Assembly (NCBI GenBank): GCA_018829205.1
Contig: JAHJUE010000019.1
Span: forward strand, 62,001 to 126,000
DNA length: 64,000 bases
Source: Bacteroidota bacterium
GTDB taxonomy: Bacteria > Bacteroidota > Ignavibacteria > Ignavibacteriales > Melioribacteraceae
Direction of reading: 5' to 3'
Below are positions 1 to 64,000 of this stretch, piece after piece. Numbering within the stretch: position 1 is the stretch's first letter; each line of letters opens with the position of its first letter. A model generated the notes under the pieces. That model saw nothing but the letters and a program-made list of their open reading frames with translations, had not been told where the DNA came from and searched no databases. A program made the position numbers and the translations under genes.

Positions 1-162
1 TTCAACTGTATCACTTGCAGGATCAAATGATCCTTTTAAAAATTCTAATTCCATATCCACTTGATATGTAACCGAGATATCAATGGAATCAGGTACTTGC
101 GCTTTAGTTAAAACTGCGAATAACAGCACAAGAAAAGCTGTTGTTGTAATTTTTTTAATCAT
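1..162 (-). CDS. Secreted protein, N-terminal part (gene runs off the window)
   Basis: Fifty-four codons are visible, starting at the ATG whose A is at 162, with a strong AGGAG ribosome site just upstream. The start MIKKITTTAFLVLLFAVLTKAQ is a clear signal peptide with probable cleavage after KAQ. The mature part (VTYQVDMELEFLKGSFDPASDTVE) resembles the first strand-rich segment of starch-binding-like or carbohydrate-binding domains found in secreted FCB-group proteins. That resemblance is from memory and weak. The remainder lies beyond position 1, so domain content and length are unknown. Confidence 0.7.
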   Translation of the reverse strand, partial: MIKKITTTAFLVLLFAVLTKAQVPDSIDISVTYQVDMELEFLKGSFDPASDTVE

Positions 163-324
163 AGTTACTCCTTTTATGTGGTGTGATAAATGCTGAAAAA
201 TAATTCTACAAACAAAATTTTCGTTAAAAAATTCACTGTTATAAAAATTTATTATTTCAATGTTGTTTAGAAAAGGTCAGCTCCCTGGTGTATTAATAAT
301 AGTTATTGACCTTTTTAGAAACAC

Positions 325-340
325 CTACACATATGTGTAG
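325..340. promoter_or_regulatory. Perfect 16-bp palindrome in the upstream intergenic region
   Basis: CTACACATATGTGTAG is its own reverse complement. It lies between the secreted-protein gene starting at 162 (transcribed leftward) and the 3' end of the response regulator at 371. It could be a dimer-binding operator for the secreted-protein gene or part of a termination hairpin; the flanking T run (TTTTT at 341-345) fits either. The rest of 163-370 shows nothing else recognisable. Confidence 0.35.
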
Positions 341-370
341 TTTTTACTAACGCCTAAATTCGGGGCAAAT

Positions 371-958
371 TTAATTGAAACCGTAAATTCTGTGAAGCTT
401 AGAATATATATCCTTAAAATGACCTCTTATTTCAGGCATATTTATTTTTAACACTTCTTCAATCGCTTTAAGACTGTTCCCTTCGACAAGTTTTTGAAGA
501 ATATTAAATTCGTTACTGTTTAAATCGCTTAATTTTTTGCTTACGTTGAATGAATCGAATGTTTTTCTGGCAATAAATGAATTCATTGGTACATAACCAT
601 CGGCGGCGTCTTTAATAATTTTTATCATTTTTGCAGGTGGTGAATTTTTAACTAGATAGCAGCTTGCGCCCGCCAGCAATGCCTCAAAGATTTTATCGTT
701 TTCTTCATAGACTGTAAGTACAACAATCGTACAATCTTTAGAAATTTTGTTCAGTTTTTTAATTCCGTCGATTCCCGAAATTCCGGGTAAATTAAGATCG
801 ACTAAAAGAACGTCGGGCATATTGTTTTTATGCACATCAATAAAATCTTCAAATTTTTCGTAGGTACCAATACAGTTTAATCCGTCGGATACGTCAATAA
901 GAGTTTTGATCCCTTCTCTTATTGTCTTAACATCTTCAACTATAGCTATATTAGTCAT
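371..958 (-). CDS. Response regulator, NarL/FixJ-like with a degenerate HTH
   Basis: The receiver domain occupies roughly residues 1-120. The acidic pair is at E8/D9, the phosphoacceptor is D54 in VLLVDLNLPG, the Thr is in VVLTVY and the Lys in LVKNSPP. The C-terminal domain (about 140-195) follows the LuxR-type pattern (EGNSLKAIEEVLKIN) but lacks the usual TxREKEVL opening and the last helix, and ends abruptly with YGFN. It is a diverged paralogue of the regulator at 1106-1744, encoded in the same direction, and both lie downstream of the large sensor kinase. DNA binding is doubtful; it may act as a phosphate sink or through protein contacts (inference). Confidence 0.85.
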   Translation of the reverse strand: MTNIAIVEDVKTIREGIKTLIDVSDGLNCIGTYEKFEDFIDVHKNNMPDVLLVDLNLPGISGIDGIKKLNKISKDCTIVVLTVYEENDKIFEALLAGASCYLVKNSPPAKMIKIIKDAADGYVPMNSFIARKTFDSFNVSKKLSDLNSNEFNILQKLVEGNSLKAIEEVLKINMPEIRGHFKDIYSKLHRIYGFN

Positions 959-1105
959 TATTATCGGGGGTTAGTTTTCCTTGAGTACATAATAAAAATA
1001 ACTAATTTAGAGGTGCCGCAATACTACACAAAGGGACTGATTATTAGAAAGATTGATTTGGTTGATTGAAACTTTTTCAACCAATCAGCCAATCATCCAT
1101 TTTTT

Positions 1106-1744
1106 TTATACCAATCCTTGTTTAATTGCTTTTGCAACGGCTTCCGACTGCGAATGGACGTGAAGTTTTTTATATATATTTCTAAAATGGAAACGCACAG
1201 TTTCAACGCTAATAAACAGCGAATCGGCTATTGCTTTGTAGCTGTTACCTTCAACCAACCCGGATAATACTTCTTTTTCCCTGGCGGTTAACTGAATTTC
1301 TGGGTCGCGGCTGTAAGGTGTAGGATTTTTCTGAAAGAAGTCAACTACCTTTCTGGCAATCTGCGAAGTCATGGGCGCGCCTCCCTCGTGCGCGTCCTTA
1401 ATCGCTTCAAGTAGTTTTGAAGGAGGGGTTTTTTTAATCAAATAACCAGAAGCTCCGGCGCAAAGGGCTTCAAATATTAAATCATTTTCATCGTAAACTG
1501 TAAGCATTAAAATAATATAATCGTGCGATATTTCTTTAAGCCGTTTAATTCCTTCAATGCCGGACATACCGGGCAGATCGATATCCATAAGAACAACGTC
1601 AAATTTTATATCTCTTACTTTTTCGAGCAGGCTCTCGCAATCTCTGAACGCGGCAGCGCAGTTATAACCTTCAGTACCCTCAATTAATATTTTCAATCCG
1701 TCTCTAATCGTATTGCTGTCTTCAACAATTACTACATTTATCAT
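1106..1744 (-). CDS. NarL/FixJ family response regulator
   Basis: A full two-domain regulator of 212 residues. The receiver (1-120) has E8/D9, phosphoacceptor D54 (VLMDIDLPG), Thr in LMLTVY and Lys in IKKTPP. The LuxR-type HTH (about 148-208) is complete: TAREKEVLSGLVEGNSYKAI, then ISVETVRFHFRNIYKKLHVHSQSEAVAKA. Its start is 22 bp from the stop of the propeller histidine kinase on the same strand, so the pair almost certainly forms a cognate two-component system. Phosphorylation by the HisKA_3 kinase and transcriptional activation are the family role. Confidence 0.93.
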   Translation of the reverse strand: MINVVIVEDSNTIRDGLKILIEGTEGYNCAAAFRDCESLLEKVRDIKFDVVLMDIDLPGMSGIEGIKRLKEISHDYIILMLTVYDENDLIFEALCAGASGYLIKKTPPSKLLEAIKDAHEGGAPMTSQIARKVVDFFQKNPTPYSRDPEIQLTAREKEVLSGLVEGNSYKAIADSLFISVETVRFHFRNIYKKLHVHSQSEAVAKAIKQGLV

Positions 1745-1766
1745 CTGAGCCCTTTTAGAATTCTTG

Positions 1767-4700
1767 CTAACTTATGTTTCCAATATACTTAACGGTAGTT
1801 CCTTTACCAAGAGAAGAATTTAAATATAATTTTCCTCCTATTAATGAAGCGCGGTTCTGCATATTGTTAAGCCCGTTCCCTTTGCTTTCTTTTTTCTCAA
1901 AACCGTTGCCGTTATCGCTTAGTTCCATTTCAAGTTTTTTACCCGAGACTTTTGCGTTCAAATAAATTTCGGTGCAATTGCTGTGAGTTATGCAATTATT
2001 AATGCCTTCTTTAAATATGAGGAAAAGATGCTGGCGGTGTTCCATTTGAAGAGATATATTTTCCAATGCTTTCAGATTATCGGAACGGAAAGAAATATTA
2101 GTTTCGGCAAGCAGTTCGGAGTAAGTATCCTGCAGTCTTAATATTAAATCATAAAGAGAATCTCTTTTAGGATTTACAAGCCAAACTATATCGCTCATTT
2201 TATCAATCAGGTCTCTGGATTTGGCGCTTATTTTATTAAGACTTTTCTGAATATCTTTTTCGGCGAAATTTAATCTGGCGGATATAACCTCGCTAAGTAT
2301 TGATATTTCGGTTAAGCTGGAACCTATGTTATCATGCAGGTCGGCAGCCAGTTTTGTTCTTAATCTTTCAACAGCAAGAATATTTTTTATCTGAACGGTT
2401 ACAATATAAATTATAAATCCAAGCATAGTTAAAAAAACAACGGCTACAAATGCCCAGGTTTTCCAAAACGGGGTTAGAATTTTAATTTGAATTTCTGCAC
2501 CCAGTTTGTTCCAAATTTTGTCGTTGTTAGAACCGCGGACTTTAAATACATAATCGCCGTCGCTTATATTTGAATAAGTAACTGTATTTTTTCCTCCTGA
2601 AGAAATCCATTCTTCATCATAACCTTCAAGCATAAATTCATATTGATTTTTTTCGGGTGTAGTAAAATCAAGCGCGGCAAACTCAATATTCATAGTATAA
2701 GAATCATAACTTAATGAGATTGTTCTGCCGTCGGAAAACGAGTTTAAACTAAAGCTTTCGTTTTTAGAATTTGATATTTCACAGTCGGTTATATAAACCG
2801 GGGGAATGTAGGTATTTTCTTTTAGTTCGCCGGGATAAAATGAATTCAACCCGTTAATTCCACCGAAGAATAACTCTCCGTCGAATGTTTTATGATACGC
2901 TCCCCAGAAAAACTGATTGCTTTGAAGCCCGTCGGATATATCATAATTTCTGAATAATTCTGTTTCCGGATTAAATCTCGCTATCCCGTTATTAGTGCTA
3001 AGCCAAATATTTTTTTCATTATCTCCTAAAATTCCGTAAACAACATTGTTGGGGAGTCCGTCTTTCTCAGTATAATGACTGAATTTATAATCAGGTTCTT
3101 TGCCTGTAGAATTTATTATTACGAGTTTATTTAATCCACCGCCTACGGTTCCGACCCATAAAACAACGGAATCAGGTTTTGACCGTACTTCGTCTTCATA
3201 CAAAGAAACAATTCTGTCATCACTGATTGAGTTAGCATTTTGAGGATCGCGTAAAAATCTTTCGAATAATATTTCTTCATTTTTTTTCGAGTTTTTATTG
3301 TTTATAAAACTAAGCTTATTTAATCCGCGCCATGTACCAATCCATAAATTTCCGGCTTTATCTTCAATTATGCATTTGGATTGCACTCTATTATCGCTAA
3401 GACTATTGGGATTATCGGGTTTATTGCTGAAGCGCATAAACCTGTTATTTTTTTTCAGGTATTTATCAAGCCCGGATTCTGTTCCTATCCACAAATTCCC
3501 TTTTGAATCCTGAAATACCGCCTGAATAATATTACTGCTGATGGAATAATTATTGTCGGGACTATTAACAAAATACGCGATGTTTTTTATATTATGTTCA
3601 TTCTTACTGTTTGATTCAAATCTAATTTTATTTAGTCCGCCGCCCCACGTGCCTACCCATAAATACTTTTCTTTATCTTCAAAAATGGAAGTAATAATAT
3701 TGCTGCTTATGCCGCTTCCCGAATTATCGGCAATAAAATGTTCGAACTTATTAAGAGTCCTGTTTAATAAATTTAGTCCGTTTCCCAATGTACCTACCCA
3801 AATATTACCGTCGGAATCCTGAGAAATGGCTCGTATCATATTATGACTTACGCTGTTATTATCAGAAGGATTATGCGTATAGAGTTTGAATTTTTTGTTG
3901 AGATTTATTTTGTCAATTCCGCCGCCGAATGTGCCAAGCCAAATTAAATTTGATTTATCCCTGTATGCGCATCGTAAAATATTATTGCTTATACTTTTTA
4001 TATCAGAGAGGTCGTGTTTATAGTTGTAAAATTTTTCGTTATCCTTATCCAGTATGCTTAAACCAAATTCCGTGCATATCCACAGAAAACCTGCGGCATC
4101 GTGAATAAGAAACGTAATATTATTATTTGCTATAGAATTTTGATTCGAATATTTATAATGTTTTACTGTTTTTCCAGTTTTACGGTTATATTTGATTAAT
4201 CCGTTTTCATAAGTCCCTATCCATAAAAAATTCCCATCGTTTAAAATTGACCATACAACTGATGCATTAATTACTTTATTCCCCAAATTGAAAGATTTAT
4301 AATTGCTGAATTTATTTTCACGTTTATTAAATTTATTTATTCCCCCGCCTTCAGTGGCAATCCATAAATTGTTGTCATTATCCCGGGTTATAAATCTGAT
4401 ATTATTACTGCTAAGCAAATTTTCACCGGCGCCTTCTGTAAATCTTTTAAATTCATTTTTTTTGAAATCGAATCTACACAAACCTGAACTGTTTGTGCCA
4501 ATCCAAATTAAACCTTCTTCATCTTCAAAAATATTTCTAATATTATTTTCACTAATAGAATTTAGGTTTTTAGGATCATTCATATAATGCGTGAAAGAAT
4601 TTGTAAAATAGTCATAGCGGTTTAATCCCCCGCCGTTAGTGCCTATCCAAATATTCCCTTCGCTGTCTTCGATTATGGACCAAATAAAATTATCGCTGAT

Positions 4701-4997
4701 TGAGTTTGAATCATTATCATCCGTTCTAAAAGTCGTAAATTTATATCCGTCGTATCTGTTTAATCCGTCTTCGGTGCCGAACCAGATAAATCCTTTGCTG
4801 TCTTGTAGAATTGCCTGAACGGTAATTTGAGAAAGTCCGTGCTCAATGGATAAACGTTCAAATTTAATGTCATTATAATAATCTGACGTACCCGATGCTT
4901 GAGCGTAAATATTTGCGGTAATAAAAAGAATAAAGAGGAACAAATAATTATTTATTTTTTCAGTAATCATTTTTAAGAAAACAGTGAAATATTTCAT
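1767..4997 (-). CDS. Two-component-propeller sensor histidine kinase
   Basis: An outer-sensing kinase of about 1076 residues. After a signal-peptide-like N-terminus come 14 blades of the W-[IVL]-G-T..GLN type (for example NIWIGTNGGGLNRYD), enough for two seven-bladed periplasmic beta-propellers. A Y_Y_Y domain, one transmembrane helix (FWKTWAFVAVVFLTMLGFII), a HisKA_3 dimerisation box with the phosphohistidine in ADLHDNIGSS, and a C-terminal ATPase domain (N box EGINNCITHS, G box DNGNGF and GNGLNNM) follow. I chose the ATG at 4997 because GAAG precedes it and the longer reading to 5102 only adds a non-signal-like stretch; 4970 is also possible. Unlike Bacteroides hybrid systems it has no fused receiver; the regulator is the next gene. 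Confidence 0.92.
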   Translation of the reverse strand: MKYFTVFLKMITEKINNYLFLFILFITANIYAQASGTSDYYNDIKFERLSIEHGLSQITVQAILQDSKGFIWFGTEDGLNRYDGYKFTTFRTDDNDSNSISDNFIWSIIEDSEGNIWIGTNGGGLNRYDYFTNSFTHYMNDPKNLNSISENNIRNIFEDEEGLIWIGTNSSGLCRFDFKKNEFKRFTEGAGENLLSSNNIRFITRDNDNNLWIATEGGGINKFNKRENKFSNYKSFNLGNKVINASVVWSILNDGNFLWIGTYENGLIKYNRKTGKTVKHYKYSNQNSIANNNITFLIHDAAGFLWICTEFGLSILDKDNEKFYNYKHDLSDIKSISNNILRCAYRDKSNLIWLGTFGGGIDKINLNKKFKLYTHNPSDNNSVSHNMIRAISQDSDGNIWVGTLGNGLNLLNRTLNKFEHFIADNSGSGISSNIITSIFEDKEKYLWVGTWGGGLNKIRFESNSKNEHNIKNIAYFVNSPDNNYSISSNIIQAVFQDSKGNLWIGTESGLDKYLKKNNRFMRFSNKPDNPNSLSDNRVQSKCIIEDKAGNLWIGTWRGLNKLSFINNKNSKKNEEILFERFLRDPQNANSISDDRIVSLYEDEVRSKPDSVVLWVGTVGGGLNKLVIINSTGKEPDYKFSHYTEKDGLPNNVVYGILGDNEKNIWLSTNNGIARFNPETELFRNYDISDGLQSNQFFWGAYHKTFDGELFFGGINGLNSFYPGELKENTYIPPVYITDCEISNSKNESFSLNSFSDGRTISLSYDSYTMNIEFAALDFTTPEKNQYEFMLEGYDEEWISSGGKNTVTYSNISDGDYVFKVRGSNNDKIWNKLGAEIQIKILTPFWKTWAFVAVVFLTMLGFIIYIVTVQIKNILAVERLRTKLAADLHDNIGSSLTEISILSEVISARLNFAEKDIQKSLNKISAKSRDLIDKMSDIVWLVNPKRDSLYDLILRLQDTYSELLAETNISFRSDNLKALENISLQMEHRQHLFLIFKEGINNCITHSNCTEIYLNAKVSGKKLEMELSDNGNGFEKKESKGNGLNNMQNRASLIGGKLYLNSSLGKGTTVKYIGNIS

Positions 4998-5167
4998 TGG
5001 AATTAACGCTTCTTTTTGTTTAAGATGTAAATAAATTTGTCCTCTTAATAAGCTTAAAATACAACAATAATATTGTTTCTTCCATGTAAATATAAAAGGC
5101 ATTTATGTTATTTATTTAATTATTTGCTTACTTTAGGTCACAATTTTTTAAAACAAGTATATATTAA

Positions 5168-6082
5168 ATGAATATTGAAAAAGAAGCGGCCTCGGAAATT
5201 AAAAGACTTAAATCAGAAATTATAAAACATTTATTTACGGTTTCGGAAGTTTCAACCAAACAGTACAATCATGAGTTTACGGTTTCATCCGACCAAGATA
5301 AAATTAAAGTTCAGGTATACTTCGGCAAAAAAGGGGTAAAAACTATTCTGCAGGGAAATAACGAATCTTTTCTTTATAAAAAATTGTCATCTATTATTTT
5401 CGGCGAATCATTATTCAGGCAGACAAATGAAGAAATTCACGAACCGGGAAACTACATCGGCACCGATGAATCAGGTAAAGGAGATTTTTTCGGACCGCTT
5501 ACAGTCGCGGCTTTTTATTCGGACAATTCTGTAAAAAAAGAGTTAACTCACTTCGGGGTGAAAGACAGCAAACTTTTAACTGACCCGCAAATTAATTTAA
5601 TTGCCGAAAAAATAAAAAAAATAAAAAATGTTAGTTATGAAGTTGTAGTTATAACACCGGCTAAATACAACGAACTATATGCAAAATTCGGAAATTTAAA
5701 TCTTCTATTAAATTGGGCGCACTCTAAAGCAATTGAAGTATTATTAAATAAAGTAGATACCGAAACTGTTATAACAGATAAATTCAGCAAACGAGAGTTG
5801 AATATTTCAACTACAAAAAATAAATCAGTCTCTGATAAAAAGATAAATTTTATACAGACAGCAAAGGGTGAAAGATTTATTGGAGTTGCCGCTGCGTCTA
5901 TTCTAGCTAGAAACGCTATGAATCTATGGTTTGAAAATCAAAAGCAGAAAGGACTGGTATTGCCCAAGGGAGCATCAGGCGAAGTTGATTTAAAAGCAAG
6001 AATAATTAAGTCGCAATTTGGAGAGGCAAAACTTAATGAATTAGCCAAACTGCATTTTAAAACTCTGCAGAAAATAAAGTAA
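5168..6082 (+). CDS. rnhC: Ribonuclease HIII
   Basis: Removes RNA from RNA-DNA hybrids in the cytoplasm. The catalytic start GNYIGTDESGKGDFFGP carries the DE pair, followed by GVKDSKLLTD, and a second acidic residue lies in VITDKFSKREL. The first 90 or so residues form the TBP-like substrate-binding domain (DUF3378) typical of HIII rather than HII. At 304 residues it matches the usual family length of about 300. It is divergent from the sensor kinase, sharing a 65-170 bp intergenic region; no strong ribosome site is visible. Confidence 0.93.
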   Translation: MNIEKEAASEIKRLKSEIIKHLFTVSEVSTKQYNHEFTVSSDQDKIKVQVYFGKKGVKTILQGNNESFLYKKLSSIIFGESLFRQTNEEIHEPGNYIGTDESGKGDFFGPLTVAAFYSDNSVKKELTHFGVKDSKLLTDPQINLIAEKIKKIKNVSYEVVVITPAKYNELYAKFGNLNLLLNWAHSKAIEVLLNKVDTETVITDKFSKRELNISTTKNKSVSDKKINFIQTAKGERFIGVAAASILARNAMNLWFENQKQKGLVLPKGASGEVDLKARIIKSQFGEAKLNELAKLHFKTLQKIK

Positions 6083-6139
6083 TCATAAATGTTTTCGATA
6101 ATTTTGTATAAAAAAAATTAAACAGGGAATAAATTTATT

Positions 6140-7249
6140 ATGTCTCCTAAAAATGGAAAGGTTAAAAGAATCGGGATACTAACCGGTGGCGGCGACTGCC
6201 CGGGATTAAATGCCGTAATAAGAGGCGTTGCAAAACCCGCGCATGATCACGGATTATCTGTTGTCGGAATTCTTGACGGCTTTGAAGGATTAGTTGAAGG
6301 AAAAGCCGTTGAACTTTATAACAAAGATGTTTCCGGTATATTAGCCCAAGGCGGAACAATACTCGGTTCATCAAATAAAGGAGACCCTTTCCATTGGCCT
6401 GAAAAAAACGGCGGCGATATAAAAATCGTTAACCGTTCAAAAGAATGTATTAGAAATTATGAAGGCTGGGGACTTGATGCAATTATAGCAATTGGCGGCG
6501 ACGGCACAATGCATATATCCAAAAAACTTATGGATATGGGAATGAATATTGTGGGTGTCCCGAAAACAATTGATAATGATCTTGAAGCAACAGATCAGAC
6601 ATTCGGGCATGATTCGGCCGTATGGGTTGTTTCGGAAGCAATCGACAGACTTCATACAACAGCCTCATCGCATCACCGTGTAATGGTAATTGAAGTAATG
6701 GGTAGATACGCCGGATGGATAGCTCTTAACGGAGGATTAGCAGGCGGAGCAGATATCATTTTACTCCCTGAGTTTCCGTTTAGTTGGGATGTTATATTTG
6801 AAAAGGTTACTCAAAGAAATATGAGGGGTAAAAGATTCAGTATTGTTTGTGTTTCCGAAGGCGCAAAACCAATAGGCGGTGAAATGGTTATTAAAGCAAA
6901 GGATATAAAAAGAACAGATCCAATTCAATTAGGCGGAATTGGTGAAGTTGTTGCTAAAAGAATTTCAGAAGGCTGCGATCTTGAGACTAGATATACAGTT
7001 TTAGGGCATTTACAGCGCGGCGGAAGCCCGACACCGTATGATAGAATCCTTTCAACAAAATTCGGAACTTCAGCAATTGAGCTGGTTATTAAGAAGAAAT
7101 TCGGAAGAATGGTTGCTTTAAAAGGAAGTGATATTGTAAGTGTAAGGATTGAAGACGCAATTTCTAAGCAAAAACTAGTAAAACCGAATGTACAGGCTAT
7201 TTTGGCGGCAAATGCGGTTGGTGTAAGCTTCGGCACAGAAAAGTTGTAA
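6140..7249 (+). CDS. pfkA: 6-phosphofructokinase, mixed-substrate (group III) type
   Basis: Phosphorylates fructose 6-phosphate in glycolysis. Visible motifs are GGGDCPGLNAVIRG (nucleotide loop), GGDGTM and PKTIDNDL (active-site Asp), and substrate contacts in MGRYAGWIAL and LGHLQRGGSPTPYDR. The residue after GGD is Gly, as in ATP enzymes, whereas the Lys in PKTIDND is the one seen in PPi-type and group III enzymes, so this belongs to the mixed-substrate branch. ATP use is likely but not proved. At 369 residues it is slightly longer than the bacterial norm. Confidence 0.93.
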   Translation: MSPKNGKVKRIGILTGGGDCPGLNAVIRGVAKPAHDHGLSVVGILDGFEGLVEGKAVELYNKDVSGILAQGGTILGSSNKGDPFHWPEKNGGDIKIVNRSKECIRNYEGWGLDAIIAIGGDGTMHISKKLMDMGMNIVGVPKTIDNDLEATDQTFGHDSAVWVVSEAIDRLHTTASSHHRVMVIEVMGRYAGWIALNGGLAGGADIILLPEFPFSWDVIFEKVTQRNMRGKRFSIVCVSEGAKPIGGEMVIKAKDIKRTDPIQLGGIGEVVAKRISEGCDLETRYTVLGHLQRGGSPTPYDRILSTKFGTSAIELVIKKKFGRMVALKGSDIVSVRIEDAISKQKLVKPNVQAILAANAVGVSFGTEKL

Positions 7250-7340
7250 AATTTTCTTGATTTGGATTAAAAAATGTATTAGCTTTGAATTCGTTTTTGA
7301 CAAGAATGTTGATTTTTGGATTTGATGATTTATTAAAATT

Positions 7341-7571
7341 GGGGTTGTAGTTCAGTTGGTTAGAACGTCCCGACTTGTCGGGAAGATCGCGAGTTCTTAA
7401 AATTGTTTTTGAAAATTGGGGTTGTAGTTCAGTTGGTTAGAACGTCCCGACTTGTCGGGAAGATTTCGAGTTCTTAAAATTGTTTTTAAAAATTGGGGTT
7501 GTAGTTCAGTTGGTTAGAACGTCCCGACTTGTCGGGAAGATTTCGAGTTCTTAAAATTGTTTTTAAAAATT
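7341..7571 (+). repeat. Three tandem 77-bp pseudo-tRNA-Asp units
   Basis: Units begin at 7341, 7418 and 7495, and the intact tRNA-Asp begins exactly one period later at 7572. Each unit repeats the first 27 bases of the tRNA (acceptor 5' strand, D arm). The anticodon arm is then replaced by the palindrome TCCCGACTTGTCGGGA, and a few T-arm bases (CGAGTTC) lead into an AT-rich spacer instead of the T arm and acceptor 3' strand. None can fold as a tRNA. The palindrome is the same family found inside the AbiEi-like gene at 11690 and 12250. Confidence 0.9.
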
Positions 7572-7645
7572 GGGGTTGTAGTTCAGTTGGTTAGAACGCC
7601 TGCCTGTCACGCAGGAGGTCGCGAGTTCGAGTCTCGTCGGCCCCG
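7572..7645 (+). tRNA. tRNA-Asp (GTC)
   Basis: Acceptor stem GGGGTTG pairs with CGGCCCC, the D arm is GTTCAGTTGGTTAGAAC, the anticodon stem CCTGC/GCAGG encloses loop CTGTCAC with anticodon GTC, and the T arm GCGAGTTCGAGTCTCGT is standard. The discriminator is G and CCA is not fully encoded. It marks the left edge of the accessory island, a common integration target for tyrosine recombinases such as the one at 27816. Confidence 0.97.
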
Positions 7646-7653
7646 CAAAGAAA

Positions 7654-7687
7654 AGCTTCAAAACATATTGTTTTGAGGCTTTTTTTG
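7654..7687 (+). terminator. Rho-independent terminator after tRNA-Asp
   Basis: AGCTTCAAAACA pairs with TGTTTTGAGGCT (one G-T wobble) around a TAT loop, followed by seven T residues. It lies nine bases past the tRNA 3' end. Confidence 0.9.
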
Positions 7688-7718
7688 TTTCTGCGCTTCC
7701 TTAAAATCCCACTGTCAT

Positions 7719-7774
7719 TGTACCGAAAATGTACCGACTGTGTACCCATTTTGTACCCACTTTCTGAAGGTACA
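7719..7774. repeat. Four TGTACC repeats phased at 11 bp, plus one inverted copy
   Basis: TGTACC(G/C) occurs at 7719, 7730, 7741 and 7752, exactly 11 bp apart, with the inverted GGTACA at 7769. One-helical-turn spacing puts all copies on one DNA face. The position just inside the tRNA-flanking end of the island suits integrase arm-type or excisionase sites (inference). No gene is present in 7688-7836. Confidence 0.6.
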
Positions 7775-7836
7775 TCCTTGTTTTTTTGTGATTGGTTAAT
7801 ATGGTTAGTTAAATTGAGTGACATTGTTTTTTTAAT

Positions 7837-8016
7837 TTAATGATTGCTATCTTCTTTAGCAATAAGTACAAGAGTAATTTTATTCGGTTGATATATTACC
7901 TCAAACTTTCTTCCTATCTTAAAACCATGTTGAAGTAGTTTTTTATTTTTGATTTTGATTTGCGGGATTTTTGTATAATCCCGCTTTGTAGGGTAACTGC
8001 TTTCATAAACTTTCAT
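7837..8016 (-). CDS. SymE-family toxin-like protein (AbrB-fold)
   Basis: A 59-residue protein. The core TKIPQIKIKNKKLLQHGFKIGRKFEVIYQPNKITLVLI follows the SymE pattern (P-x-I-x-I-x-g-x-W/L-L-x-x-x-G-F-x-I-G), a SpoVT/AbrB-like fold. SymE of E. coli condenses nucleoids or degrades RNA and is repressed by an antisense RNA. I chose the ATG at 8016 rather than a more upstream one because it carries an excellent GGAGGGG site. It overlaps the stop of the preceding gene by 14 bp, suggesting translational coupling. Conserved Trp is replaced by Leu here. Confidence 0.6.
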   Translation of the reverse strand: MKVYESSYPTKRDYTKIPQIKIKNKKLLQHGFKIGRKFEVIYQPNKITLVLIAKEDSNH

Positions 8017-8227
8017 ATATCCCCTCCGGGTTCGATTCTTCAAACTCTTTACCGCAGATTCTGCATTGTTTAGTTTGAGCAACTACAATATTATGCCGTG
8101 TATTGACCGAGTGCGTTTGAGAAATAATTTTTAGATTTTTATTGCAATCGTGTTTAGGAATCCAGCCGGAATTTTTACAATCTTCCAATAAAAGCTTAAG
8201 CTCATCCTTTTTTTGATTTGTTAACAT
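8003..8227 (-). CDS. Small Cys-motif protein upstream of the SymE-like gene
   Basis: Seventy-four residues with a strong AGGAG site before the ATG at 8227. Only one CxxC (QCRICGKEFE) near the C-terminus is visible, together with two further Cys residues and four His, enough for a single zinc site. It looks like the small zinc-ribbon proteins carried by mobile elements. It is co-transcribed and overlaps the SymE-like toxin by 14 bp, so an antitoxin or regulator role is possible. I do not recognise the family. Confidence 0.55.
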   Translation of the reverse strand: MLTNQKKDELKLLLEDCKNSGWIPKHDCNKNLKIISQTHSVNTRHNIVVAQTKQCRICGKEFEESNPEGIYESL

Positions 8228-8280
8228 ATTAACTCCTTTCGCTTAGTTAGTAATTAAATGAAAGAGCGTACTGCCCCTCA

Positions 8281-8541
8281 AAAAACATATTTTGCCCGCT
8301 TAAATACTTCTTTGCGAAAGAATGTCAGGTTGCGGTGATGGTGTAAGTAAACTTGATAATGCAAGGCAAGGGCGAAGCAGCGTTAAGAAAAGGGCGAAAG
8401 TTTTTGCCCGCTAATATTGATAACACTATGGTAAAAACTTTTGTCCCTTTTTAGCTGCTTCGTTTATATACCCTTGCCCCGATTGATTACAAAGATTCGA
8501 ATAACACTAAGCTTTAAAAAAAGCGGGCGAAATATATTTTT
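8281..8541. repeat. Nested long inverted repeat (about 260 bp)
   Basis: Outer arms 8281-8301 and 8521-8541 match at 19 of 21 positions as inverted copies (both contain GCCCGCTT/AAGCGGGC). Inner arms 8363-8410 and 8430-8480 are a longer imperfect inverted pair sharing GGCAAGGG, CGAAGCAGC and AAAAGTTTTT blocks. The region has no coding potential. It could be a miniature mobile element, a structured RNA or a cruciform. Confidence 0.6.
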
Positions 8542-8547
8542 ACAAAT

Positions 8548-8643
8548 GTTAGGTTCGGTTTAACAAATAATGTGTTTGGAATTCCTCATGTAGTTATGGA
8601 ACGACAGAGACATAGCTACATTCATTGACGCTAAATGTTAGGT
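8548..8643 (+). other. attC-like dyad (integron-cassette recombination site candidate)
   Basis: GTTTAAC (8558-8564) fits the inverse core RYYYAAC and GTTAGGT (8637-8643) fits the core GTTRRRY. Between them ATGTAGTTATG (8588-8598) pairs fully with CATAGCTACAT (8611-8621). A second GTTAGGT occurs at 8548-8554, 89 bp earlier. Arm spacings are unequal and no integron integrase is present in the window, so this is a candidate only. Nothing coding is seen from 8644 to 8803. Confidence 0.3.
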
Positions 8644-8803
8644 GTTATGATAGCCTTGTTGAATGAGTGTAGTAACCGGCTATCTTGAATGAAACGAATA
8701 TGATTTTGCTATTGACAAACCATCGGGATGCAGTTAACTAAACGAATGAAATAGGGCGAAGGAATCGGCAGCACTACAAATGAAATGATTGAGTGATAAT
8801 AAA

Positions 8804-8827
8804 AAGTCCCGAAAAGAATCGGGACTT
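8804..8827 (-). terminator. Terminator of the gene at 8885-9568
   Basis: On the minus strand AAGTCCCGA and TCGGGACTT form a 9-bp stem with a six-base loop, followed by a run of T. It lies 58 bp past the stop codon at 8885. Confidence 0.85.
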
Positions 8828-8884
8828 CTGGAAGGATTCCGCTTTTGTAAAACTACAGCGGATAATTGTTGTCAATACTAAAGA

Positions 8885-9568
8885 CTATGTGTTTTTAGTA
8901 TAGGTTGCAGAATACTGAACTACCTTTCCATCGGCATCTTTAGATGCAGCAATAAAGTATAAAATTGAGTTCTGGTATTTAGCTGCTACAGCTTGCTGTA
9001 ATACATTCAGTGCAATATCAACAGTGAACGGCTGTGTGAAATCATAATTCGCCAGTTCTGCACTAAGTGAAGTGATTTGATATGCCGGATCATCGGGATT
9101 AGTAGGGTTGAAGTAGCATAACACTCCATTTGCCGAAAGGTTGATTTCTTCCGCACTAAAAACAGAAGCTGTGTTAAGAGCTAAAAGCTCAACTGAAACA
9201 TTATCAGAATCAACGGTTGCCGATTGCACCGGGAGTGCAAAACCGCCGGGCGTAATAATATTCTGATCTGTGGGCTTTTCTGCTGAAGAATACGCGAAGT
9301 TATTTTTGAAAGCGTAGTTATAAACAGAAATACCGGATGTTTTAACTTTCTTCCATATTTCGTATAAAGCAGAAAGTGAGATCAATGTTTTAACGAAAGT
9401 TGCAGTTGAAGAAAACTTCTTACGAATTTCTACTACGGCAGGATCTTGACTTGCGTTAAAACTGGAAGGCCTTGCAGCAAGGATTGTTCTCCCCTCTATT
9501 GTACGTGCTGAAAGATTACCAAGTCTTCCGCTCAAATTTCCAATTACCGAACCTTTTACTATTGCCAT
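8885..9568 (-). CDS. DUF6266-like protein of unknown function
   Basis: A 227-residue protein beginning MAIVKGSVIGNLSGRLGNLSARTIEGRTILAARPSSF. This resembles the N-terminus of DUF6266 proteins of Bacteroidota (a GxxGxxSGxxGN opening), with a beta-rich C-terminal half. No signal peptide or catalytic motif is seen. An AGAGG site precedes the ATG. It is monocistronic with its own terminator, which is typical of accessory cargo. The function is unknown; a role linked to integrated elements is only a guess. Confidence 0.7.
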   Translation of the reverse strand: MAIVKGSVIGNLSGRLGNLSARTIEGRTILAARPSSFNASQDPAVVEIRKKFSSTATFVKTLISLSALYEIWKKVKTSGISVYNYAFKNNFAYSSAEKPTDQNIITPGGFALPVQSATVDSDNVSVELLALNTASVFSAEEINLSANGVLCYFNPTNPDDPAYQITSLSAELANYDFTQPFTVDIALNVLQQAVAAKYQNSILYFIAASKDADGKVVQYSATYTKNT

Positions 9569-9678
9569 TTTAGTACCTCTTATATTTTGTTATAGTTTGT
9601 GGTTCAATACTAAAAAAGAATGAAGTTTATTACACTGTAAAGATTTGAAAGTGAGGCTATTTAAAGACTTGTTAGATA

Positions 9679-9936
9679 CTAAGAATAGACTACAGGGAAT
9701 TTCGATTTTGAAATTCTTTTTCGGAAAAGAATACTATTAAGCGCTGAATCAGAAAGCGAATATTTATCCATTAAAATTTGGATAGAAGCCTCGGCGGAAA
9801 ATCTATTGCGTAATTCTTTATACTCATTTCTGATTTTAAGATTGCGGAGTTCTGTCTCATCAATAAGTTTTAGTGACCGTAATCTTTGAAAAAGATTTGT
9901 CGATACAATTTCTTTGAGATCAAGTTTGTTATTCAT
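9679..9936 (-). CDS. Small HTH-like protein
   Basis: An 85-residue, highly charged and probably all-helical protein. The segment RNEYKELRNRFSAEASIQILMDKYSLSDSALNSILFRKR reads like a helix-turn-helix of the type found in small regulators on mobile elements (LSDSALNSILF as recognition helix). No strong ribosome site is visible. It could regulate the neighbouring DUF6266-like gene, which is transcribed in the same direction 110 bp downstream. No family name can be assigned. Confidence 0.5.
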   Translation of the reverse strand: MNNKLDLKEIVSTNLFQRLRSLKLIDETELRNLKIRNEYKELRNRFSAEASIQILMDKYSLSDSALNSILFRKRISKSKFPVVYS

Positions 9937-10114
9937 TGAGCAATAAACTCACAGTTACTTCACAGAAAAAATATGAATTGAACAAGTTTGAGACAACAAT
10001 CAATGTTTATGTTTGTTTTGCCTTTGTTTGACATTAGAGTTAATGGAACACAGTTGACACAGACCCGTCTCCCGGACGGGCAGGTTAAACTGATTCACAC
10101 TGATAAATTTTGAT

Positions 10115-10192
10115 TGGACTCATTGGACGGAAATATTAGCGGTTTTAAACTGCGATTGAAAAGAAAGAGAAATTGTGTCCAAAGTGTCCATA
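10115..10192. repeat. Conserved 78-bp dyad, copy A
   Basis: Begins GGACTCATTGGACGGAA and ends GAAATTGTGTCCAAAGTGTCC. The ends are inverted copies of each other and the whole unit is similar, in direct orientation, to 31311-31388 behind the primase gene. The stretch 9937-10616 otherwise contains only a palindrome CCCGTC/GACGGG (10074-10090), two 40-bp direct repeats and an inverted repeat. Confidence 0.55.
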
Positions 10193-10208
10193 CCAATGAA
10201 AGCTGAAT

Positions 10209-10362
10209 GAAGGCGTGTCGAGGAACGAGCCGCCGTAATGAAGCGATGTTCGGCTGAAAATATTATGACAGAATAATCAATGAAAGGTTTTACTGATGTC
10301 TTTTCGCCAATGTAAGCGAAACGAAGGTGTGTTCCCGAAGGGGCGACCGTAGTGGAGCGATG
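10209..10362 (+). repeat. Two 40-bp direct repeats
   Basis: Units at 10209-10248 and 10323-10362 share GAAGG(C/T)GTGT, then GCGACCG/GCCGCCG-TA and GAAGCGATG/GGAGCGATG blocks at about 75% identity, 114 bp apart. They look like degenerate copies of a GC-rich intergenic repeat. Confidence 0.5.
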
Positions 10363-10388
10363 ATTAACTGAATATGTAAGGTGCCGAG

Positions 10389-10478
10389 TTTACATAAGGC
10401 GACATTATGCGACTTCGATAGAACTACAAATGTTCGTTGGGACTGCCAAAGTTAGTTGCATAATGTTTCTTATGTAAA
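10389..10478. repeat. Inverted repeat, 21-bp arms
   Basis: TTTACATAAG followed by ACATTATGC (10389-10410) is mirrored by GCATAATGT then CTTATGTAAA (10458-10478), with two or three unpaired bases between blocks and a 47-bp loop. Interrupted arms like these resemble recombination-site or structured-RNA dyads. Confidence 0.55.
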
Positions 10479-10616
10479 TCTGGCTGTCCCATTTCTTTTG
10501 ATGAGCTGAGACCTCACTTGTTTTGTTGCTTAACACATAAAGATTTTTCTCTTGTTTGAGGAAAGAGGTTTGTGTTGATGAGGATTTAAAGAACCGATAT
10601 GAGTTTAACAATTAAT

Positions 10617-11576
10617 TTATTGAATCAATTTTATTAATTCTTTAAAACTGCCGGATACTTTTTCTTCATCGGGTATTTCGTTATACGCAAGCGCTGAAAG
10701 TTCTCTCTTATATGTTTCTTTTAATTGCTGCCAGATGTTCGTAAAATCTGTTATTAATGGTGATTCATTTAGTTTTTTTGATTTCCAGTTTTCGGGCTCG
10801 TCAAATAAATTTTTGTCATGTTCCAATATTTCATCAAATCTTTTTTTGAAGTCTTTAGATTTAATAAACTCATTACATTCGGCATCATTCAATAAATAAT
10901 ATAAATCATAGAAGTGTCTAATTTTAGAAGAGATGCTTAACACTGTTTCTTCAGCAAATGAAAATCTTATTAATGAAACTAATTTTTCCAGTAGGGTTTG
11001 TTCTTTTTTCAAAACATTTATTGTGAACGGCTGTAATACATATTCTTCTATATATTTTTCATTATTTGTTGCTTTCAAAAAATCATATATAAAACTTTTT
11101 ATTGTGCATTGCTGATAAGGGAAAGGATTTGCAAATGAATTTATTTCAACTATGAGTCTATTGTTTTTATTTTCCGAATCTATACTTGAATACTCAAATA
11201 CCGATTTACGAAACCTAGAACCCTTGCTGGTTACTCCTTCCAAATCGACTTCATTAAGTTCAGTTGTGATTCCTTTTTCAACCTCTCTTATTATATTTTT
11301 TACTTGATTCCCGGATTTATCTTCTGTGTTTGTTATTGCAATATCAACATCTTCAGAAAAACGATTGATTAAATCAAAACCTTTGGAAAGTGATGTACCG
11401 CCTTTGAATACCGTTTCACTTGCATAATCAGTTTTGGATAATCTGTTTAGCACAAGTGTAATCCAGTAATCTTTTTCAACAAACACTTGGTTTATATTTA
11501 GATGTTCAGAAGCCGCTCTGATTGTGTCGCTAAAAAATTTTTTATCGGCAGTGTGTAATTTCATTTGATGTTCCAT
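10617..11576 (-). CDS. AbiEii/AbiGii-family nucleotidyltransferase toxin
   Basis: A 319-residue protein of the AbiE type IV toxin-antitoxin group. The nucleotidyltransferase signature is visible as FKGGTSLSKGFDLINRFSEDVDIAIT (GG[TS]xLxK, then SxDxD), around residues 58-84. AbiEii enzymes transfer nucleotides (for MenT homologues, to tRNA acceptor ends), halting growth upon phage infection. Its start overlaps the end of the AbiEi-like gene by 16 bp, so translation is probably coupled. Two Met codons (11576 and 11564) could serve as start. Confidence 0.88.
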   Translation of the reverse strand: MEHQMKLHTADKKFFSDTIRAASEHLNINQVFVEKDYWITLVLNRLSKTDYASETVFKGGTSLSKGFDLINRFSEDVDIAITNTEDKSGNQVKNIIREVEKGITTELNEVDLEGVTSKGSRFRKSVFEYSSIDSENKNNRLIVEINSFANPFPYQQCTIKSFIYDFLKATNNEKYIEEYVLQPFTINVLKKEQTLLEKLVSLIRFSFAEETVLSISSKIRHFYDLYYLLNDAECNEFIKSKDFKKRFDEILEHDKNLFDEPENWKSKKLNESPLITDFTNIWQQLKETYKRELSALAYNEIPDEEKVSGSFKELIKLIQ

Positions 11577-12373
11577 TTGTTAATTGAAGAAAGAACTTTG
11601 CCCGCGCCGGGTATTTTATATGTTGTAATAGGATTTAATGATTTATAAAGAGGTTCAGTAAGATAGGTATTCTCTCCCGACAGGTCGGTATCCCGAAGGG
11701 CCGGGACAAGTTTTCCGCTTCGCTTCAATATTTCTTCAAGCAAGGCTCCGAGCAATGCTCTTGCAACAGGTGGATATTTTAATGCTAAGCGCACCAAGGT
11801 TGCTTTATCCTTCTCGGATAAATCTTTAATAATCTTTATTAACCTTTCGCATGTAGAACTAATTGTAGTATCCGGAATTTTTTTTATATAACGAATTGAA
11901 TCCAGGATTTGAAGTAAGGGAATATTGTCTTTTGTTATATTATTTTTTTGCAGGACAAATGAAATTTTGTATCCGGTCCTTTTGAACGCAGGGCGTACAG
12001 TATTTTTACCGATTTGAATTATATTACTTATCTGGGTCGTCAATCCCAATTGGTTGTATATGCTATACCCGGTTAGATAGCCGGTAATTTTACCGTCTTC
12101 TTCCAACAGGTCCTTTACAATCTGGTAACGATTCGGCTGCAATTTGCCAAAGGCAGATTTTTCGGGTTTATAGAATTTACCTTTCGAAAGCTTGGTTATT
12201 TTGCCGGAAGCAACCATACGGTTAAGTGCTTTAATAACGGCTTCTTTCCCGACAGGTCGGGATTTCCGCTTCGCTCCAATATTTTTCACCTCGTTGATAA
12301 AATCAGTATAAGTGAAAACATAGCCTTTCGGCAACCTATCAACAGAACTTGATATGTATTCAGTGATTTTCAT
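11561..12373 (-). CDS. AbiEi-like antitoxin (DUF6088 type), carrying repeat-derived insertions
   Basis: A 270-residue winged-helix protein (PKGYVFTYTDFINEV, then KALNRMVASGKITKLSKGKFYKP) with the AbiEi C-terminal domain; the cognate partner is the downstream toxin. Two copies of the CCCGACAGGTCGGG palindromic repeat lie inside the reading frame: at about 12249-12290 (peptide KRKSRPVGKEA) and 11687-11730 (peptide SGKLVPALRDTDLSGE). Both keep the frame open and are followed by the same TTTCCGCTTCGCT tail. A dyad upstream at 12403-12432 is the likely self-operator. Confidence 0.85.
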   Translation of the reverse strand: MKITEYISSSVDRLPKGYVFTYTDFINEVKNIGAKRKSRPVGKEAVIKALNRMVASGKITKLSKGKFYKPEKSAFGKLQPNRYQIVKDLLEEDGKITGYLTGYSIYNQLGLTTQISNIIQIGKNTVRPAFKRTGYKISFVLQKNNITKDNIPLLQILDSIRYIKKIPDTTISSTCERLIKIIKDLSEKDKATLVRLALKYPPVARALLGALLEEILKRSGKLVPALRDTDLSGENTYLTEPLYKSLNPITTYKIPGAGKVLSSINKWNIK

Positions 12374-12402
12374 AGCCTATATATACTGAAGATATAAGAT
12401 AA

Positions 12403-12432
12403 TGTCCAGTTTTTTAATTAAAATACTGGACA
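12403..12432. promoter_or_regulatory. Inverted-repeat operator of the AbiE-like operon
   Basis: TGTCCAGT (12403-12410) and ACTGGACA (12425-12432) are perfect 8-bp inverted arms with a 14-bp AT spacer, 30-59 bp upstream of the antitoxin ATG at 12373. AbiEi antitoxins are known to repress their own promoter by binding inverted repeats. Confidence 0.6.
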
Positions 12433-12472
12433 AAGTAATAGAAATAAGTACATAATTTTTCCTAAAGTATCT

Positions 12473-12494
12473 ACTTTTCCTATATAGGAAAAGT
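12473..12494. promoter_or_regulatory. Perfect 22-bp palindrome
   Basis: ACTTTTCC (12473-12480), central TATATA, then GGAAAAGT (12487-12494) form an uninterrupted palindrome between the AbiE operon and the divergent retron operon. It probably is a dimeric repressor site. Confidence 0.5.
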
Positions 12495-12552
12495 GACGCA
12501 AATAAGAAAATAAGTATATTTTTAAGATGATGAACGGCGTTAATTATAAATT

Positions 12553-12696
12553 TTTTCCAGAATAAACACAGAACGAAGATGAAATTGTAAATATTTTCCA
12601 GTATAAGACTATTATTTGTAAAAATTTTCCAGAATAGAGTCTTGGAGTAAATAGAAAAAGAATTTATTAAACTATCAGTTAAAATTTACCAGACGT
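12553..12696 (+). repeat. TTTTCCAG iterons upstream of the retron operon
   Basis: TTTTCCAGAATA at 12553, TTTTCCAGTATA at 12594, TTTTCCAGAATA at 12625 and the weaker TTTACCAGACG at 12685. Start-to-start spacings of 41, 31 and 60 bp are close to whole helical turns (about 4, 3 and 6), so a regulator could bind all on one face, ending just before the promoter at 12699. Confidence 0.5.
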
Positions 12697-12698
12697 AG

Positions 12699-12729
12699 TT
12701 GAACTATTAGTTAATATTTGTTATCTTTG
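12699..12729 (+). promoter_or_regulatory. Bacteroidota-type promoter of the retron operon
   Basis: TTG at 12699-12701 and TATCTTTG at 12722-12729 fit the Bacteroidota TTG-N19-21-TAnnTTTG consensus with a 20-bp spacer. Transcription would begin near 12735 and run through the candidate ncRNA into the three genes. Confidence 0.6.
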
Positions 12730-12734
12730 CACAA

Positions 12735-13010
12735 GTTCTTTGAAAATCTGTAATTGAGATAAGTAGTTATCGCCGAAAAACTGAAGTGTATTAGGTTACA
12801 CAATGGCATAGCCATTTTGTTGTGCGCCCTACGGTATTAACAAGTAAGTATCATTGAGTAATACATATTTATTATAAGTTAGTAATGTATTTATACTACG
12901 ATGACATTATAAGGCGGGCATTTTTTCGAATAAGAAGACTCTTATAAAGAGCTACGACGGACGGCATAATTACTTTCAGGCGGGCGGCAATATTGCCGTC
13001 AAACCTAATT
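12735..13010 (+). ncRNA. Candidate retron ncRNA (msr-msd) or structured leader
   Basis: About 275 noncoding bases lie between the promoter and the first gene. Hairpins are visible: TAGG/CCTA and CACAA/TTGTG enclosing TGGC-ATA-GCCA (12792-12831); ATACAT/ATGTAT with outer AGTAT/ATACT (about 12845-12897); CTCTT-ATA-AAGAG (12939-12951); and CGGCAATATTGCCG (12984-12999), whose right arm can instead pair with GACGGCA at 12960-12966. A retron RT three genes downstream makes msr-msd the leading idea, but I cannot identify the priming G or a convincing a1/a2 pair, so boundaries are approximate. Confidence 0.4.
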
Positions 13011-13025
13011 TTCCAGGAGAAATTT

Positions 13026-13277
13026 ATGGAAAAGAAAAACTCAATTTCAGAGTTGATTGAATCATTTGATTCATTCGTTTCAAGGAACCGTAGTTCTTTT
13101 TCACTAGAAGAGCATAACGTCTTAGAGAATGTAAGGCTAAAGCTGGAAGGACTGAAAGTTCAATATTCTCAAAGCAGCAAATCTCAAAGACGAGCTATCA
13201 TTCAGACTATTGTTACTGAATTGTTGAAAATACTCGCAGATCCCAAAACTTGGAATGATATTAAAAACTTTTTTTAG
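13026..13277 (+). CDS. Small helical protein of the retron operon
   Basis: An 83-residue protein beginning MEKKNSISELIESFDSFVSRN. The ATG at 13026 is chosen over an upstream TTG (12993) because a clear AGGAG lies at the right distance. It is all-helical with a central heptad-like stretch (EEHNVLENVRLKLEGLKVQY) and C-terminal IIQTIVTELLKILADPKTWNDIKNFF, which resembles no family I know. It is followed 37 bp later by the XRE regulator and then the RT. It may be the effector or antitoxin of the system (inference). Confidence 0.65.
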   Translation: MEKKNSISELIESFDSFVSRNRSSFSLEEHNVLENVRLKLEGLKVQYSQSSKSQRRAIIQTIVTELLKILADPKTWNDIKNFF

Positions 13278-13314
13278 TGGAGAGTCTTCTTAATTCTTTT
13301 AATTAGGATTTATT

Positions 13315-13599
13315 ATGAATATTGGAAAAGTTATAAAAGCAATACGCTCGGATAAGAACATAAAACAGAAAGAACTTTCCGAGTCATGTAATATATCAGT
13401 TACTTATCTTTCACAAATTGAAAACAATAAGAAAGAACCGGCCTTATCTACACTCGAAGGAATAAGTAAATATTTAGGGATACCCTTGCCAATTATTTTC
13501 TTTATGTCGTTAGAAGATAATGACATTCCGCCGCACAAAAAAGAATTCTTCAAACATCTGCATCCATCTTTAAATGGTTTAATAAAAGAATTTTTTTAA
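13315..13599 (+). CDS. XRE-family HTH protein of the retron operon
   Basis: A 94-residue protein with a textbook HTH_3 domain in residues 1-65 (IGKVIKAIRSDKNIKQKELSESCNISVTYLSQIENNKKEPALSTLEGISKYLGI), then a short helical tail. The stop codon is one base before the ATG of the RT, so the two are translationally coupled. It may repress the operon through the palindrome or iterons upstream, or be the retron accessory protein; retrons with HTH partners are known. Confidence 0.85.
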   Translation: MNIGKVIKAIRSDKNIKQKELSESCNISVTYLSQIENNKKEPALSTLEGISKYLGIPLPIIFFMSLEDNDIPPHKKEFFKHLHPSLNGLIKEFF

Positions 13600-13600
13600 T

Positions 13601-14446
13601 ATGCTTGCTATAAGAAGTTTAAAGCATCTATACTATTTACTGCAAACAAATAAAAAAGAAATTGAAGAAATCTTATCAAAGATAGATGATTTCTACAAAC
13701 CGTTCCCCAAACCCAAAATGAACAAAGACGGAACGGTTAGAATAAAAAACGGAATTATTGAAACACGCAAAATTTGCCCAAGCATAGGAAGATTAAAAGA
13801 GATACAGAATAGAATAAAGATACAGATACTTAGGAAATATGAATTTCAAGATTTTGTCCAGGGCGGTGTAAAGGGTAAAGATAATATCTCAAACGCTGCC
13901 ATTCATAAAGGGAATAAATATTTTTTTACAACAGACCTTAAAGACTTTTTCCCTTCCGTTAATAATAAGGATGTATATAAAGTGTTTGTTGAAAATGGTT
14001 TTTCTCCGGACGTTAGTTCTATTATTACTAAATTAACAACATATAAGGGTAATGTCCCGCAAGGTATTCCAACAAGTAATTACGTTACTAATTTAGCTGC
14101 GCTACCAATAGACTTAGATTTACTAAAATTATGTGAAGGAAAAGGAATTAAATACACACGGTTTGTAGATGATCTAAGTTTTTCATCAAAAAAAGATTTC
14201 CAGCATTTGTTACCGGAAATTATACACATAATTACATCTAACGGATTGAGAATTAATTATAGAAAAACGAGATACAAAATAGGACCAACTGAAATAACGG
14301 GAATTGAAGTAAGAAATAATATCATAAAAGCCAGTAACAACGTACGTATGAAATATTCAACAGCATCTGATGAAAAAAGAAAACAGAGTTTGAAAAGTTA
14401 TATTGATAGAATTAAAAAAGTATCTCACGGAGAAATAAAAAAATAA
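13601..14446 (+). CDS. Retron-type reverse transcriptase
   Basis: A 281-residue RT. Retron-specific signs are NAAIH (residues 98-102), matching the NAxxH motif immediately before the catalytic TDLKDFFPSV (D112), and EITGIEVRNN (231-240), matching the VTG motif that contacts the msr. PQGIPTSN (153-160) and GLRINYRKTRY (thumb side) also fit. The YADD box is replaced by FVDD (188-191), keeping both Asp. The enzyme would reverse-transcribe a linked structured RNA into msDNA. The 3' end converges with the ATPase gene 15 bp away. Confidence 0.88.
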   Translation: MLAIRSLKHLYYLLQTNKKEIEEILSKIDDFYKPFPKPKMNKDGTVRIKNGIIETRKICPSIGRLKEIQNRIKIQILRKYEFQDFVQGGVKGKDNISNAAIHKGNKYFFTTDLKDFFPSVNNKDVYKVFVENGFSPDVSSIITKLTTYKGNVPQGIPTSNYVTNLAALPIDLDLLKLCEGKGIKYTRFVDDLSFSSKKDFQHLLPEIIHIITSNGLRINYRKTRYKIGPTEITGIEVRNNIIKASNNVRMKYSTASDEKRKQSLKSYIDRIKKVSHGEIKK

Positions 14447-14461
14447 TAATCCTCCCGATTG

Positions 14462-16237
14462 TTAAAATTTTTTCCCAAACAACAACTTATTCGGTGTTAA
14501 TACCAGAACCGCTTCTTTTTCAATTTTCTTAGGATTTACTTCGTCGGCATCGCCAAAATTATCTGTCAACTCGCCTTCTTCGTTTAAAGTAAGAATATAC
14601 TGGAATTCATAATTTTGCAGACTTTTTTCTTCAAGGTATTTTACAAGTTCAATAAAATGCGTTTTATCCATTCCATCTAAAATACCATCGTGGATTAAAA
14701 AGCGTGGGGCTTTGAGTTTTTCTTCTATTGAATTGAAAAGAACAGCTAAATCATAAATTAAAGTTCTGCCTTGGTTGCGACCTTTAGAAAACATTTCATT
14801 ATTTGGCAAAACAGTGAACTGAATTTTTGCATCAGATTTCAGATTTGTGGTAATATCGAAAACTGATATATCATCAATTTCAGGATACAACGCATTATAT
14901 ATATCTGAAAAAACTTTTGAGAACTCCAATTCTTTGTCCGCTATTTCTTCTTCAAATTCCAGAATATCGGCTTCAATTTTATTTATCTGCTGATTTATCT
15001 GAACCCTTTCTTTATTTAAATCCCTCAGTATTTTAACTCTCGATTTAAGCTCTGCTGATTCTTCTTTAATCTTATTTAATGTGAAATGCGCTTCTGTTAA
15101 ATCCGTAATTGCTTTTTTTGCTTTCAGCAATTTAAAAATTCCGGCTCTCTCTTTAGTTTTTTGATCTATCGAAACTGATCTTTTATTAATATTTTCTTGA
15201 AGTGAATCTACTTCATCTTGAATAAATTCACGGCGGGATTGGACTAAGTTGTTACGAAAGCTAATTGCATCTTCCAAAGATTTATTAATGTTCTCCGCTA
15301 AAAGCTGGTTGAACTCTGCGTATAATTTTCTAATAGTATTTGGTTTTATGTTTATATCTATTTTAAGGCTGTCTTGATAACTTTTGATCTTCAATTCATC
15401 GCTGCTATTTTGAAACATCAATTCTTTTATTTCTTCGGTTAACTTATTCAGTTTATTCTGATCTATTTTATATTTCTCACTTAGTTCAAATAGTTTTATT
15501 GATTCTTCCAGTTTTTCAATATCAATTTTATACTTTCTTAACTTGCTGTCTATCTCAGGCATTTTAATAGCGCCGTAAGTTTCCGTAATTATTCTTTTCG
15601 CTTCTTTGGTTGTGGTTTCCAATTTAGTCAGATCTGTTTGGACTTGCAGATTTCTGTAAGAAATTTTATTGTCGATATCCAACAGGAAGAAATGATAATT
15701 ATTCAGTTCAATTTCTTTGGCTTCGCGTATATATTTAATAGGATTTAGGAAAGGTTCTTTTTCCGGCATTTGGACTTTAATGTAGAACGGCAGAAGTCTT
15801 CTTAACCATTTATCGGAATAATGTCCTGTATATTTTCTTCTAAATATTATATCACATAAACGCGGTTTAATGTTTTTGATTGGATATTCTTCGTAGGCAT
15901 TATCATCAATCGATAAATAAATGGTAGTAGGTTTATCAAACGATCTTTTAGTAGAATACTGAATTTTGTCTACTTCAAAATCCAAAATGATTGAAACGCC
16001 TTTTAGTATGCCTTTTTGATAAGCTGCATAAAGACGCTTACTATCGCGTTTGTTGTAATTTGAAAGCAATGCGAAATCCATTAAGTCAAGTAAGGTGGAT
16101 TTGCCGATACCGTTTAATGAATTTTTTACTTCTTCTTGGGTACTGACTTCTTTTTTTCCGAAGATATAATTTATTCCCCTTTTGAATTCTACAGGTTCAA
16201 AAACTTCCGGTTCGGAATAAATTTTATTTAGAAACAT
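14462..16237 (-). CDS. ABC-three-component (ABC-3C) system ATPase, DUF2326-like
   Basis: A 591-residue SMC/RecN-like ATPase. The Walker A region NSLNGIGKSTLL (39-50) lacks the first Gly of the classic loop, as in some members of this class. Residues 180-430 are long coiled coil. Near the C-terminus, FLIHDGILDGMDKTHFIEL supplies Walker B and the D-loop. ABC-3C systems are predicted phage-defence machines that couple an ABC ATPase, a small middle component and an effector-bearing protein. It overlaps the middle component by 14 bp and ends the operon. Confidence 0.85.
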   Translation of the reverse strand: MFLNKIYSEPEVFEPVEFKRGINYIFGKKEVSTQEEVKNSLNGIGKSTLLDLMDFALLSNYNKRDSKRLYAAYQKGILKGVSIILDFEVDKIQYSTKRSFDKPTTIYLSIDDNAYEEYPIKNIKPRLCDIIFRRKYTGHYSDKWLRRLLPFYIKVQMPEKEPFLNPIKYIREAKEIELNNYHFFLLDIDNKISYRNLQVQTDLTKLETTTKEAKRIITETYGAIKMPEIDSKLRKYKIDIEKLEESIKLFELSEKYKIDQNKLNKLTEEIKELMFQNSSDELKIKSYQDSLKIDINIKPNTIRKLYAEFNQLLAENINKSLEDAISFRNNLVQSRREFIQDEVDSLQENINKRSVSIDQKTKERAGIFKLLKAKKAITDLTEAHFTLNKIKEESAELKSRVKILRDLNKERVQINQQINKIEADILEFEEEIADKELEFSKVFSDIYNALYPEIDDISVFDITTNLKSDAKIQFTVLPNNEMFSKGRNQGRTLIYDLAVLFNSIEEKLKAPRFLIHDGILDGMDKTHFIELVKYLEEKSLQNYEFQYILTLNEEGELTDNFGDADEVNPKKIEKEAVLVLTPNKLLFGKKF

Positions 16238-16472
16238 CTTTCTTCCCGCTTATGTTAAGAGAAATTTGATAAGTATTTAACACAACAATATCAGCAAGCC
16301 AAAGAAAAGTAATTACATTAAAATACTGTTCCAAGTTAATTGAATGATTTTTTTTTAACCGCTGGAACAGGTCTTCTATGTTATAAGAATGTTTCTTAAG
16401 CGCTTGTATAACAAACGAACCTAAAACCAACAAGTTCGAATTTATGTCTTCGTATTTAGAAGGAATAAGCAT
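16224..16472 (-). CDS. ABC-3C middle component
   Basis: An 82-residue protein. MLIPSKYEDINSNLLVLGSFVIQALKKHSYNIEDLFQRLKK followed by INLEQYFNVITFLWLADIV is the recognisable pattern of the small ABC-3C middle components, which are winged-helix-like connectors between ATPase and effector. It starts seven bases after the upstream gene and overlaps the ATPase, so the three genes form one operon. Confidence 0.8.
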   Translation of the reverse strand: MLIPSKYEDINSNLLVLGSFVIQALKKHSYNIEDLFQRLKKNHSINLEQYFNVITFLWLADIVVLNTYQISLNISGKKDVSK

Positions 16473-16478
16473 CTATAA

Positions 16479-16994
16479 TTACTCCAAGCCTTCAAAAAGG
16501 GGCGCTGATGATAACGGTTTTGGTTTTTTCAAATTTGGTGCGTCTGGAGCTTTCCCAATATCACAGATTTCAAAAATATACATAACAGTTGATTTCATTG
16601 AATTAAAGAAAACAGACGAGGGCAGATTATAAACAGCTAATATTTCATCTGTAATTGTATCAAAATGTTTTGGGTCTTCAACAGGAACATTAATATCATC
16701 AGATTCTTTAAGACGCATATATATTGATTGTATTCTATCAACAAAATTAAGAAAAGGCTGGTCATCTATTTTTAATTGATCTGAAATAAAACGCTGTACT
16801 AAGGTTATTGTTGCAAGGTTATTTGTGTAGGTACGCGAAGCAGATTTAAGTTTATCCGGGAAATTTATTTCCAATTTTTTTGTGATGTGCGCTCTCCTAT
16901 TTCCATCCATTTTTCTGAGTTTATCCGACGGGGTATTATCGTTAAAGATATATGAAAAAAGTTCTTTTAGAATTTCTTGTTGTGATTTTTTCAT
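16479..16994 (-). CDS. ABC-3C C-terminal-domain protein (first gene of operon)
   Basis: A 171-residue helical protein (MKKSQQEILKELFSYIFND to KPLSSAPLFEGLE). The position and the segment IQSIYMRLKESDDINVP suggest the ABC-3C CTD that bridges the effector to the rest of the complex. In most systems this domain is fused behind a protease or nuclease effector; here none is fused, and no catalytic motif is visible. Either the effector function lies elsewhere (the adjacent Fic protein is a candidate) or this is a stand-alone variant. Confidence 0.6.
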   Translation of the reverse strand: MKKSQQEILKELFSYIFNDNTPSDKLRKMDGNRRAHITKKLEINFPDKLKSASRTYTNNLATITLVQRFISDQLKIDDQPFLNFVDRIQSIYMRLKESDDINVPVEDPKHFDTITDEILAVYNLPSSVFFNSMKSTVMYIFEICDIGKAPDAPNLKKPKPLSSAPLFEGLE

Positions 16995-17044
16995 AATTTT
17001 GACCGTTCTTAAGTTATTATTGTATAAAACGGCTATAAACGAAC

Positions 17045-17105
17045 GTGATTTATAAAAGACCTTGAGTTAAATACGTGGTTTATAAATCACACAATTGAGC
17101 CACGT
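17045..17105. promoter_or_regulatory. Paired inverted repeats upstream of the ABC-3C operon
   Basis: GTGATTTATAAA (17045-17056) and TTTATAAATCAC (17079-17090) are perfect 12-bp inverted arms. Overlapping them, ACGTGG (17074-17079) pairs with CCACGT (17100-17105). They lie 50-110 bp upstream of the ABC-3C operon start, in the 257-bp gap after the Fic gene, so control of ABC-3C expression is likely. Confidence 0.5.
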
Positions 17106-17251
17106 TTGGTAAATAAAGTTTGATCTATGCATTATTTCCTTCAAATATTGGGCAAGTGGCTTAAGCTATGCACAAAATTTTTAATTTTTTGGGCATAGGT
17201 GCAGAGCAATGCTCAGATTTCTTAATAAATTGTGCAAAGAACTTATTTTGA

Positions 17252-18334
17252 CTATTTAAGGAGGTTATGAAACTCCGGCAAATAGTAAATTTTATCATTT
17301 TTATATTTCTGCGACTTAATCAAATCAATACGTTCTAATTCAGCGAAATACTTCGAAGCAGTATTGCGAGAAATTCCGAGAGCAGTTTGCATAGTTTTTT
17401 GAGAATAAAACGGAAAACTAAAAAGATATTCTACAAGTTCCGCAGTATAAATTTTAGATTTACTTTGGATAACTAATCTATACTTATGAATTAATTCTCT
17501 GATACCAATAACAGAACTTGTAGTAGCAATTGATTGGGATTCAACGGCATTTAAGATATAGATAATCCATTCTTTCCAATTTTCTATTTTGGTAACTTCT
17601 CTAAGCAGTCTGTAATAGTCGCTTTTATGCTGGTTTATGTACCCGCTAATAAAAAGGATTGGAAGTTCTAATCTTTTGACCATACAGAGGTATAAAACCA
17701 TAAGTATTCTGCCGGTGCGACCGTTACCATCAAGAAAAGGATGAATTGCTTCAAACTGATAGTGCATTACCGCCATTTTGATTAGCGGATCGACTTCATC
17801 TGAATTACTATTAAAATAATCTTCAAAATTTTTAAGTAATTTACGTATTAAATCTTCACCTTCCGGGGGTGTAAACAATATTTCGCCGGTGCTTCTGTTT
17901 TGAATTTTTGTGCCGGGAATTTTTCTTATACCGGGTTTTGATGGTTCTAAAATGGATTGGATTGTAATAAAAGAGTTAGTATTAAGGAATTCTTGATCAA
18001 TAACTAATCTATAACCTTTTAAAAGCGCTTCTCTATAATTTTTTGTTTCTTTTTGCTCAATCTTTAGCTCTGATTCTTCAATATAGGTTGCTTCAATAGC
18101 GTCATTAAACGTAGTATGAATATTTTCAATTTCGGAACTTGCAACAGCTTCACGAAATGAAAGAGGTTCGATTAGTACTTGACGATTTGGGATAGACTTA
18201 GCCTCACCGCTTAAACGAGCTAAAGCAATATTAGTGGTATTAACTTTTTTTAAGATTTCAACGTCATCAAAATTAAAAGACGGAGGAAGAATCGGTAAAT
18301 CATTGTATGGTTGTTCCGGGTTAAAGTTGTTCAT
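17252..18334 (-). CDS. Fic family AMPylase with N-terminal inhibitory helix
   Basis: A 360-residue class II Fic protein. The active site HPFLDGNGRTGR is at 198-209 with all key residues (catalytic His, phosphate-binding GNG, Arg). The inhibitory motif [ST]xxxE[GN] is SSEIEN (66-71), so basal activity is probably suppressed. The C-terminal part (about 300-355) is a winged helix. Fic enzymes transfer AMP from ATP to target proteins. The start at 18334 is 10 bp from a decayed methylase fragment. Confidence 0.9.
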   Translation of the reverse strand: MNNFNPEQPYNDLPILPPSFNFDDVEILKKVNTTNIALARLSGEAKSIPNRQVLIEPLSFREAVASSEIENIHTTFNDAIEATYIEESELKIEQKETKNYREALLKGYRLVIDQEFLNTNSFITIQSILEPSKPGIRKIPGTKIQNRSTGEILFTPPEGEDLIRKLLKNFEDYFNSNSDEVDPLIKMAVMHYQFEAIHPFLDGNGRTGRILMVLYLCMVKRLELPILFISGYINQHKSDYYRLLREVTKIENWKEWIIYILNAVESQSIATTSSVIGIRELIHKYRLVIQSKSKIYTAELVEYLFSFPFYSQKTMQTALGISRNTASKYFAELERIDLIKSQKYKNDKIYYLPEFHNLLK

Positions 18335-18344
18335 ATCTATTCTT

Positions 18345-18485
18345 TTATTTTATCTCAAACTTTTCATACTCTTCTTTAGAAATTATTTTTCCAATTTCTT
18401 GATCAATTATTTTTACTTCTTCATAAGTTAAGTTGTATAGCTTGTAAACCATTATGTCATCTCATCTTCTAAATGCTTTGTGTTG
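18345..18485 (-). pseudogene. Frameshifted C-terminal remnant of a third methylase TRD
   Basis: Minus-strand reading gives DDIMVYKLYNLTYEEVKIID then a short tail and stop at 18345. This matches the C-terminal ending of type IIG/PglX-like methylases and is parallel to IDALVYKLYDLNEQEISYIE at the end of the cassette at 19234-19896. Just upstream KHLEDEM lies in another frame, so the remnant is frameshifted. It sits on the far side of the invertase from the two intact TRDs. Confidence 0.65.
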
Positions 18486-18566
18486 GCGCAAATCAACATT
18501 CTCGTTCATTTTATTACTTTCAAATATAATTAATCCTTAGCTTAACTTGAATATAAAACTTAGAAA

Positions 18567-19184
18567 TCAAGCGAGAAACATATCTCTCTTTAAATTATTG
18601 TTTTTCACAAATGATGTAACTGTTAGGCGATGAACATTGAGAATTCTCGCTATGGCGCTATATGATACTTTTTTTTCAAGTAGTTCTCTGATTTTTTTCT
18701 CTTGTCCGGTAAGCTTAGTTTTTGATGACTTGCGCCCTTTGGGTCTTCCGAGTATGACACCTTCAGCTCTTTTTCTTGCTAGTGCTTCTTTTGTTCTTTG
18801 TGAAATCAAATTTCTTTCAATTTCTGCGGCTAACCCAAATGCGAAAGCCAAAACCTTGGAGTTAATATCACTCCCTAATCTGTAATTATCTTTAATTGTC
18901 CATACCTTGATATCTCTATTCATACAATCATTTAAGACACTCATTATCATTAATAAATTTCTTCCTAAGCGTGACAATTCAGTGCAAATTAAAATATCTT
19001 CTGTTTTCATTTTCTTTAATAGTTTACCAAGTTTACGGTGATCAACATTCTTTGCCCCGGATATGGTTTCTTCAATCCAGCGGTCAATAACAACACCTTT
19101 TTCTTGACAAAAGCGATTGATTTCAAAACGTTGATTTTCTACAGTTTGTTTGTCAGTACTTACTCTAATATACCCATAATTCAT
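18567..19184 (-). CDS. Mpi-type serine DNA invertase
   Basis: A 205-residue serine recombinase. The catalytic Ser is in YIRVSTDKQTVENQR, followed by ELSRLGRNLLMIMSVL, the AFGLAAEIERNLISQRTKEALARKRAEG helix, and a C-terminal HTH (VSYSAIARILNVHRLTVTSF). The sequence closely resembles, from memory, the Bacteroides fragilis master invertase Mpi, which flips short segments between inverted repeats. A GGAG site precedes the ATG. It is divergent from the silent TRD cassette; its start codon is 54 bp from the 13-bp repeat at 19239, making it the probable driver of TRD inversion. Confidence 0.92.
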   Translation of the reverse strand: MNYGYIRVSTDKQTVENQRFEINRFCQEKGVVIDRWIEETISGAKNVDHRKLGKLLKKMKTEDILICTELSRLGRNLLMIMSVLNDCMNRDIKVWTIKDNYRLGSDINSKVLAFAFGLAAEIERNLISQRTKEALARKRAEGVILGRPKGRKSSKTKLTGQEKKIRELLEKKVSYSAIARILNVHRLTVTSFVKNNNLKRDMFLA

Positions 19185-19233
19185 TTTTACTCTCCAATAT
19201 TATTTGAAATTGAGATTTAGCAATACAGTATAA

Positions 19234-19896
19234 GAAAAACGACCGATTTTACGCGGCAGAGACATCAAAAGATATGGATATAACTTCGCTAACCTATGGT
19301 TGATAAATACTCATAACGGAATTAAAGAAAAAGGACTAAGCCCAATAAATATAAATGATTACCCGGCAATTAAAAGGTACTTAGATAATTTTTATCCCGA
19401 ACTTGAGGTAAGAGCTGATCAAGGGGATACTCCTTATAATTTACGAAACTGTGCTTATATGGAGGATTTTTTTTGCCAGAAAATAGTATGGGCAGAGACT
19501 ATTAGAGTTTATTCTGATGGCTCTAGAAATTTTCCAAGATTCTGTTTAGATACTAACTCTTTTACCCTTGATAAAACTTGCTTTATGATGATTAGTAAAA
19601 ATGCTAAATTTATTTTAGCTGTTCTTAATTCTAACCTTTTTGAAAAATATTTAAAAAATAATGTTATGACTTTAGGAACAGGTAGTTTGGGACTTCAAAA
19701 GGAATATATTCAACAAATGCCTATTCCCCAAATTAGCGATACTGAGCAGAAGCAATTTTGTAGTTTAGTAGAACAAATAATTGAAAAAAATGGAAAAGGA
19801 TTAGATTCATCACATTTAGAAAAACAAATCGATGCGCTTGTCTATAAATTATATGATCTAAATGAGCAAGAGATCAGTTATATAGAGAAGGTATAA
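19234..19896 (+). CDS. Silent alternative TRD cassette of the type IIG-like methylase
   Basis: A 220-codon open frame, stopped upstream by TAA at 19231, with no start codon or ribosome site at its beginning. It opens KRPILRGRDIKRYGYNFANLWLI, the same block that begins the TRD of the full methylase (RPILRGRDIKRYGYEFADLWLI, from R855). It continues as a complete TaqI-like specificity domain with different central residues and ends IDALVYKLYDLNEQEISYIEKV. It is tail-to-tail with the methylase gene, 8 bp apart. A reader could call 19300 (TTG) a start, but it is better seen as an unexpressed cassette. Confidence 0.85.
   Translation, partial: EKRPILRGRDIKRYGYNFANLWLINTHNGIKEKGLSPININDYPAIKRYLDNFYPELEVRADQGDTPYNLRNCAYMEDFFCQKIVWAETIRVYSDGSRNFPRFCLDTNSFTLDKTCFMMISKNAKFILAVLNSNLFEKYLKNNVMTLGTGSLGLQKEYIQQMPIPQISDTEQKQFCSLVEQIIEKNGKGLDSSHLEKQIDALVYKLYDLNEQEISYIEKV
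19239..19251 (+). repeat. Inversion-site repeat, cassette copy
   Basis: ACGACCGATTTTA. Its exact inverted copy is at 20541-20553 inside the methylase gene. Both occupy the same codon phase (CGA CCG ATT TTA), so recombination between them keeps the frame. Confidence 0.8.
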
Positions 19897-19904
19897 AACT
19901 AATG

Positions 19905-22900
19905 CTATACAATTTCGATAAAACCAATAGTTTGCCGCTCTTCATCGATTAATTCGTAAATATCGAAAATAAGCTCATCAATTTGTTGTTCAAATTGTTT
20001 GCTATCCTTATTTTGTCGTTTCGATGTTTGTATTTGTAAAACAAGCTTTCTAAAAATTTTTTCGATATTTGCATCAATTTTTTTTACTGGTATTTTATCA
20101 AAAAAAATTTTGCTTAACTCTCTAGTTCCACCTTGAAGTTCTGGGAAGTTATCTCTAAAAGAATATTTAAAAAGTGATGAATTAAAAAAAGCTGTTAGAT
20201 AAGCAATGTTATTTCCGATAACTATAAAACACTTTTGATTAGTTAGAAAACAATCTTCATCATATACAAAAGGCAAAAATTTTGTCATATTGGGGTAGAT
20301 AATTTTTGGTCTAAAAAAATCCTCCGAATAACTTATACTGTCTTGAGTTTCGAACCATTTATTGTTCGTCTTTTTTCTTGCCCCGATTTCTCCAGTTTGT
20401 TTCAGTCGATTGTAACCAAAGCTTAAAAGATGCTGTTTAACTGCTGGGTAATCATCAATATTATAATTTTTACTCGGGAAAGTTGCAATTAACCACAAAT
20501 CGGCAAATTCATATCCATAACGTTTTATATCTCGCCCTCTTAAAATCGGTCGTATAATTTCGACAGATTTTGGGTCTTGGGCAATCAGTTCATCTTTCTT
20601 TTTCCCATCGATAATGAATGCCTCATTAAAACCAGTTAAGACACCACGATAAATGTTTATATCCCAATCTTTAAGCGGTGTCCCAACCCGCTCAATTTTC
20701 TCTTTAATACGTTGTTCAATAGAATTGAGTATTACCCAACTGGTTTGGGGCGAGAATTTAGTTGGAGAAGCATTTTCACTGACATATTCCGTTAGATTAT
20801 TCTTATAACCGTTTTTAACAATGCAGGCTTGAGTTGCAGTCTTATAGTTTTCCTTTCTATACAACAATATGTTTGTGTCAACTGTTGCCGCCTCAAAAAT
20901 CTTCTGCCCGGCAAAATCTATAAGTAAAACTGGATTTGTTTTCTCAGCCAAGTACCTTCTAAGAGGTTCGCCATAACCGGCACGCATCCATTTGTTGGAA
21001 GTAATTAAACATAAATTCCCATTAAGTTTCAGTATATGATTTCCTTTTTCATAAAATAAAGTATATATATCGCCGGTTCGTTTAAAACTTTGGAAATTTT
21101 GTTTCTCATACATTTTGGATAGTTTACCGCTTTCTTTTTGTAGCTGTATATAGGGCGGATTACCAATAACAACATCAAATCCTTCTTTAATCCCAAACAT
21201 CCAGAAAGGATCGAACCAGGGCGTTTCCGAAATATCAAACGGATTCCAGTTTGTAAGCATTGTAACTGCTTCAGTATTTTTTGTTGACCATTCCGCGTGT
21301 TTTTCGGCAATTTTCTTTTGCTCAATCTTAAATTCTTCTTCAATTTTTTCTTTTCGTTTTGCGGAAGCAGTAAAGTATTCTTCTCTTAAACTTTTCAGTT
21401 TGTTAAACTCATCTTCCGAGATTCCAAACGAAGCGGAAAATTCAGGCAAGCTAATTAATGTATTTACACAAACAAATTTAAAGTCGAGGTTAGGAAGGTT
21501 TTCAATTCCCCAATTTGATTTTTTCTTATCAACAGGTTCATCAATAATTAAACTTAACCAGCAGCGTAAGCGGGAAAGTTCTACAGCCATCGGCTGTATG
21601 TCGCAGCCGTAAATGGAGTTGAGGATTGTTTGGAGTTTGAGGTTATAAACTTCCTTTGACCCCCCTTGTATTCCCCCCTTGGTAAGGGGGGAAAGCTGTA
21701 ACTTGAGTGCAATAATTTTTTGCAGCATACCGATTGGGAAAGCGCCGGAACCGCAAGCAGGGTCCAAAATTTTAACAGTGCCGAGTTTATCAAGTATTTC
21801 TTTTGAGAATGGTTTTAGTTCTTCGGGGAGTTCTTCGGTGTGAACGAAGTCTTCAATTTTTTGACTTAAAGATTCTTCACTCCACTTCGTTTCGTTCAGA
21901 ATGACGTCTTTACTAATATTTGATTTGAGATATTCTATAAGGCTTTGTTCTACCATATAATCAACAATTTCGCGGGGAGTGTAGTAAGAGCCGGTTGATT
22001 TGCGAGCTGATTCTTGTGTTTCGGGATTTTGTTCGGCTAATAAGTTCTCGAAAATTCTACCCAGCATTTCCGGGTCAATTGCAATTTCTGCGTTTGAGGA
22101 AGTGTTTTCATCAATTGTAAAATTATATTTCTCTAAAGTGTAATCAAAAAGATTAAAGAACCATTCATTAGGTAAATATAGTTGGTAGTTATCTTTAAAA
22201 TCTTCTTTCTGATCTTCAAACAAACCGCCGTTAAGAAAAGGATAGTCTTTTATTTCATCAGGTAAATTTTTCGTTCTTTCTTTTGCCGGTGTATTGAAAA
22301 CATCAAAGAAAAGTTTTTCCAGCAGTTCTTTATAATAGTTTGTGTACTTACCTACTGCATTGGCAGAGAGAACGTCATCATTAACAATACCTTTCTTTTT
22401 CAGAAACCAACAAAAGATTAATCTGCCGATGAGACGGATTGTGAAATGTTTTTTGACTCCCAAATCTTTAATAAAACTTTTCGCTAGTACATTCTCAACA
22501 AGATCGTTGAATGAACTTTTGATATCATTATAAAACTGTTTATTAACAACGGATATATCAAAGGCTTTCCAGAGTGATTTCCAAAGCTCATTAGGTTCAA
22601 CAAAAAACTTATTTACCTTGCTGCTTACTTCGTTAAGAATGAAATCATAAGTTTTATAATAAGGTTGGTCAACAGCAAAAGGTAAAGTTTTTAATACAAC
22701 TTTTTTGCCTTCTTTCCCGGATAGAACAACCTTATAGGCAGAATGCTGAGGATTACCGAGGAACCAAACTACATAACGTTCTGCAGCTTGTCCTCCGACA
22801 AACTTTTTTGTTATACGTTCAATTGTTTGTTTGGAAAGTTTTTCGTCATTAAGGATAGCTGATAAAATCAACAGTTGTGAAGTTTCCCCTTTTGAACGAT

Positions 22901-23114
22901 GAATTGCGCGAATATCTTTTTGATTTGCGAAGGTTTCGTGGTCTTTAAATAAGCGTAGCGTCTCGCCGCCGAAAAGTTCTTTCTGTACTTGTGCAGGAAT
23001 AACACTATCCCATTCAACTTTATCTTTTATTCCAAACTCTTGCACTAAAGAAAGAGTTAATTCTTTGTAATCGAGTTTTGATTTGTTTTCAACTAATGAG
23101 CGTATGTTTGACAT
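19905..23114 (-). CDS. Type IIG/PglX-like adenine methylase with switchable TRD
   Basis: A 1069-residue Eco57I-class protein: helical N-terminal region, SAM motif I KILDPACGSGAFPIG (about 446-460), catalytic NPPY in VVIGNPPYIQLQ (about 650), and C-terminal TaqI-like specificity domain from R855. It presumably methylates N6-adenine, and with the downstream-partner helicase forms a restriction or defence system. Two repeat-derived peptides lie in frame: ILNETKWSEESLSQ (about 403-416) and SPLTKGGIQGG (about 471-482), the latter just after motif I. I see no PD-ExK nuclease. The gene starts 29 bp after the helicase stop. Confidence 0.88.
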   Translation of the reverse strand: MSNIRSLVENKSKLDYKELTLSLVQEFGIKDKVEWDSVIPAQVQKELFGGETLRLFKDHETFANQKDIRAIHRSKGETSQLLILSAILNDEKLSKQTIERITKKFVGGQAAERYVVWFLGNPQHSAYKVVLSGKEGKKVVLKTLPFAVDQPYYKTYDFILNEVSSKVNKFFVEPNELWKSLWKAFDISVVNKQFYNDIKSSFNDLVENVLAKSFIKDLGVKKHFTIRLIGRLIFCWFLKKKGIVNDDVLSANAVGKYTNYYKELLEKLFFDVFNTPAKERTKNLPDEIKDYPFLNGGLFEDQKEDFKDNYQLYLPNEWFFNLFDYTLEKYNFTIDENTSSNAEIAIDPEMLGRIFENLLAEQNPETQESARKSTGSYYTPREIVDYMVEQSLIEYLKSNISKDVILNETKWSEESLSQKIEDFVHTEELPEELKPFSKEILDKLGTVKILDPACGSGAFPIGMLQKIIALKLQLSPLTKGGIQGGSKEVYNLKLQTILNSIYGCDIQPMAVELSRLRCWLSLIIDEPVDKKKSNWGIENLPNLDFKFVCVNTLISLPEFSASFGISEDEFNKLKSLREEYFTASAKRKEKIEEEFKIEQKKIAEKHAEWSTKNTEAVTMLTNWNPFDISETPWFDPFWMFGIKEGFDVVIGNPPYIQLQKESGKLSKMYEKQNFQSFKRTGDIYTLFYEKGNHILKLNGNLCLITSNKWMRAGYGEPLRRYLAEKTNPVLLIDFAGQKIFEAATVDTNILLYRKENYKTATQACIVKNGYKNNLTEYVSENASPTKFSPQTSWVILNSIEQRIKEKIERVGTPLKDWDINIYRGVLTGFNEAFIIDGKKKDELIAQDPKSVEIIRPILRGRDIKRYGYEFADLWLIATFPSKNYNIDDYPAVKQHLLSFGYNRLKQTGEIGARKKTNNKWFETQDSISYSEDFFRPKIIYPNMTKFLPFVYDEDCFLTNQKCFIVIGNNIAYLTAFFNSSLFKYSFRDNFPELQGGTRELSKIFFDKIPVKKIDANIEKIFRKLVLQIQTSKRQNKDSKQFEQQIDELIFDIYELIDEERQTIGFIEIV
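20541..20553 (-). repeat. Inversion-site repeat, methylase copy
   Basis: Plus-strand TAAAATCGGTCGT, the inverted copy of 19239-19251, covering codons 855-858 of the methylase (R-P-I-L). Beyond these 13 bases the two TRD genes share protein but little DNA identity. Confidence 0.8.
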
Positions 23115-23143
23115 AAAATCAATTATAAATTAAAAATGAGAAA

Positions 23144-26100
23144 TTATAAATTGTAGTAACCATACCAGAAAACCGGTTCAGGTACTTCCGCAGTTTGACT
23201 TTCCTTTAGTAAATTATTACTGATAATAGCGAGATTATCAAGAAAATCAATTGAAATTTTGTTGTCGTTTCTTCTTAGAAAACTTCGTAATCTGTTTTCA
23301 AAAGGAAGATAGTTCTGCCTTGTAAGAATCAAACGCATACGGTTAATATTATCAACAGAATATCTATCTTGGTTATCATTTAATAATTGCAACAGTTCTT
23401 CTTTATACCTTGCAAGAGAAACAGCGCCGCCGGTTCTTTTAACGCCTTGAAAATCTGTTAAGTCTTCAAAATCCATAGTCAATTGATATGCTTTTTCTGC
23501 ATCAAAATATTTTTGCGCTAATTCTTTAATTTCGGTTACTGCCGATTCAGTTAACTGAAGGGCTTGACGTTCAGTCTCAAAACTACGGATAGTATTTAAA
23601 GCTCGGAGATGGTTTTTTTCTTCAGCAACTTTATTTGAGTCGTTTCTTATAAAACGAAACTCGCCTTTAGCAATGTTATAAATTAAGAGTTTTTGCTCGT
23701 TGGTAAGTGAATTTATTTTACACCACTTATCAAGATTAAGGGTTTTAATTTTTTCTTTTTCTTCATCAGAGGCTTTACGCATAAATTCACGTAAATCATT
23801 TTCAAATACTTCATCGAACGCCAAATCGTTTTCCCGTTCAAGTTCTTTTATTGCATCTTTTTGTTTGGCTTTATCTTCACTATAAATATTTTCAATTAAG
23901 CCAAATTGCTTTGGAGTTATTTCTTCACCGAGGACACTGCTGTCTAAACCTACGCTTGCACCAATTACTTGAATCTTCTCTTGCAATTTTAACATCAGAC
24001 GTAAAAACTTATCGAGCTGGTCTTCCGGTCTAAAGTTATAAACATTTACGGTTTCAAAAACAGAACCAAGACGATTTATACGACCATTGCGTTGAACCAT
24101 TTTAACAGGGTTCCAATGAAGGTCATAGTTAATAATAATTCCGCAATCTTGAAGGTTTTGACCTTCGCTAAGAACATCGGTAGAACAAAGAATTTTTATT
24201 TCCTTTTTACCGTTAACCAAACCATTATTTATCTCTTGATTCTGTGCAATTGGAGCGAACCTTTTTACATATTCGCTTTTGTACTTGCCGTTTTTGCTTT
24301 TTAGAAATGCGATTTCGGAATTCTCAAGACTAATCTCAGAAATAAACTCTTTGTCTAATGAATCTTTCAAGTAATCAATAGTGGTAGCAAAGTAAGAAAA
24401 AATTAAAACTTTCTGTCCTTTGAGATTTTTAAGTAACTGCTTCAACTTGAGGAGTTTTGTATCGACATCAACTGAGGATATAACACTGTTGATAAGACGA
24501 ATTATTTCTCGATCTTGTTGAATAAAGCGTTTTATATTCTCAACATTATATTCTTCTAAGTTTACAGGTAAATATGCATTCTCTTTTTTATACTCTTTGT
24601 CAGCTTTTCTTCTTTGTTCTTCCCTATCATTAAATTTTGAGATTTCTTCATTTATTAAATCAATTATGTCTTCATCGGGCTCATCATCAAGAGCGCTTAT
24701 TGCTTTCTGAATAACAGAAGGCTTTACTAAAATTTTATCTTCAAAGAAAAGTCTTTCAAACTGTTCAAGATATGTTTTGTAACGAGAAACTCTTTTAGAA
24801 AAAGTAAAAATAGATGAATCAAAAGATTTAAAGAGGGTAACTTTCATAACCCCGGTTAAATTCTTCCGTGATTTTGCTTGCGAATCTTCATCAACCGTCT
24901 TATGAATTTTTTCAGTGAGATAACTGTATGGAATAAGTTTTAGACCTTTTATAGCCCGGTCAATAAAATGGAAAATTGATTCATACTCGGTTTGATGTTT
25001 CTTAACGGTTTCTTCTTTTATTCGGAAAAATTCTTGCAAGCCGACAATATCTTCTTTCTCTTCATCTTGATCTGTCATTTCTACTGTAAAAAACTTAAAG
25101 AGTTCAGGATTGGTTTTTTCTAGAGAGTTTAACTTGTCGCTGATTACTTTACGGAGTTTTTTACTATCCAGTTCATAAAGAACGTTTATTAAATCTTCTT
25201 CTGGAAAGATTATTTTTTTACCTTCCAAAGTAGCGTCCGGAAAATCTTTCTTTACTTGGTGTCTCGTTCTTTTAACCATTATACGATTAAGAATCGGATA
25301 TAGTTCGGAGAAAACTTCAGGAGAACCTAAACGTCGGAACTCACTTTGAGTTGAACGGAAAAAGTTAAATATGCTTTCAATGCCGAAAGAGGAAAAGAAT
25401 TTATCATTCCCACCTTTTGCCAAAAGAATTTGATTTGCTAAATCTTTAATACCGTTATTCACAGGCGTTGCCGAAAGCATTAGTACTTTAGGTATTTCAG
25501 CACAAAATTCTTTATCTACCAACAAATCGAGAAGATTACGGAATGATTTGCTTGCTTGCGTTTTTAAGTTATGGCTTTCATCTATAACCAAAAGATCAAT
25601 AGCATTATTACGTTTGGATTTTAACTTTCTAAAAAGTAAATCTCTTTTTATAGATTCAAAATTATTCTCCAATGCGAATTCCGTTATAGAATAGACCGGA
25701 GCATTTACGGTGATTTCATTAAGATGGTTTTGCCAGTCTTCGCGCAATGATGCGGGAGTAATTACAGCAACGTTTTGACGTTTAAAATAACCAATATCTT
25801 CTATTACTCTTTTTGCGATGAATGATTTTCCGAGGCCAACACTATCTGCTAAAAGGCACATTCCAATTCTATGATTATATAAACGGGATAATACTTTGCG
25901 TACACTTTCTTCTTGGAATAATGTTAAATCAACTCGTGTTTCAAAAAATTCTTCCGATCTTAATTTTTCTTCTATCTCTATATCTTCGCCGTAAATTTCA
26001 TAGAGAATTTTTATGTATAGTTCGTAAGGCGAGTAACTCAAACTACCAAATTTGCTTAGTCCAAGGATTTCAATCTTGAATTGTTCGGTCCAGTCAATGC

Positions 26101-26689
26101 TGCCCTCGTCATTCCATAATTTTTCAAACCAGCTCCGGTGGCTTGGATCTTGACCAACACTCTTCGGTAGATAATTAACTATACGGTGATCGTATTCAAC
26201 ATCATTAAGTTCTGTATTGCCTAATAAACCGCTGCGGGTAAAATTAGAACTCCCAATAATACCAATAGAATTTTCAGCTTCGGAACCAAGTATATAACAT
26301 TTAGCGTGAAGGAAACTTTTCTTGTAAAGTTTTACTTTTATACGACCAGTTTGAATGTACTTGGTAATAAAATTAACAGCTTCTTTAAATTCCGGTTTAA
26401 AGGGTAGTTCTGATAAGTCAGCTTTCAAATATTTTTCGGGGAAAGCCGTATCAAGTTGATAGGAACGAATTTTGGGCTCTTCGCCAATTAGAAATCTTAC
26501 TTCAGAAAACAAATTATTGTTTAGAAATGCTTCCAATGCAGGTAGCAGTTCAATTACCGCAGGTAAATCCCAATAACCTGTTGCAACTGAGAATTGGGTA
26601 AATTTGTCCGATAGAAGATGACCGCAAAGGAATTCCTTTAACTGAAATGGGGTTGCAGAATTATCTAGAAGTTTGGGATTAATTTGCAT
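23144..26689 (-). CDS. PLD-nuclease/Snf2-family helicase, partner of the methylase
   Basis: An 1181-residue protein. The N-terminal HKD-type nuclease domain shows FLHAKCYILG (H128, K130) and IIGSSNFTRSG. The Snf2-like helicase follows: ADSVGLGKSFIA (about 280), DESHNLK (about 368), LSATPVNNG, and the C-terminal VLSEGQNLQDCG and QRNGRINR (about 865). HKD-Snf2 fusions accompany methylases in restriction-like and DISARM-related loci and are predicted to translocate on and cut foreign DNA. It is first in the operon, with the methylase second; the divergent gene at 26790 shares the promoter region. Confidence 0.88.
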   Translation of the reverse strand: MQINPKLLDNSATPFQLKEFLCGHLLSDKFTQFSVATGYWDLPAVIELLPALEAFLNNNLFSEVRFLIGEEPKIRSYQLDTAFPEKYLKADLSELPFKPEFKEAVNFITKYIQTGRIKVKLYKKSFLHAKCYILGSEAENSIGIIGSSNFTRSGLLGNTELNDVEYDHRIVNYLPKSVGQDPSHRSWFEKLWNDEGSIDWTEQFKIEILGLSKFGSLSYSPYELYIKILYEIYGEDIEIEEKLRSEEFFETRVDLTLFQEESVRKVLSRLYNHRIGMCLLADSVGLGKSFIAKRVIEDIGYFKRQNVAVITPASLREDWQNHLNEITVNAPVYSITEFALENNFESIKRDLLFRKLKSKRNNAIDLLVIDESHNLKTQASKSFRNLLDLLVDKEFCAEIPKVLMLSATPVNNGIKDLANQILLAKGGNDKFFSSFGIESIFNFFRSTQSEFRRLGSPEVFSELYPILNRIMVKRTRHQVKKDFPDATLEGKKIIFPEEDLINVLYELDSKKLRKVISDKLNSLEKTNPELFKFFTVEMTDQDEEKEDIVGLQEFFRIKEETVKKHQTEYESIFHFIDRAIKGLKLIPYSYLTEKIHKTVDEDSQAKSRKNLTGVMKVTLFKSFDSSIFTFSKRVSRYKTYLEQFERLFFEDKILVKPSVIQKAISALDDEPDEDIIDLINEEISKFNDREEQRRKADKEYKKENAYLPVNLEEYNVENIKRFIQQDREIIRLINSVISSVDVDTKLLKLKQLLKNLKGQKVLIFSYFATTIDYLKDSLDKEFISEISLENSEIAFLKSKNGKYKSEYVKRFAPIAQNQEINNGLVNGKKEIKILCSTDVLSEGQNLQDCGIIINYDLHWNPVKMVQRNGRINRLGSVFETVNVYNFRPEDQLDKFLRLMLKLQEKIQVIGASVGLDSSVLGEEITPKQFGLIENIYSEDKAKQKDAIKELERENDLAFDEVFENDLREFMRKASDEEKEKIKTLNLDKWCKINSLTNEQKLLIYNIAKGEFRFIRNDSNKVAEEKNHLRALNTIRSFETERQALQLTESAVTEIKELAQKYFDAEKAYQLTMDFEDLTDFQGVKRTGGAVSLARYKEELLQLLNDNQDRYSVDNINRMRLILTRQNYLPFENRLRSFLRRNDNKISIDFLDNLAIISNNLLKESQTAEVPEPVFWYGYYNL

Positions 26690-26789
26690 TTTACAAAAGC
26701 TCAGGAAAAATTAATTTATAAAACAAAATATTCAAGAAAAACTTTAAATTAAAGCATTAATTACTTTTTATAAGAAATAATTGGTTAAT

Positions 26790-27332
26790 ATGAAAAATAC
26801 GAATAAAACGAAAGGCAAACCCGACAAAAAATTAAAATGGGACACATTTAATTTCTCTTATGAAAAAGTTATGGACTTTTGCGGGAAGCAAAAAAAGATT
26901 AATGAAAAAATACTTTACTTAGAATTTGTTTTGAAGGAGAAAAAAAATAATAAAGATGGTCTTGATATAGATATGTATTTCCCCGGAACTCCAAGTTTTG
27001 AAGAAAAAATAAAAAACGAGATCAAATACCTAAAGAAAGAATTGAAATTAACTAATCCGTATATGGCAGAAGGATATGATAAAATAGTTTGGGCAAGAAA
27101 CAAACAAGATTTTGCGCCATTATTTGATTTAATGATGCAGTTAGGTTTTATAACATTTAGAAGAAATAAATGGGAAATGCTGTGTAATCATTTTACGTGG
27201 AATGACGGCGAAATGACACCTCAACAATTAAAAGATGCATTAAGCAATATAAACCACAATCCCGAAACACATAAAGTAAGTGATGAGATTAGTCAAATTA
27301 TGGATGTATTAAGAAAAATGAAGTCGTCTTAA
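26790..27332 (+). CDS. Hypothetical protein, RteC-like flavour
   Basis: About 180 residues; the ATG at 26790 is preferred to a TTG nine bases earlier. Charged, helical and without signal peptide. The stretch YDKIVWARNKQDFAPLFDLMMQLGFITFRRNKWEMLCNHF recalls the C-terminal part of RteC-type and related Bacteroidota mobile-element proteins, but I am not sure. It precedes the excisionase-integrase-primase block in the same orientation, so an element-regulation role is plausible. Its last codons sit in a duplicated AAGTCGTCTT. Confidence 0.55.
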   Translation: MKNTNKTKGKPDKKLKWDTFNFSYEKVMDFCGKQKKINEKILYLEFVLKEKKNNKDGLDIDMYFPGTPSFEEKIKNEIKYLKKELKLTNPYMAEGYDKIVWARNKQDFAPLFDLMMQLGFITFRRNKWEMLCNHFTWNDGEMTPQQLKDALSNINHNPETHKVSDEISQIMDVLRKMKSS

Positions 27333-27374
27333 GTCGTCTTTAAGTTGTTACCCACTCTTTGCAGTATTTTTAAT

Positions 27375-27419
27375 CTTTGTCCTAAGATTTTGGAAAAAAT
27401 AAAATCTGGAAGGACAAAG
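27375..27419 (+). promoter_or_regulatory. Strong hairpin over the leader of the excisionase-like gene
   Basis: CTTTGTCCT (27375-27383) pairs with AGGACAAAG (27411-27419), and AGATTTT (27385-27391) with AAAATCT (27401-27407). It ends two bases before the ATG at 27422 and would bury the ribosome-binding region, or form a protein-binding dyad. Confidence 0.55.
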
Positions 27420-27421
27420 AA

Positions 27422-27751
27422 ATGCAAAAAAACAAAAGTAAAACCAAGAATGAAATTCTAACTAAACTAAATGAGTTAGAAGCGCTTCTTAAAAAGAAAA
27501 ACGACCATGCCTATCGGCAGGCAAGCAAACCACTAAACTTCAATCAAGCTGCGGATTATCTGGGATTCAGCCACAGCTATCTTTATAAACTCACTTCACG
27601 AAAAATAATTCCGTGTCATCGCCCTACAGGAAAGATGCTGTTCTTTTCTAAGGCGGAGTTGGATGAGTGGATATTTGAGAACAGAAATCAGGAGTTAGGG
27701 GATAGTAGTCAGAATGAAAAAGAACTACAAGACGATGATGAGCCCCCTTGA
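27422..27751 (+). CDS. Excisionase-like HTH protein
   Basis: A 109-residue protein. LNFNQAADYLGFSHSYLYKLTSRKIIPCHRPTGKMLFFSKAELDEWI is a MerR-like/excisionase-family DNA-binding domain (HTH_17), preceded by a coiled-coil segment and followed by an acidic tail. A palindromic repeat TGCCT/AGGCA (27508-27523) is read through in frame (peptide DHAYRQASK), and the C-terminus runs into a second repeat (27741-27772). It sits directly before the integrase, as Xis/RDF genes often do. Confidence 0.8.
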   Translation: MQKNKSKTKNEILTKLNELEALLKKKNDHAYRQASKPLNFNQAADYLGFSHSYLYKLTSRKIIPCHRPTGKMLFFSKAELDEWIFENRNQELGDSSQNEKELQDDDEPP

Positions 27752-27815
27752 CTTCGACAAGCTCATTCACAGAAAGAGTTTCTTATCAGATTATGATTAA
27801 GAATAAGAGTTTGAA

Positions 27816-28874
27816 ATGGAAGGATTAACAAACATACAAAATCAATTTTCGAGTAGAGAAATATCTACAGACCCATATCAAATATTTAAGAGTTTCTCGG
27901 CTGAGGATATAGAAAAAATAAAACTACTTGCCGGAATATTTGGAATCGGCACAGGCTCCCCTTGTGCTGCGCCGGGACACGTCCAGCAGTCAATGAAAAA
28001 TGAAGTAACGGTTGAACAGGGATTTAACGAGTACAATAAATTGATTGAGTTTAACCTTACAAAAAAATCCGTTGATACCACAAAGACAGCCGAGAGAAGG
28101 TTCTTGGAGTTCATCCCGGGAAACAGGCTCTTAAATACTATTGGGAGAAAAGACGCTGAAAGTTTATTGATGAAGATTTCGAAAAACGCTCCACTCGGGT
28201 GTTATAATTATCTCAAAATTTACCGGACTATGTTTAATGTTTTTGTTGACTGGAATTACATCGCTTCTAATCCTTTCTTAAAAGTAAAATTACCGAAACG
28301 GCAAAAAGAAGAACCAATAATTTTTACGGAAGAACAGATAAACATTGTGTGCGAAAGTCTTACGAAAAAAGGAAAAGAAGTTATATCTGATATGGTTCTG
28401 TTTGCCGTTGAATCCGGTTTAAGGTTAGCGGAAGAAAACAATTTAAGATGGAGCGACATTGATTTTAAGAATAAGGTTATAACAATCGGGAATAAACTGT
28501 TTAAAACGAAATCTAAAAAAGTAAGACGAATTCCTTTCAATGAAAGAATGGAACAGATATTACTTAGGAATTCCGGCAGGCAATTCAAAAACGGTAAAAT
28601 ATTTAGAGAGTTTGTCTTTGTTCAGAAAAACGGAAAGCAATTTAAAAAAGATACAGTTTCAAAGTCGCTGAAGAAAGTAATAAAAGAAGCCGGTCTGCCC
28701 AATGAACTTCACTGGCATTGTTTACGCGCAACTGCGGCTACACGATGGGCAAGCAATAAGGTGCCGATATTCACAGTGGCAAAGCTGCTCGGTCATTCAA
28801 CTGTAAATGTAACCACAAGGTTTTATGCGGGTTTGGATTTGGAAGAAATGAGGGATGCGGTGAATAGTTTATGA
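27816..28874 (+). CDS. Tyrosine recombinase (site-specific integrase)
   Basis: A 352-residue phage-type integrase. It has a core-binding domain at about 70-155, and a catalytic domain with Arg203 (SGLRLAEENNLRW), the H-x-L-R box LHWHCLRATAATRWA, LLGHSTVNVTTRFYAG with the second His and the nucleophilic Tyr. It probably integrates the island at tRNA-Asp, although no far-end copy of the tRNA 3' end is visible in the window. A perfect 12-bp hairpin follows the stop. Confidence 0.92.
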   Translation: MEGLTNIQNQFSSREISTDPYQIFKSFSAEDIEKIKLLAGIFGIGTGSPCAAPGHVQQSMKNEVTVEQGFNEYNKLIEFNLTKKSVDTTKTAERRFLEFIPGNRLLNTIGRKDAESLLMKISKNAPLGCYNYLKIYRTMFNVFVDWNYIASNPFLKVKLPKRQKEEPIIFTEEQINIVCESLTKKGKEVISDMVLFAVESGLRLAEENNLRWSDIDFKNKVITIGNKLFKTKSKKVRRIPFNERMEQILLRNSGRQFKNGKIFREFVFVQKNGKQFKKDTVSKSLKKVIKEAGLPNELHWHCLRATAATRWASNKVPIFTVAKLLGHSTVNVTTRFYAGLDLEEMRDAVNSL

Positions 28875-28883
28875 CCCTCACCT

Positions 28884-28910
28884 AAATCCTCTCCCAGAGG
28901 GAGAGGATTT
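28884..28910. terminator. Palindromic repeat acting as terminator after the integrase
   Basis: AAATCCTCTCCC and GGGAGAGGATTT form a perfect 12-bp stem with an AGA loop, followed by TT. It is one of the small dispersed repeats; a related copy lies inside the next gene at 29555-29605. Confidence 0.65.
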
Positions 28911-28938
28911 TTAAAGATAAATAAGATGGAGTTTTACC

Positions 28939-31317
28939 ATGAGTAGGTATAAAGAATTAGCAAAGGTTTATAAACAAAGGATGAATATGAATGTACTGCC
29001 GTTAAAAGGTAAACGACCAATGATTGAATGGGACAGGTGGCAGAATGATATTCAAACAGAAGAAGATATAGAACAAATGGAATGGAGTAATTCTACCGGG
29101 CTCGGCGGAATACAAGGGATAAATGATTTGCGTTGTCTCGACTTTGACGCCGTTGAAGATTATGAGATTGTTGAGTTGATTTTACAGGATTTGGAGTTAC
29201 CGGAAAAGTATTGCTGGGTTGTTCATAGCGGGAGTGGTGAAGGATTTCATATTTATCTACGTTGCTCTAGCCCTATGACACACCCCGTCCGGCAGTTGCC
29301 GGACACCCCTCTCAAGAGTGGAGTTTTTGAAAAGATTGGCGGAGAGAAAGCTGTTTATAAATTTAAGTTGAAGAACGATGGTTATTGCAAACATATTGAA
29401 TTACGCTGGATGAATTGTCAAACTGCTTTGCCTCCTTCAATGCATGAGAGCGGCGGCATTTATAATTTTTATTTTGATGATCCGAAGGAACCCCCGGCTT
29501 ATGTTGATTTGGATAAAGTGATTTGCTGTTTAAAAAAATACTGCATAATAGAAGCCCTCACCCCGACCTCCGCCAAAGGCGGACATGCTCTCCAGAGGGA
29601 GAGAAAGACTGAAAAAATTTATTATGATAAGGCAAGATTAGAAAGTGCGCTTGATTTTCTTTCTGAGAACTTACCGGATGGAAGTTATGAAGAATGGTAC
29701 AAAATAGGTTTTGCATTAGTCCCGCTTGATAGTGAGGGCGAAAAATATTTTGTGGATATGAGTTTGAAAAACCCAAATTATAAAGACAGTGAAGTTGAGT
29801 TAAAGAAAAAGTTTGATTCTCTTGTTAAAGATTATGACGGCAGGGTTACTATAGGAACAATTTATCATATCGCTGAAATGTACGGCTGGAAAAAGCCGGT
29901 TATTAAATTTTGGAAGAGAGAAAATGAGCGCTTAAAAATTTCCCGGATTCGTTTTAAGAAATTCTTGGAAAGTGAAGGATTCTGTAAGTATAAAATAGAA
30001 ACTAATCATTTGTTCGTAAGAATTGAAAACAACATTGTTGAAGAAATTGACGGCATCGATGTTAAAGAATTCGTTATGAATTATCTGGAGAGAATGGCGA
30101 CTGAGGAATTTGAAGGTACAAACAGGAATGAGATAATCGACACGTTGATAAAATCTGCCAATCAACTTTTCACACAACAGTTTCTTGAATTCTTAATTAC
30201 AAGGAATATTGAGTTTAATAAAGATAGTTTTGATAAAGGATATTTTTATTTCAAAAATGGTTTTGCTGAGATAAGCAGAAACTCTATAGAATTCTACAAC
30301 TATAAAAAACTAAATAAACACATCTGGAAGAAACAAATAATTGGAAGGAACTTTATAGAAAGCGGAAAGCGAAGCGTGTTCGAAGATTTTCTATTTAATG
30401 TCTGCTGGAATGAAGTTAAAAGATATGAGGCGTTAAAAAGCGGTATTGGTTATCTGTTACATACTTATAAGGACCCGTCAACAGCTAAAGCTGTTGTGTT
30501 TATAGATGAGAAATTGAGCGACGGCGCTTTTGGGCGGAGTGGAAAAGGTTTGGTTATCAAATCTATTCTCCAAGTTAGAAATGTCGTTATTGAAGATGGA
30601 AGAAATTTTAATCCTTCAAAGAATTTTGCTTTTCAGAGAGTGAAAGCGGATACAAACGTTTTGGGCTTTGAAGATATACGCGATAAATTTCCATTTGAAA
30701 GATTGTTCTCAATTATAACTGATGGTATTACTATTGAGCGAAAGAATAAAGATGAGATTCACATTAGTTATAATGAATCTCCGAAGGTTGTTATTTCAAC
30801 AAACTTTTCTATCGCCGGTGTTGATGACTCAACTCTTGACAGACAGTTTATTATTGAGTTTTCGGATTACTATAATAAATCACATAGACCAGTACACGAT
30901 TTCGGGAAGCCTTTCTTCAGCGGTTGGAATGAAGATGAATGGAGTGATTTTGATTGTTTTATGATTGAGTGTTTACAATTCTACTTAAGGCGTGGGCTGG
31001 TTTATTATGAATTTGTAAACATTGATAAAAAGAAATTGATTGATGAAACCGCAATTGAATTTTTTGAATTCAGCAATGGATTTGTAATAAATAAAGAGTA
31101 CGATAAAAAAGAATTGTACGATAATTTTAAGAAAGAATACGCCGACTTAGAAAAATTAACTCAAGCCAAGTTTACCAGGTGGCTAAAGGTGTACGGTAGG
31201 ATAAATGGATTTGAGGTAAAAGAAGGAAAATCGGATTCTATTAGAACAATAAAATTTGTGAATCACGCGCTTCAGAAAAATGATTCGGTTGATTCTTTAT
31301 TCCCAGAGCCGGACTGA
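28939..31317 (+). CDS. Primase-polymerase/helicase-like replication protein
   Basis: A 792-residue protein typical of satellite-like elements. The N-terminal prim-pol domain (about 1-200) includes LRCLDFDAVEDYE and SGSGEGFHIYLR. A PriCT_2 domain follows (about 235-325, LPDGSYEEWYKIGFALVP). The C-terminal third (about 490-700) is a D5/DUF5906-like ATPase with a P-loop-like GRSGKGLVIKS and KVVISTN. Two dispersed repeats are translated in frame: PMTHPVRQLPDTPLKSG (29278-29326) and ALTPTSAKGGHALQRE (29555-29605). It probably initiates replication of the excised element. Confidence 0.85.
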   Translation: MSRYKELAKVYKQRMNMNVLPLKGKRPMIEWDRWQNDIQTEEDIEQMEWSNSTGLGGIQGINDLRCLDFDAVEDYEIVELILQDLELPEKYCWVVHSGSGEGFHIYLRCSSPMTHPVRQLPDTPLKSGVFEKIGGEKAVYKFKLKNDGYCKHIELRWMNCQTALPPSMHESGGIYNFYFDDPKEPPAYVDLDKVICCLKKYCIIEALTPTSAKGGHALQRERKTEKIYYDKARLESALDFLSENLPDGSYEEWYKIGFALVPLDSEGEKYFVDMSLKNPNYKDSEVELKKKFDSLVKDYDGRVTIGTIYHIAEMYGWKKPVIKFWKRENERLKISRIRFKKFLESEGFCKYKIETNHLFVRIENNIVEEIDGIDVKEFVMNYLERMATEEFEGTNRNEIIDTLIKSANQLFTQQFLEFLITRNIEFNKDSFDKGYFYFKNGFAEISRNSIEFYNYKKLNKHIWKKQIIGRNFIESGKRSVFEDFLFNVCWNEVKRYEALKSGIGYLLHTYKDPSTAKAVVFIDEKLSDGAFGRSGKGLVIKSILQVRNVVIEDGRNFNPSKNFAFQRVKADTNVLGFEDIRDKFPFERLFSIITDGITIERKNKDEIHISYNESPKVVISTNFSIAGVDDSTLDRQFIIEFSDYYNKSHRPVHDFGKPFFSGWNEDEWSDFDCFMIECLQFYLRRGLVYYEFVNIDKKKLIDETAIEFFEFSNGFVINKEYDKKELYDNFKKEYADLEKLTQAKFTRWLKVYGRINGFEVKEGKSDSIRTIKFVNHALQKNDSVDSLFPEPD

Positions 31318-31388
31318 TCGGACGGAATTTAATGTGAAATTTAATCGCGAATAAAAAGTTGAAGAAATTGCGTCCGGAGTGTCCGAAC
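31311..31388. repeat. Conserved 78-bp dyad, copy B
   Basis: Starts at the stop codon of the primase gene with GGACTGATCGGACGGAA and ends GAAATTGCGTCCGGAGTGTCC. It is a direct-orientation relative of 10115-10192, and its inverted arms differ from copy A by paired changes. Confidence 0.55.
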
Positions 31389-31432
31389 TAAAATTTAGAT
31401 AATGAACGATATTTCTTATTAGGGAAAGTAAA

Positions 31433-31627
31433 ATGAAACTGACACCATTAAGAGCAATTAAGAAACATTGTTTGGAATGTTCAGGATATGAAAAAAAGCA
31501 AGTCAGGGAATGTGTGATTAAGGATTGTGTACTTTTTCAGTACAGGCAAGGGAATAACCCAAGTAGGAGAAGGATAGGGCAGTCGGCTGTCAGCGATCAG
31601 CAGTCAGAAAAAGAAATTTGTTGTTAA
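31433..31627 (+). CDS. Small zinc-binding protein of mobile elements
   Basis: A 64-residue protein. LRAIKKHCLECSGYEKKQVRECVIKDCVLFQYRQGNNP holds four Cys in a C-x2-C-x10-C-x4-C arrangement, a pattern I know from phage and satellite genes beside primases. The C-terminal part (RIGQSAVSDQQSEKEICC) is encoded by a dispersed repeat at 31579-31608 and is probably not part of the ancestral protein. Confidence 0.7.
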   Translation: MKLTPLRAIKKHCLECSGYEKKQVRECVIKDCVLFQYRQGNNPSRRRIGQSAVSDQQSEKEICC

Positions 31628-31793
31628 TGGGTTCGGCTAGCTTACCACATGTAATAAGGTAAATGTATAAGATAAAAAATAGGTTCTCAACGACGAGTTT
31701 TGAGAAAGGTGATGGTTATGTATCTGAGGGGTAGGTTTGTTTTAAAATTGAGTGTTGAGAGGCTAGAAAATTGGGTAGAAAGGAAAATTAAGC

Positions 31794-31808
31794 TGGGTTT
31801 GCAACCCA
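31794..31808. promoter_or_regulatory. Hairpin between the island and the TetR operon
   Basis: TGGGTT-TGC-AACCCA, a 6-bp stem with a 3-base loop, without a following T run. Apart from this and a GACC/GGTC dyad near 31877-31897 just before the TetR gene, 31628-31908 shows nothing. Confidence 0.3.
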
Positions 31809-31908
31809 ACATTATCTGAAAAGAAAGATTGTTTATTTTAGAATGAACTTGCATATAAAGTAAAGTTTTCATAATTTTCGACCGAAAAACGAAATTGGTC
31901 TTAGTGAC

Positions 31909-32487
31909 ATGAACGATTTAAGTAAAGATGAAGCAGTTAAAAAATCAATTATCGAGGCAGCAAAGCGTGTATTTCAGAAATGGGGATTGCATAAAACTAC
32001 TATGGAAGATATTGCACACGAAGCCGGAAAAGGGAAAAGCACTCTTTACTATTATTATAAAAGCAAAGATGAAATATTCGAAGCAATGATAACAGACGAA
32101 TTCAGTAATATCATTATTAAAGCAAAAACATCGGTTAGTAAAGTTAGTTCATCTAAAGAGAAATTGAAAAAGTATATTGCCACAATGCTAACCGAGATAA
32201 AAAAGACTGTAAGCGTTTATCCTTTGGTAAAAGGAGAATTAAAGGGTAATCAATACATTGAAAAACTTCGCAAACAGTTAGACGATAAAGAAGAATCGAT
32301 AATAATGGAGATATTGAAAGAAGGTTTTGAGAAAGGAGAATTTAATTTTTTTAATGAGACTCAATTGAGTAAAGCTGCAAATGTAATAGTGGGTACTATC
32401 CGCGGATTGGAACTCTACCTTTTTTTAGATATCGATGATAATGAAAAAATTGATATCGTTACAAGAATGATAGCAGAAGGAATATAA
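31909..32487 (+). CDS. TetR/AcrR family regulator of the first RND operon
   Basis: A 192-residue repressor. The TetR HTH is at about 11-57: AAKRVFQKWGLHKTTMEDIAHEAGKGKSTLYYYYKSKDEIF. The C-terminal helical ligand domain is standard. It is the first gene of a collinear operon with an efflux pump and lipid enzymes; a GACC...GGTC dyad just upstream may be its own operator. Confidence 0.9.
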   Translation: MNDLSKDEAVKKSIIEAAKRVFQKWGLHKTTMEDIAHEAGKGKSTLYYYYKSKDEIFEAMITDEFSNIIIKAKTSVSKVSSSKEKLKKYIATMLTEIKKTVSVYPLVKGELKGNQYIEKLRKQLDDKEESIIMEILKEGFEKGEFNFFNETQLSKAANVIVGTIRGLELYLFLDIDDNEKIDIVTRMIAEGI

Positions 32488-32551
32488 ATTTTTTTATCCG
32501 GCTTTCGACCCAAATACAAAATATGTCTAATAATCCATAGGAATATATAAA

Positions 32552-33595
32552 ATGAAAATGAACAAAATCTTTATTTACTTACTCTTAGCGGGTGTTGGTT
32601 ATTTCTTACAAGGCTGCTCTGATAAAGCGGAAAATCTTAACAACGGGATAGTTGAAGTTGAAACCGGACAAGTAAAGCAAATCGAGGGAAGCGAAGTTTT
32701 TACTTACAGCGGAACTATCGAAGAATCGGAATCCATTCCGTTAAGTTTTTCGATTGTTGGAAGTGTTGCGAAAGTTCTTGTTTCTGAAGGTGACTTTGTG
32801 AAGAAGGGGCAGCTACTTGCTGTGTTGAATAATGAAACCTACAAGAATGTTTATGAAATGTCTTTGGCTTCTCAAAAACAAGCAGAAGATGCCTATAAAA
32901 GATTATTGCCAATGTTTAAAAATGGCAACCTTCCGGAAATAAAATTGGTGGAAGTTGAAACAGGTTTGCAGCAGGCAAAATCAGCAACCTTGATTGCCAA
33001 AAAGAATGCCGACGATTGTAAACTTTACTCCCCGGTTGATGGTATCGTTGGCAAGCGCTCAATTGAACCGGGAATGAGTGCCATCCCAAATTTAACTTCT
33101 ATAACTATTGTAAAGATTGAAAAAGTATTTGCCAAAGTGCCGGTATCGGAAAGCGAAATTTCATCTATAAAAAATGGCGATAAAGCCAAAATAAAAATTG
33201 GTGCTCTGAATAACTCAGAATTTACGGGAACGGTTGAAGAAATCGGGGTAATGGCTGATCTTATTGCACATACTTATAAAATAAAAATTGGAATAGTAAA
33301 TGAAAACCGGCAAATAAAACCTGGTATGATTTGTAATGTTACTCTTTCTAAAAATAAAACAAATGAAGCAGCGGGATTGTTTGTACCGAACAGAGCTGTT
33401 CTTGTTGACGAGCAAGGAAGAAATTTCGTTTATGCAGTAAACCAAAATAAAGCGGTAAGAAAATATGTTAAAACCGGAAAACTCTTGAAGAATGGAGTTG
33501 AAATTACCGGGGGATTGAATGAGGGAGAGCAAATTGTAGTTGCCGGTCAACAGAAACTTGTTGACAATTCATCAGTACATATTGTTAACCGATAA
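32552..33595 (+). CDS. RND efflux membrane-fusion protein
   Basis: A 347-residue periplasmic adaptor with lipoprotein signal (LLAGVGYFLQGCSDK, lipobox Cys22). The biotinyl-lipoyl-like halves are IVGSVAKVLVSEGDFVKKGQLLAVL and DDCKLYSPVDGIVGKRSIEPG, flanking a short alpha-hairpin, then beta-barrel and membrane-proximal domains. It links the RND pump to the TolC channel encoded next. Confidence 0.92.
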   Translation: MKMNKIFIYLLLAGVGYFLQGCSDKAENLNNGIVEVETGQVKQIEGSEVFTYSGTIEESESIPLSFSIVGSVAKVLVSEGDFVKKGQLLAVLNNETYKNVYEMSLASQKQAEDAYKRLLPMFKNGNLPEIKLVEVETGLQQAKSATLIAKKNADDCKLYSPVDGIVGKRSIEPGMSAIPNLTSITIVKIEKVFAKVPVSESEISSIKNGDKAKIKIGALNNSEFTGTVEEIGVMADLIAHTYKIKIGIVNENRQIKPGMICNVTLSKNKTNEAAGLFVPNRAVLVDEQGRNFVYAVNQNKAVRKYVKTGKLLKNGVEITGGLNEGEQIVVAGQQKLVDNSSVHIVNR

Positions 33596-33613
33596 CTACA
33601 GGAATAAAAACTT

Positions 33614-36600
33614 ATGAAAAAGAAACGAACATTGATTGAAACAATAATCTGTCATAAACAACTCATAATTGCAGCCACCGTTTTTTTAGTATTGTTTGGA
33701 ATAGTGGCATTAACCCAAATGCCTCGTGATGAATTTCCGGAATTTAAGATTCGGCAGGGATTGATAATAGGAATATTTCCGGGCGCATCATCACAGCAAG
33801 TAGAAGAACAATTAACAAAGAAGGTCGAAAATTATTTATTCCAGTATGAAGCTGTCGATAAAAAGAAGACTCATTCCATTTCGAAAGAAAATGTAATGGT
33901 TATTTATGTCGAGGTTCAGAAAAAAGAAAAAGATCCTAAGCTATTTTGGGCAAAACTTCGACACGGATTAAATGAATTGAAGGAACAACTTCCTTCCGGA
34001 GTAATGTCGCTGACGGCGGATGATGATTTCGGAAATACCTCTGCAGTGCTGATGGCGGTTGAATCTGAAACCAAAACATATAAAGAACTTGAAAAGTATA
34101 TTGAAAAATTTGAAGATAATATTAGAAAAATTCCTTCTACATCAAGAGTAAAACATTTCGGATTACAGAAAGAGGAAATCAACGTCTACATAGATGATGC
34201 AAAGTTGACCAATTACGGTATCAAACCACTAATGGTTTTAGCTGCACTTAAACCGGAAGGAACCGTTAATTACGCAGGTGATATCGACGACGGAAATTTT
34301 ATACGACCAATACACATACCATCCGGGTATAAAACGGAAAGTGACATAGCAAATCAAATTATTTATTCCGACCCTACTGGAAATGTTATACGCGTTAAAG
34401 ATGTTGCAAAAGTTGTAAGGGAATATGCAGAGCCGGATTCTTATATACGACTTAACGGGAAAAAATGTTTGATAGTTTCTCTTGAGATGCTTCCCGGTAA
34501 TAATATTGTTCAATATGGAGATGACGTAAAAAAAGAAATTGAAAAATTTACTAAGCAAGTACCGCCGGATGTACACGTTGGTGTTATTTCCGATATGCCC
34601 GATTTTGTTTCAAAGTCTATCTATGATTTTCTTAAAGAATTTGCAATTGCCATAATTGCGGTTATTCTTGTAACAATCCTTCTATTGCCCAAAAGAGTTG
34701 CTTTAGTTGCTGCAGCTACAATTCCAATTTCAATTTTTATTACACTTGGTTTAATGTGGGTAACTGGGATGGATTTGCAAACCGTTTCACTAGCTGGGCT
34801 AATAGTCGTTCTTGGAATGGTGGTGGATAACGCGATAGTAATTGTTGATAATTACGTCGAAAAACTCGATAACAATATAACACCGCACGATGCCGCTTCA
34901 CAGAGTGTGACGAATCTTTTTGGTTCGGTTTTTTCAGCTACATTAATACTTATTTTTTCTTTTGTACCTCTATTGTTTGTAATGACCGGGATTGCAGGAG
35001 ATTTTGTAAAATCTTTACCTCTCACTGTTACTTATGCATTGCTAATTTCGCTTCTTGTTTCCGTCGTGTTGGTTCCGTTGATGAGTTATATATTCATAAA
35101 GCACGGTATAAAAGGAGAACACAGCAAAGGGAAAAAGGGAGCGTTTTTAAATTGGGTGCAGTCTTTTTATGATAAAATTTTAGAAAACTCCTTTAAAAAG
35201 AAAAGAACAACTGTTGTTATTGGCGCTGCATCATTTATACTCGGACTCGTAATTTTATTAATCACACCGATGCAAATGTTTCCTCCTTTTGAACGAAATC
35301 AATTTGCCGTAGAAGTATATCTGCCCGTTGGAAGTTCCTTACAGCAAACCGATCGTGTTATGAAAGAGGTTGAGAATAAACTGATTAAAGATAAAAGAGT
35401 TAAAGAAGTCGCTGCGTTTGTTGGAACAAGTTCACCAAGATTTCACACTTTATATGCACCGAATTTTCCGGCAAAACATTACGGACAGTTGTTGGTAATA
35501 ACGGAATCAAGCGAATCTACAAATGAAATATTAGATGAATGCAGTAAGAAATTCAGCAACATAAATCCGAACGCATATATTCGATGGAGGCAGCTTGAAA
35601 TGAGAATGACCAAAGCTCCTATTGAAATTCGTATTTCAGGGGATAGCATAAAAACTATAAAGCTGGTTGCCGATCGAGTCTCTAACATTATGCGCGGAAT
35701 AGAAGGAGCTAAATGGGTTAGAACAGATTATGAAGAACCACTGCAAGCAGTAAGACTAAACTTAAAACAAGACGAAGCAAGCCGTCTTGGCTATTCAAAG
35801 CAAATATTAGATTATTCACTTTTAGTAGGGACTAAAGGATTTCCGGTTTCAACAATATGGGAAGGTGATTATCCGGTTAGTGTTAATCTGAAGGTTGATA
35901 AAAAAATAAAAACGAATGTTGATGATATTATGAATCAATATGTAACATCACCGTTTTTAATTTCGTCGGTGCAAGTAAGGCAATTAGCTGATGCGGTACC
36001 AGAATGGACAAAAGGTGTAATTGCAAGAAGAAACGGAGTTCGTACTGAGACTGTTTTAGTAGATGTTGAAAGAGGTGTTTACGAGTCAGCAGTTTTTAAT
36101 AAAGCAAAACCTATTATAGATGGATTAAAATTGCCGGAAGGTGTATCTATCAGCTATGGCGGCGATTATGCAACAAGCGATGAAGAGGTAACCCCGGTTT
36201 ATTATGCGATGGCGATAACGGTTGCAATAATATTTATCATTTTATTATTCCAGTTTAGAACAATAAAAACTTCGTTACTCATTATGACAACGCTGCCATT
36301 AGGTATTTTCGGTGCAGCTTTAGGAATAAAAATAACTGGTTATCCATTCGGTGTTACAGCTTTAATGGGCATTATCAGTTTGATGGGAATAATTGTTCGT
36401 AATGGAATTATTTATGTCTCCTATGCTGAAACACTTCGCAGCGAACACGGACACACACTTGAAGAAGCTGCAATTGCCGCAGGCAAAAGAAGAATGCGCC
36501 CGATATTTCTTACATCTGCTGCAGCGGCTGTCGGCGTTATTCCAATGATCTTAAGCCGTTCACCTTTATGGGGACCACTTGGTTCTGTAATATGCTTTGG

Positions 36601-36703
36601 ATTGATTTTTGGAATGATAATGTCACTGCTTCTCCTTCCAGTACTTTATTATCTTTTTCATAGAAAAGATTTTGATAAACCAACAGAGAGTGAAATATTA
36701 TGA
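33614..36703 (+). CDS. RND efflux transporter permease (first copy)
   Basis: A 1029-residue inner-membrane pump with 12 predicted helices and two periplasmic loops. The TM4 motif is GMVVDNAIVIVDNYVE, with Asp-Asn instead of the Asp-Asp pair of HAE1 pumps. The second half has GVTALMGIISLMGIIVRNGIIYV. It overlaps the TolC gene by 4 bp. Its neighbours are lipid-metabolism genes, so the substrate may be a lipid (inference). Confidence 0.93.
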   Translation: MKKKRTLIETIICHKQLIIAATVFLVLFGIVALTQMPRDEFPEFKIRQGLIIGIFPGASSQQVEEQLTKKVENYLFQYEAVDKKKTHSISKENVMVIYVEVQKKEKDPKLFWAKLRHGLNELKEQLPSGVMSLTADDDFGNTSAVLMAVESETKTYKELEKYIEKFEDNIRKIPSTSRVKHFGLQKEEINVYIDDAKLTNYGIKPLMVLAALKPEGTVNYAGDIDDGNFIRPIHIPSGYKTESDIANQIIYSDPTGNVIRVKDVAKVVREYAEPDSYIRLNGKKCLIVSLEMLPGNNIVQYGDDVKKEIEKFTKQVPPDVHVGVISDMPDFVSKSIYDFLKEFAIAIIAVILVTILLLPKRVALVAAATIPISIFITLGLMWVTGMDLQTVSLAGLIVVLGMVVDNAIVIVDNYVEKLDNNITPHDAASQSVTNLFGSVFSATLILIFSFVPLLFVMTGIAGDFVKSLPLTVTYALLISLLVSVVLVPLMSYIFIKHGIKGEHSKGKKGAFLNWVQSFYDKILENSFKKKRTTVVIGAASFILGLVILLITPMQMFPPFERNQFAVEVYLPVGSSLQQTDRVMKEVENKLIKDKRVKEVAAFVGTSSPRFHTLYAPNFPAKHYGQLLVITESSESTNEILDECSKKFSNINPNAYIRWRQLEMRMTKAPIEIRISGDSIKTIKLVADRVSNIMRGIEGAKWVRTDYEEPLQAVRLNLKQDEASRLGYSKQILDYSLLVGTKGFPVSTIWEGDYPVSVNLKVDKKIKTNVDDIMNQYVTSPFLISSVQVRQLADAVPEWTKGVIARRNGVRTETVLVDVERGVYESAVFNKAKPIIDGLKLPEGVSISYGGDYATSDEEVTPVYYAMAITVAIIFIILLFQFRTIKTSLLIMTTLPLGIFGAALGIKITGYPFGVTALMGIISLMGIIVRNGIIYVSYAETLRSEHGHTLEEAAIAAGKRRMRPIFLTSAAAAVGVIPMILSRSPLWGPLGSVICFGLIFGMIMSLLLLPVLYYLFHRKDFDKPTESEIL

Positions 36704-38052
36704 AAAAAATAAATTTTTATATTCTGTTAATGTTAATAACGCTGTTAAGTCTAAACCAGGTTTTTGCTCAAAAAGTTTTAACGCTCGAAGAAAGCAAGCA
36801 ACTCGCATTGCAGAACAATGCAAAAAGTAAAAACAGCAAATTAGAAATTGAAGCTTCACGACAGATTAGAAAATCGGCATTTACAAACTATTTCCCAAGT
36901 ATAAGCGCCGGTGGAATGATGTTCGAGGCACAAAAAAACTTGATGGAGATACAAACACAAGGCGGCGATCTTCCCGTTTATGACGGCGACCCGGCTAATC
37001 TTGGAAGCGCGACTCAGTTTGCTTATTTACCTGGCGGAACAATGGGCTTACTTAAGAAAGGAACAATAGGCTATATAAATGCTGTACAGCCAATCTTTGC
37101 TGGGGGAAGAATAATTTATGGTAATAAACTGGCTTCATTAGGAGTTGAAGTCAGTGAGTTCAAAGAGAAACTGACAAAAGATGAGATAATCCTGAAGACG
37201 GAGGAACAGTACTGGCAGATAGTTTCGCTCGCAGAAAAACAAAAGACAGTTCAAAAATATGAAGAATTATTAAACAGACTTCTTCTACAGGTTAATGATG
37301 CTTACAATTCAGGAATCGTAATGAAAAACGATGTACTTAAAGTGAAATTGAAATTGAGTGAAATTCTTCTTAACAAATCTAAATTAGACAATGGAAGAAA
37401 ACTTGCAACAATGGCATTTTGTCAGCAGATAGGAATACCCTACGACGCGACATTGGTATTAAAAGAAGAATTGAATATTCCCGATCTTCCTCAAAGTTAT
37501 TACTTAGATAAAAACGAAGCTTTAAAAAATAGAGTAGAATACTCATTGCTTGAAAAATCTGTTGAAGCTGAAAAACTTCAGACAAATATGAAACTTGGAG
37601 AATATCTTCCGCAAGCGGGCATAGGTATAAGCGGTGTGTACATGAAATTAGATGAAGCCAAAGAGAGAACACTCGGAATGGTATTCGGAACTGTATCCGT
37701 ACCAATTTCAGGATGGTGGGGCGGTTCTCACGAACTTCAGGAAAGAAGCATAAAAGAAGAAATTGCAGAAAACAATTTTAAAAACAATTCCGAGCTATTG
37801 CTTTTGCAAATGGAAGCAGCCTGGAAAAATTTAACCGAAGCATATAACCAATATTTATTAAGTGTGGAGTCATTGGAACAAGCCGAAGAAAATATGAAAG
37901 TAAACGATGACAGTTATAAAAACGGATTAATCACGGTTTCTGATTTGTTGGAAGCACAGGCGTTGTTACAGCAAACTCAAGATCAACTAACGGATGCAAA
38001 GACAAATTATGTAGTTAAGAAAACAACTTACTTACAAGTAACGGGAAGATAG
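36700..38052 (+). CDS. TolC-family outer-membrane channel (first copy)
   Basis: A 450-residue outer membrane efflux protein. Signal peptide MKKINFYILLMLITLLSLNQVFAQ, followed by two OEP repeats (LTLEESKQLALQNNAKSKNSKLEIEASR at the start, ENMKVNDDSYKNGLITVSDLLEAQALLQQTQDQLTDAKTNY at the end). Start ATG overlaps the pump stop (ATGA). Confidence 0.93.
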   Translation: MKKINFYILLMLITLLSLNQVFAQKVLTLEESKQLALQNNAKSKNSKLEIEASRQIRKSAFTNYFPSISAGGMMFEAQKNLMEIQTQGGDLPVYDGDPANLGSATQFAYLPGGTMGLLKKGTIGYINAVQPIFAGGRIIYGNKLASLGVEVSEFKEKLTKDEIILKTEEQYWQIVSLAEKQKTVQKYEELLNRLLLQVNDAYNSGIVMKNDVLKVKLKLSEILLNKSKLDNGRKLATMAFCQQIGIPYDATLVLKEELNIPDLPQSYYLDKNEALKNRVEYSLLEKSVEAEKLQTNMKLGEYLPQAGIGISGVYMKLDEAKERTLGMVFGTVSVPISGWWGGSHELQERSIKEEIAENNFKNNSELLLLQMEAAWKNLTEAYNQYLLSVESLEQAEENMKVNDDSYKNGLITVSDLLEAQALLQQTQDQLTDAKTNYVVKKTTYLQVTGR

Positions 38053-38075
38053 GGTTCTAAAATGCATAAAAGATT

Positions 38076-38690
38076 ATGATTTACTATTTGACCATATTAT
38101 TCTTCAGAATTTATTTTTTCTTCTTTTTAGATAAAACTGTAAAAGGAACAGAAAATATACCTACTGAAGGAGCTGCTTTATTAGTATCCAACCATATAAG
38201 TTTATTGGATGGACCATTGCTTGCCGTAACTAATAAAAGAAAACTTTCCGCTTTTGCAAAGAAAAGCGTTTTTGGTAGTAAGGTTAAACTTTGGTATCTA
38301 AAAGCAATGGGCGGTATTCCGGTCCAATCGAAAAGTATTAACAGGGAACTATTAACCAAAACAATGCAGCTATTCAACAAGGGAGGGATACTAATGATAT
38401 TTCCGGAAGGAAAGATCAATTCCAGCGGTGAATTAGGTGAATTTAAAGATGGCTTTATTAAAATAGCGGCTCAATTTCATGTGCCAATAATTCCGGTAAC
38501 GATTAAAGGAACTGAGAAATCATTAAATAAAAATCAAAAATTTCCAAAACCGGCAAAAGTGGAAGTCATTTATAACAAACCTATAAAGCTTAATGGTGGC
38601 AAAAATCAGTTAACTAAGGAAGAGATTCAAATAAAAGTAGAAAAAATTAAAAGTATAATCCAAAATAATTTGCTTTGTAAATCAGAATAA
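38076..38690 (+). CDS. PlsC-like 1-acyl-glycerol-3-phosphate acyltransferase
   Basis: A 204-residue membrane-associated acyltransferase. The HX4D motif is SNHISLLDGPLL (H40, D45), the substrate motif FPEGKINSSGEL, and a third motif IIPVTIKGTE. One N-terminal hydrophobic helix (YYLTILFFRIYFFFFL). It acylates a lipid acceptor; with FabH, PAP2 and a glycosyltransferase in the same operon a membrane- or glyco-lipid route is likely. Confidence 0.9.
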   Translation: MIYYLTILFFRIYFFFFLDKTVKGTENIPTEGAALLVSNHISLLDGPLLAVTNKRKLSAFAKKSVFGSKVKLWYLKAMGGIPVQSKSINRELLTKTMQLFNKGGILMIFPEGKINSSGELGEFKDGFIKIAAQFHVPIIPVTIKGTEKSLNKNQKFPKPAKVEVIYNKPIKLNGGKNQLTKEEIQIKVEKIKSIIQNNLLCKSE

Positions 38691-38694
38691 TAAA

Positions 38695-39627
38695 ATGATA
38701 AAAAAAATAGAACAAAGAAAAGAAGAACTAAAAATAGGCCTCGCGCTTGGCAGCGGTGCCGCTCGAGGTATAACTCATATTGGAGTTCTAAAAGCTATTG
38801 AAGAAAGTGGAATAAAAATAGATTACATCTCAGGTAGTAGTATAGGTGCATTAATAGGCGGGGCTTATGCAATGGGAATGCCGGTTGAAGAAATAGAAAA
38901 TATTGCCTTGAAAACGAATTGGAAATTAATGGTAAAAATATTTTCTCCGACTATATCGTTGTCTTCTTTGGTGAATTCGAATTACTTATCGGAATTTTTA
39001 AGCACTTTATTTGGAAATAAAACTTTTGATGATCTTAAAATCCCTTTCTCAGCAGTAACAGCGGATATTCAAACCGGCGAAATGGTTGTGCTTGAAAGAG
39101 GGGATCTTCTCTCTGCTATCAGAGCTAGCATATCGATTCCCATATTATTTTCACCGGTAACAATCGGTAGGCACAAACTTGTTGATGGAGGGTTAGTTAA
39201 TCCTACACCCGTTGATGTTGTTAAGAAAATGGGAATGGATAAAGTAATTGCCGTTAATCTTCGGAGATTCGGGACTTATGGAATGAATCAATATGATGCC
39301 AAACAAATCCCAAAAGTGATTAAGAATGTTAAAGAGTTTTCATTAAACGAAAAGATACAATACTTTATTAAACATCCTCTTAATTATTTGAATAATAATT
39401 CAAATGAAAAAACTCCCGATCCCAAAATATGGAACATTTTGTATCAGATGTTTATCATCGTACAAGTTCAAATAAGCGATTTAACAATGCAAATTGCAAA
39501 ACCGGATATTCTTATTGAACCGGACACCGGTGATTTCAAAGTTCTTGATTTTAGCAAAGCGAAAGAATTAATCGAAATTGGATATTCAGCCGCAAAAAAA
39601 CAATTAAGGGATTTTGGTTCTGTATAA
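38695..39627 (+). CDS. Patatin-like phospholipase
   Basis: A 310-residue hydrolase with oxyanion loop LGSGAARGITHIGVL, nucleophile S49 in GSSIG and catalytic Asp in VDGGLVNP. No signal peptide, so probably cytoplasmic and membrane-associated. Starts four bases after the acyltransferase stop. It may deacylate or remodel the lipid made by this operon. Confidence 0.92.
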   Translation: MIKKIEQRKEELKIGLALGSGAARGITHIGVLKAIEESGIKIDYISGSSIGALIGGAYAMGMPVEEIENIALKTNWKLMVKIFSPTISLSSLVNSNYLSEFLSTLFGNKTFDDLKIPFSAVTADIQTGEMVVLERGDLLSAIRASISIPILFSPVTIGRHKLVDGGLVNPTPVDVVKKMGMDKVIAVNLRRFGTYGMNQYDAKQIPKVIKNVKEFSLNEKIQYFIKHPLNYLNNNSNEKTPDPKIWNILYQMFIIVQVQISDLTMQIAKPDILIEPDTGDFKVLDFSKAKELIEIGYSAAKKQLRDFGSV

Positions 39628-39685
39628 ATAATGTTAGTTCAACATGATTGAAAAAATCTATTGTATAGATAAAAGAGGAATTAAA

Positions 39686-40426
39686 ATGGACAATGTTAAT
39701 AAAATTACATTAACCGCACTCTATCTTAAAAGAATATTTATTGTTGGGCTTATTTATTTAATGCACACAGCATTATATAATTATGTAAGCATACATCATG
39801 TCAATGATAATTTTAATTTACTTACTGATTTAGATAAGCTTTTCCCATTTGTGCCGGAAATGGTTTATCTCTATGTGTCCTTTTATATTGTAATTGTTAT
39901 TTCTGTATTCTTTTTAAGAACGGAAGAATCATTTGACAGAATAATTGCATCAATTCTTGGGACATTATTATTCACCTATCCATTATTTTATTTTTTCCCA
40001 GCAAATTATCCGGTCCCTTTATTTGAAGCCAATACTTTTACAACAAAATTTTTAAAATGGTGTTTTGACTCTGATGTTCCCAATAACACTTGCCCCAGCT
40101 TACATGTTAGTTTATCTTTTACAATGGCTTTTGGAATCAAACACTATAGAAAAAAACTTGGAATGCTCTATTTAATATGGGCAAGCGGGATTGCGCTTTC
40201 AACACTTATGATACGCAAACATTTTCTTATTGATTCTTTCAGTGGGATCGTGATGGCAACTTTTAGTTATAATCTTTTTGTTTCCGGAAAACTCACTAAA
40301 CCATTGTTCGATACTTTTGAAAAAATAAAACATTACTTAGCGTATCTGATTGAAAATAATTTCACCGTCAAACGAGTTAGCCGTAATCTCGTTTATTTAT
40401 TCGTTACAATTCTAAGAATGAAATAA
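39686..40426 (+). CDS. PAP2-family membrane phosphatase
   Basis: About 246 residues with six predicted helices. The acid phosphatase motifs are CPSLHVSLSF and RKHFLIDSFSG (catalytic His residues), the arrangement of the PAP2 and inositol-phosphoryl-transferase-like group. I chose the ATG at 39686 because GAGG stands at the right distance, over an ATG at 39644 without one. It would dephosphorylate or transfer a lipid headgroup. Confidence 0.87.
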   Translation: MDNVNKITLTALYLKRIFIVGLIYLMHTALYNYVSIHHVNDNFNLLTDLDKLFPFVPEMVYLYVSFYIVIVISVFFLRTEESFDRIIASILGTLLFTYPLFYFFPANYPVPLFEANTFTTKFLKWCFDSDVPNNTCPSLHVSLSFTMAFGIKHYRKKLGMLYLIWASGIALSTLMIRKHFLIDSFSGIVMATFSYNLFVSGKLTKPLFDTFEKIKHYLAYLIENNFTVKRVSRNLVYLFVTILRMK

Positions 40427-40469
40427 GAGAAGAAAAGTTATGTTTAAAAAATATTGTCATATAAATTAG

Positions 40470-41456
40470 ATGGAAAATACAAATTCGTACATATCCGGAA
40501 TTGGCTCTTATCTTCCTTCTCAAATTTTAACAAACAAAGATTTAGAGAAAATGGTTGATACTACAGATGAATGGATCGTTACTAGAACGGGTATAAAAAA
40601 GCGTCATATATCTACCAAAGAAGAAGCTACATCAGATTTAGCAACAAAAGCATCCTTACTTGCCATAGAAGATGCAAAAATCAGTTCTGAAGAAATTGAA
40701 ATGATTATTGTAGCAACATCTACACCGGATATGATGCTTCCTTCTACCGCAACCAGAGTACAGAAAAATATTGGAGCAAAGAATGCATCTGCATTTGATA
40801 TCTCTGCGGCATGTTCAGGGTTTATATACGGGTTATCAGTTGCACATCAATTCATAATAAATGGTACAATGAAGAATGTCTTGGTTGTTGGTGCAGAAAC
40901 ACTTTCAAAATACGTCGATTGGAGTGATAGAAATACAAGCGTTCTCTTTGGTGATGGAGCAGGTGCTGCTGTAGTATCAAGAAATAATATTGGTTCTAAA
41001 ATTATTGGTTTTCATTTGGGTGCGAATGGTAATCCGCCACGAGAATGGCTAATGCTTGCTGGAAGCGGATCAGTTAATAAGGCTGAAAATATTTTGGAAG
41101 AAAAAAAGAATTTTATAACGATGAATGGTAAAGAAATATTCAAGTTTAGCGTTAATATTTTACCATCAATTATTACAACAGTTATAAAAAAGTACGGATT
41201 AACAATCGAGGATATTGACCTTGTAATTCCACATCAAGCTAATAGAAGAATAATTGAGGCGGCAGCAGAAAGATTAAATATGCCAATTCAAAAATTATAT
41301 ATAAATATTGACCGACGCGCGAATACTTCAGCAGCTTCAATTCCAATAGCTATGGTTGATGCACGACGAGAAAATATGCTAAATAAAGAAGACATTATTG
41401 TCTTGGCTGGTTTTGGTGCCGGACTTACCTGGGGCAGTATGTTAATACAATACTAG
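40470..41456 (+). CDS. fabH: 3-oxoacyl-ACP synthase III (FabH-like)
   Basis: A 328-residue ketosynthase. Catalytic triad visible: C115 (DISAACSGFIYG), His in VIPHQANRRI, Asn in NTSAASIPIAM. Family function is acetyl-CoA plus malonyl-ACP condensation. A dedicated FabH-like enzyme in a transport/lipid operon rather than in the fab cluster suggests it makes a special acyl or alkyl product. Confidence 0.92.
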   Translation: MENTNSYISGIGSYLPSQILTNKDLEKMVDTTDEWIVTRTGIKKRHISTKEEATSDLATKASLLAIEDAKISSEEIEMIIVATSTPDMMLPSTATRVQKNIGAKNASAFDISAACSGFIYGLSVAHQFIINGTMKNVLVVGAETLSKYVDWSDRNTSVLFGDGAGAAVVSRNNIGSKIIGFHLGANGNPPREWLMLAGSGSVNKAENILEEKKNFITMNGKEIFKFSVNILPSIITTVIKKYGLTIEDIDLVIPHQANRRIIEAAAERLNMPIQKLYINIDRRANTSAASIPIAMVDARRENMLNKEDIIVLAGFGAGLTWGSMLIQY

Positions 41457-41528
41457 GTGAGAGAAAATTATCAACTATATACTCTGCTGCTCTGCGGCGG
41501 AGTGATTCATTTAAAAAATAGAGAACTT

Positions 41529-42224
41529 ATGGGACCCAATAGTCAAAATGCTACTGCAATTGTATGCGCTTATAATGAAAAGAAAACTATTGCGGGTATT
41601 TTAGAGACATTAGTAAAATGCAATGAGTTAGATGAAATAATAGTTGTAAATGATGGTTCAACCGATGGCACCTCAAAAATATTAGGGGAGTTTAATGTGT
41701 ATGATAAGTTGAGAATTGTAGAACTGCCGGAAAATAGAGGTAAAGGATTTGCAATGGCTGAAGGCATTACAAATGCTAAAAACAATTTGCTCGTTTTTAT
41801 AGATGCTGATTTAACAAATTTTAAAATAGAATATATCCAGCAGCTTATACAACCCTTGCTAGAGGAAAAAGCAAATATGGTTATCGGGCAACCGACAGAA
41901 AATATTATAGACTATCGGTTGAATCCATTCATATCTTTAGCAGGTGAACGTGCACTATACCGTAATGATGTTCTTACTTTAGTTGAACAAATGAGGGAAA
42001 CACGATTTGGGGTTGAGACTCTCATTAATCTTCATTACAAAGCAAAAAATATGAAAACACTTTTTATAAGCCTTTGGGGACTCACTCATCCTATTAAAAT
42101 AAAAAAGTACTCATTTGAAAAAGCTGTCTGTGAATACTTATTAGCCGCAAAACAAATAACAAGAACTATGGCCGTAAATTATATGCTGGTTGTTCTATCG
42201 ATCCGTAATATTTTCTTAAAGTAA
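41529..42224 (+). CDS. Family 2 glycosyltransferase
   Basis: About 231 residues from the ATG at 41529 (a GTG at 41457, abutting FabH, would add 24 unusual residues). GT-A fold: TAIVCAYNEKKTIAGILETL, IIVVNDGSTDGTSKIL, and DXD-like VFIDADLTNF. No transmembrane segment except a weak C-terminal one. It would transfer a sugar to the lipid product of the operon. Last gene of the set. Confidence 0.87.
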   Translation: MGPNSQNATAIVCAYNEKKTIAGILETLVKCNELDEIIVVNDGSTDGTSKILGEFNVYDKLRIVELPENRGKGFAMAEGITNAKNNLLVFIDADLTNFKIEYIQQLIQPLLEEKANMVIGQPTENIIDYRLNPFISLAGERALYRNDVLTLVEQMRETRFGVETLINLHYKAKNMKTLFISLWGLTHPIKIKKYSFEKAVCEYLLAAKQITRTMAVNYMLVVLSIRNIFLK

Positions 42225-42348
42225 ACAGGATGACGAAAATTAATCCCTTATAGTATTCACAAAAGAAAATCGATAATTACGACTTGCCTACAGAAATCTA
42301 ATACCCTTCAATCGAATGGCCAACGTTTTATTGTTTTACTAAATATAA

Positions 42349-42592
42349 CTACAGAAGGTTTACTGCATCCATCAAATTCTGCTTTTGCAGATGAGAATAA
42401 ATTTGAGTTGTTTTAATATTTTCGTGACCGACTAATTCTTTAATTGCATAAAGAGAAATACCGCGCTGCACTAAAGCAGATGCAAATGAATGACGGAGAG
42501 TATGGAAATGGATTTTATACCTTTTTCATTACAGCAGTAAGATCTGAACAGATAATTAGCTGGCAAATATTTAGGATAGATGGCCTCATATC
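42349..42592 (-). pseudogene. Decayed tyrosine recombinase (C-terminal catalytic part)
   Basis: Minus-strand translation gives IHFHTLRHSFASALVQRGISLYAIKELVGHENIKTTQIYSHLQKQNLMDAVNLL and a stop at 42349: the H-x-L-R box, LVGHENIKTT and the nucleophilic Tyr are all there. Upstream, IYPKYLPANYLFRSYCCNEKG lies in another frame and is ended by a stop, so the gene is frameshifted and 5'-truncated. It is unlike the integrase at 27816 in the shared boxes. The remainder of 42225-42845 has nothing I can name. Confidence 0.85.
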
Positions 42593-42845
42593 AGTCAACT
42601 CATTTCAGAATTATTGAATCTTCCCAAAATGATGAGTAAATTTATATATACAAGAATAATTGTAAATGAAATATATTTTTCTATTTAAAAACTCCGTGAT
42701 ATTAAAATATTGTTGCGTGAATATTTATAATAATTATTGTAGCTATAGCAAGCTATTTTGGTTTACACGGAATTTTACAATGGATTTACTCTTTAATTGA
42801 TAAAGATAGTATTAGTTTGTCATTTTTTTAAATTAATGGAAAATA

Positions 42846-43316
42846 ATGGAGTCGGCCATGAAAAACATTATTAATCAGGAATATGAAATTGAGATGTTAA
42901 ACAGGTTAAAATGGTTGGATGAAAAGGATAAACCTAGATGGGGCAAAATGAATGTAAATGAAATGGTTTGCCATGTTAGCGATCAAGTAAGATTAGCTTT
43001 AGAATTGAAATCCGCGGAGTATGCAGGGAATAAAATACAAGAAAAGTTTCTAAAGCATTTAGTGCTTTTAGGTGTACCCGCACCCAAAGGGAAAGTGGAG
43101 ACTGTAAAAGAATTAAAACAAGGAAATGGCGGGACTAAACCAATCGAATTTTATAGTAATAAAGATGAATTGATAACACTGATTAAAAAGTTTAGTGTCG
43201 CCTTTAATGAGAGAGAAACTGTTCAGCACCCGATGTTTGGATATCTAAATAAGAAAGAATGGGGTAGAATAATTTATACTCATTTAAATCATCATCTAAA
43301 ACAGTTTGGCAAGTAA
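42846..43316 (+). CDS. DUF1569 (DinB-like) protein
   Basis: A 156-residue protein. NRLKWLDEKDKPRWGKMNVNEMVCHVSDQVRLAL and HPMFGYLNKKEWGRIIYTHLNHHLKQFGK carry the two His clusters of the DinB-like four-helix bundle (H in MVCHVSD, H in THLNHH), probably binding a metal. Related proteins are linked to thiol-dependent detoxification; the actual substrate is unknown. Confidence 0.82.
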   Translation: MESAMKNIINQEYEIEMLNRLKWLDEKDKPRWGKMNVNEMVCHVSDQVRLALELKSAEYAGNKIQEKFLKHLVLLGVPAPKGKVETVKELKQGNGGTKPIEFYSNKDELITLIKKFSVAFNERETVQHPMFGYLNKKEWGRIIYTHLNHHLKQFGK

Positions 43317-43385
43317 AAAAAATATCACAATAATTCAGCCGGCTGTTATATTAACAGAACTATTCCTACTTCGAATTTAATTATT

Positions 43386-43874
43386 TTACAAAATTATTAA
43401 TTTACCGTATTCCAAGATTAACGAATCTAACTTATCCTTAGGGATTATAATATAAATTCCATTCGATTCTGCTATGATTGCTTCATCTTTATCAAACATT
43501 TTACCCATTAAAAAAACTTTTTTCCCATCAATTTTTTCCACCCAAGTTTCAACAATCACTTCACTTTCAATAGATAATGGTATGCGGTAAGTTATGCTGA
43601 AACTTGCAGTAACTGCGGGATATCCATTCATAAAAGATGCAGCACCCAAAGTCTCATCGAGCACGGCAGCTATTGCACCACCGTGTACAATTTGTGGTTG
43701 GCCTTGTGCTTCTTTATGGAAAAAGACTTTTGCATAAAACCTTTTAGTTTCTTTGTCGAAATAATATTGTGTGTCAATATAATTCTGCTGTTTACCAGAA
43801 ACAAATGAGTGAGTGTAAACTCCCATATCAAGAGGTCTTAGTTTTTGAATTTTATTGAGGGAACTCATGATCAT
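43386..43874 (-). CDS. PaaI-like hotdog thioesterase (first copy)
   Basis: A 162-residue hotdog-fold protein with HGGAIAAVLDETLGAASF as the active-site segment, preceded by a short N-terminal region (CxxC-free). Family enzymes hydrolyse acyl-CoA. Its paralogue at 61377-61949 shares HGGAIAS/AVxDEAxG and the surrounding gene set. Two Met codons (43874, 43868) could be start. Confidence 0.87.
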   Translation of the reverse strand: MIMSSLNKIQKLRPLDMGVYTHSFVSGKQQNYIDTQYYFDKETKRFYAKVFFHKEAQGQPQIVHGGAIAAVLDETLGAASFMNGYPAVTASFSITYRIPLSIESEVIVETWVEKIDGKKVFLMGKMFDKDEAIIAESNGIYIIIPKDKLDSLILEYGKLIIL

Positions 43875-43996
43875 AACTCTACTAAAAGTTTTTTATCTGC
43901 AAGACTTATACAAATATATTAACTTAGAACTAAAATGTCTTGTATAATTAATAAAAGTACACATTGAGTATTAAATAAAATATTCTCAAAATAAAT

Positions 43997-44347
43997 TCAT
44001 TCATTAAAAACTGTTTTAAGAAATATTTTCGTTTTGACACAAGTCTCTTTATCCGCTTTTTCGTTATCAGTAATAGGCATATTGAATTTCTTGCCCAATT
44101 CGGTTGCTTCGGGATTTGTAAATGCATGTAAACTTCCTTAGTAATTAACAAATTCAAAATTAACGTACACATCTCTCGTTTCATTTTTAAAAGCATCAAT
44201 TTGTTCTTGAGGTACAAATTTATCATTGGCGCCGTTACAAACTAAAAATTGTGCTTTCACTTTTCCTTTCTCAGCTATTTATAAAGGAGCAAGAATACCG
44301 CGAAAACGCACAACTCAATCTAAGTCGAATCCTTTGTGCACAATGTG
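43997..44347 (-). pseudogene. Dienelactone hydrolase pseudogene
   Basis: Minus strand reads HKGFDLD*VVRFRGILAPL*IAEKGKVKAQFLVCNGANDKFVPQEQ, then DAFKNETRDVYVNFEFVNY*GSLHAFTNPEATELGKKFN, with three in-frame stops. GFDLDxVVxFxG, the acid region NGANDKFV and HAFTNP are the hallmarks of dienelactone-hydrolase-like proteins. The active-site half is missing. The intact family member at 47554 is a different copy. Confidence 0.8.
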
Positions 44348-44413
44348 AAGAACAATTCTTCTTCCAAAGTAGTATTTTCTCTTGACTAAATGAATAAGAA
44401 GTCTTATATTTAC

Positions 44414-44445
44414 TTTAATATTTGAACAATTATTGAAATATTAAA
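44414..44445. promoter_or_regulatory. ArsR-type operator
   Basis: TTTAATATTT (44414-44423) and AAATATTAAA (44436-44445) are perfect 10-bp inverted arms with a 12-bp spacer, ending immediately before the ATG of the ArsR gene. Its placement over the start region fits autorepression. Confidence 0.6.
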
Positions 44446-44739
44446 ATGGCAAACAACAAATTTAGTGATCATGCAGTAAAAGTTTTCAAAGCATTAGCTG
44501 ACCCAACCAGGTATCAAATTGTTACTTTGGTTTTAGAAAGAGGTGAAATGGGTTGTATGGATTTTGACAAAGAATTCAGATCAACTAAATCGGCTTTATC
44601 ACATCATTACAGGATTTTAGAAAATGCTGATTTAATTATAACCAGAAAAGAGGGACAGCATGTATTTGTTTCGCTTAATATGGAAGTACTGAATAAATAT
44701 CTTCCGGGTTTTAAGAAAACTCATCTAAATAAAACTTGA
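44446..44739 (+). CDS. ArsR-family transcriptional regulator
   Basis: A 97-residue winged-helix protein: HAVKVFKALADPTRYQIVTLVLERGEMGCMDFDKEFRSTKSALSHHYRILENADLIITRKEGQHVFVSLN. No CxC metal site in the usual place (ELCVC); one Cys lies in MGCMDF. It heads the small redox gene cluster that runs to 52 kb and probably controls it through the dyad at 44414. Confidence 0.9.
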   Translation: MANNKFSDHAVKVFKALADPTRYQIVTLVLERGEMGCMDFDKEFRSTKSALSHHYRILENADLIITRKEGQHVFVSLNMEVLNKYLPGFKKTHLNKT

Positions 44740-44817
44740 CCTTTAATTAATGTATTCACCGTTTCTTTTACATAGTAATTCAATAGTCAAACAATTATTT
44801 AATAATTAAACGTATTT

Positions 44818-45459
44818 ATGGAAATTAAAATTGATTTTTTTCACGATGTGCTTTGCGTATGGTGCTATATTGCTTCACCACGACTTAGAAAAGCAATCGA
44901 ACAGTTTGATGGAAATATTGAAGTCAAGCACAGATGTTTTGCATTAGCACCAACTCAAGACGATATTACACGGATGTTCGGAAATCATATATTGGGTAAA
45001 GAAGAAATACTTAGACACTGGCAGTCTGCAAAAGATCATTCTATTAATGAGGTAGAAATAAATGTCGGATTAATGCGTGAAAGAACATTTCCCTATCCCC
45101 ATTCGCTACCCGGGCTTATAGCGTGCAAAGCGGCAGAACTTCAAGGTGGTCAAGAATTACATTGGAAATTTTTCGATCGAGTTCAATATGCTCATGCTGC
45201 TGAATGCGGAAATATTGCTGATAAACAAGTTTTATTTGACATAGCCACAGAATTAAAATTGGATATGGCGCAATTTGGAAAAAATTTTCAGGATGATTCA
45301 ACGAAAGAAAAAATTTCAAAGGATTTTGAACTTGCCAGGTCGATGAATATTAATGCGGTTCCCACCGTTGTAATAAATCAACAAATAAAAATCCCCGGTG
45401 CAGTTCCAACTGAAGTTTATCTAAAAACATTTGATGAACAACTTAAAAGACAAACATAA
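44818..45459 (+). CDS. FrnE-like DsbA-family oxidoreductase (first copy)
   Basis: A 213-residue cytoplasmic thioredoxin-fold protein. FFHDVLCVWCYIASPRL gives an active site CVWC (13-16) in place of CPWC; LPGLIACKAAELQGGQELHWKFFDRVQYAH and NAVPTVVINQQ (cis-Pro) complete the fold. No signal peptide, so reduction or isomerisation in the cytoplasm, or GSH-transferase-like reaction. Paralogue at 46453. Confidence 0.9.
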   Translation: MEIKIDFFHDVLCVWCYIASPRLRKAIEQFDGNIEVKHRCFALAPTQDDITRMFGNHILGKEEILRHWQSAKDHSINEVEINVGLMRERTFPYPHSLPGLIACKAAELQGGQELHWKFFDRVQYAHAAECGNIADKQVLFDIATELKLDMAQFGKNFQDDSTKEKISKDFELARSMNINAVPTVVINQQIKIPGAVPTEVYLKTFDEQLKRQT

Positions 45460-45470
45460 AGGAGAGTACA

Positions 45471-45866
45471 ATAGACATACTTGTTTTAGCAGCTCGTTTT
45501 CTTTTTTCAATGATATTTTTATTTTCAGGTTTGGGACATTTCACTCAAACTGAACAAATGGCTCAATATGCTTCATCTAAAAAAGTACCCGCGCCAAAAT
45601 TAGGTGTTATAGTTACCGGAATAATGTTGATGCTGGGGGGACTAAGCGTTCTATTAGGAGCTTATGTTGAAATTGGAGCTTTATTAATTGTCGTTTTTTT
45701 AGTGCCAACTTCTTTTTTGATGCACAACTTTTGGACTATTAAAGATCCAATGATGAAACAAAACGATATGATTATGTTTATGAAAAATATGGCATTAACC
45801 GGCGCCGCTATATTGATATGGTATCTTTATAAAGTTGTTCCAAATGTTCCGTTGAGCATCAATTAA
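45471..45866 (+). CDS. DoxX-family membrane protein with apparent AUA start (first copy)
   Basis: Four-helix membrane protein. The reading frame opens upstream of the first ATG (45510). Codons from 45471 read IDILVLAARFLFSMIFLFSGLGHFTQ, which aligns with the start MEILILIARFLFSLIFLMSGMGHFTQ of the paralogue at 60933. GGAG at 45461 stands 6 bp before ATA at 45471. So either AUA is used as start, or an ATG-to-ATA change forces use of 45510, which removes part of helix 1. Confidence 0.8.
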   Translation: MDILVLAARFLFSMIFLFSGLGHFTQTEQMAQYASSKKVPAPKLGVIVTGIMLMLGGLSVLLGAYVEIGALLIVVFLVPTSFLMHNFWTIKDPMMKQNDMIMFMKNMALTGAAILIWYLYKVVPNVPLSIN

Positions 45867-45960
45867 AAGATTGCGAGTAGGATACAATCCAAAATTGTCT
45901 TTATTCCAGTTCTGAAGATGGAACTGTGCAATAACATTTGTTAATAAAAAGAAGTGAATT

Positions 45961-46341
45961 ATGATGAATACTAATAATTACGTTCCCGGTGTTTGTAACA
46001 TCGGTAAAGAAGAAATAAATAAGCGGAAACGAGCCGGTATTGTAGGATTAATTTTAACCGTTCTTACATATTCTCTTTTCGTTTATTTTGAAGTTTCAAA
46101 GGGAGTTCGTTTTCTTACTTTTATTCCCGCTGTAATATCTGCAATTGGTTTTTTACAAGCACGAATGCGTTTCTGTGCTTACTACGGATTAGCGGAGATG
46201 TTCAATTTTGATTCATTAGAAAAATCAAACAAAGTAGATAATAATGAATTTGTCAGAAAAGATAAGAAAAGAGCAAGGCAAATAATTTATTATTCTGTTT
46301 TAATAGGAATCGTTGTTGGTTTATTGGCTGTAATTGTTTAA
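45961..46341 (+). CDS. VCNIG-motif membrane protein (first copy)
   Basis: A 126-residue protein with two hydrophobic helices in the middle and one at the C-terminus. Conserved with the paralogue at 61986: PGVCNIGxEE near the N-terminus and GFLQARMRFCAYYGLAEMFNFD. The two Cys are invariant between copies. I do not recognise the family. It follows a DoxX gene, as does its paralogue (with a thioesterase in between), suggesting a linked function, maybe in thiol or quinone chemistry at the membrane. Confidence 0.75.
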   Translation: MMNTNNYVPGVCNIGKEEINKRKRAGIVGLILTVLTYSLFVYFEVSKGVRFLTFIPAVISAIGFLQARMRFCAYYGLAEMFNFDSLEKSNKVDNNEFVRKDKKRARQIIYYSVLIGIVVGLLAVIV

Positions 46342-46367
46342 TCAATCGCTGTTAAAAGACGAACCGT

Positions 46368-46475
46368 ATGAGACTAAGTGCTTTTATGAAAAATATTTCG
46401 ATGACCGGTGCGGCATTATTAATTTATTATTTCGGAAGCGGTCCATTGAGTCTTGATAAGAAAGCTGAAAAATAA
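46368..46475 (+). pseudogene. C-terminal fragment of a DoxX gene
   Basis: Reads FMKNISMTGAALLIYYFGSGPLSLDKKAEK and stop, matching the DoxX ending FMKDLALAGAAFLIWYLYQTVPVPLSLAQ at 61240-61326. The rest of the gene is absent. It overlaps the beginning of the second FrnE-like gene. Confidence 0.7.
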
Positions 46476-47112
46476 AATCGATACAAGAACCTACACAATC
46501 GAATTCTTCCACGATGTTCTTTGCGCGTGGTGTTATGCGTTTTCTCCGAGATTGCGGCAGTTGGTAAATGAATTTCCCGATGTGGAAATCATCCACCGCT
46601 GCTTTGCTCTTGCACCAACACCTAATCGTATTGAACAAATGTTCGGTTCGAAGGAAGCGGGCAGAGCAGAAATATTAAATCACTGGCGAGCTGCTAATGA
46701 AAATGATGATGAACACAGAATCTGTGCTGAAGATATGACGTGCAAAACTTTTGATTATCCTTACTCAATGCCCGGTTTGCTCGCTTGCAAAGCCGCAGAA
46801 TTTCAGAGTGGTCAAGCGGCACATTGGGATATGTTCGATAGAATTCAAAAAGCCCACTTAACTGAAACTTTGAATATCGCTGATTGTGAAGTTTTACTTA
46901 AATGTGCAGCAGATATCGGGCTTGATATCAATCGCTTTAAAAAAGATTTTAAGTCAGAAAAAACTTTACAAACTGTTCAAGAAGATATTGTAAGAGCAAA
47001 AGTAGCAGGAGTTTATGCCGTTCCTACAATTATCATTAATGAGGAAAAATTTTTGAGCGGTGCGCAAAAGTACGAAGTCTTAGAAAAAACGGTTAGTCAA
47101 TTAATTGCTTAA
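46453..47112 (+). CDS. FrnE-like DsbA-family oxidoreductase (second copy)
   Basis: Up to 219 residues; active site CAWC in EFFHDVLCAWCYAFSPRL, cis-Pro in YAVPTIIINEE. About half identical by eye to the gene at 44818. No ATG is available near the conserved start; TTG at 46453 is the only plausible initiation codon and lies inside the DoxX remnant, so the natural 5' end was probably rearranged. Confidence 0.85.
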   Translation: MIRKLKNKIDTRTYTIEFFHDVLCAWCYAFSPRLRQLVNEFPDVEIIHRCFALAPTPNRIEQMFGSKEAGRAEILNHWRAANENDDEHRICAEDMTCKTFDYPYSMPGLLACKAAEFQSGQAAHWDMFDRIQKAHLTETLNIADCEVLLKCAADIGLDINRFKKDFKSEKTLQTVQEDIVRAKVAGVYAVPTIIINEEKFLSGAQKYEVLEKTVSQLIA

Positions 47113-47143
47113 TCAAATAACAAAAGAAAAATAGATAAACTAT

Positions 47144-47521
47144 ATGAACACAACAGAAATATCAAAAACTCGAAAATTAATCGGCTGGGTTATCGCCAGT
47201 TTACTAACAGCACTTTATTTATGGAGCGCAAGTGGTAAACTTTTCATGCATCCAGAGCAAATGGAACAACTTAAATTAGATGATTGGAGAATTATCATCG
47301 CACTTGGAGAAATAGGTTCGGCACTACTATTCTTATTCCCAAAAACAAACAAATTTGGAACATTATTGCTAAGCTCATATATGGGTGGTGCAATAATTAT
47401 TCACATGACCGGTGGTATGAGTATTATTATGCCAAGTGTTGTCTTAATTTTAGTTTGGGTTGTGGCTTTTTTAAGAAATCCAGAATTGCTACTAAATTTT
47501 AAAACAAAAATTGTGATATAA
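47144..47521 (+). CDS. DoxX-like family membrane protein
   Basis: A 125-residue four-helix protein: ASLLTALYLWSASGKLFMHPEQMEQL, ALGEIGSALLFLFPKTNKFGTLLLSSYMGGAII, SVVLILVWVVAFLRNPELL. This is the DoxX-like (DUF4345-like) branch, not the branch at 45471/60933. Function unsettled; DoxX proteins are linked to oxidative stress. Confidence 0.8.
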   Translation: MNTTEISKTRKLIGWVIASLLTALYLWSASGKLFMHPEQMEQLKLDDWRIIIALGEIGSALLFLFPKTNKFGTLLLSSYMGGAIIIHMTGGMSIIMPSVVLILVWVVAFLRNPELLLNFKTKIVI

Positions 47522-47553
47522 TAAAGTATAAATATCAGTTGAAAGGAAATAAA

Positions 47554-48333
47554 ATGAAAAAAAATATAATTCTCTTAACAATTATTTTTATTACGAGTAT
47601 TCAAGTTTCTGCTAAAGTAGTTTCCAAACCTATTGAGTACAGAGATGGTGATGCCGTTTTACAAGGATGGCTTTTTTACGATGATGAAGTAAAAAACCCT
47701 AAACCAGGAGTTATAGTCGTTCACGAATGGTGGGGACTTGATGATTATGCTAAAAACAGAGCCAAACAAATTGCTGAGCTTGGCTATGTGGCTTTTGCTT
47801 CAGATATTTATGGTAAAGGAGTATTAAAAACAACCTTTGAAGAAGCTGCAGAAATTTCGGGTAAATATAGAAATGATATTAATCTTTTGCGTTCCCGTAT
47901 CAATGCTGCTCTTACTACTTTTAAACAACAGCCTGAAGTAGATAAGGAAAAAATAGCAGCCATAGGTTACTGCTTTGGCGGAACCACAGTTCTTGAATTA
48001 GCTCGAAGCGGCGCTGAGTTAAAAGGAGTCGTTAGTTTTCATGGAGGTCTCCAAACATCAAACCTTGACGATGCAAAAAATATTAAAACTAAAGTACTCA
48101 TCTGTCATGGTGCTAAAGATCCTTTCGTAAGCACTGACCAATTTAATGGATTTGTAACTTCAATGAATAAAGCTGGGGTTGATTATCAGTTAATAATTTA
48201 TAGCAATGCTGTTCATGGTTTTACCAATCCTCACAATGGTACTGATGCATCATCAGGATTGGCTTACAATGAAAGTGCCGACAAACGTTCGTGGGAAGCA
48301 ATGGAGCAATTTTTTGTCGAAATTTTTAAATAA
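47554..48333 (+). CDS. Secreted dienelactone hydrolase family protein
   Basis: About 259 residues with signal peptide MKKNIILLTIIFITSIQVSAK. The alpha/beta hydrolase triad is visible: nucleophile Cys in IGYCFGG, Asp in HGAKDPFVS, His in NAVHGFTNP. Start at 47554 (ATG preceded by AAAGGAAA) rather than the upstream TTG. Acts on lactones or esters in the periplasm. Confidence 0.9.
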   Translation: MKKNIILLTIIFITSIQVSAKVVSKPIEYRDGDAVLQGWLFYDDEVKNPKPGVIVVHEWWGLDDYAKNRAKQIAELGYVAFASDIYGKGVLKTTFEEAAEISGKYRNDINLLRSRINAALTTFKQQPEVDKEKIAAIGYCFGGTTVLELARSGAELKGVVSFHGGLQTSNLDDAKNIKTKVLICHGAKDPFVSTDQFNGFVTSMNKAGVDYQLIIYSNAVHGFTNPHNGTDASSGLAYNESADKRSWEAMEQFFVEIFK

Positions 48334-48369
48334 CAACTATATTTAATAACCAACAAAATAGAAGTGCTA

Positions 48370-48951
48370 ATGAATGAAAAAGTATTCCCACACTCGAAAT
48401 GGGAAAAATTAGTCAATAAAGATCGTGAAGAAATACTTAATCGTGATAAATTTTTTGAGATAGCAGAGCTTAATAAAAATGAAGTTTGGGCAGATTTTGG
48501 CTGTGGACCGGGTTATTTTACTTTACCGCTAGCTACAAAAGTGAAAAAAGTTTATGCTATCGATATAAGCGACGAAATGCTAAATGTATGCCGCAAAAGA
48601 GCCGAAGAAAATTCCATTTACAATATTGAATATATTAACTCAGACGGAAATTTATCGGCTGTTAAATCGAATTCTATCGAAAAACTATTGATAGTTAATG
48701 TATTACATGAATTAAATAATAGAGAAAATTTAGTTCGAGAAATGAATAGAGTTTTAAAAATAAAAAGAAAAGTTTTTGTTATAGATTGGAAATACGAGGA
48801 ATTGGATTTAGGACCACCGCTTGAACACCGGATTACAAGTCAACAAGTTGTGCATGATTTTATAACAAATGGTTTTACGTTCATTCAAAATTGGGATATA
48901 TACAATTACGAATATCTGCTTGGATTCGAGAAAATTAAGGAAATCAATTGA
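48370..48951 (+). CDS. Class I SAM-dependent methyltransferase
   Basis: About 193 residues; motif I VWADFGCGPGYFTLPLA, motif II YAIDISDEML, motif IV KLLIVNVLHELNN. Methyltransf_11/UbiE-like. Start ATG at 48370. Acceptor unknown. Its stop overlaps the start of the dioxygenase gene. Confidence 0.88.
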   Translation: MNEKVFPHSKWEKLVNKDREEILNRDKFFEIAELNKNEVWADFGCGPGYFTLPLATKVKKVYAIDISDEMLNVCRKRAEENSIYNIEYINSDGNLSAVKSNSIEKLLIVNVLHELNNRENLVREMNRVLKIKRKVFVIDWKYEELDLGPPLEHRITSQQVVHDFITNGFTFIQNWDIYNYEYLLGFEKIKEIN

Positions 48952-49757
48952 TGTTTTCTTCCTTCAACAATATGGGAAACGACGGTAAAATGCCTGCATT
49001 ATTTATCGGGCACGGTTCACCGATGAATGCAATTGAGATGAATGATTTTACAAAAACATTGTTAAAGCTCGGTAGTGAATTACCAAAGCCAAAAGCTGTT
49101 TTATGTATTTCTGCTCATTGGTTAACAAAAGGAACATTTGTAAATGTTTCACCTCAGCCGAAAATGATTTATGATATGTATGGCTTTCCCGAAGAACTTT
49201 ATCAGGTTCAATATTCAGCGCCCGGATCTCCCGAAACAGCAGAAGAAGTTCGTAAGTTGATAACCAAAACTGATGTGCACCCCGATGAAGAGTGGGGCTT
49301 TGATCACGGAAACTGGTCTATCTTAAAATGGCTTTTCCCCAAAGCTGATGTCCCTGTCTTTCAGATGAGTATAGATTATCATAAACCTATGCAATATCAT
49401 TATGAATTGGCAGAAGAGTTGCGTGTATTGAGAGAGAAAGGCGTTTTAATAATCGGAAGCGGAAATCTAACTCACAATTTAAGAGTAGTTCATTTTGAAG
49501 ATAAAAATTCTCTGCCAGAAAATTGGACTTTCGAGTTTGATTCTAAGATTAAATTATTTCTTGATAAAAAAGATCATGAAAAAATAATTGAGTATGAAAA
49601 ACTTGGCGCTGCATCAAAATTAGCAGTTCCTGAACCGAGTCATTTTATTCCGCTCATTTATACAATCGGTTTGCAAGATGATGATGAGCAAGTTTCTTAC
49701 TTCTATGATCAGTTTGAATACGGCACACTTTCGATGAGAAGTTTTATAATTAGATAA
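48951..49757 (+). CDS. ygiD: Extradiol ring-cleavage dioxygenase, DODA/YgiD-type
   Basis: About 268 residues. LigB-fold metal ligands are visible: FIGHGSPMNA, ISAHWLTKG, and a third His in EPSHFIPLIY, with GFDHGNWSILKWLFP and IGSGNLTHNLR as family landmarks. YgiD of E. coli is a 4,5-DOPA extradiol dioxygenase needing Zn or Fe. ATG at 48951 shares its A with the preceding stop. Confidence 0.9.
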   Translation: MFSSFNNMGNDGKMPALFIGHGSPMNAIEMNDFTKTLLKLGSELPKPKAVLCISAHWLTKGTFVNVSPQPKMIYDMYGFPEELYQVQYSAPGSPETAEEVRKLITKTDVHPDEEWGFDHGNWSILKWLFPKADVPVFQMSIDYHKPMQYHYELAEELRVLREKGVLIIGSGNLTHNLRVVHFEDKNSLPENWTFEFDSKIKLFLDKKDHEKIIEYEKLGAASKLAVPEPSHFIPLIYTIGLQDDDEQVSYFYDQFEYGTLSMRSFIIR

Positions 49758-49771
49758 AGGTATTTCAAAAA

Positions 49772-50035
49772 ATGGCAAAGCATACTTTAGAATTATTTTA
49801 CGGTTTAACCTGTCCGCATTGCAGAGCATTAAAACGAATGTTAAAAGAAATATTACTGGAGTTTGATGATAAGTATGAATTGAATGAAACATTAGTCAGC
49901 TTACCAAAAGGTTGGATTAAAAGCGCAAAACTTGGAATACACTCTGTTCCGGTCTTGTCCTTAGATGATGAAATAATTTTTAGAGGTTTACCATCAAAAG
50001 AAGCATTAATAAACAAACTAAAAGAAAGGAGTTAG
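49772..50035 (+). CDS. Glutaredoxin/thioredoxin-like small protein
   Basis: An 87-residue thioredoxin-fold protein with CPHC in LELFYGLTCPHCRALKRML and cis-Pro in IHSVPVLSLDDEIIFRGLP. Cytoplasmic redox partner, perhaps for the FrnE-like enzymes nearby. Confidence 0.87.
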   Translation: MAKHTLELFYGLTCPHCRALKRMLKEILLEFDDKYELNETLVSLPKGWIKSAKLGIHSVPVLSLDDEIIFRGLPSKEALINKLKERS

Positions 50036-50038
50036 ACG

Positions 50039-50269
50039 TTGAGTAAAGAACAAAAACCATTAAGATGTCCGATGGGAGTTCCCGGAGGAATTATTGCAGC
50101 AATAATTGGATTAGTTGGAATAGTTATCAGCATTATGAATACAAATTGGTTGTCTTTGTCTTTTGCACTTGCTTTGTTGTTAATTGGATTACCCTTGGCA
50201 AGAGTTACAATGCTTGTACATATAGCATTGGATAAAGTAACCGCATTAGAAGAACAGAAAAAAAATTAA
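50039..50269 (+). CDS. Small two-helix membrane protein
   Basis: A 76-residue protein with TTG start (50039), supported by AGGAG eight bases before. Two hydrophobic helices (GGIIAAIIGLVGIVISIM, LSLSFALALLLIGLPLARV). CPMG near the N-terminus. Four bases after the glutaredoxin-like gene, hence same operon. Unrecognised. Confidence 0.65.
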   Translation: MSKEQKPLRCPMGVPGGIIAAIIGLVGIVISIMNTNWLSLSFALALLLIGLPLARVTMLVHIALDKVTALEEQKKN

Positions 50270-50315
50270 TCATTTCACTTATGAACTAAAAATAAAATTA
50301 ACAAGGAGATAGAAT

Positions 50316-51176
50316 ATGATACTAATAACTGGTGCAAATGGGCATCTCGGTGGTGCCACAATAGATTTTTTACTAAAGAAAAATCCGAACACTAAAATCA
50401 AAGCTTTAGTACGAAGCGAAGAGAAAGGAAAAGATCTTAAAGCCAAAGGTGTTGAAAGTGCGGTTGGTGATTATTTGAATTACGACTCTTTATTAAATGC
50501 GATGAAAGATGTTGAAACACTTTTACTTGTTTCTTCCAGCACAATTGGAGACCGACACGCACAGCATGCAAACGCAATCAAAGCTGCTAAACAAGCCGGC
50601 GTAAAACATATAGTTTATACAAGTGTTTTAGGAGGTAATCCAAATTCAAAATTTTCTGCTGGGATAGATCATTATAAAACAGAAGAAGATATAAAAAATT
50701 CCGGTATCCCTTACACAATTATGCGCAATACTTATTACGCCGATTTCTTACCGGATATAATTGGCAATGCTATTGAAAGCGGAGCTATTTATTATTCTGC
50801 CGGAGATGCAAAGATTAATTTTGCCGCAAGAATTAATATGGCAGAAGCGAATGCTATTGTGCTTGCTGATCCTTCTTCTTATAAGAATAAAGTTTATGAA
50901 ATTACTTCTGGAAATACTTACACATTTGATGAAATTGCCGCAATGCTTTCAGAGATAACGGGAAAGCAGATTAAATATGTTGACATTCCCGTTGAAGCAT
51001 TAAAAGAAAACATTGTTAAAGCCGGGATGCCAAATGAAGTAGCAGAACTAATGGCAAGCATAGCAGAATCAATGAAAGCCGGTGAATTTGATTTTATTGA
51101 TCCTACTCTCGAGAAATTACTTGGAAGAAAGTCAGTTGATCTGAAAGAATTTTTAAAAGGTGTGTATCAGAAATAA
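50316..51176 (+). CDS. NmrA-like NAD(P)-binding oxidoreductase
   Basis: A 286-residue Rossmann protein: ILITGANGHLGGATIDFLLKKN (GxxGxxG), VRSEEKGKDLKAKGVESAVGDYLNYDSL, KHIVYTSVLGG. Resembles quinone oxidoreductase 2 (QorB) and related atypical short-chain reductases. AAGGAG before the ATG. Confidence 0.88.
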   Translation: MILITGANGHLGGATIDFLLKKNPNTKIKALVRSEEKGKDLKAKGVESAVGDYLNYDSLLNAMKDVETLLLVSSSTIGDRHAQHANAIKAAKQAGVKHIVYTSVLGGNPNSKFSAGIDHYKTEEDIKNSGIPYTIMRNTYYADFLPDIIGNAIESGAIYYSAGDAKINFAARINMAEANAIVLADPSSYKNKVYEITSGNTYTFDEIAAMLSEITGKQIKYVDIPVEALKENIVKAGMPNEVAELMASIAESMKAGEFDFIDPTLEKLLGRKSVDLKEFLKGVYQK

Positions 51177-51227
51177 TATTCTCGAAATTATTTTTACTAT
51201 CAAACATTAAACACAAGGAAAAATATT

Positions 51228-51431
51228 ATGAAAATTAAAGCAACAGAAAACGGTCCATATTTGCTTGAAGTAACCGAAGCAAAGTTAATAAAAGATGGGA
51301 AAGAAGAGATTCTTTCTCAAAAAATGATTGCTCTCTGCCGTTGTGGAGAATCATCCAACAAACCATTTTGCGATGGAGCTCATAAGAAATGCGAATTTAA
51401 AGGAGAAGTTGTTGAAGTGGAAGTGAAGTAA
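51228..51431 (+). CDS. CDGSH iron-sulfur domain protein
   Basis: A 67-residue protein with CRCGESSNKPFCDGAH, the C-x-C-x9-C-x3-H signature binding a 2Fe-2S cluster. MitoNEET-like electron-transfer or redox-sensing role. Confidence 0.92.
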   Translation: MKIKATENGPYLLEVTEAKLIKDGKEEILSQKMIALCRCGESSNKPFCDGAHKKCEFKGEVVEVEVK

Positions 51432-51550
51432 TCGCTTTCTGATTATATATTCTCACACAATCACTTTAGCAACTCCGGTTAAAAGTAAATATTATATAAA
51501 AGACATATGGTTACTAAATAATTTTAAAGATTCTAAAAAAAGGTGAAAAT

Positions 51551-52567
51551 ATGAAATATCGAACTTTAGGAGATACAGGTGTTTTGATATCCGAATTGTG
51601 TTTTGGCACTATGGGTTTTGGAGGCACTGATATGTGGGCTAATGTTGGTAAAACACAACAAGACGAAGCCGATAGATTGGTGGGTATTGCAATAGACGCC
51701 GGTATTAACTTTTTTGATACTGCGAACATTTATTCGACTGGTATTTCAGAGCAGATACTCGGGAAGTCTTTAGGTACGAAAAGAAAAAATGTAATCCTTG
51801 CAACGAAAGTTAGAGGCAAAATGGGTGAAGGCGTTAATGATGTTGGTTTATCACGAGTTCACATTATGCAGCAAGTTGATGAAAGCTTAAAGAGACTTGG
51901 AACAGATTATATTGATCTCTATCAGATTCACGGTTTCGATATACTTACACCTCTTGAAGAAACATTACGTGCTTTAGATGATTTGGTCAAAAGCGGAAAA
52001 GTCAGGTACATCGGATGTTCTAACTTAACAGCCTGGCAATTGATGAAGAGTTTGTGGATATCTGATAAAAATGGTTTCAATAAATTCAAATCGCTTCAAG
52101 CTTATTATTCGATTGCTGGGAGAGATTTGGAAAGAGAAATTGTACCATTGCTTAAAGATCAAAAATTGGGTTTGATGGTATGGAGTCCACTTGCTGGAGG
52201 ATTTTTGTCCGGTAAATACAGAAGAAATCAAATGCCGGAAGAAAATTCGAGAAGAAAAGAATTTGACTTTCCACCAATCAATAAAGAAAAAGCTTTTAAT
52301 ATTATTGATGTGATGAATGAATTAGGTAAAACACATAATGCTTCAGTTGCTCAAGTTGCTTTAGCGTGGTTATTACATCAGAAAGTTGTTTCGAGTGTTA
52401 TAATAGGCGTTAAAAATGAAACCCAGTTAAAAGATAATCTAAAGTCCACTGAAATAACTTTTACAGAAGATGGGCTGAGAAAATTAGATGAAGTAAGCAA
52501 ACTTGATCCGGAATATCCCGGCTGGATGGTTGATTTTATGCAGCAAGATCGAATAGTTAATCAATAA
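51551..52567 (+). CDS. Aldo/keto reductase
   Basis: A 338-residue TIM-barrel reductase. Catalytic residues: Asp and Tyr in FFDTANIYSTGISE, Lys in VILATKVRG, His in LYQIHGFD; C-terminal VIIGVKNETQLKDNLK binds NADPH. AKR11/12-like. Probably reduces aldehydes, consistent with the detoxification setting. Confidence 0.92.
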   Translation: MKYRTLGDTGVLISELCFGTMGFGGTDMWANVGKTQQDEADRLVGIAIDAGINFFDTANIYSTGISEQILGKSLGTKRKNVILATKVRGKMGEGVNDVGLSRVHIMQQVDESLKRLGTDYIDLYQIHGFDILTPLEETLRALDDLVKSGKVRYIGCSNLTAWQLMKSLWISDKNGFNKFKSLQAYYSIAGRDLEREIVPLLKDQKLGLMVWSPLAGGFLSGKYRRNQMPEENSRRKEFDFPPINKEKAFNIIDVMNELGKTHNASVAQVALAWLLHQKVVSSVIIGVKNETQLKDNLKSTEITFTEDGLRKLDEVSKLDPEYPGWMVDFMQQDRIVNQ

Positions 52568-52579
52568 GGTATTTACTCG

Positions 52580-53074
52580 GTGAAAAGTAAAAACACTTTA
52601 ACGAAGGCGCTATTTATAATGATTCTAAGCTTTGTCCTTTATAATAGCGCCTTTTCACAAAACTTCTCATCTTTTGTATTCTCATTTGGAAAATTTAATG
52701 CATTAGAAAAAGATATCGGAGTACTTGAGAGCGGAATTGAGCTTCGGGCAAATATAACCGACTTTCTGACATTAAATCAAATCATTGGAATAATGACTAC
52801 TTCAAAGATGAGTAATTATTTTTACTTTGGTTTATGCAAAGAGATAATCTTCGATTCTTATTTTATTACACCAAGTTTTGCAATAGGTCTTTACACAAAA
52901 GGCAGGGGTAAAGATCTTGGTAATCTCTTAGAATTTAGATCACAAGTTGAGATTTCCTACATTATAAAAAAGGGTCTGCGCGTTGGTATGAGCTTTAATC
53001 ACATATCTAATGGTGGATTTGCCGATTACAATCCCGGTGTTGAAAGTCTTTCCTTCTTTTTGATTTTATATTAG
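52580..53074 (+). CDS. PagL-like lipid A 3-O-deacylase
   Basis: A 164-residue outer-membrane protein with GTG start and signal peptide (ALFIMILSFVLYNSAFSQ). Beta-strand pattern and the C-terminal GMSFNHISNGGFADYNPGVES, which matches the PagL His-Ser catalytic pair and Glu. It would remove a primary acyl chain from lipid A. Confidence 0.85.
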   Translation: MKSKNTLTKALFIMILSFVLYNSAFSQNFSSFVFSFGKFNALEKDIGVLESGIELRANITDFLTLNQIIGIMTTSKMSNYFYFGLCKEIIFDSYFITPSFAIGLYTKGRGKDLGNLLEFRSQVEISYIIKKGLRVGMSFNHISNGGFADYNPGVESLSFFLILY

Positions 53075-53188
53075 AAAAATATAACTGCCAAATATTCTAC
53101 ACATTTTTTTTGTAATGCAAGAAAGCGAGTATAACTACTTGACAAATATCATGATTATTCATACGTTTCGAACATTCTAATAAAAAGT

Positions 53189-53818
53189 TTGATAATTATA
53201 AAAACGACTAAAGTTAATATAGCAGATAGGAAAAAAGGTATAATCTTAGATGTTACCAAAAAACTAATTGTGCAATATGGATACGCAAAGACAACACTTG
53301 ATGATATTGCAGGTGCATTAGGAATAAAAAAATCTTCCCTCTATTACTATTATAAAAACAAAGAAGATATTATATATGAAGTTATGATGCGGGAAAAATC
53401 ATTATATCTAAAATGTATTAAAGAAGCGTTGGAAATTGAGGGAAGCACTCTTTATAAGGTATTAAGCTATGAAAGAGCAAAAGAAAATTATCTGAAAGAA
53501 TCTATCAGCCCTTTTGATTTAACAGTGAGTCAGTTTATCGAAATTAAAAAAAGCATTAAAGATATCTTTAAAAATATTGAGTGTGATGAAAAACAGATTT
53601 TGGCTGAAGTAATTTCAAACGGAATAAAAAAGAATGAGCTAAAAAAATGCAGCAAGGATAGGGTAGCCGAAACCATAATTAATATTTCAGAAGCAATCAG
53701 GCTTAAAGAATTTCATAATTCTGAAACACAGCGGATGAAAGAGTCGGATTTCGATAAAGTGCGAAAACAAATTGAAGAAATAATCAACTTAATATTCGAT
53801 GGAATTAAAAAACAATAA
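53189..53818 (+). CDS. TetR family regulator
   Basis: A 209-residue repressor (TTG start). HTH: DVTKKLIVQYGYAKTTLDDIAGALGIKKSSLYYYYKNKEDIIYEV. It overlaps the next TetR gene by 20 bp, so two different TetR proteins head the second RND operon. Confidence 0.87.
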   Translation: MIIIKTTKVNIADRKKGIILDVTKKLIVQYGYAKTTLDDIAGALGIKKSSLYYYYKNKEDIIYEVMMREKSLYLKCIKEALEIEGSTLYKVLSYERAKENYLKESISPFDLTVSQFIEIKKSIKDIFKNIECDEKQILAEVISNGIKKNELKKCSKDRVAETIINISEAIRLKEFHNSETQRMKESDFDKVRKQIEEIINLIFDGIKKQ

Positions 53819-54416
53819 AACATTAACGAGAAAAGAAAAAGAATACTTATATCATAAAAAAGATATAATGTGTTTTGCTGTTGAAGTATTTGGTAAATAT
53901 GGATATGAAACAGCAACAACTGCCGAAATTTCAGATTCTGCCGGTTATGCAAAGGGCTCTTTATACGTTTATTTTAAGAATAAGAGAGAATTGTTTCTGG
54001 AAGTTGTTAATGAAATTTTGAATGATATAGTAGAAATAATAGATGAATCTTTTGTTCAGTCAAATGCACAGCAATGTATAGAAAAATATTTTGAAAACTT
54101 AGGTGATTATTTCAATGCAAATAGATCTGCTTATGAACTGCTTATGAGAGAGGGTTACACATTACAAAAAGGTGAACTTGAAAAAGAAAATCCGGCGCTG
54201 TCAAGACGAATTATTCAATTAAACAGAATGATTGCAAAAAAATTAAGTTCATTTATAGAGTTAAAAAATTTTGACAAAGACGAACTGGAATATATTGTTA
54301 CGCTTCTTCATAGCAGTTTTTTCTTTTCACAAATGAAAATCAATTTTTCACCAAAGAAAAAAGGAAAAATTTTGAAAATGCTTACAAAAATTACCTTCGA
54401 AGGAATTCTAAATTAA
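53799..54416 (+). CDS. TetR family regulator
   Basis: A 205-residue repressor. HTH: VEVFGKYGYETATTAEISDSAGYAKGSLYVYFKNKRELFLEV. Lies 15 bp before the TolC gene and presumably senses the pump substrate. Confidence 0.88.
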   Translation: MELKNNKTLTRKEKEYLYHKKDIMCFAVEVFGKYGYETATTAEISDSAGYAKGSLYVYFKNKRELFLEVVNEILNDIVEIIDESFVQSNAQQCIEKYFENLGDYFNANRSAYELLMREGYTLQKGELEKENPALSRRIIQLNRMIAKKLSSFIELKNFDKDELEYIVTLLHSSFFFSQMKINFSPKKKGKILKMLTKITFEGILN

Positions 54417-54431
54417 AGGAGAAAAATATAA

Positions 54432-55739
54432 GTGAAGAAAATCATTTTAATGTTATTTGCAGGAACGTGCTTACTTACGGCGCAAGAAAAAGTAATGAAT
54501 TTAGATTTACAAAAAGCAATTCAGATTGCATTAGAAAAAAATACAGAAATTAAAGTGGCAAAACTTGAAGTTAATAAATCGGAGGAAAAACTTCGCGAAG
54601 CAAGAAGCGGTCTTTTCCCGAACATTGAAGCAAACGGGCAGTATCAACGTTATATCGAAAAGCCGGTAATTTTTTTACCGCCCGGCTCCCCATTCGGTGA
54701 GGTTCTGGAAATAGGATCAAACAACTCTTATCTCGGAACTATAGGCGCAAGAGTTCCTATATTTTCTATGGGGCTTTATGACGGCATCGGGGTCGCCTCA
54801 AAATCTGTAGAGTTAAATTCAGAAAATCTGCGTTTTACAGAGGTCGCAACAGTCAACTATGTTAAGAAAATATTTTATTCCGTGCTGCTTGCAAGAGAAT
54901 TTAAAGATGTAATAAACCAGAGTTTGCAAAATGCTTTAGATCAACTGGAAAATGTTAAACGGCGTAATAAGCAGGAAGTTGCATCAGATTATGACTTACT
55001 GCGTGCAGAGGTGCAGGTTGAAAATCTAAGGCCCCAGGTAATTCAGGCAGAAAACAATTATGAAATTTCTAAGGAAAATCTGAAAGTGCTTATTGGCTTA
55101 AAATCAGAACAAGAGATTAATATTTTAGGCGAATTTGATTTTGACGGACAGTATAGTCTTTCGTTGCAGCAGCTGCTTGATGATGCATTAAATAATAACC
55201 CCCAATTAGCAATTTTAAATAAGCAGGAAGAAATAACAAACAGAACAGTATCTCTTGAAAAATCTGCTTACTTCCCTTCCCTTGCTGCATTTGGAAATTA
55301 TCAATACCAGGCACAATCAGATGATTTTAAAATCAGTGATTATAGGTGGGTAAGCACATTTGTAGTAGGATTGCAGTTACAGATACCAATATTTAACGGT
55401 TTTAAAACTCCGGCTCGTGTGGAACAGGCAAACATAACCCTAAACCAGGTTGAAGAGCAAAAGCAGGGTTTTACAAAGGCACTGAAAACTCAACTGCAAA
55501 ATGTTGTTTATGTAATTGAGCAGACAATAATAAGAATTAAAGGGCAGGATAAAAATATTGAACAGGCACAGCAAGGTTATGAGATTGCAAGAACAAGATT
55601 TGAAAACGGACTTGCAACTCAGCTTGAAGTTAATGATGCAGAATTAGCTTTAAGACAGGCAAGGTTAAATAAGCTTCAGGCAGTTTATGACCTAAGAATT
55701 GCTGAGGCAGAACTGCAAATGATTTTAGGAAAAAACTAA
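54432..55739 (+). CDS. TolC-family outer-membrane channel (second copy)
   Basis: A 435-residue OEP protein, GTG start with GGAG upstream. Signal peptide KKIILMLFAGTCLLTAQ; two OEP domains ending in ARTRFENGLATQLEVNDAELALRQARLNKLQAVYDLRIAEAELQMILGKN. Operon order channel-adaptor-pump differs from the first RND operon. Confidence 0.93.
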   Translation: MKKIILMLFAGTCLLTAQEKVMNLDLQKAIQIALEKNTEIKVAKLEVNKSEEKLREARSGLFPNIEANGQYQRYIEKPVIFLPPGSPFGEVLEIGSNNSYLGTIGARVPIFSMGLYDGIGVASKSVELNSENLRFTEVATVNYVKKIFYSVLLAREFKDVINQSLQNALDQLENVKRRNKQEVASDYDLLRAEVQVENLRPQVIQAENNYEISKENLKVLIGLKSEQEINILGEFDFDGQYSLSLQQLLDDALNNNPQLAILNKQEEITNRTVSLEKSAYFPSLAAFGNYQYQAQSDDFKISDYRWVSTFVVGLQLQIPIFNGFKTPARVEQANITLNQVEEQKQGFTKALKTQLQNVVYVIEQTIIRIKGQDKNIEQAQQGYEIARTRFENGLATQLEVNDAELALRQARLNKLQAVYDLRIAEAELQMILGKN

Positions 55740-55762
55740 AAAATTGTTAAGGAGAAAAAATA

Positions 55763-56803
55763 ATGTTAAAGAAAATTTTGATAATTACACTTCCTTTAAT
55801 TTTACTAATTATATCAAGCTGTTCAAATGATGAAGGGGAAGCCAGTAATAATGCAGATACTGCTGTACCGGTAGTTGTAAGTACAGTAAAAGATACAATA
55901 ATAACAAGAAGTATTGATTTAGTAGGAACTTTAGCTCCGTGGAAGGAAGCAAATCTCGGCGCACAAACAACTGGAAGAATTGAAAAAATATTTGTAGAAG
56001 AAGGCAGCGAAGTTAAAGAAGGCGATCTTCTTTTCCAGATGGATGATACACAATTAGCTCAAGCTAAGATTCAATATGAAGTTGCAAAGGATGATTTTAA
56101 CAGAATGAAGCCACTAAATGAACAGGGTTCAATCTCTAAACAGGAGTTTGATAAGGTTAAGGCAGCTTACGAGAACGCCGAATATTCTTACAAGTTATTA
56201 TTAACAAACACTCAGTTCAAAGCTCCATTTTCCGGAGTTATTACATCAAAGAAAATGAATGATGGAGAAGTATTTATGCTTGCACCTACAGGCGGTGCGT
56301 CGGCAATAGTAACGTTGATGCAGATAAATCCACTAAAATTAGAAGTTAGCATTAGTGAACAATATTTTAAGAATGTTAAGCTCGGTCAAAAAACTAAACT
56401 TGAAGCGGACGCTTATCCAGATATGAACTTTGAAGGAACAGTGAGCAAAATAAATCCTACAATAAATAAGGATACGAGAACCTTCGATGTAGAAATTAAA
56501 GTACCAAATGCAAAAAATGTACTTAGACCCGGGATGTATATTAGAGCGAGGCTGTTTATAGGCAATGAAAAAATTACGGCAGTTCCACGCTCTGCAATAT
56601 TAAGGATGGCTGCTTCAAATGTTTTTTATGCATTTGTTATTGAGAACAATACCGCCAAAAGAGTAACAGTAACAAAGGGCGAAGAATATGATGAGATCGT
56701 CGAAATAAAAAGCGGATTAAATGCGGGCAATGTATTAGTTACAACAGGACAAGGAAATTTAAAGGACGACTCACGAGTAAAAATAACAGAAGGAGCTAGA
56801 TAA
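55763..56803 (+). CDS. RND efflux membrane-fusion lipoprotein
   Basis: A 346-residue adaptor, lipobox LIISSCSN. Lipoyl half-motifs ANLGAQTTGRIEKIFVEEGSEVKEGDLLFQMDD and TQFKAPFSGVITSKKMNDGEV. AGGAG site. One base separates it from the pump gene. Confidence 0.93.
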   Translation: MLKKILIITLPLILLIISSCSNDEGEASNNADTAVPVVVSTVKDTIITRSIDLVGTLAPWKEANLGAQTTGRIEKIFVEEGSEVKEGDLLFQMDDTQLAQAKIQYEVAKDDFNRMKPLNEQGSISKQEFDKVKAAYENAEYSYKLLLTNTQFKAPFSGVITSKKMNDGEVFMLAPTGGASAIVTLMQINPLKLEVSISEQYFKNVKLGQKTKLEADAYPDMNFEGTVSKINPTINKDTRTFDVEIKVPNAKNVLRPGMYIRARLFIGNEKITAVPRSAILRMAASNVFYAFVIENNTAKRVTVTKGEEYDEIVEIKSGLNAGNVLVTTGQGNLKDDSRVKITEGAR

Positions 56804-56804
56804 T

Positions 56805-59800
56805 ATGAGTTTGCCAGATATATCCGTACGGAGACCAATTACAACATTAATGCTTTTTATTGCGATACTAATAATTGGTTTAGTATCGTTTCAAAGACTC
56901 CCTATTGATCTTTTCCCGGAAATTGAACCGCCGGTTATAAGTGTGCTGATTCAATATCCCGGGGCAAGCGCTCAAGACGTTGAGCTTAACGTAACTAAAA
57001 AGGTGGAAACCGGACTTGGCGCGGTAAGCGAGCTTAAAACTATCAGATCAACCTCTATTGATGGTATTTCGGTTACTACATTGGAGTTTGAATTCGGAAC
57101 AAACCTCGATGAGGCTTCAAATGATATTAGAGATGCTTTAGAGTTTGTTAAAAGACAATTACCCGAGGATGCAGAAGCTCCTTTTATCTTTAAATTCAGC
57201 ACAAATTTCTTCCCGATTGTTTTTCTTGGTGTAACTGCCGATGCAAGCTATGAAGGATTGAATAAATTAATTCAAGACGAGATCGTTGATCCTCTTAAAC
57301 GGGTACCGGGAGTAGGAACCGTTCAGGCATTCGGCGGTCCAATCCGGCAAATAAACGTAAGCGTTGACCCGAATAAACTCGAAGCGTACAATATTACTAC
57401 CACTCAGATTGCACAAATACTAAGCGCTGAAAATCTTAATCTCCCCTCCGGCAATATTAAGATGGGTAAGATAGATTATAATCTGAGAGTGCCGGGAGAA
57501 TTTACCGATGTTAGAGAAATAGAAAAGGTTGTTGTTTCACAAAAAGATGGAAGGATAGTTTATCTAAAGGATGTTGCAAGCGTTTCCGATTCGCTTAAAG
57601 AAAGAACGATTCAAACGAAGTTAAACGGGAAACACGGGCTTCAGGTTATCGTACAAAAACAATCGGGTGCAAATACTGTTGAAGTAGCTGACGCAGTTTT
57701 TGCAAAATTGGATGAGCTTGAAAAAAAGCTCCCCCCAGATGTTAAAGTAAATGTTATTGTTGACGGCTCTGAGTTTATAGTATCTTCAATTGCCAATCTT
57801 TCCGAAGCCGTTATACTTGGCGGAGTTTTTGTTTCATTAGTATTGCTTATATTCTTAAGAAGGTGGAGAGCTACTTTCATCGTCCTCCTCGCACTTCCTT
57901 TTTCACTTATCGGCGCTTTCATATATCTTTACTTTACGGGCAATACCATCAACATTATATCTCTCTCATCACTGTCTATAGCAATAGGAATGGTTGTTGA
58001 CGATGCAATTGTTATTCTTGAAAATATAACCACTCATATCGAAAGAGGGTCAAGACCAAGAGAGGCGGCAATATTCGGTTCTACCGAAGTTGGTCTTGCT
58101 GTTACTGCAGCTACCCTTACTATAGTTGCTGTATTTTTTCCGTTAGTGTTCATTACCGGTTTATCGGGTATTCTTTTTAATCAGTTGGGTTTCCTCGTTA
58201 CTGTAACAATACTTATATCCTTGCTTGCTTCATTAACCCTAGTCCCGATGCTTGCTTCAAAAATGCTGAAACCTACAAAAGAAGAAAAGCCGATAAAAAA
58301 CAAATTATTAAAATCAATTGATGGAAGACTCGCTAAAGCATTTGATGCAATAGATTCCTTCTATCAAAAAGTTCTTACCTGGGCTTTGGGAAATAAAGTT
58401 AAGATTGTGTTGGGAGCCATTCTGATTTTTGTTGCTTCAATTGCGTTATTTACACAAATCGGCACTGGATTTATTCCACGCTCAGATTCCGCTTCAATAT
58501 CTCTTTCCGTTGAATTAGAACCAGGTATAAAATTAGAAGAAACAAATAAATATGTTGAAAAAATTGAAAGTATAATAAATGAAGAATTTCCGGAAGTGAG
58601 ATTCACAAGTACAAGAGCCGGCGTTAATGATGAAGGATTTTCATCTATATTATTCGGGCAAAGCGAAGGTTCAAACATATTTACTGCTCAAATGCGTCTG
58701 ATGAGAAAAACACAAAGAGAAAGATCTATTTTTGAAATAAGTGATTCGCTTAGAAAAAGACTTGAACCGATTCCCGGCATAAAATCTTTTGTTATTAATA
58801 CAGAAGGTATGGGAGCAATACTAACGGGTGGTTCAACATCTCCCATTGAAGTTAATATTATCGGAAACAATCTGATAACTACCGAAAAGGTTGCAGAGGA
58901 ATTAAAAACTTTTATGACGCAATTACCGGGTACAAGAGATGTTAAAATCGGAAGAGGCGAGTTCAGACCGGAATTGCAGGTTATACTGGATCGGGAAAAA
59001 ATGGCATTAAATGGTTTGAACACTGCAATGGTTGCAAACACTCTGCGCAATAATGTTTATGGATTAATTGCAACAAAATACAGAGAAGAAGGGGATGAAT
59101 ACGATATATTCATTCGTTTCCCATCGAACTACAGAACATCTCAAAAGTTAATTGGAGATGTTCCTGTTAAAACTATTGCAGGAAATATTGTAAAGCTAAA
59201 AGATGTTGGCGATGTGGTTCAAAGATATTCGCCGCCGGATATACAAAGAGAAGACCAGGAACGGGTTGTACGCGTTACAGCTTTTAATGAAGGAAGAGCG
59301 CTGGGCGACATAGCAGCAGATATTCAAAATTATGTGGCTCAGATGGATATGCCGCAAGGAATTGTAATTGAATATGGCGGAGAGATTGAACAGCAATCCG
59401 AAGCTTTTACCGATCTGCTTCTTTTGCTTGTATTAAGCATAGTTTTGGTTTATATGGTTATGGCGGCACAGTTTGAATCTTTATTAGATCCATTCATAAT
59501 TATGTTCTCAATTCCTTTTGCCTTCACAGGTGTTGCCTTAGGACTTTTTGTGTTCGGAGAAACATTTAACGTAATTTCATTCCTCGGGGCAATATTATTA
59601 GTGGGTATTGTTGTTAAGAATGCTATTGTGCTTGTTGACTATATAAACATTACAAGAGCAAGAGGTTACGAACTTAAGGAAGCAATTATTTATGCGGGCA
59701 GAAACAGATTGAGACCGGTTTTAATGACAACTCTCACAACGCTGCTCGGTACGCTGCCGCTTGTTATCAGCTCCGGCGAAGGTTCTGAAGTTTGGAGACC

Positions 59801-59918
59801 TTTAGGTGTGGCTACCGTTGGAGGATTAACAGTTTCTACAATTATTACTCTGCTGCTTGTGCCGGTTATTTACTCAATTTTTGAAACACGCGTTAAAAAG
59901 AAAAAACAAGTACATTAA
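56805..59918 (+). CDS. RND multidrug efflux transporter (HAE1 type)
   Basis: A 1037-residue pump. TM4 GMVVDDAIVILENI has the two proton-relay Asp residues; PGASAQDVELNVTKKVE, and C-terminal GAILLVGIVVKNAIVLVDYI. Twelve helices. Distinct from the first pump, which has Asp-Asn at this site. Confidence 0.95.
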   Translation: MSLPDISVRRPITTLMLFIAILIIGLVSFQRLPIDLFPEIEPPVISVLIQYPGASAQDVELNVTKKVETGLGAVSELKTIRSTSIDGISVTTLEFEFGTNLDEASNDIRDALEFVKRQLPEDAEAPFIFKFSTNFFPIVFLGVTADASYEGLNKLIQDEIVDPLKRVPGVGTVQAFGGPIRQINVSVDPNKLEAYNITTTQIAQILSAENLNLPSGNIKMGKIDYNLRVPGEFTDVREIEKVVVSQKDGRIVYLKDVASVSDSLKERTIQTKLNGKHGLQVIVQKQSGANTVEVADAVFAKLDELEKKLPPDVKVNVIVDGSEFIVSSIANLSEAVILGGVFVSLVLLIFLRRWRATFIVLLALPFSLIGAFIYLYFTGNTINIISLSSLSIAIGMVVDDAIVILENITTHIERGSRPREAAIFGSTEVGLAVTAATLTIVAVFFPLVFITGLSGILFNQLGFLVTVTILISLLASLTLVPMLASKMLKPTKEEKPIKNKLLKSIDGRLAKAFDAIDSFYQKVLTWALGNKVKIVLGAILIFVASIALFTQIGTGFIPRSDSASISLSVELEPGIKLEETNKYVEKIESIINEEFPEVRFTSTRAGVNDEGFSSILFGQSEGSNIFTAQMRLMRKTQRERSIFEISDSLRKRLEPIPGIKSFVINTEGMGAILTGGSTSPIEVNIIGNNLITTEKVAEELKTFMTQLPGTRDVKIGRGEFRPELQVILDREKMALNGLNTAMVANTLRNNVYGLIATKYREEGDEYDIFIRFPSNYRTSQKLIGDVPVKTIAGNIVKLKDVGDVVQRYSPPDIQREDQERVVRVTAFNEGRALGDIAADIQNYVAQMDMPQGIVIEYGGEIEQQSEAFTDLLLLLVLSIVLVYMVMAAQFESLLDPFIIMFSIPFAFTGVALGLFVFGETFNVISFLGAILLVGIVVKNAIVLVDYINITRARGYELKEAIIYAGRNRLRPVLMTTLTTLLGTLPLVISSGEGSEVWRPLGVATVGGLTVSTIITLLLVPVIYSIFETRVKKKKQVH

Positions 59919-59930
59919 GAAGGGGAAAAA

Positions 59931-60224
59931 ATGAAAGCAGTAATGATAGTTTATAATCACGGAATTACCGAGGAAGTTGACGAAGCATTAGAACAATTAA
60001 ATATAAGAGGATTTACGAGATTTTTAGATGTTCACGGTCAGGGTTCGGATAAAGGCGACCCGCATTTTGGAACTCATATTTGGCCAAGTAAAAATGCTGT
60101 TGTCATAACGGTTATAGAAGATAATTTAGTTGAAAGTTTATCGGAAAAAGTAAAAGAAATAAATGCAGATGCTGAAGAACAAGGCATTCACGCTTTTGTT
60201 TGGAGTATTGATAAAATGATTTAG
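59931..60224 (+). CDS. PII-like transporter-associated protein (PG0541 type)
   Basis: A 97-residue ferredoxin-like-fold protein: MKAVMIVYNHGITEEVDEALEQLNIRGFTRFLDVHGQGSDKGDPHFGTHIWP. It is the kind of PII-related protein encoded behind RND pumps in Bacteroidota and probably modulates pump activity by trimer binding. Confidence 0.85.
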   Translation: MKAVMIVYNHGITEEVDEALEQLNIRGFTRFLDVHGQGSDKGDPHFGTHIWPSKNAVVITVIEDNLVESLSEKVKEINADAEEQGIHAFVWSIDKMI

Positions 60225-60297
60225 CTGAATTAAAAAAAATATAATTAAAAAATGCTGAAAATATAGCAGGATTCATACTGGATTAGTATTGCAGTGT

Positions 60298-60945
60298 ATG
60301 AATAAAAAGTTGAAAAATAACGAGAAGTGGAAAGAAGAAAAGCAAAAAATCATCCGGTATGCAAGAGATAAATACTTTAAGGAAGGTTTTTTTAAAGCTT
60401 CGATGGATTCGCTTGCAGCCGATCTGCGGATGAGCAAAAAAACTATTTACAAATATTTTCCCGGCAAAGAAAAATTAGTTGAAGAGGTTATTTCAGACTT
60501 TATGAATTCTATTAAAGAAAAGATTGACGAAATATTCTGCTCAAAAAAAGATGCTGTTACAAAAGTTGCAGAATTCATTGAACTTATTGGAAATATTATA
60601 TCTCAATTCAGCGAAAACTGGCTTAAAGATTTGAAGATACATACGCCGGCTTTATGGATTAAAATAGATTCTTTTCGTACAAAAAAAATTACTGCTGCAA
60701 TATCAGGAATAATTGAACAAGGTAGGGCTGAAAAATTGTTTCTGGATTATCCAGCAGAAATAATCGTTCCGATATTTGTTGCTTCCATTCGGACAATAGT
60801 TAACCCGGATTTTCTGCTTAATAATAAATTTTCTTACAACCAGGCAGCTAAAATTTGTATTGAAATCTTAATAAACGGTATTCTTACTGAAAAAGGTAAA
60901 GTAATATTTTATAAATCTAACAGGAGTACCCTATGGAAATCTTAA
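60298..60945 (+). CDS. TetR family regulator
   Basis: About 215 residues. HTH: YARDKYFKEGFFKASMDSLAADLRMSKKTIYKYFPGKEKLVEEV. ATG at 60298 chosen over a TTG nine bases earlier. ATACT-GGATT-AGTAT (60275-60289) just upstream is a possible operator. It overlaps the DoxX gene by 13 bp, so it probably regulates the DoxX/thioesterase module. Confidence 0.87.
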   Translation: MNKKLKNNEKWKEEKQKIIRYARDKYFKEGFFKASMDSLAADLRMSKKTIYKYFPGKEKLVEEVISDFMNSIKEKIDEIFCSKKDAVTKVAEFIELIGNIISQFSENWLKDLKIHTPALWIKIDSFRTKKITAAISGIIEQGRAEKLFLDYPAEIIVPIFVASIRTIVNPDFLLNNKFSYNQAAKICIEILINGILTEKGKVIFYKSNRSTLWKS

Positions 60946-61328
60946 TACTTATCGCACGGTTTCTTTTTTCACTCATATTTTTAATGAGTGGAATGGGACA
61001 TTTCACACAAGCTAAAACTATGGCGGAATATACTAAATCGAAAAAAGTGCCGGCTCCTGGTTTGGCTGTTTTTGTAACCGGAATAATGTTACTGCTCGGA
61101 GGATTAAGTATTCTTTTGGGCGCGTTCGTTAATGTCGGCGCAATATTGCTTATAATATTTTTGATACCGACTGCATTTATAATGCATAACTTCTGGACTG
61201 TAAAAGATCCAATGATGAAACAGCAGGACCAGATTAATTTTATGAAAGATTTAGCTTTAGCCGGTGCAGCGTTTCTGATATGGTATTTGTATCAGACCGT
61301 TCCGGTACCATTGAGCTTAGCACAATAA
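60933..61328 (+). CDS. DoxX-family membrane protein (second copy)
   Basis: A 131-residue four-helix protein: MEILILIARFLFSLIFLMSGMGHFTQAKTMAEYTKSKKVPAPGLAVFVTGIMLLLGG, ending TVPVPLSLAQ. AGGAG precedes the ATG. Highly similar to 45471-45866. Confidence 0.9.
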   Translation: MEILILIARFLFSLIFLMSGMGHFTQAKTMAEYTKSKKVPAPGLAVFVTGIMLLLGGLSILLGAFVNVGAILLIIFLIPTAFIMHNFWTVKDPMMKQQDQINFMKDLALAGAAFLIWYLYQTVPVPLSLAQ

Positions 61329-61376
61329 AAAATAAATATCAGCCAGGCGGTTTGTAATATTAAGACAATGATTTAA

Positions 61377-61949
61377 TTGTTAAAACCGGATACATTGTTG
61401 ATCTTGAAAAAACTGTTTGATGATGAGCAAAAAATTCTGATGAGTATTAAAGATATTGTTAAAAAATTACAAAAGATTGAGAACCAACTGCCTTACAATA
61501 CATTTGTAAGTGATGGAAATAACAATAGGATTAACACGAGTTTTTATTTCGATAAAGACAGCAAGAGCGGTTATTTAGAAGTTATTTTCGGTGATTTATG
61601 TATTGGACCGCCCGGCTTTGCGCACGGAGGTGCAATTGCTTCTGTTTTCGATGAAGCTATGGGAGTAACTGCCTGGTTAAATGCTCATAAAGTAATGACC
61701 GCAAAATTGGAAATAAATTATTTGAAACCGGTTCCTTTAAATACAAAAATATTAGGTGAATTTTCTATCGAGAATATTAAAGGAAGGACTGTAAAAATCG
61801 GCGGAAGATTAGTCTCGGAAGATGAAGGAACTCTCTTTGCAGCAGCAAATGGAATTTTTGTGGTTGTTAATGCGAAGAAATTTGAAAATAAACTTAACCA
61901 GGATGCATCTTTCAATAAATTCAAAGAATTCTTAGAAAATCACAAATAA
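61377..61949 (+). CDS. PaaI-like hotdog thioesterase (second copy)
   Basis: A 190-residue protein with TTG start. Active segment PGFAHGGAIASVFDEAMGVTAWLN. The N-terminal 50 residues are helical and additional to the hotdog fold. Related to 43386-43874. Confidence 0.85.
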   Translation: MLKPDTLLILKKLFDDEQKILMSIKDIVKKLQKIENQLPYNTFVSDGNNNRINTSFYFDKDSKSGYLEVIFGDLCIGPPGFAHGGAIASVFDEAMGVTAWLNAHKVMTAKLEINYLKPVPLNTKILGEFSIENIKGRTVKIGGRLVSEDEGTLFAAANGIFVVVNAKKFENKLNQDASFNKFKEFLENHK

Positions 61950-61985
61950 TTCAATTTATTGTAATTTTCTCATATAAACTTATAG

Positions 61986-62378
61986 ATGGAAAATATAATG
62001 AGTAGTGAAAATAAATATCAGGCAGGAGTTTGTAATATCGGCATCGATGAAAAAAGAAAAAGAATGAATGCAGGATATACAGGCTCTATTGCAACAATTT
62101 TACTGTGGATATTTTTTATAGTTTCAGGTGTTCCACGCGGGTATAGATTATTAACTGCAATTCCGGCAATGATAGCTGCCGTTGGCTTTATTCAGGCGTC
62201 AATGAATTTTTGCGCTTACTTTGGTTTGGCTTCAGTTTTTAATTTTGATAAGATTAGCAGGCAAACTAAAGTTGAAGATGAACATTTTCGGTCGCTTGAT
62301 AAAAGCAAGGCATATCAAATTATTGCTTACTCTATTCTGAGCGGTTTATTAGTTGGAATATTGGCATTTATTGTATAA
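61986..62378 (+). CDS. VCNIG-motif membrane protein (second copy)
   Basis: A 130-residue protein with AGVCNIGIDEKRKRMNAG, GFIQASMNFCAYFGLASVFNFD and hydrophobic helices around 30-75 and at the C-terminus. Same two Cys as the copy at 45961. Unrecognised family. Confidence 0.75.
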   Translation: MENIMSSENKYQAGVCNIGIDEKRKRMNAGYTGSIATILLWIFFIVSGVPRGYRLLTAIPAMIAAVGFIQASMNFCAYFGLASVFNFDKISRQTKVEDEHFRSLDKSKAYQIIAYSILSGLLVGILAFIV

Positions 62379-62393
62379 TAATAGGATGATGAA

Positions 62394-63113
62394 ATGAATC
62401 TGGCAATTATCGGTGCGGGAGAAAGTTCCCGTTTGAAAGAAGAAGGACTCAATGTTCCTAAACATCTTGTAACTATAAATGACGAGTATCTTATCGACAG
62501 AATTATAAGAATAGGTTATGAGAACGGATTTCAAAAAGTATATTGTATTATTAATACAAAGGAAAAGGAACTTAAAAAACATCTCTTAGAAGATAACTTC
62601 AAAATTCCGGTAAAGCTGATTGTAAAAGATACAGAAAGCTCGATGCACAGCTTATTTGTGTTATCCCCTTTTCTAAGTTCGGAACCTTTTTGCCTCGCAA
62701 CAACCGATTCCGTTTTTTTAGAAAATGAGTTTACTCACTTTCTAAAATTTTCATCTGAAGAAAATGAAGACGGCGTATTAGCTGTTACTCAATATATAGA
62801 CGATGAAAAACCGCTTTGTGCTGCAATGGATGAAAATGGTACTATTTTGAAATTCAGTGATTCCAAAGAAGGTTATAACTGGGCAACCGGCGGAATCTAT
62901 TATTTCTCTCCCAGAATTTTTGAAGAAATGCCTTTCGCTTTAGAAACCGCAGTAACAAGATTAAGAAATTTTTTGCGTTTACTGATAGATAATGATTACA
63001 AACTAAAAGCATTCCCCTTTTCAAAAATTATAGATGTTGATCATATAAGTGATATAAAAATTGCTGAAGAATTTTTATCTGATCACGCAGCTAAAAATCA
63101 GGAGAGAAAATAA
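62394..63113 (+). CDS. Sugar nucleotidyltransferase-like protein
   Basis: A 239-residue NTP-transferase fold: LAIIGAGESSRLKEEGLNVPKHLVTINDEYLIDRIIRIG (nucleotide loop G-x-G-x-S-R-x9-P-K), CLATTDSVFL in the metal position, TGGIYYFSPR. Probably transfers NMP to a sugar phosphate, although the loop is slightly unusual (GAGESSRL). Confidence 0.83.
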   Translation: MNLAIIGAGESSRLKEEGLNVPKHLVTINDEYLIDRIIRIGYENGFQKVYCIINTKEKELKKHLLEDNFKIPVKLIVKDTESSMHSLFVLSPFLSSEPFCLATTDSVFLENEFTHFLKFSSEENEDGVLAVTQYIDDEKPLCAAMDENGTILKFSDSKEGYNWATGGIYYFSPRIFEEMPFALETAVTRLRNFLRLLIDNDYKLKAFPFSKIIDVDHISDIKIAEEFLSDHAAKNQERK

Positions 63114-63114
63114 A

Positions 63115-63870
63115 TTGACCCGGTTTCAAAAAATGATATTTGGGTTGCAGGAGTTTTCGCTTTTAATTAAAGATATTTTTGCTCACCTCGGATCTGTTAA
63201 GGATAATTGGACTGAGACTATCCAGGAAATGTACTTGATAGGTACTAAATCTTTTTTCCTGATTTTCCTTGGCGGATTATTTATAGGAATTATTCTTGCT
63301 ATCGAAACAGGTCATCAACTTGAAACTTTTGGAGCAACTGCCTGGATCGCTAAAACTGTTTCTTTAGGTATGGTTCGTGAGCTTGGACCTGTAATTGCGG
63401 GATTATTACTTGCTGCACGCACAGGTGCCAAGAACACTTCCGAATTAGGCGCTATGCAATTAAGCGAACAAATTGATGCTTTAAGAGCTTTCGGTGCAAG
63501 CCCCGTAGAAAAATTGGTTATTCCCAGAACAATAGCGGCGCTTGTAATGTTTTTACCTCTTACATTAATCGCTGATATTGTTGGAATTTTAGGAGGGATG
63601 TTAGTTTCCAACCAAACATTTCATAGTGATATTTCCGTTTTCTGGAATACTGCAGTTACATCATTGAAAATGAAAGATCTTTTTGTCGGATTTTTAAAAC
63701 CGATTTTCTTTGGATTCTTTATTGCTACAATCAGCTGCTATTTTGGATTGACAACAAAGGGCGGCACAACCGGATTGGGTAAAAACACAATTAACGCAGT
63801 GGTTTATTCTTCAGCTTTGATTTTAGTTATTGATTTTATTTTTACAAAAGTTGTTTGGGAGTTGTTATAA
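63115..63870 (+). CDS. mlaE: MlaE-family ABC transporter permease
   Basis: About 251 residues, five helices. MVRELGPVIAGLLLAARTGAKNTSELGAMQLSEQIDALRAFGASPVEKLVIPRT is the MlaE signature. Start TTG at 63115 with GGAGAG eight bases before it. Part of the retrograde phospholipid-transport complex. Confidence 0.92.
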   Translation: MTRFQKMIFGLQEFSLLIKDIFAHLGSVKDNWTETIQEMYLIGTKSFFLIFLGGLFIGIILAIETGHQLETFGATAWIAKTVSLGMVRELGPVIAGLLLAARTGAKNTSELGAMQLSEQIDALRAFGASPVEKLVIPRTIAALVMFLPLTLIADIVGILGGMLVSNQTFHSDISVFWNTAVTSLKMKDLFVGFLKPIFFGFFIATISCYFGLTTKGGTTGLGKNTINAVVYSSALILVIDFIFTKVVWELL

Positions 63871-63876
63871 TTATTT

Positions 63877-64000
63877 ATGATTGAATTAAAAAACATATCA
63901 ATTACATTAAACGATAACGTAATTCTTGATGATGTTACGCTTAATATTGAAATGGGAATGAATACAATTGTTTTAGGACCAAGCGGCGCGGGTAAAAGTT
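63877..64000 (+). CDS. mlaF: MlaF-like ABC transporter ATPase, N-terminal part
   Basis: Forty-one codons: MIELKNISITLNDNVILDDVTLNIEMGMN then VLGPSGAGKS (Walker A). Seven bases after the MlaE stop; truncated by the window end. Confidence 0.9.
   Translation, partial: MIELKNISITLNDNVILDDVTLNIEMGMNTIVLGPSGAGKS

Follow-up and report, generated by a model that had tools for sequence, protein, structure and literature searches.

In the window (the whole 64,000-nucleotide stretch of DNA analysed here), a helicase gene, a methylase gene that ends in an expressed recognition domain (TRD), a silent TRD on the opposite strand and a serine invertase gene lie side by side, and two pairs of short inverted repeats fall within the TRD region. 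The features are as follows:

18567 to 19184, minus strand: Mpi-family serine invertase, 205 aa (NF009949; Pfam Resolvase, 1.2e-33)
19239 to 20553: predicted outer invertible segment, with silent TRD-B (plus) and expressed TRD-A (minus) tail to tail; flipped frame open
19239 to 19251, plus strand: outer inverted repeat, invertase-side arm, ACGACCGATTTTA
19240 to 19896, plus strand: silent TRD-B, 218 aa, an open frame with a TaqI_C specificity domain (E 2.9e-10)
19461 to 19473, plus strand: inner inverted repeat, GGAGGATTTTTTT, in silent TRD-B, at the EDFF codons
19905 to 20549, minus strand: expressed TRD-A, the last 214 aa of the methylase
20313 to 20325, minus strand: inner inverted repeat in expressed TRD-A, in the same codon phase as the TRD-B copy
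20541 to 20553, minus strand: outer inverted repeat, gene-side arm, at the RPIL codons, methylase residue 855 on
19905 to 23114, minus strand: type IIG-like N6-adenine methylase, 1069 aa (Eco57I, N6_Mtase and TaqI_C by Pfam; also called by PADLOC)
23144 to 26689, minus strand: PLD (HKD)-Snf2 helicase, 1181 aa, 29 bp upstream of the methylase (Pfam PLDc_2, SNF2-rel_dom and Helicase_C)

The labels "active" (or expressed) and "silent" describe the layout of the ORFs, not expression.

The methylase had been described in an initial annotation of this DNA as type IIG-like, and the domain searches bear this out: the chain matches Eco57I (2.1e-40) and TaqI_C (3e-12) in Pfam and REase_MTase_IIG in PADLOC (578 bits), and it contains DPACGSG and NPPY, which we take to be the methylase motifs of an N6-adenine methylase. 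N6 methylase and C-terminal TRD are found in one chain, the arrangement by which we recognise type IIG. Pfam and NCBIfam matched no nuclease domain in this chain, whose N-terminal part carries no domain assignment, and the PLD-Snf2 neighbour (PADLOC "HKD+Snf2", 154 bits) could supply the nuclease. This helicase had been named as the partner of the methylase; Pfam confirms its domains in the window, but the association is common rather than constant, a match being present at 15 of the 30 cassette loci with at least 6 kb of upstream sequence (tblastn). On these sequence comparisons it is the probable nuclease or restriction partner of the methylase. Two known defence systems were considered for the neighbourhood and rejected: BREX PglX scored 80.3 bits against a cut-off of 500, with no BREX model above its cut-off among nine window proteins, and the DISARM helicase DrmD scored 140.2 bits against 610.

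The silent TRD, which the initial annotation had proposed as a tail-to-tail alternative domain, is indeed an open frame with a TaqI_C match of its own. A structure model of TRD-B matches the adenine methylase M.BseCI (Foldseek E 6.5e-07, TM 0.48, rmsd 7.2), and this is the one TRD structure match that we use. The models are moderate (mean pLDDT 73.6 and 70.9 for the two TRDs), with the portion past the inner site better modelled than the N-half. Exchange of the domain should change the methylated sequence.

The 1315-bp segment, its flanking 13-bp inverted repeat and the position of the gene-side arm at residue 855 were all reproduced as first annotated, as was the start of the invertase 54 bp outside the segment. 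The two copies are read in the same phase, also as claimed: with the segment flipped the methylase gene is open and encodes 1072 aa, compared with 1069 aa in the present orientation, which is the one orientation present in the source assembly. There are just two exact copies of ACGACCGATTTTA in the 4.59-Mb genome, both at the cassette. Both arms code for one conserved peptide, RPILRGRDIKRYGY. Random recoding of this peptide with the methylase's own codon usage produced a shared run of at least 13 bases in 11.8% of trials; the RPIL codons came out identical in 0.56%. By itself the 13-bp outer repeat is weak evidence, compatible with protein conservation; because it lies within reach of chance, the case for switching rests on relatives. 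The silent TRD had been called promoterless, which agrees with the lack of any excess of promoter-like sites in 18500-21000 (8 versus 10.6 expected), a consensus scan of that interval being the sole check. The initial annotation did not record the second inverted 13-mer, GGAGGATTTTTTT, in mid-TRD.

The adjacent enzyme had been called an Mpi-type invertase; its score against NF009949 ("master DNA invertase Mpi family") is 339.6 bits, above the cut-off of 272, and DNA invertases and resolvases of known structure are among its relatives. No other serine recombinase found in the genome comes closer to it than E 8e-6. For serine invertases a short shared core with half-sites on its flanks is sufficient, a small requirement that fits 13-bp arms.

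One search covered 97 genomes: the window's own and 96 others from its family or order, with no member of its genus among them. At E 1e-20 the invertase was found in two of the 97, the second being an Ignavibacteria genome, G002 (79% identical), which repeats the layout of methylase, tail-to-tail second TRD and invertase. A broad scan, in which a single genome stood for each of 84,980 species, yielded 395 relatives of the invertase, the best 80 of which were analysed; the layout frequencies apply to these best 80 of 395. Methylase (+), active TRD (+), silent TRD (-) and Mpi invertase (+) were found at 44 of the 59 loci with at least 1200 bp of cassette-side flank. At the other 15, no TRD was found in 14 cases and a minus-strand TRD only in one; the remaining 21 of the best 80, with shorter flanks, gave a minus-strand TRD in seven cases and none in 14. 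Beside such invertases, the window's among them, lie 53 minus-strand ORFs, and 42 of these match TaqI_C (Pfam). Viral loci numbered 53, of which 35 were analysed and 18, weak or partial, were left out; there was no TRD match among the 35 viral homologues, and the layout was absent from all 24 of the viral Mpi loci whose flank was 1200 bp or longer. The initial annotation had suggested that the layout may be a new variant; found beside 44 of 59 close homologues, it is not peculiar to the window's genome.

In a tree of 123 invertases, built by a quick method with SH-aLRT support only, a single group of 81 rows (support 89, not starred) takes in 53 of the 55 rows that are associated with a cassette. 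The cassette label changes 14 times on this tree against a shuffled mean of 32, a clustering to which near-copies add. The window's invertase groups with those of G002, L115 and L123 (support 95, starred), beside which lie, respectively, a TRD pair, a silent TRD at a contig end and no TRD.

Both of the orientations expected of a specificity switch were found among related loci. Between the window and G002 (locus L071), TRD identity is 55.5% for A-A' and 48.5% for B-B', with other pairings at 34-41%; the expressed TRD of G002 resembles the silent TRD of the window, and vice versa. At about 50% identity these are old homologues and not the outcome of a recent flip. Two Bacteroidota pairs are fully swapped: Chryseobacterium Leaf404 and C. 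taeanense (L060/L075; 80/79% crosswise, 33/30% parallel), and Pedobacter AJM and Sphingobacterium lumbrici (L093/L113; 84/87% crosswise, 30/33% parallel). Among the 21 pairs listed, none paired in parallel at 65% or more for both TRD copies. Best TRD matches between loci at 60% identity or more (n = 36, reciprocal hits counting twice) comprised 20 active-silent and 16 like-like matches, a mixture to be expected where the TRD state can change.

The Lactococcus plasmids pJM1F and pUCCL629A both carry helicase, N6 methylase, minus-strand ORF and Mpi invertase in that order; they have one invertase protein accession in common, 61% identical to the window's. The minus-strand ORF is annotated as a TaqI-like specificity domain in pJM1F and as a hypothetical protein in pUCCL629A, and a profile search finds TRD pairs in both plasmids. 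Their methylase bodies are collinear (92.5%). The expressed stretch 2370-2865 of pJM1F corresponds to a silent stretch of pUCCL629A, inverted (99.2% over 496 nt), and the reciprocal pre-TRD/N-half stretch is likewise inverted (85.2% over 535 nt); no match was seen between the C-halves of one plasmid and those of the other. The initial annotation had advised looking for both TRD orders in relatives, and they are present in G002, the two Bacteroidota pairs and this plasmid pair.

Turning to the sites themselves, in the window and in G002 the silent copy starts at the RPIL codons, at a distance of 46-54 bp from the invertase, and by eye L081, L088, L111, L115 and L120 resemble them in this start. 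At most other loci the silent copy is some 80 residues longer, and the outermost repeat, read by eye as AGCG.TT..TTAG.CA, lies about 80-130 bp from the invertase. In line with the different position of the outer repeat in most loci, the first nine codons of the TRD show no conservation at the DNA level within loci (80 of 187 codons identical). What the family has in common is the layout more than one fixed outer site. The exact outer repeat is 13 nt in the window and 19 nt in G002, and some relatives have longer inverted repeats (81 nt in L048 and 125 nt in L055). The arms agree from ACGACC onward in the window and from GACCC in G002, and the shared part narrows to GACC in other loci. L115 and L123 have in common a 746-nt block (99.1%) that includes the invertase and ends exactly after GACC, past which L123 runs into a truncated hydrolase gene. 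GACC therefore seems the likeliest exchange point, a chimeric assembly being possible.

At the inner site, all four flip combinations leave the gene open: 1069 aa as it stands, 1072 aa (outer), 1074 aa (inner) and 1067 aa (both). The window's own inner repeat is weak evidence alone: random recoding is expected to give identical EDFF codons in 14% of cases. Many relatives' loci also have a second inverted repeat in mid-TRD. At residues identical between the active and silent TRDs of one locus, 134 of 158 codons were identical at the inner site and 654 of 1293 in the rest (22 loci); between loci, codon identity was 76% at the inner site versus 50% elsewhere in the TRD (22 loci). GAG accounted for 46 of 47 glutamate codons at the inner site and for 198 of 891 elsewhere. 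Of 63 TRDs, four in which the search pattern did not find the inner protein motif are excluded from these inner-site counts. As controls we took 15 homologous methylase loci with no invertase match in the fetched stretch, 14 of them alignable. The inner-site matrix gave a mean score of -9.6 in the controls versus 35.6 in the 59 cassette sites, which are the matrix's own source; 13 of the 14 control TRDs scored below the lowest cassette site (13.4), and L040 scored above it (17.1). GAG is commoner at the inner site in the controls too (19 of 35, versus 50 of 207 elsewhere). Where two loci have a C-half in common at 60% or above (23 pairs, with loci shared between pairs), the order of N- and C-halves was discordant in 15 pairs and concordant in eight, and in the Lactococcus pair near-100% identity drops to about 50% at the inner site. 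These comparisons show that the inner site is conserved as DNA in the family and that TRD halves reassort across it. Two exchange points would probably make a four-state switch with four enzyme forms. A recombination motif shared by outer and inner sites, suggested by eye, was unsupported: the inner-site weight matrix does not recognise the outer sites.

The features of the sites also bear on an alternative, that RecA-dependent homologous recombination or gene conversion between the TRD copies makes the exchanges and that the invertase is incidental. The long inverted repeats of L048 and L055 could support RecA, the identity at the inner site could be a gene-conversion footprint, and the failure of the inner-site matrix to match the outer sites also counts in its favour. 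However, the exact outer repeats of the window and G002 are only 13 and 19 nt, an Mpi-family invertase stands at the same place beside the cassette at 44 of 59 loci, and the cassette label clusters on the invertase tree (14 changes versus 32, near-copies contributing). We consider exchange by RecA or gene conversion very improbable, and prefer exchange by the invertase.

The TRDs themselves, silent ones included, look to be under purifying selection: pN/pS was 0.13-0.20 in six of ten TRD comparisons, with near-saturated synonymous change in three of the six and with one silent-silent pair among them (0.18), and was 0.25-0.51 in the other four, which are more diverged. Of 80 loci, 30 have a contig end on the cassette side of the invertase and five on its other side, in each case within 2 kb of it (binomial p 2e-5); mixed orientations would cause such breaks, and shared repeats could contribute. 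Both results can be set against the view that the silent TRD is a stranded duplicate, in an arrangement no longer, or never, switched. The single orientation of the assembly and a repeat within chance reach are in keeping with that view, as are the Lactococcus plasmids pLLUC147A and pUCCL635A, in which the methylase is present with no silent TRD or invertase annotated behind it. Yet the silent ORF is fully open, pN/pS is low in relatives' silent TRDs, contigs break in the cassette and opposite TRD orders occur in relatives, all of which makes a stranded duplicate very improbable. A third view holds that the enzyme works on promoters at other places in the genome, as Mpi does in Bacteroides, and adjoins the methylase by coincidence. 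It can appeal to the naming of NF009949 after a multi-promoter invertase, but has a negligible chance of being right when the genome has no exact copy of the 13-bp repeat outside the cassette, 44 of 59 homologues adjoin a cassette of this kind, and the window's invertase groups with those of G002 (TRD pair) and L115 (silent TRD) as well as L123 (none).

We conclude that the locus is very probably a programmed, invertase-driven specificity switch of a single-chain adenine methylase/restriction system. The relatives support the initial reading, in which the neighbouring Mpi-type invertase switches an invertible TRD cassette; for this organism we infer the inversion from them. The Mpi-family invertase would pair the short outer sites and flip the 1315-bp segment, swapping expressed TRD-A for stored TRD-B with the reading phase kept. 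The switched enzyme would then methylate a different DNA sequence and, with its PLD-Snf2 partner, probably restrict at a different one. The mid-TRD site pair would probably allow the C-terminal half to be exchanged alone. Presumably the invertase performs this reaction in this organism, and it may use the inner site as well; a change of target sequence and a link to phage defence may be expected of the cassette. A wider proposal, which we favour only slightly, is that a lineage of Mpi invertases, found in these data mainly in Bacteroidota and relatives, serves specifically to switch single-chain type IIG-like methylases and acts at two site pairs, one nested within the other, in coding sequence (at or before the TRD start, and mid-TRD), forming within a clone a four-state combinatorial shufflon of the N- and C-terminal TRD halves of one methylase, often in a PLD-Snf2 defence system.

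On this reading, specificity switching by recombination extends from separate HsdS subunits to single-chain methylases, and the invertase group is largely dedicated to it, probably with two nested crossover points. Homologous cassettes occur in culturable bacteria (Chryseobacterium, Pedobacter and dairy Lactococcus plasmids), which opens the rate of switching, methylome heterogeneity within clones, phage escape and the modular nature of TaqI-type TRDs to direct testing. Reassorting half-TRDs would be a natural source of new methylase specificities.

Recombinational TRD switching is already known for HsdS, and also for pglX; what we propose is a variant in a single-chain methylase. HsdS loci have a separate S subunit with two TRDs, hsdM and hsdR alongside and often a tyrosine recombinase, whereas in the window one chain combines the methylase with a C-terminal TRD, and the recombinase is a serine invertase of the Mpi family. 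In BREX pglX of lactobacilli, inversion swaps the C-terminal specificity part of a single-chain adenine methylase, and the predicted inversion target in the window is of the same kind; the partner here is instead PLD-Snf2 and the invertase is of the Mpi family. Mpi of Bacteroides fragilis, which belongs to the same NCBI family of serine invertases, flips many promoters on and off across the genome, whereas the window's enzyme adjoins one coding cassette with an exact repeat unique in the genome. Milman et al. 2023 and Chanin et al. 2024 reportedly deal with inversion of coding sequence, as in the window, and the former may list members of this family; the comparison is one of titles only. Both are listed among the references of PMC11892184, Milman et al. 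on gene-altering programmed inversions and Chanin et al. on intragenic invertons, as is work on the Mpi invertase. Among the titles and abstracts covered, a set that does not include these two papers, none was found describing single-chain methylases switched by Mpi invertases.

As regards the partner, the available part of PMC12839542 describes type-2 BREX-related (BR) systems with an HKD-nuclease/Snf2 helicase and an N6-MTase; like the window, these pair an HKD-Snf2 fusion effector with an N6 methylase. According to the same part they also include a DUF499 ATPase and DUF3780, and the word "inversion" is absent from the main text of that paper. As regards the switch, the available parts of the Type I literature describe inversion in HsdS that exchanges expressed and silent TRDs in SpnIII of S. 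pneumoniae (PMC4948785), survey phase-variable Type I HsdS loci (PMC7394358) and report hsdS inversion in Prevotella intermedia (PMC5608340). In these HsdS loci, so far as those parts describe them, inversion in the specificity gene swaps expressed and silent TRDs, the same exchange that is predicted for the methylase in the window.

The window's pairing of a PLD-Snf2 helicase (the probable restriction partner) with the methylase also occurs in a relative, at L032 (G130:C171), where the helicase (76%) and the methylase core (61%) stand together. The TRD there is unrelated to the window's, and no invertase match was found within the 17.7-kb contig; L032 is a version of the pair without the cassette. 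The tail-to-tail layout is also present at four loci (L050, L062, L092 and L098), but with a more distant methylase, its core being 27-35% identical. RGRDI is replaced by KGEDV or KGDDV in three of these four methylases, and the inverted repeats at the four loci are different ones.

Near the cassette, window 10617-18334 is a neighbourhood rich in defence genes, as judged by profile matches:

10617-12373, AbiEii/AbiEi pair
13601-14446, retron-like reverse transcriptase (top PADLOC model RT_VI)
14462-16237, DUF2326 ATPase (PDC-M68B)
17252-18334, SoFic-type Fic protein

At many of the invertase loci compared (L046-L125), AT-rich words, for example TGTTTAAATTAAAC and TGTCTAAAATAA, recur ~100 bp upstream of the invertase. 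By eye, these resemble the common outer site when it is reverse-complemented, and they are possible additional invertase-binding or autoregulatory sites.

Two different genomes carry invertase blocks that are 99.1% identical over 746 nt (L123:7379-8704 versus L115:241-986). In one of them, a truncated alpha/beta hydrolase gene adjoins the block, joined exactly after GACC, the likeliest exchange point; this suggests either off-target recombination or a chimeric assembly.

Behind the invertase of G002, the relative with the opposite TRD order, an apparent remnant of a TRD C-terminus was read by eye (LENQIVYKLYGLTEEKIK; L006:9500-9600), hinting at a lost third TRD. Three TRD matches lie upstream of the invertase in each of L055, L056 and L125, which are possibly larger shufflons.
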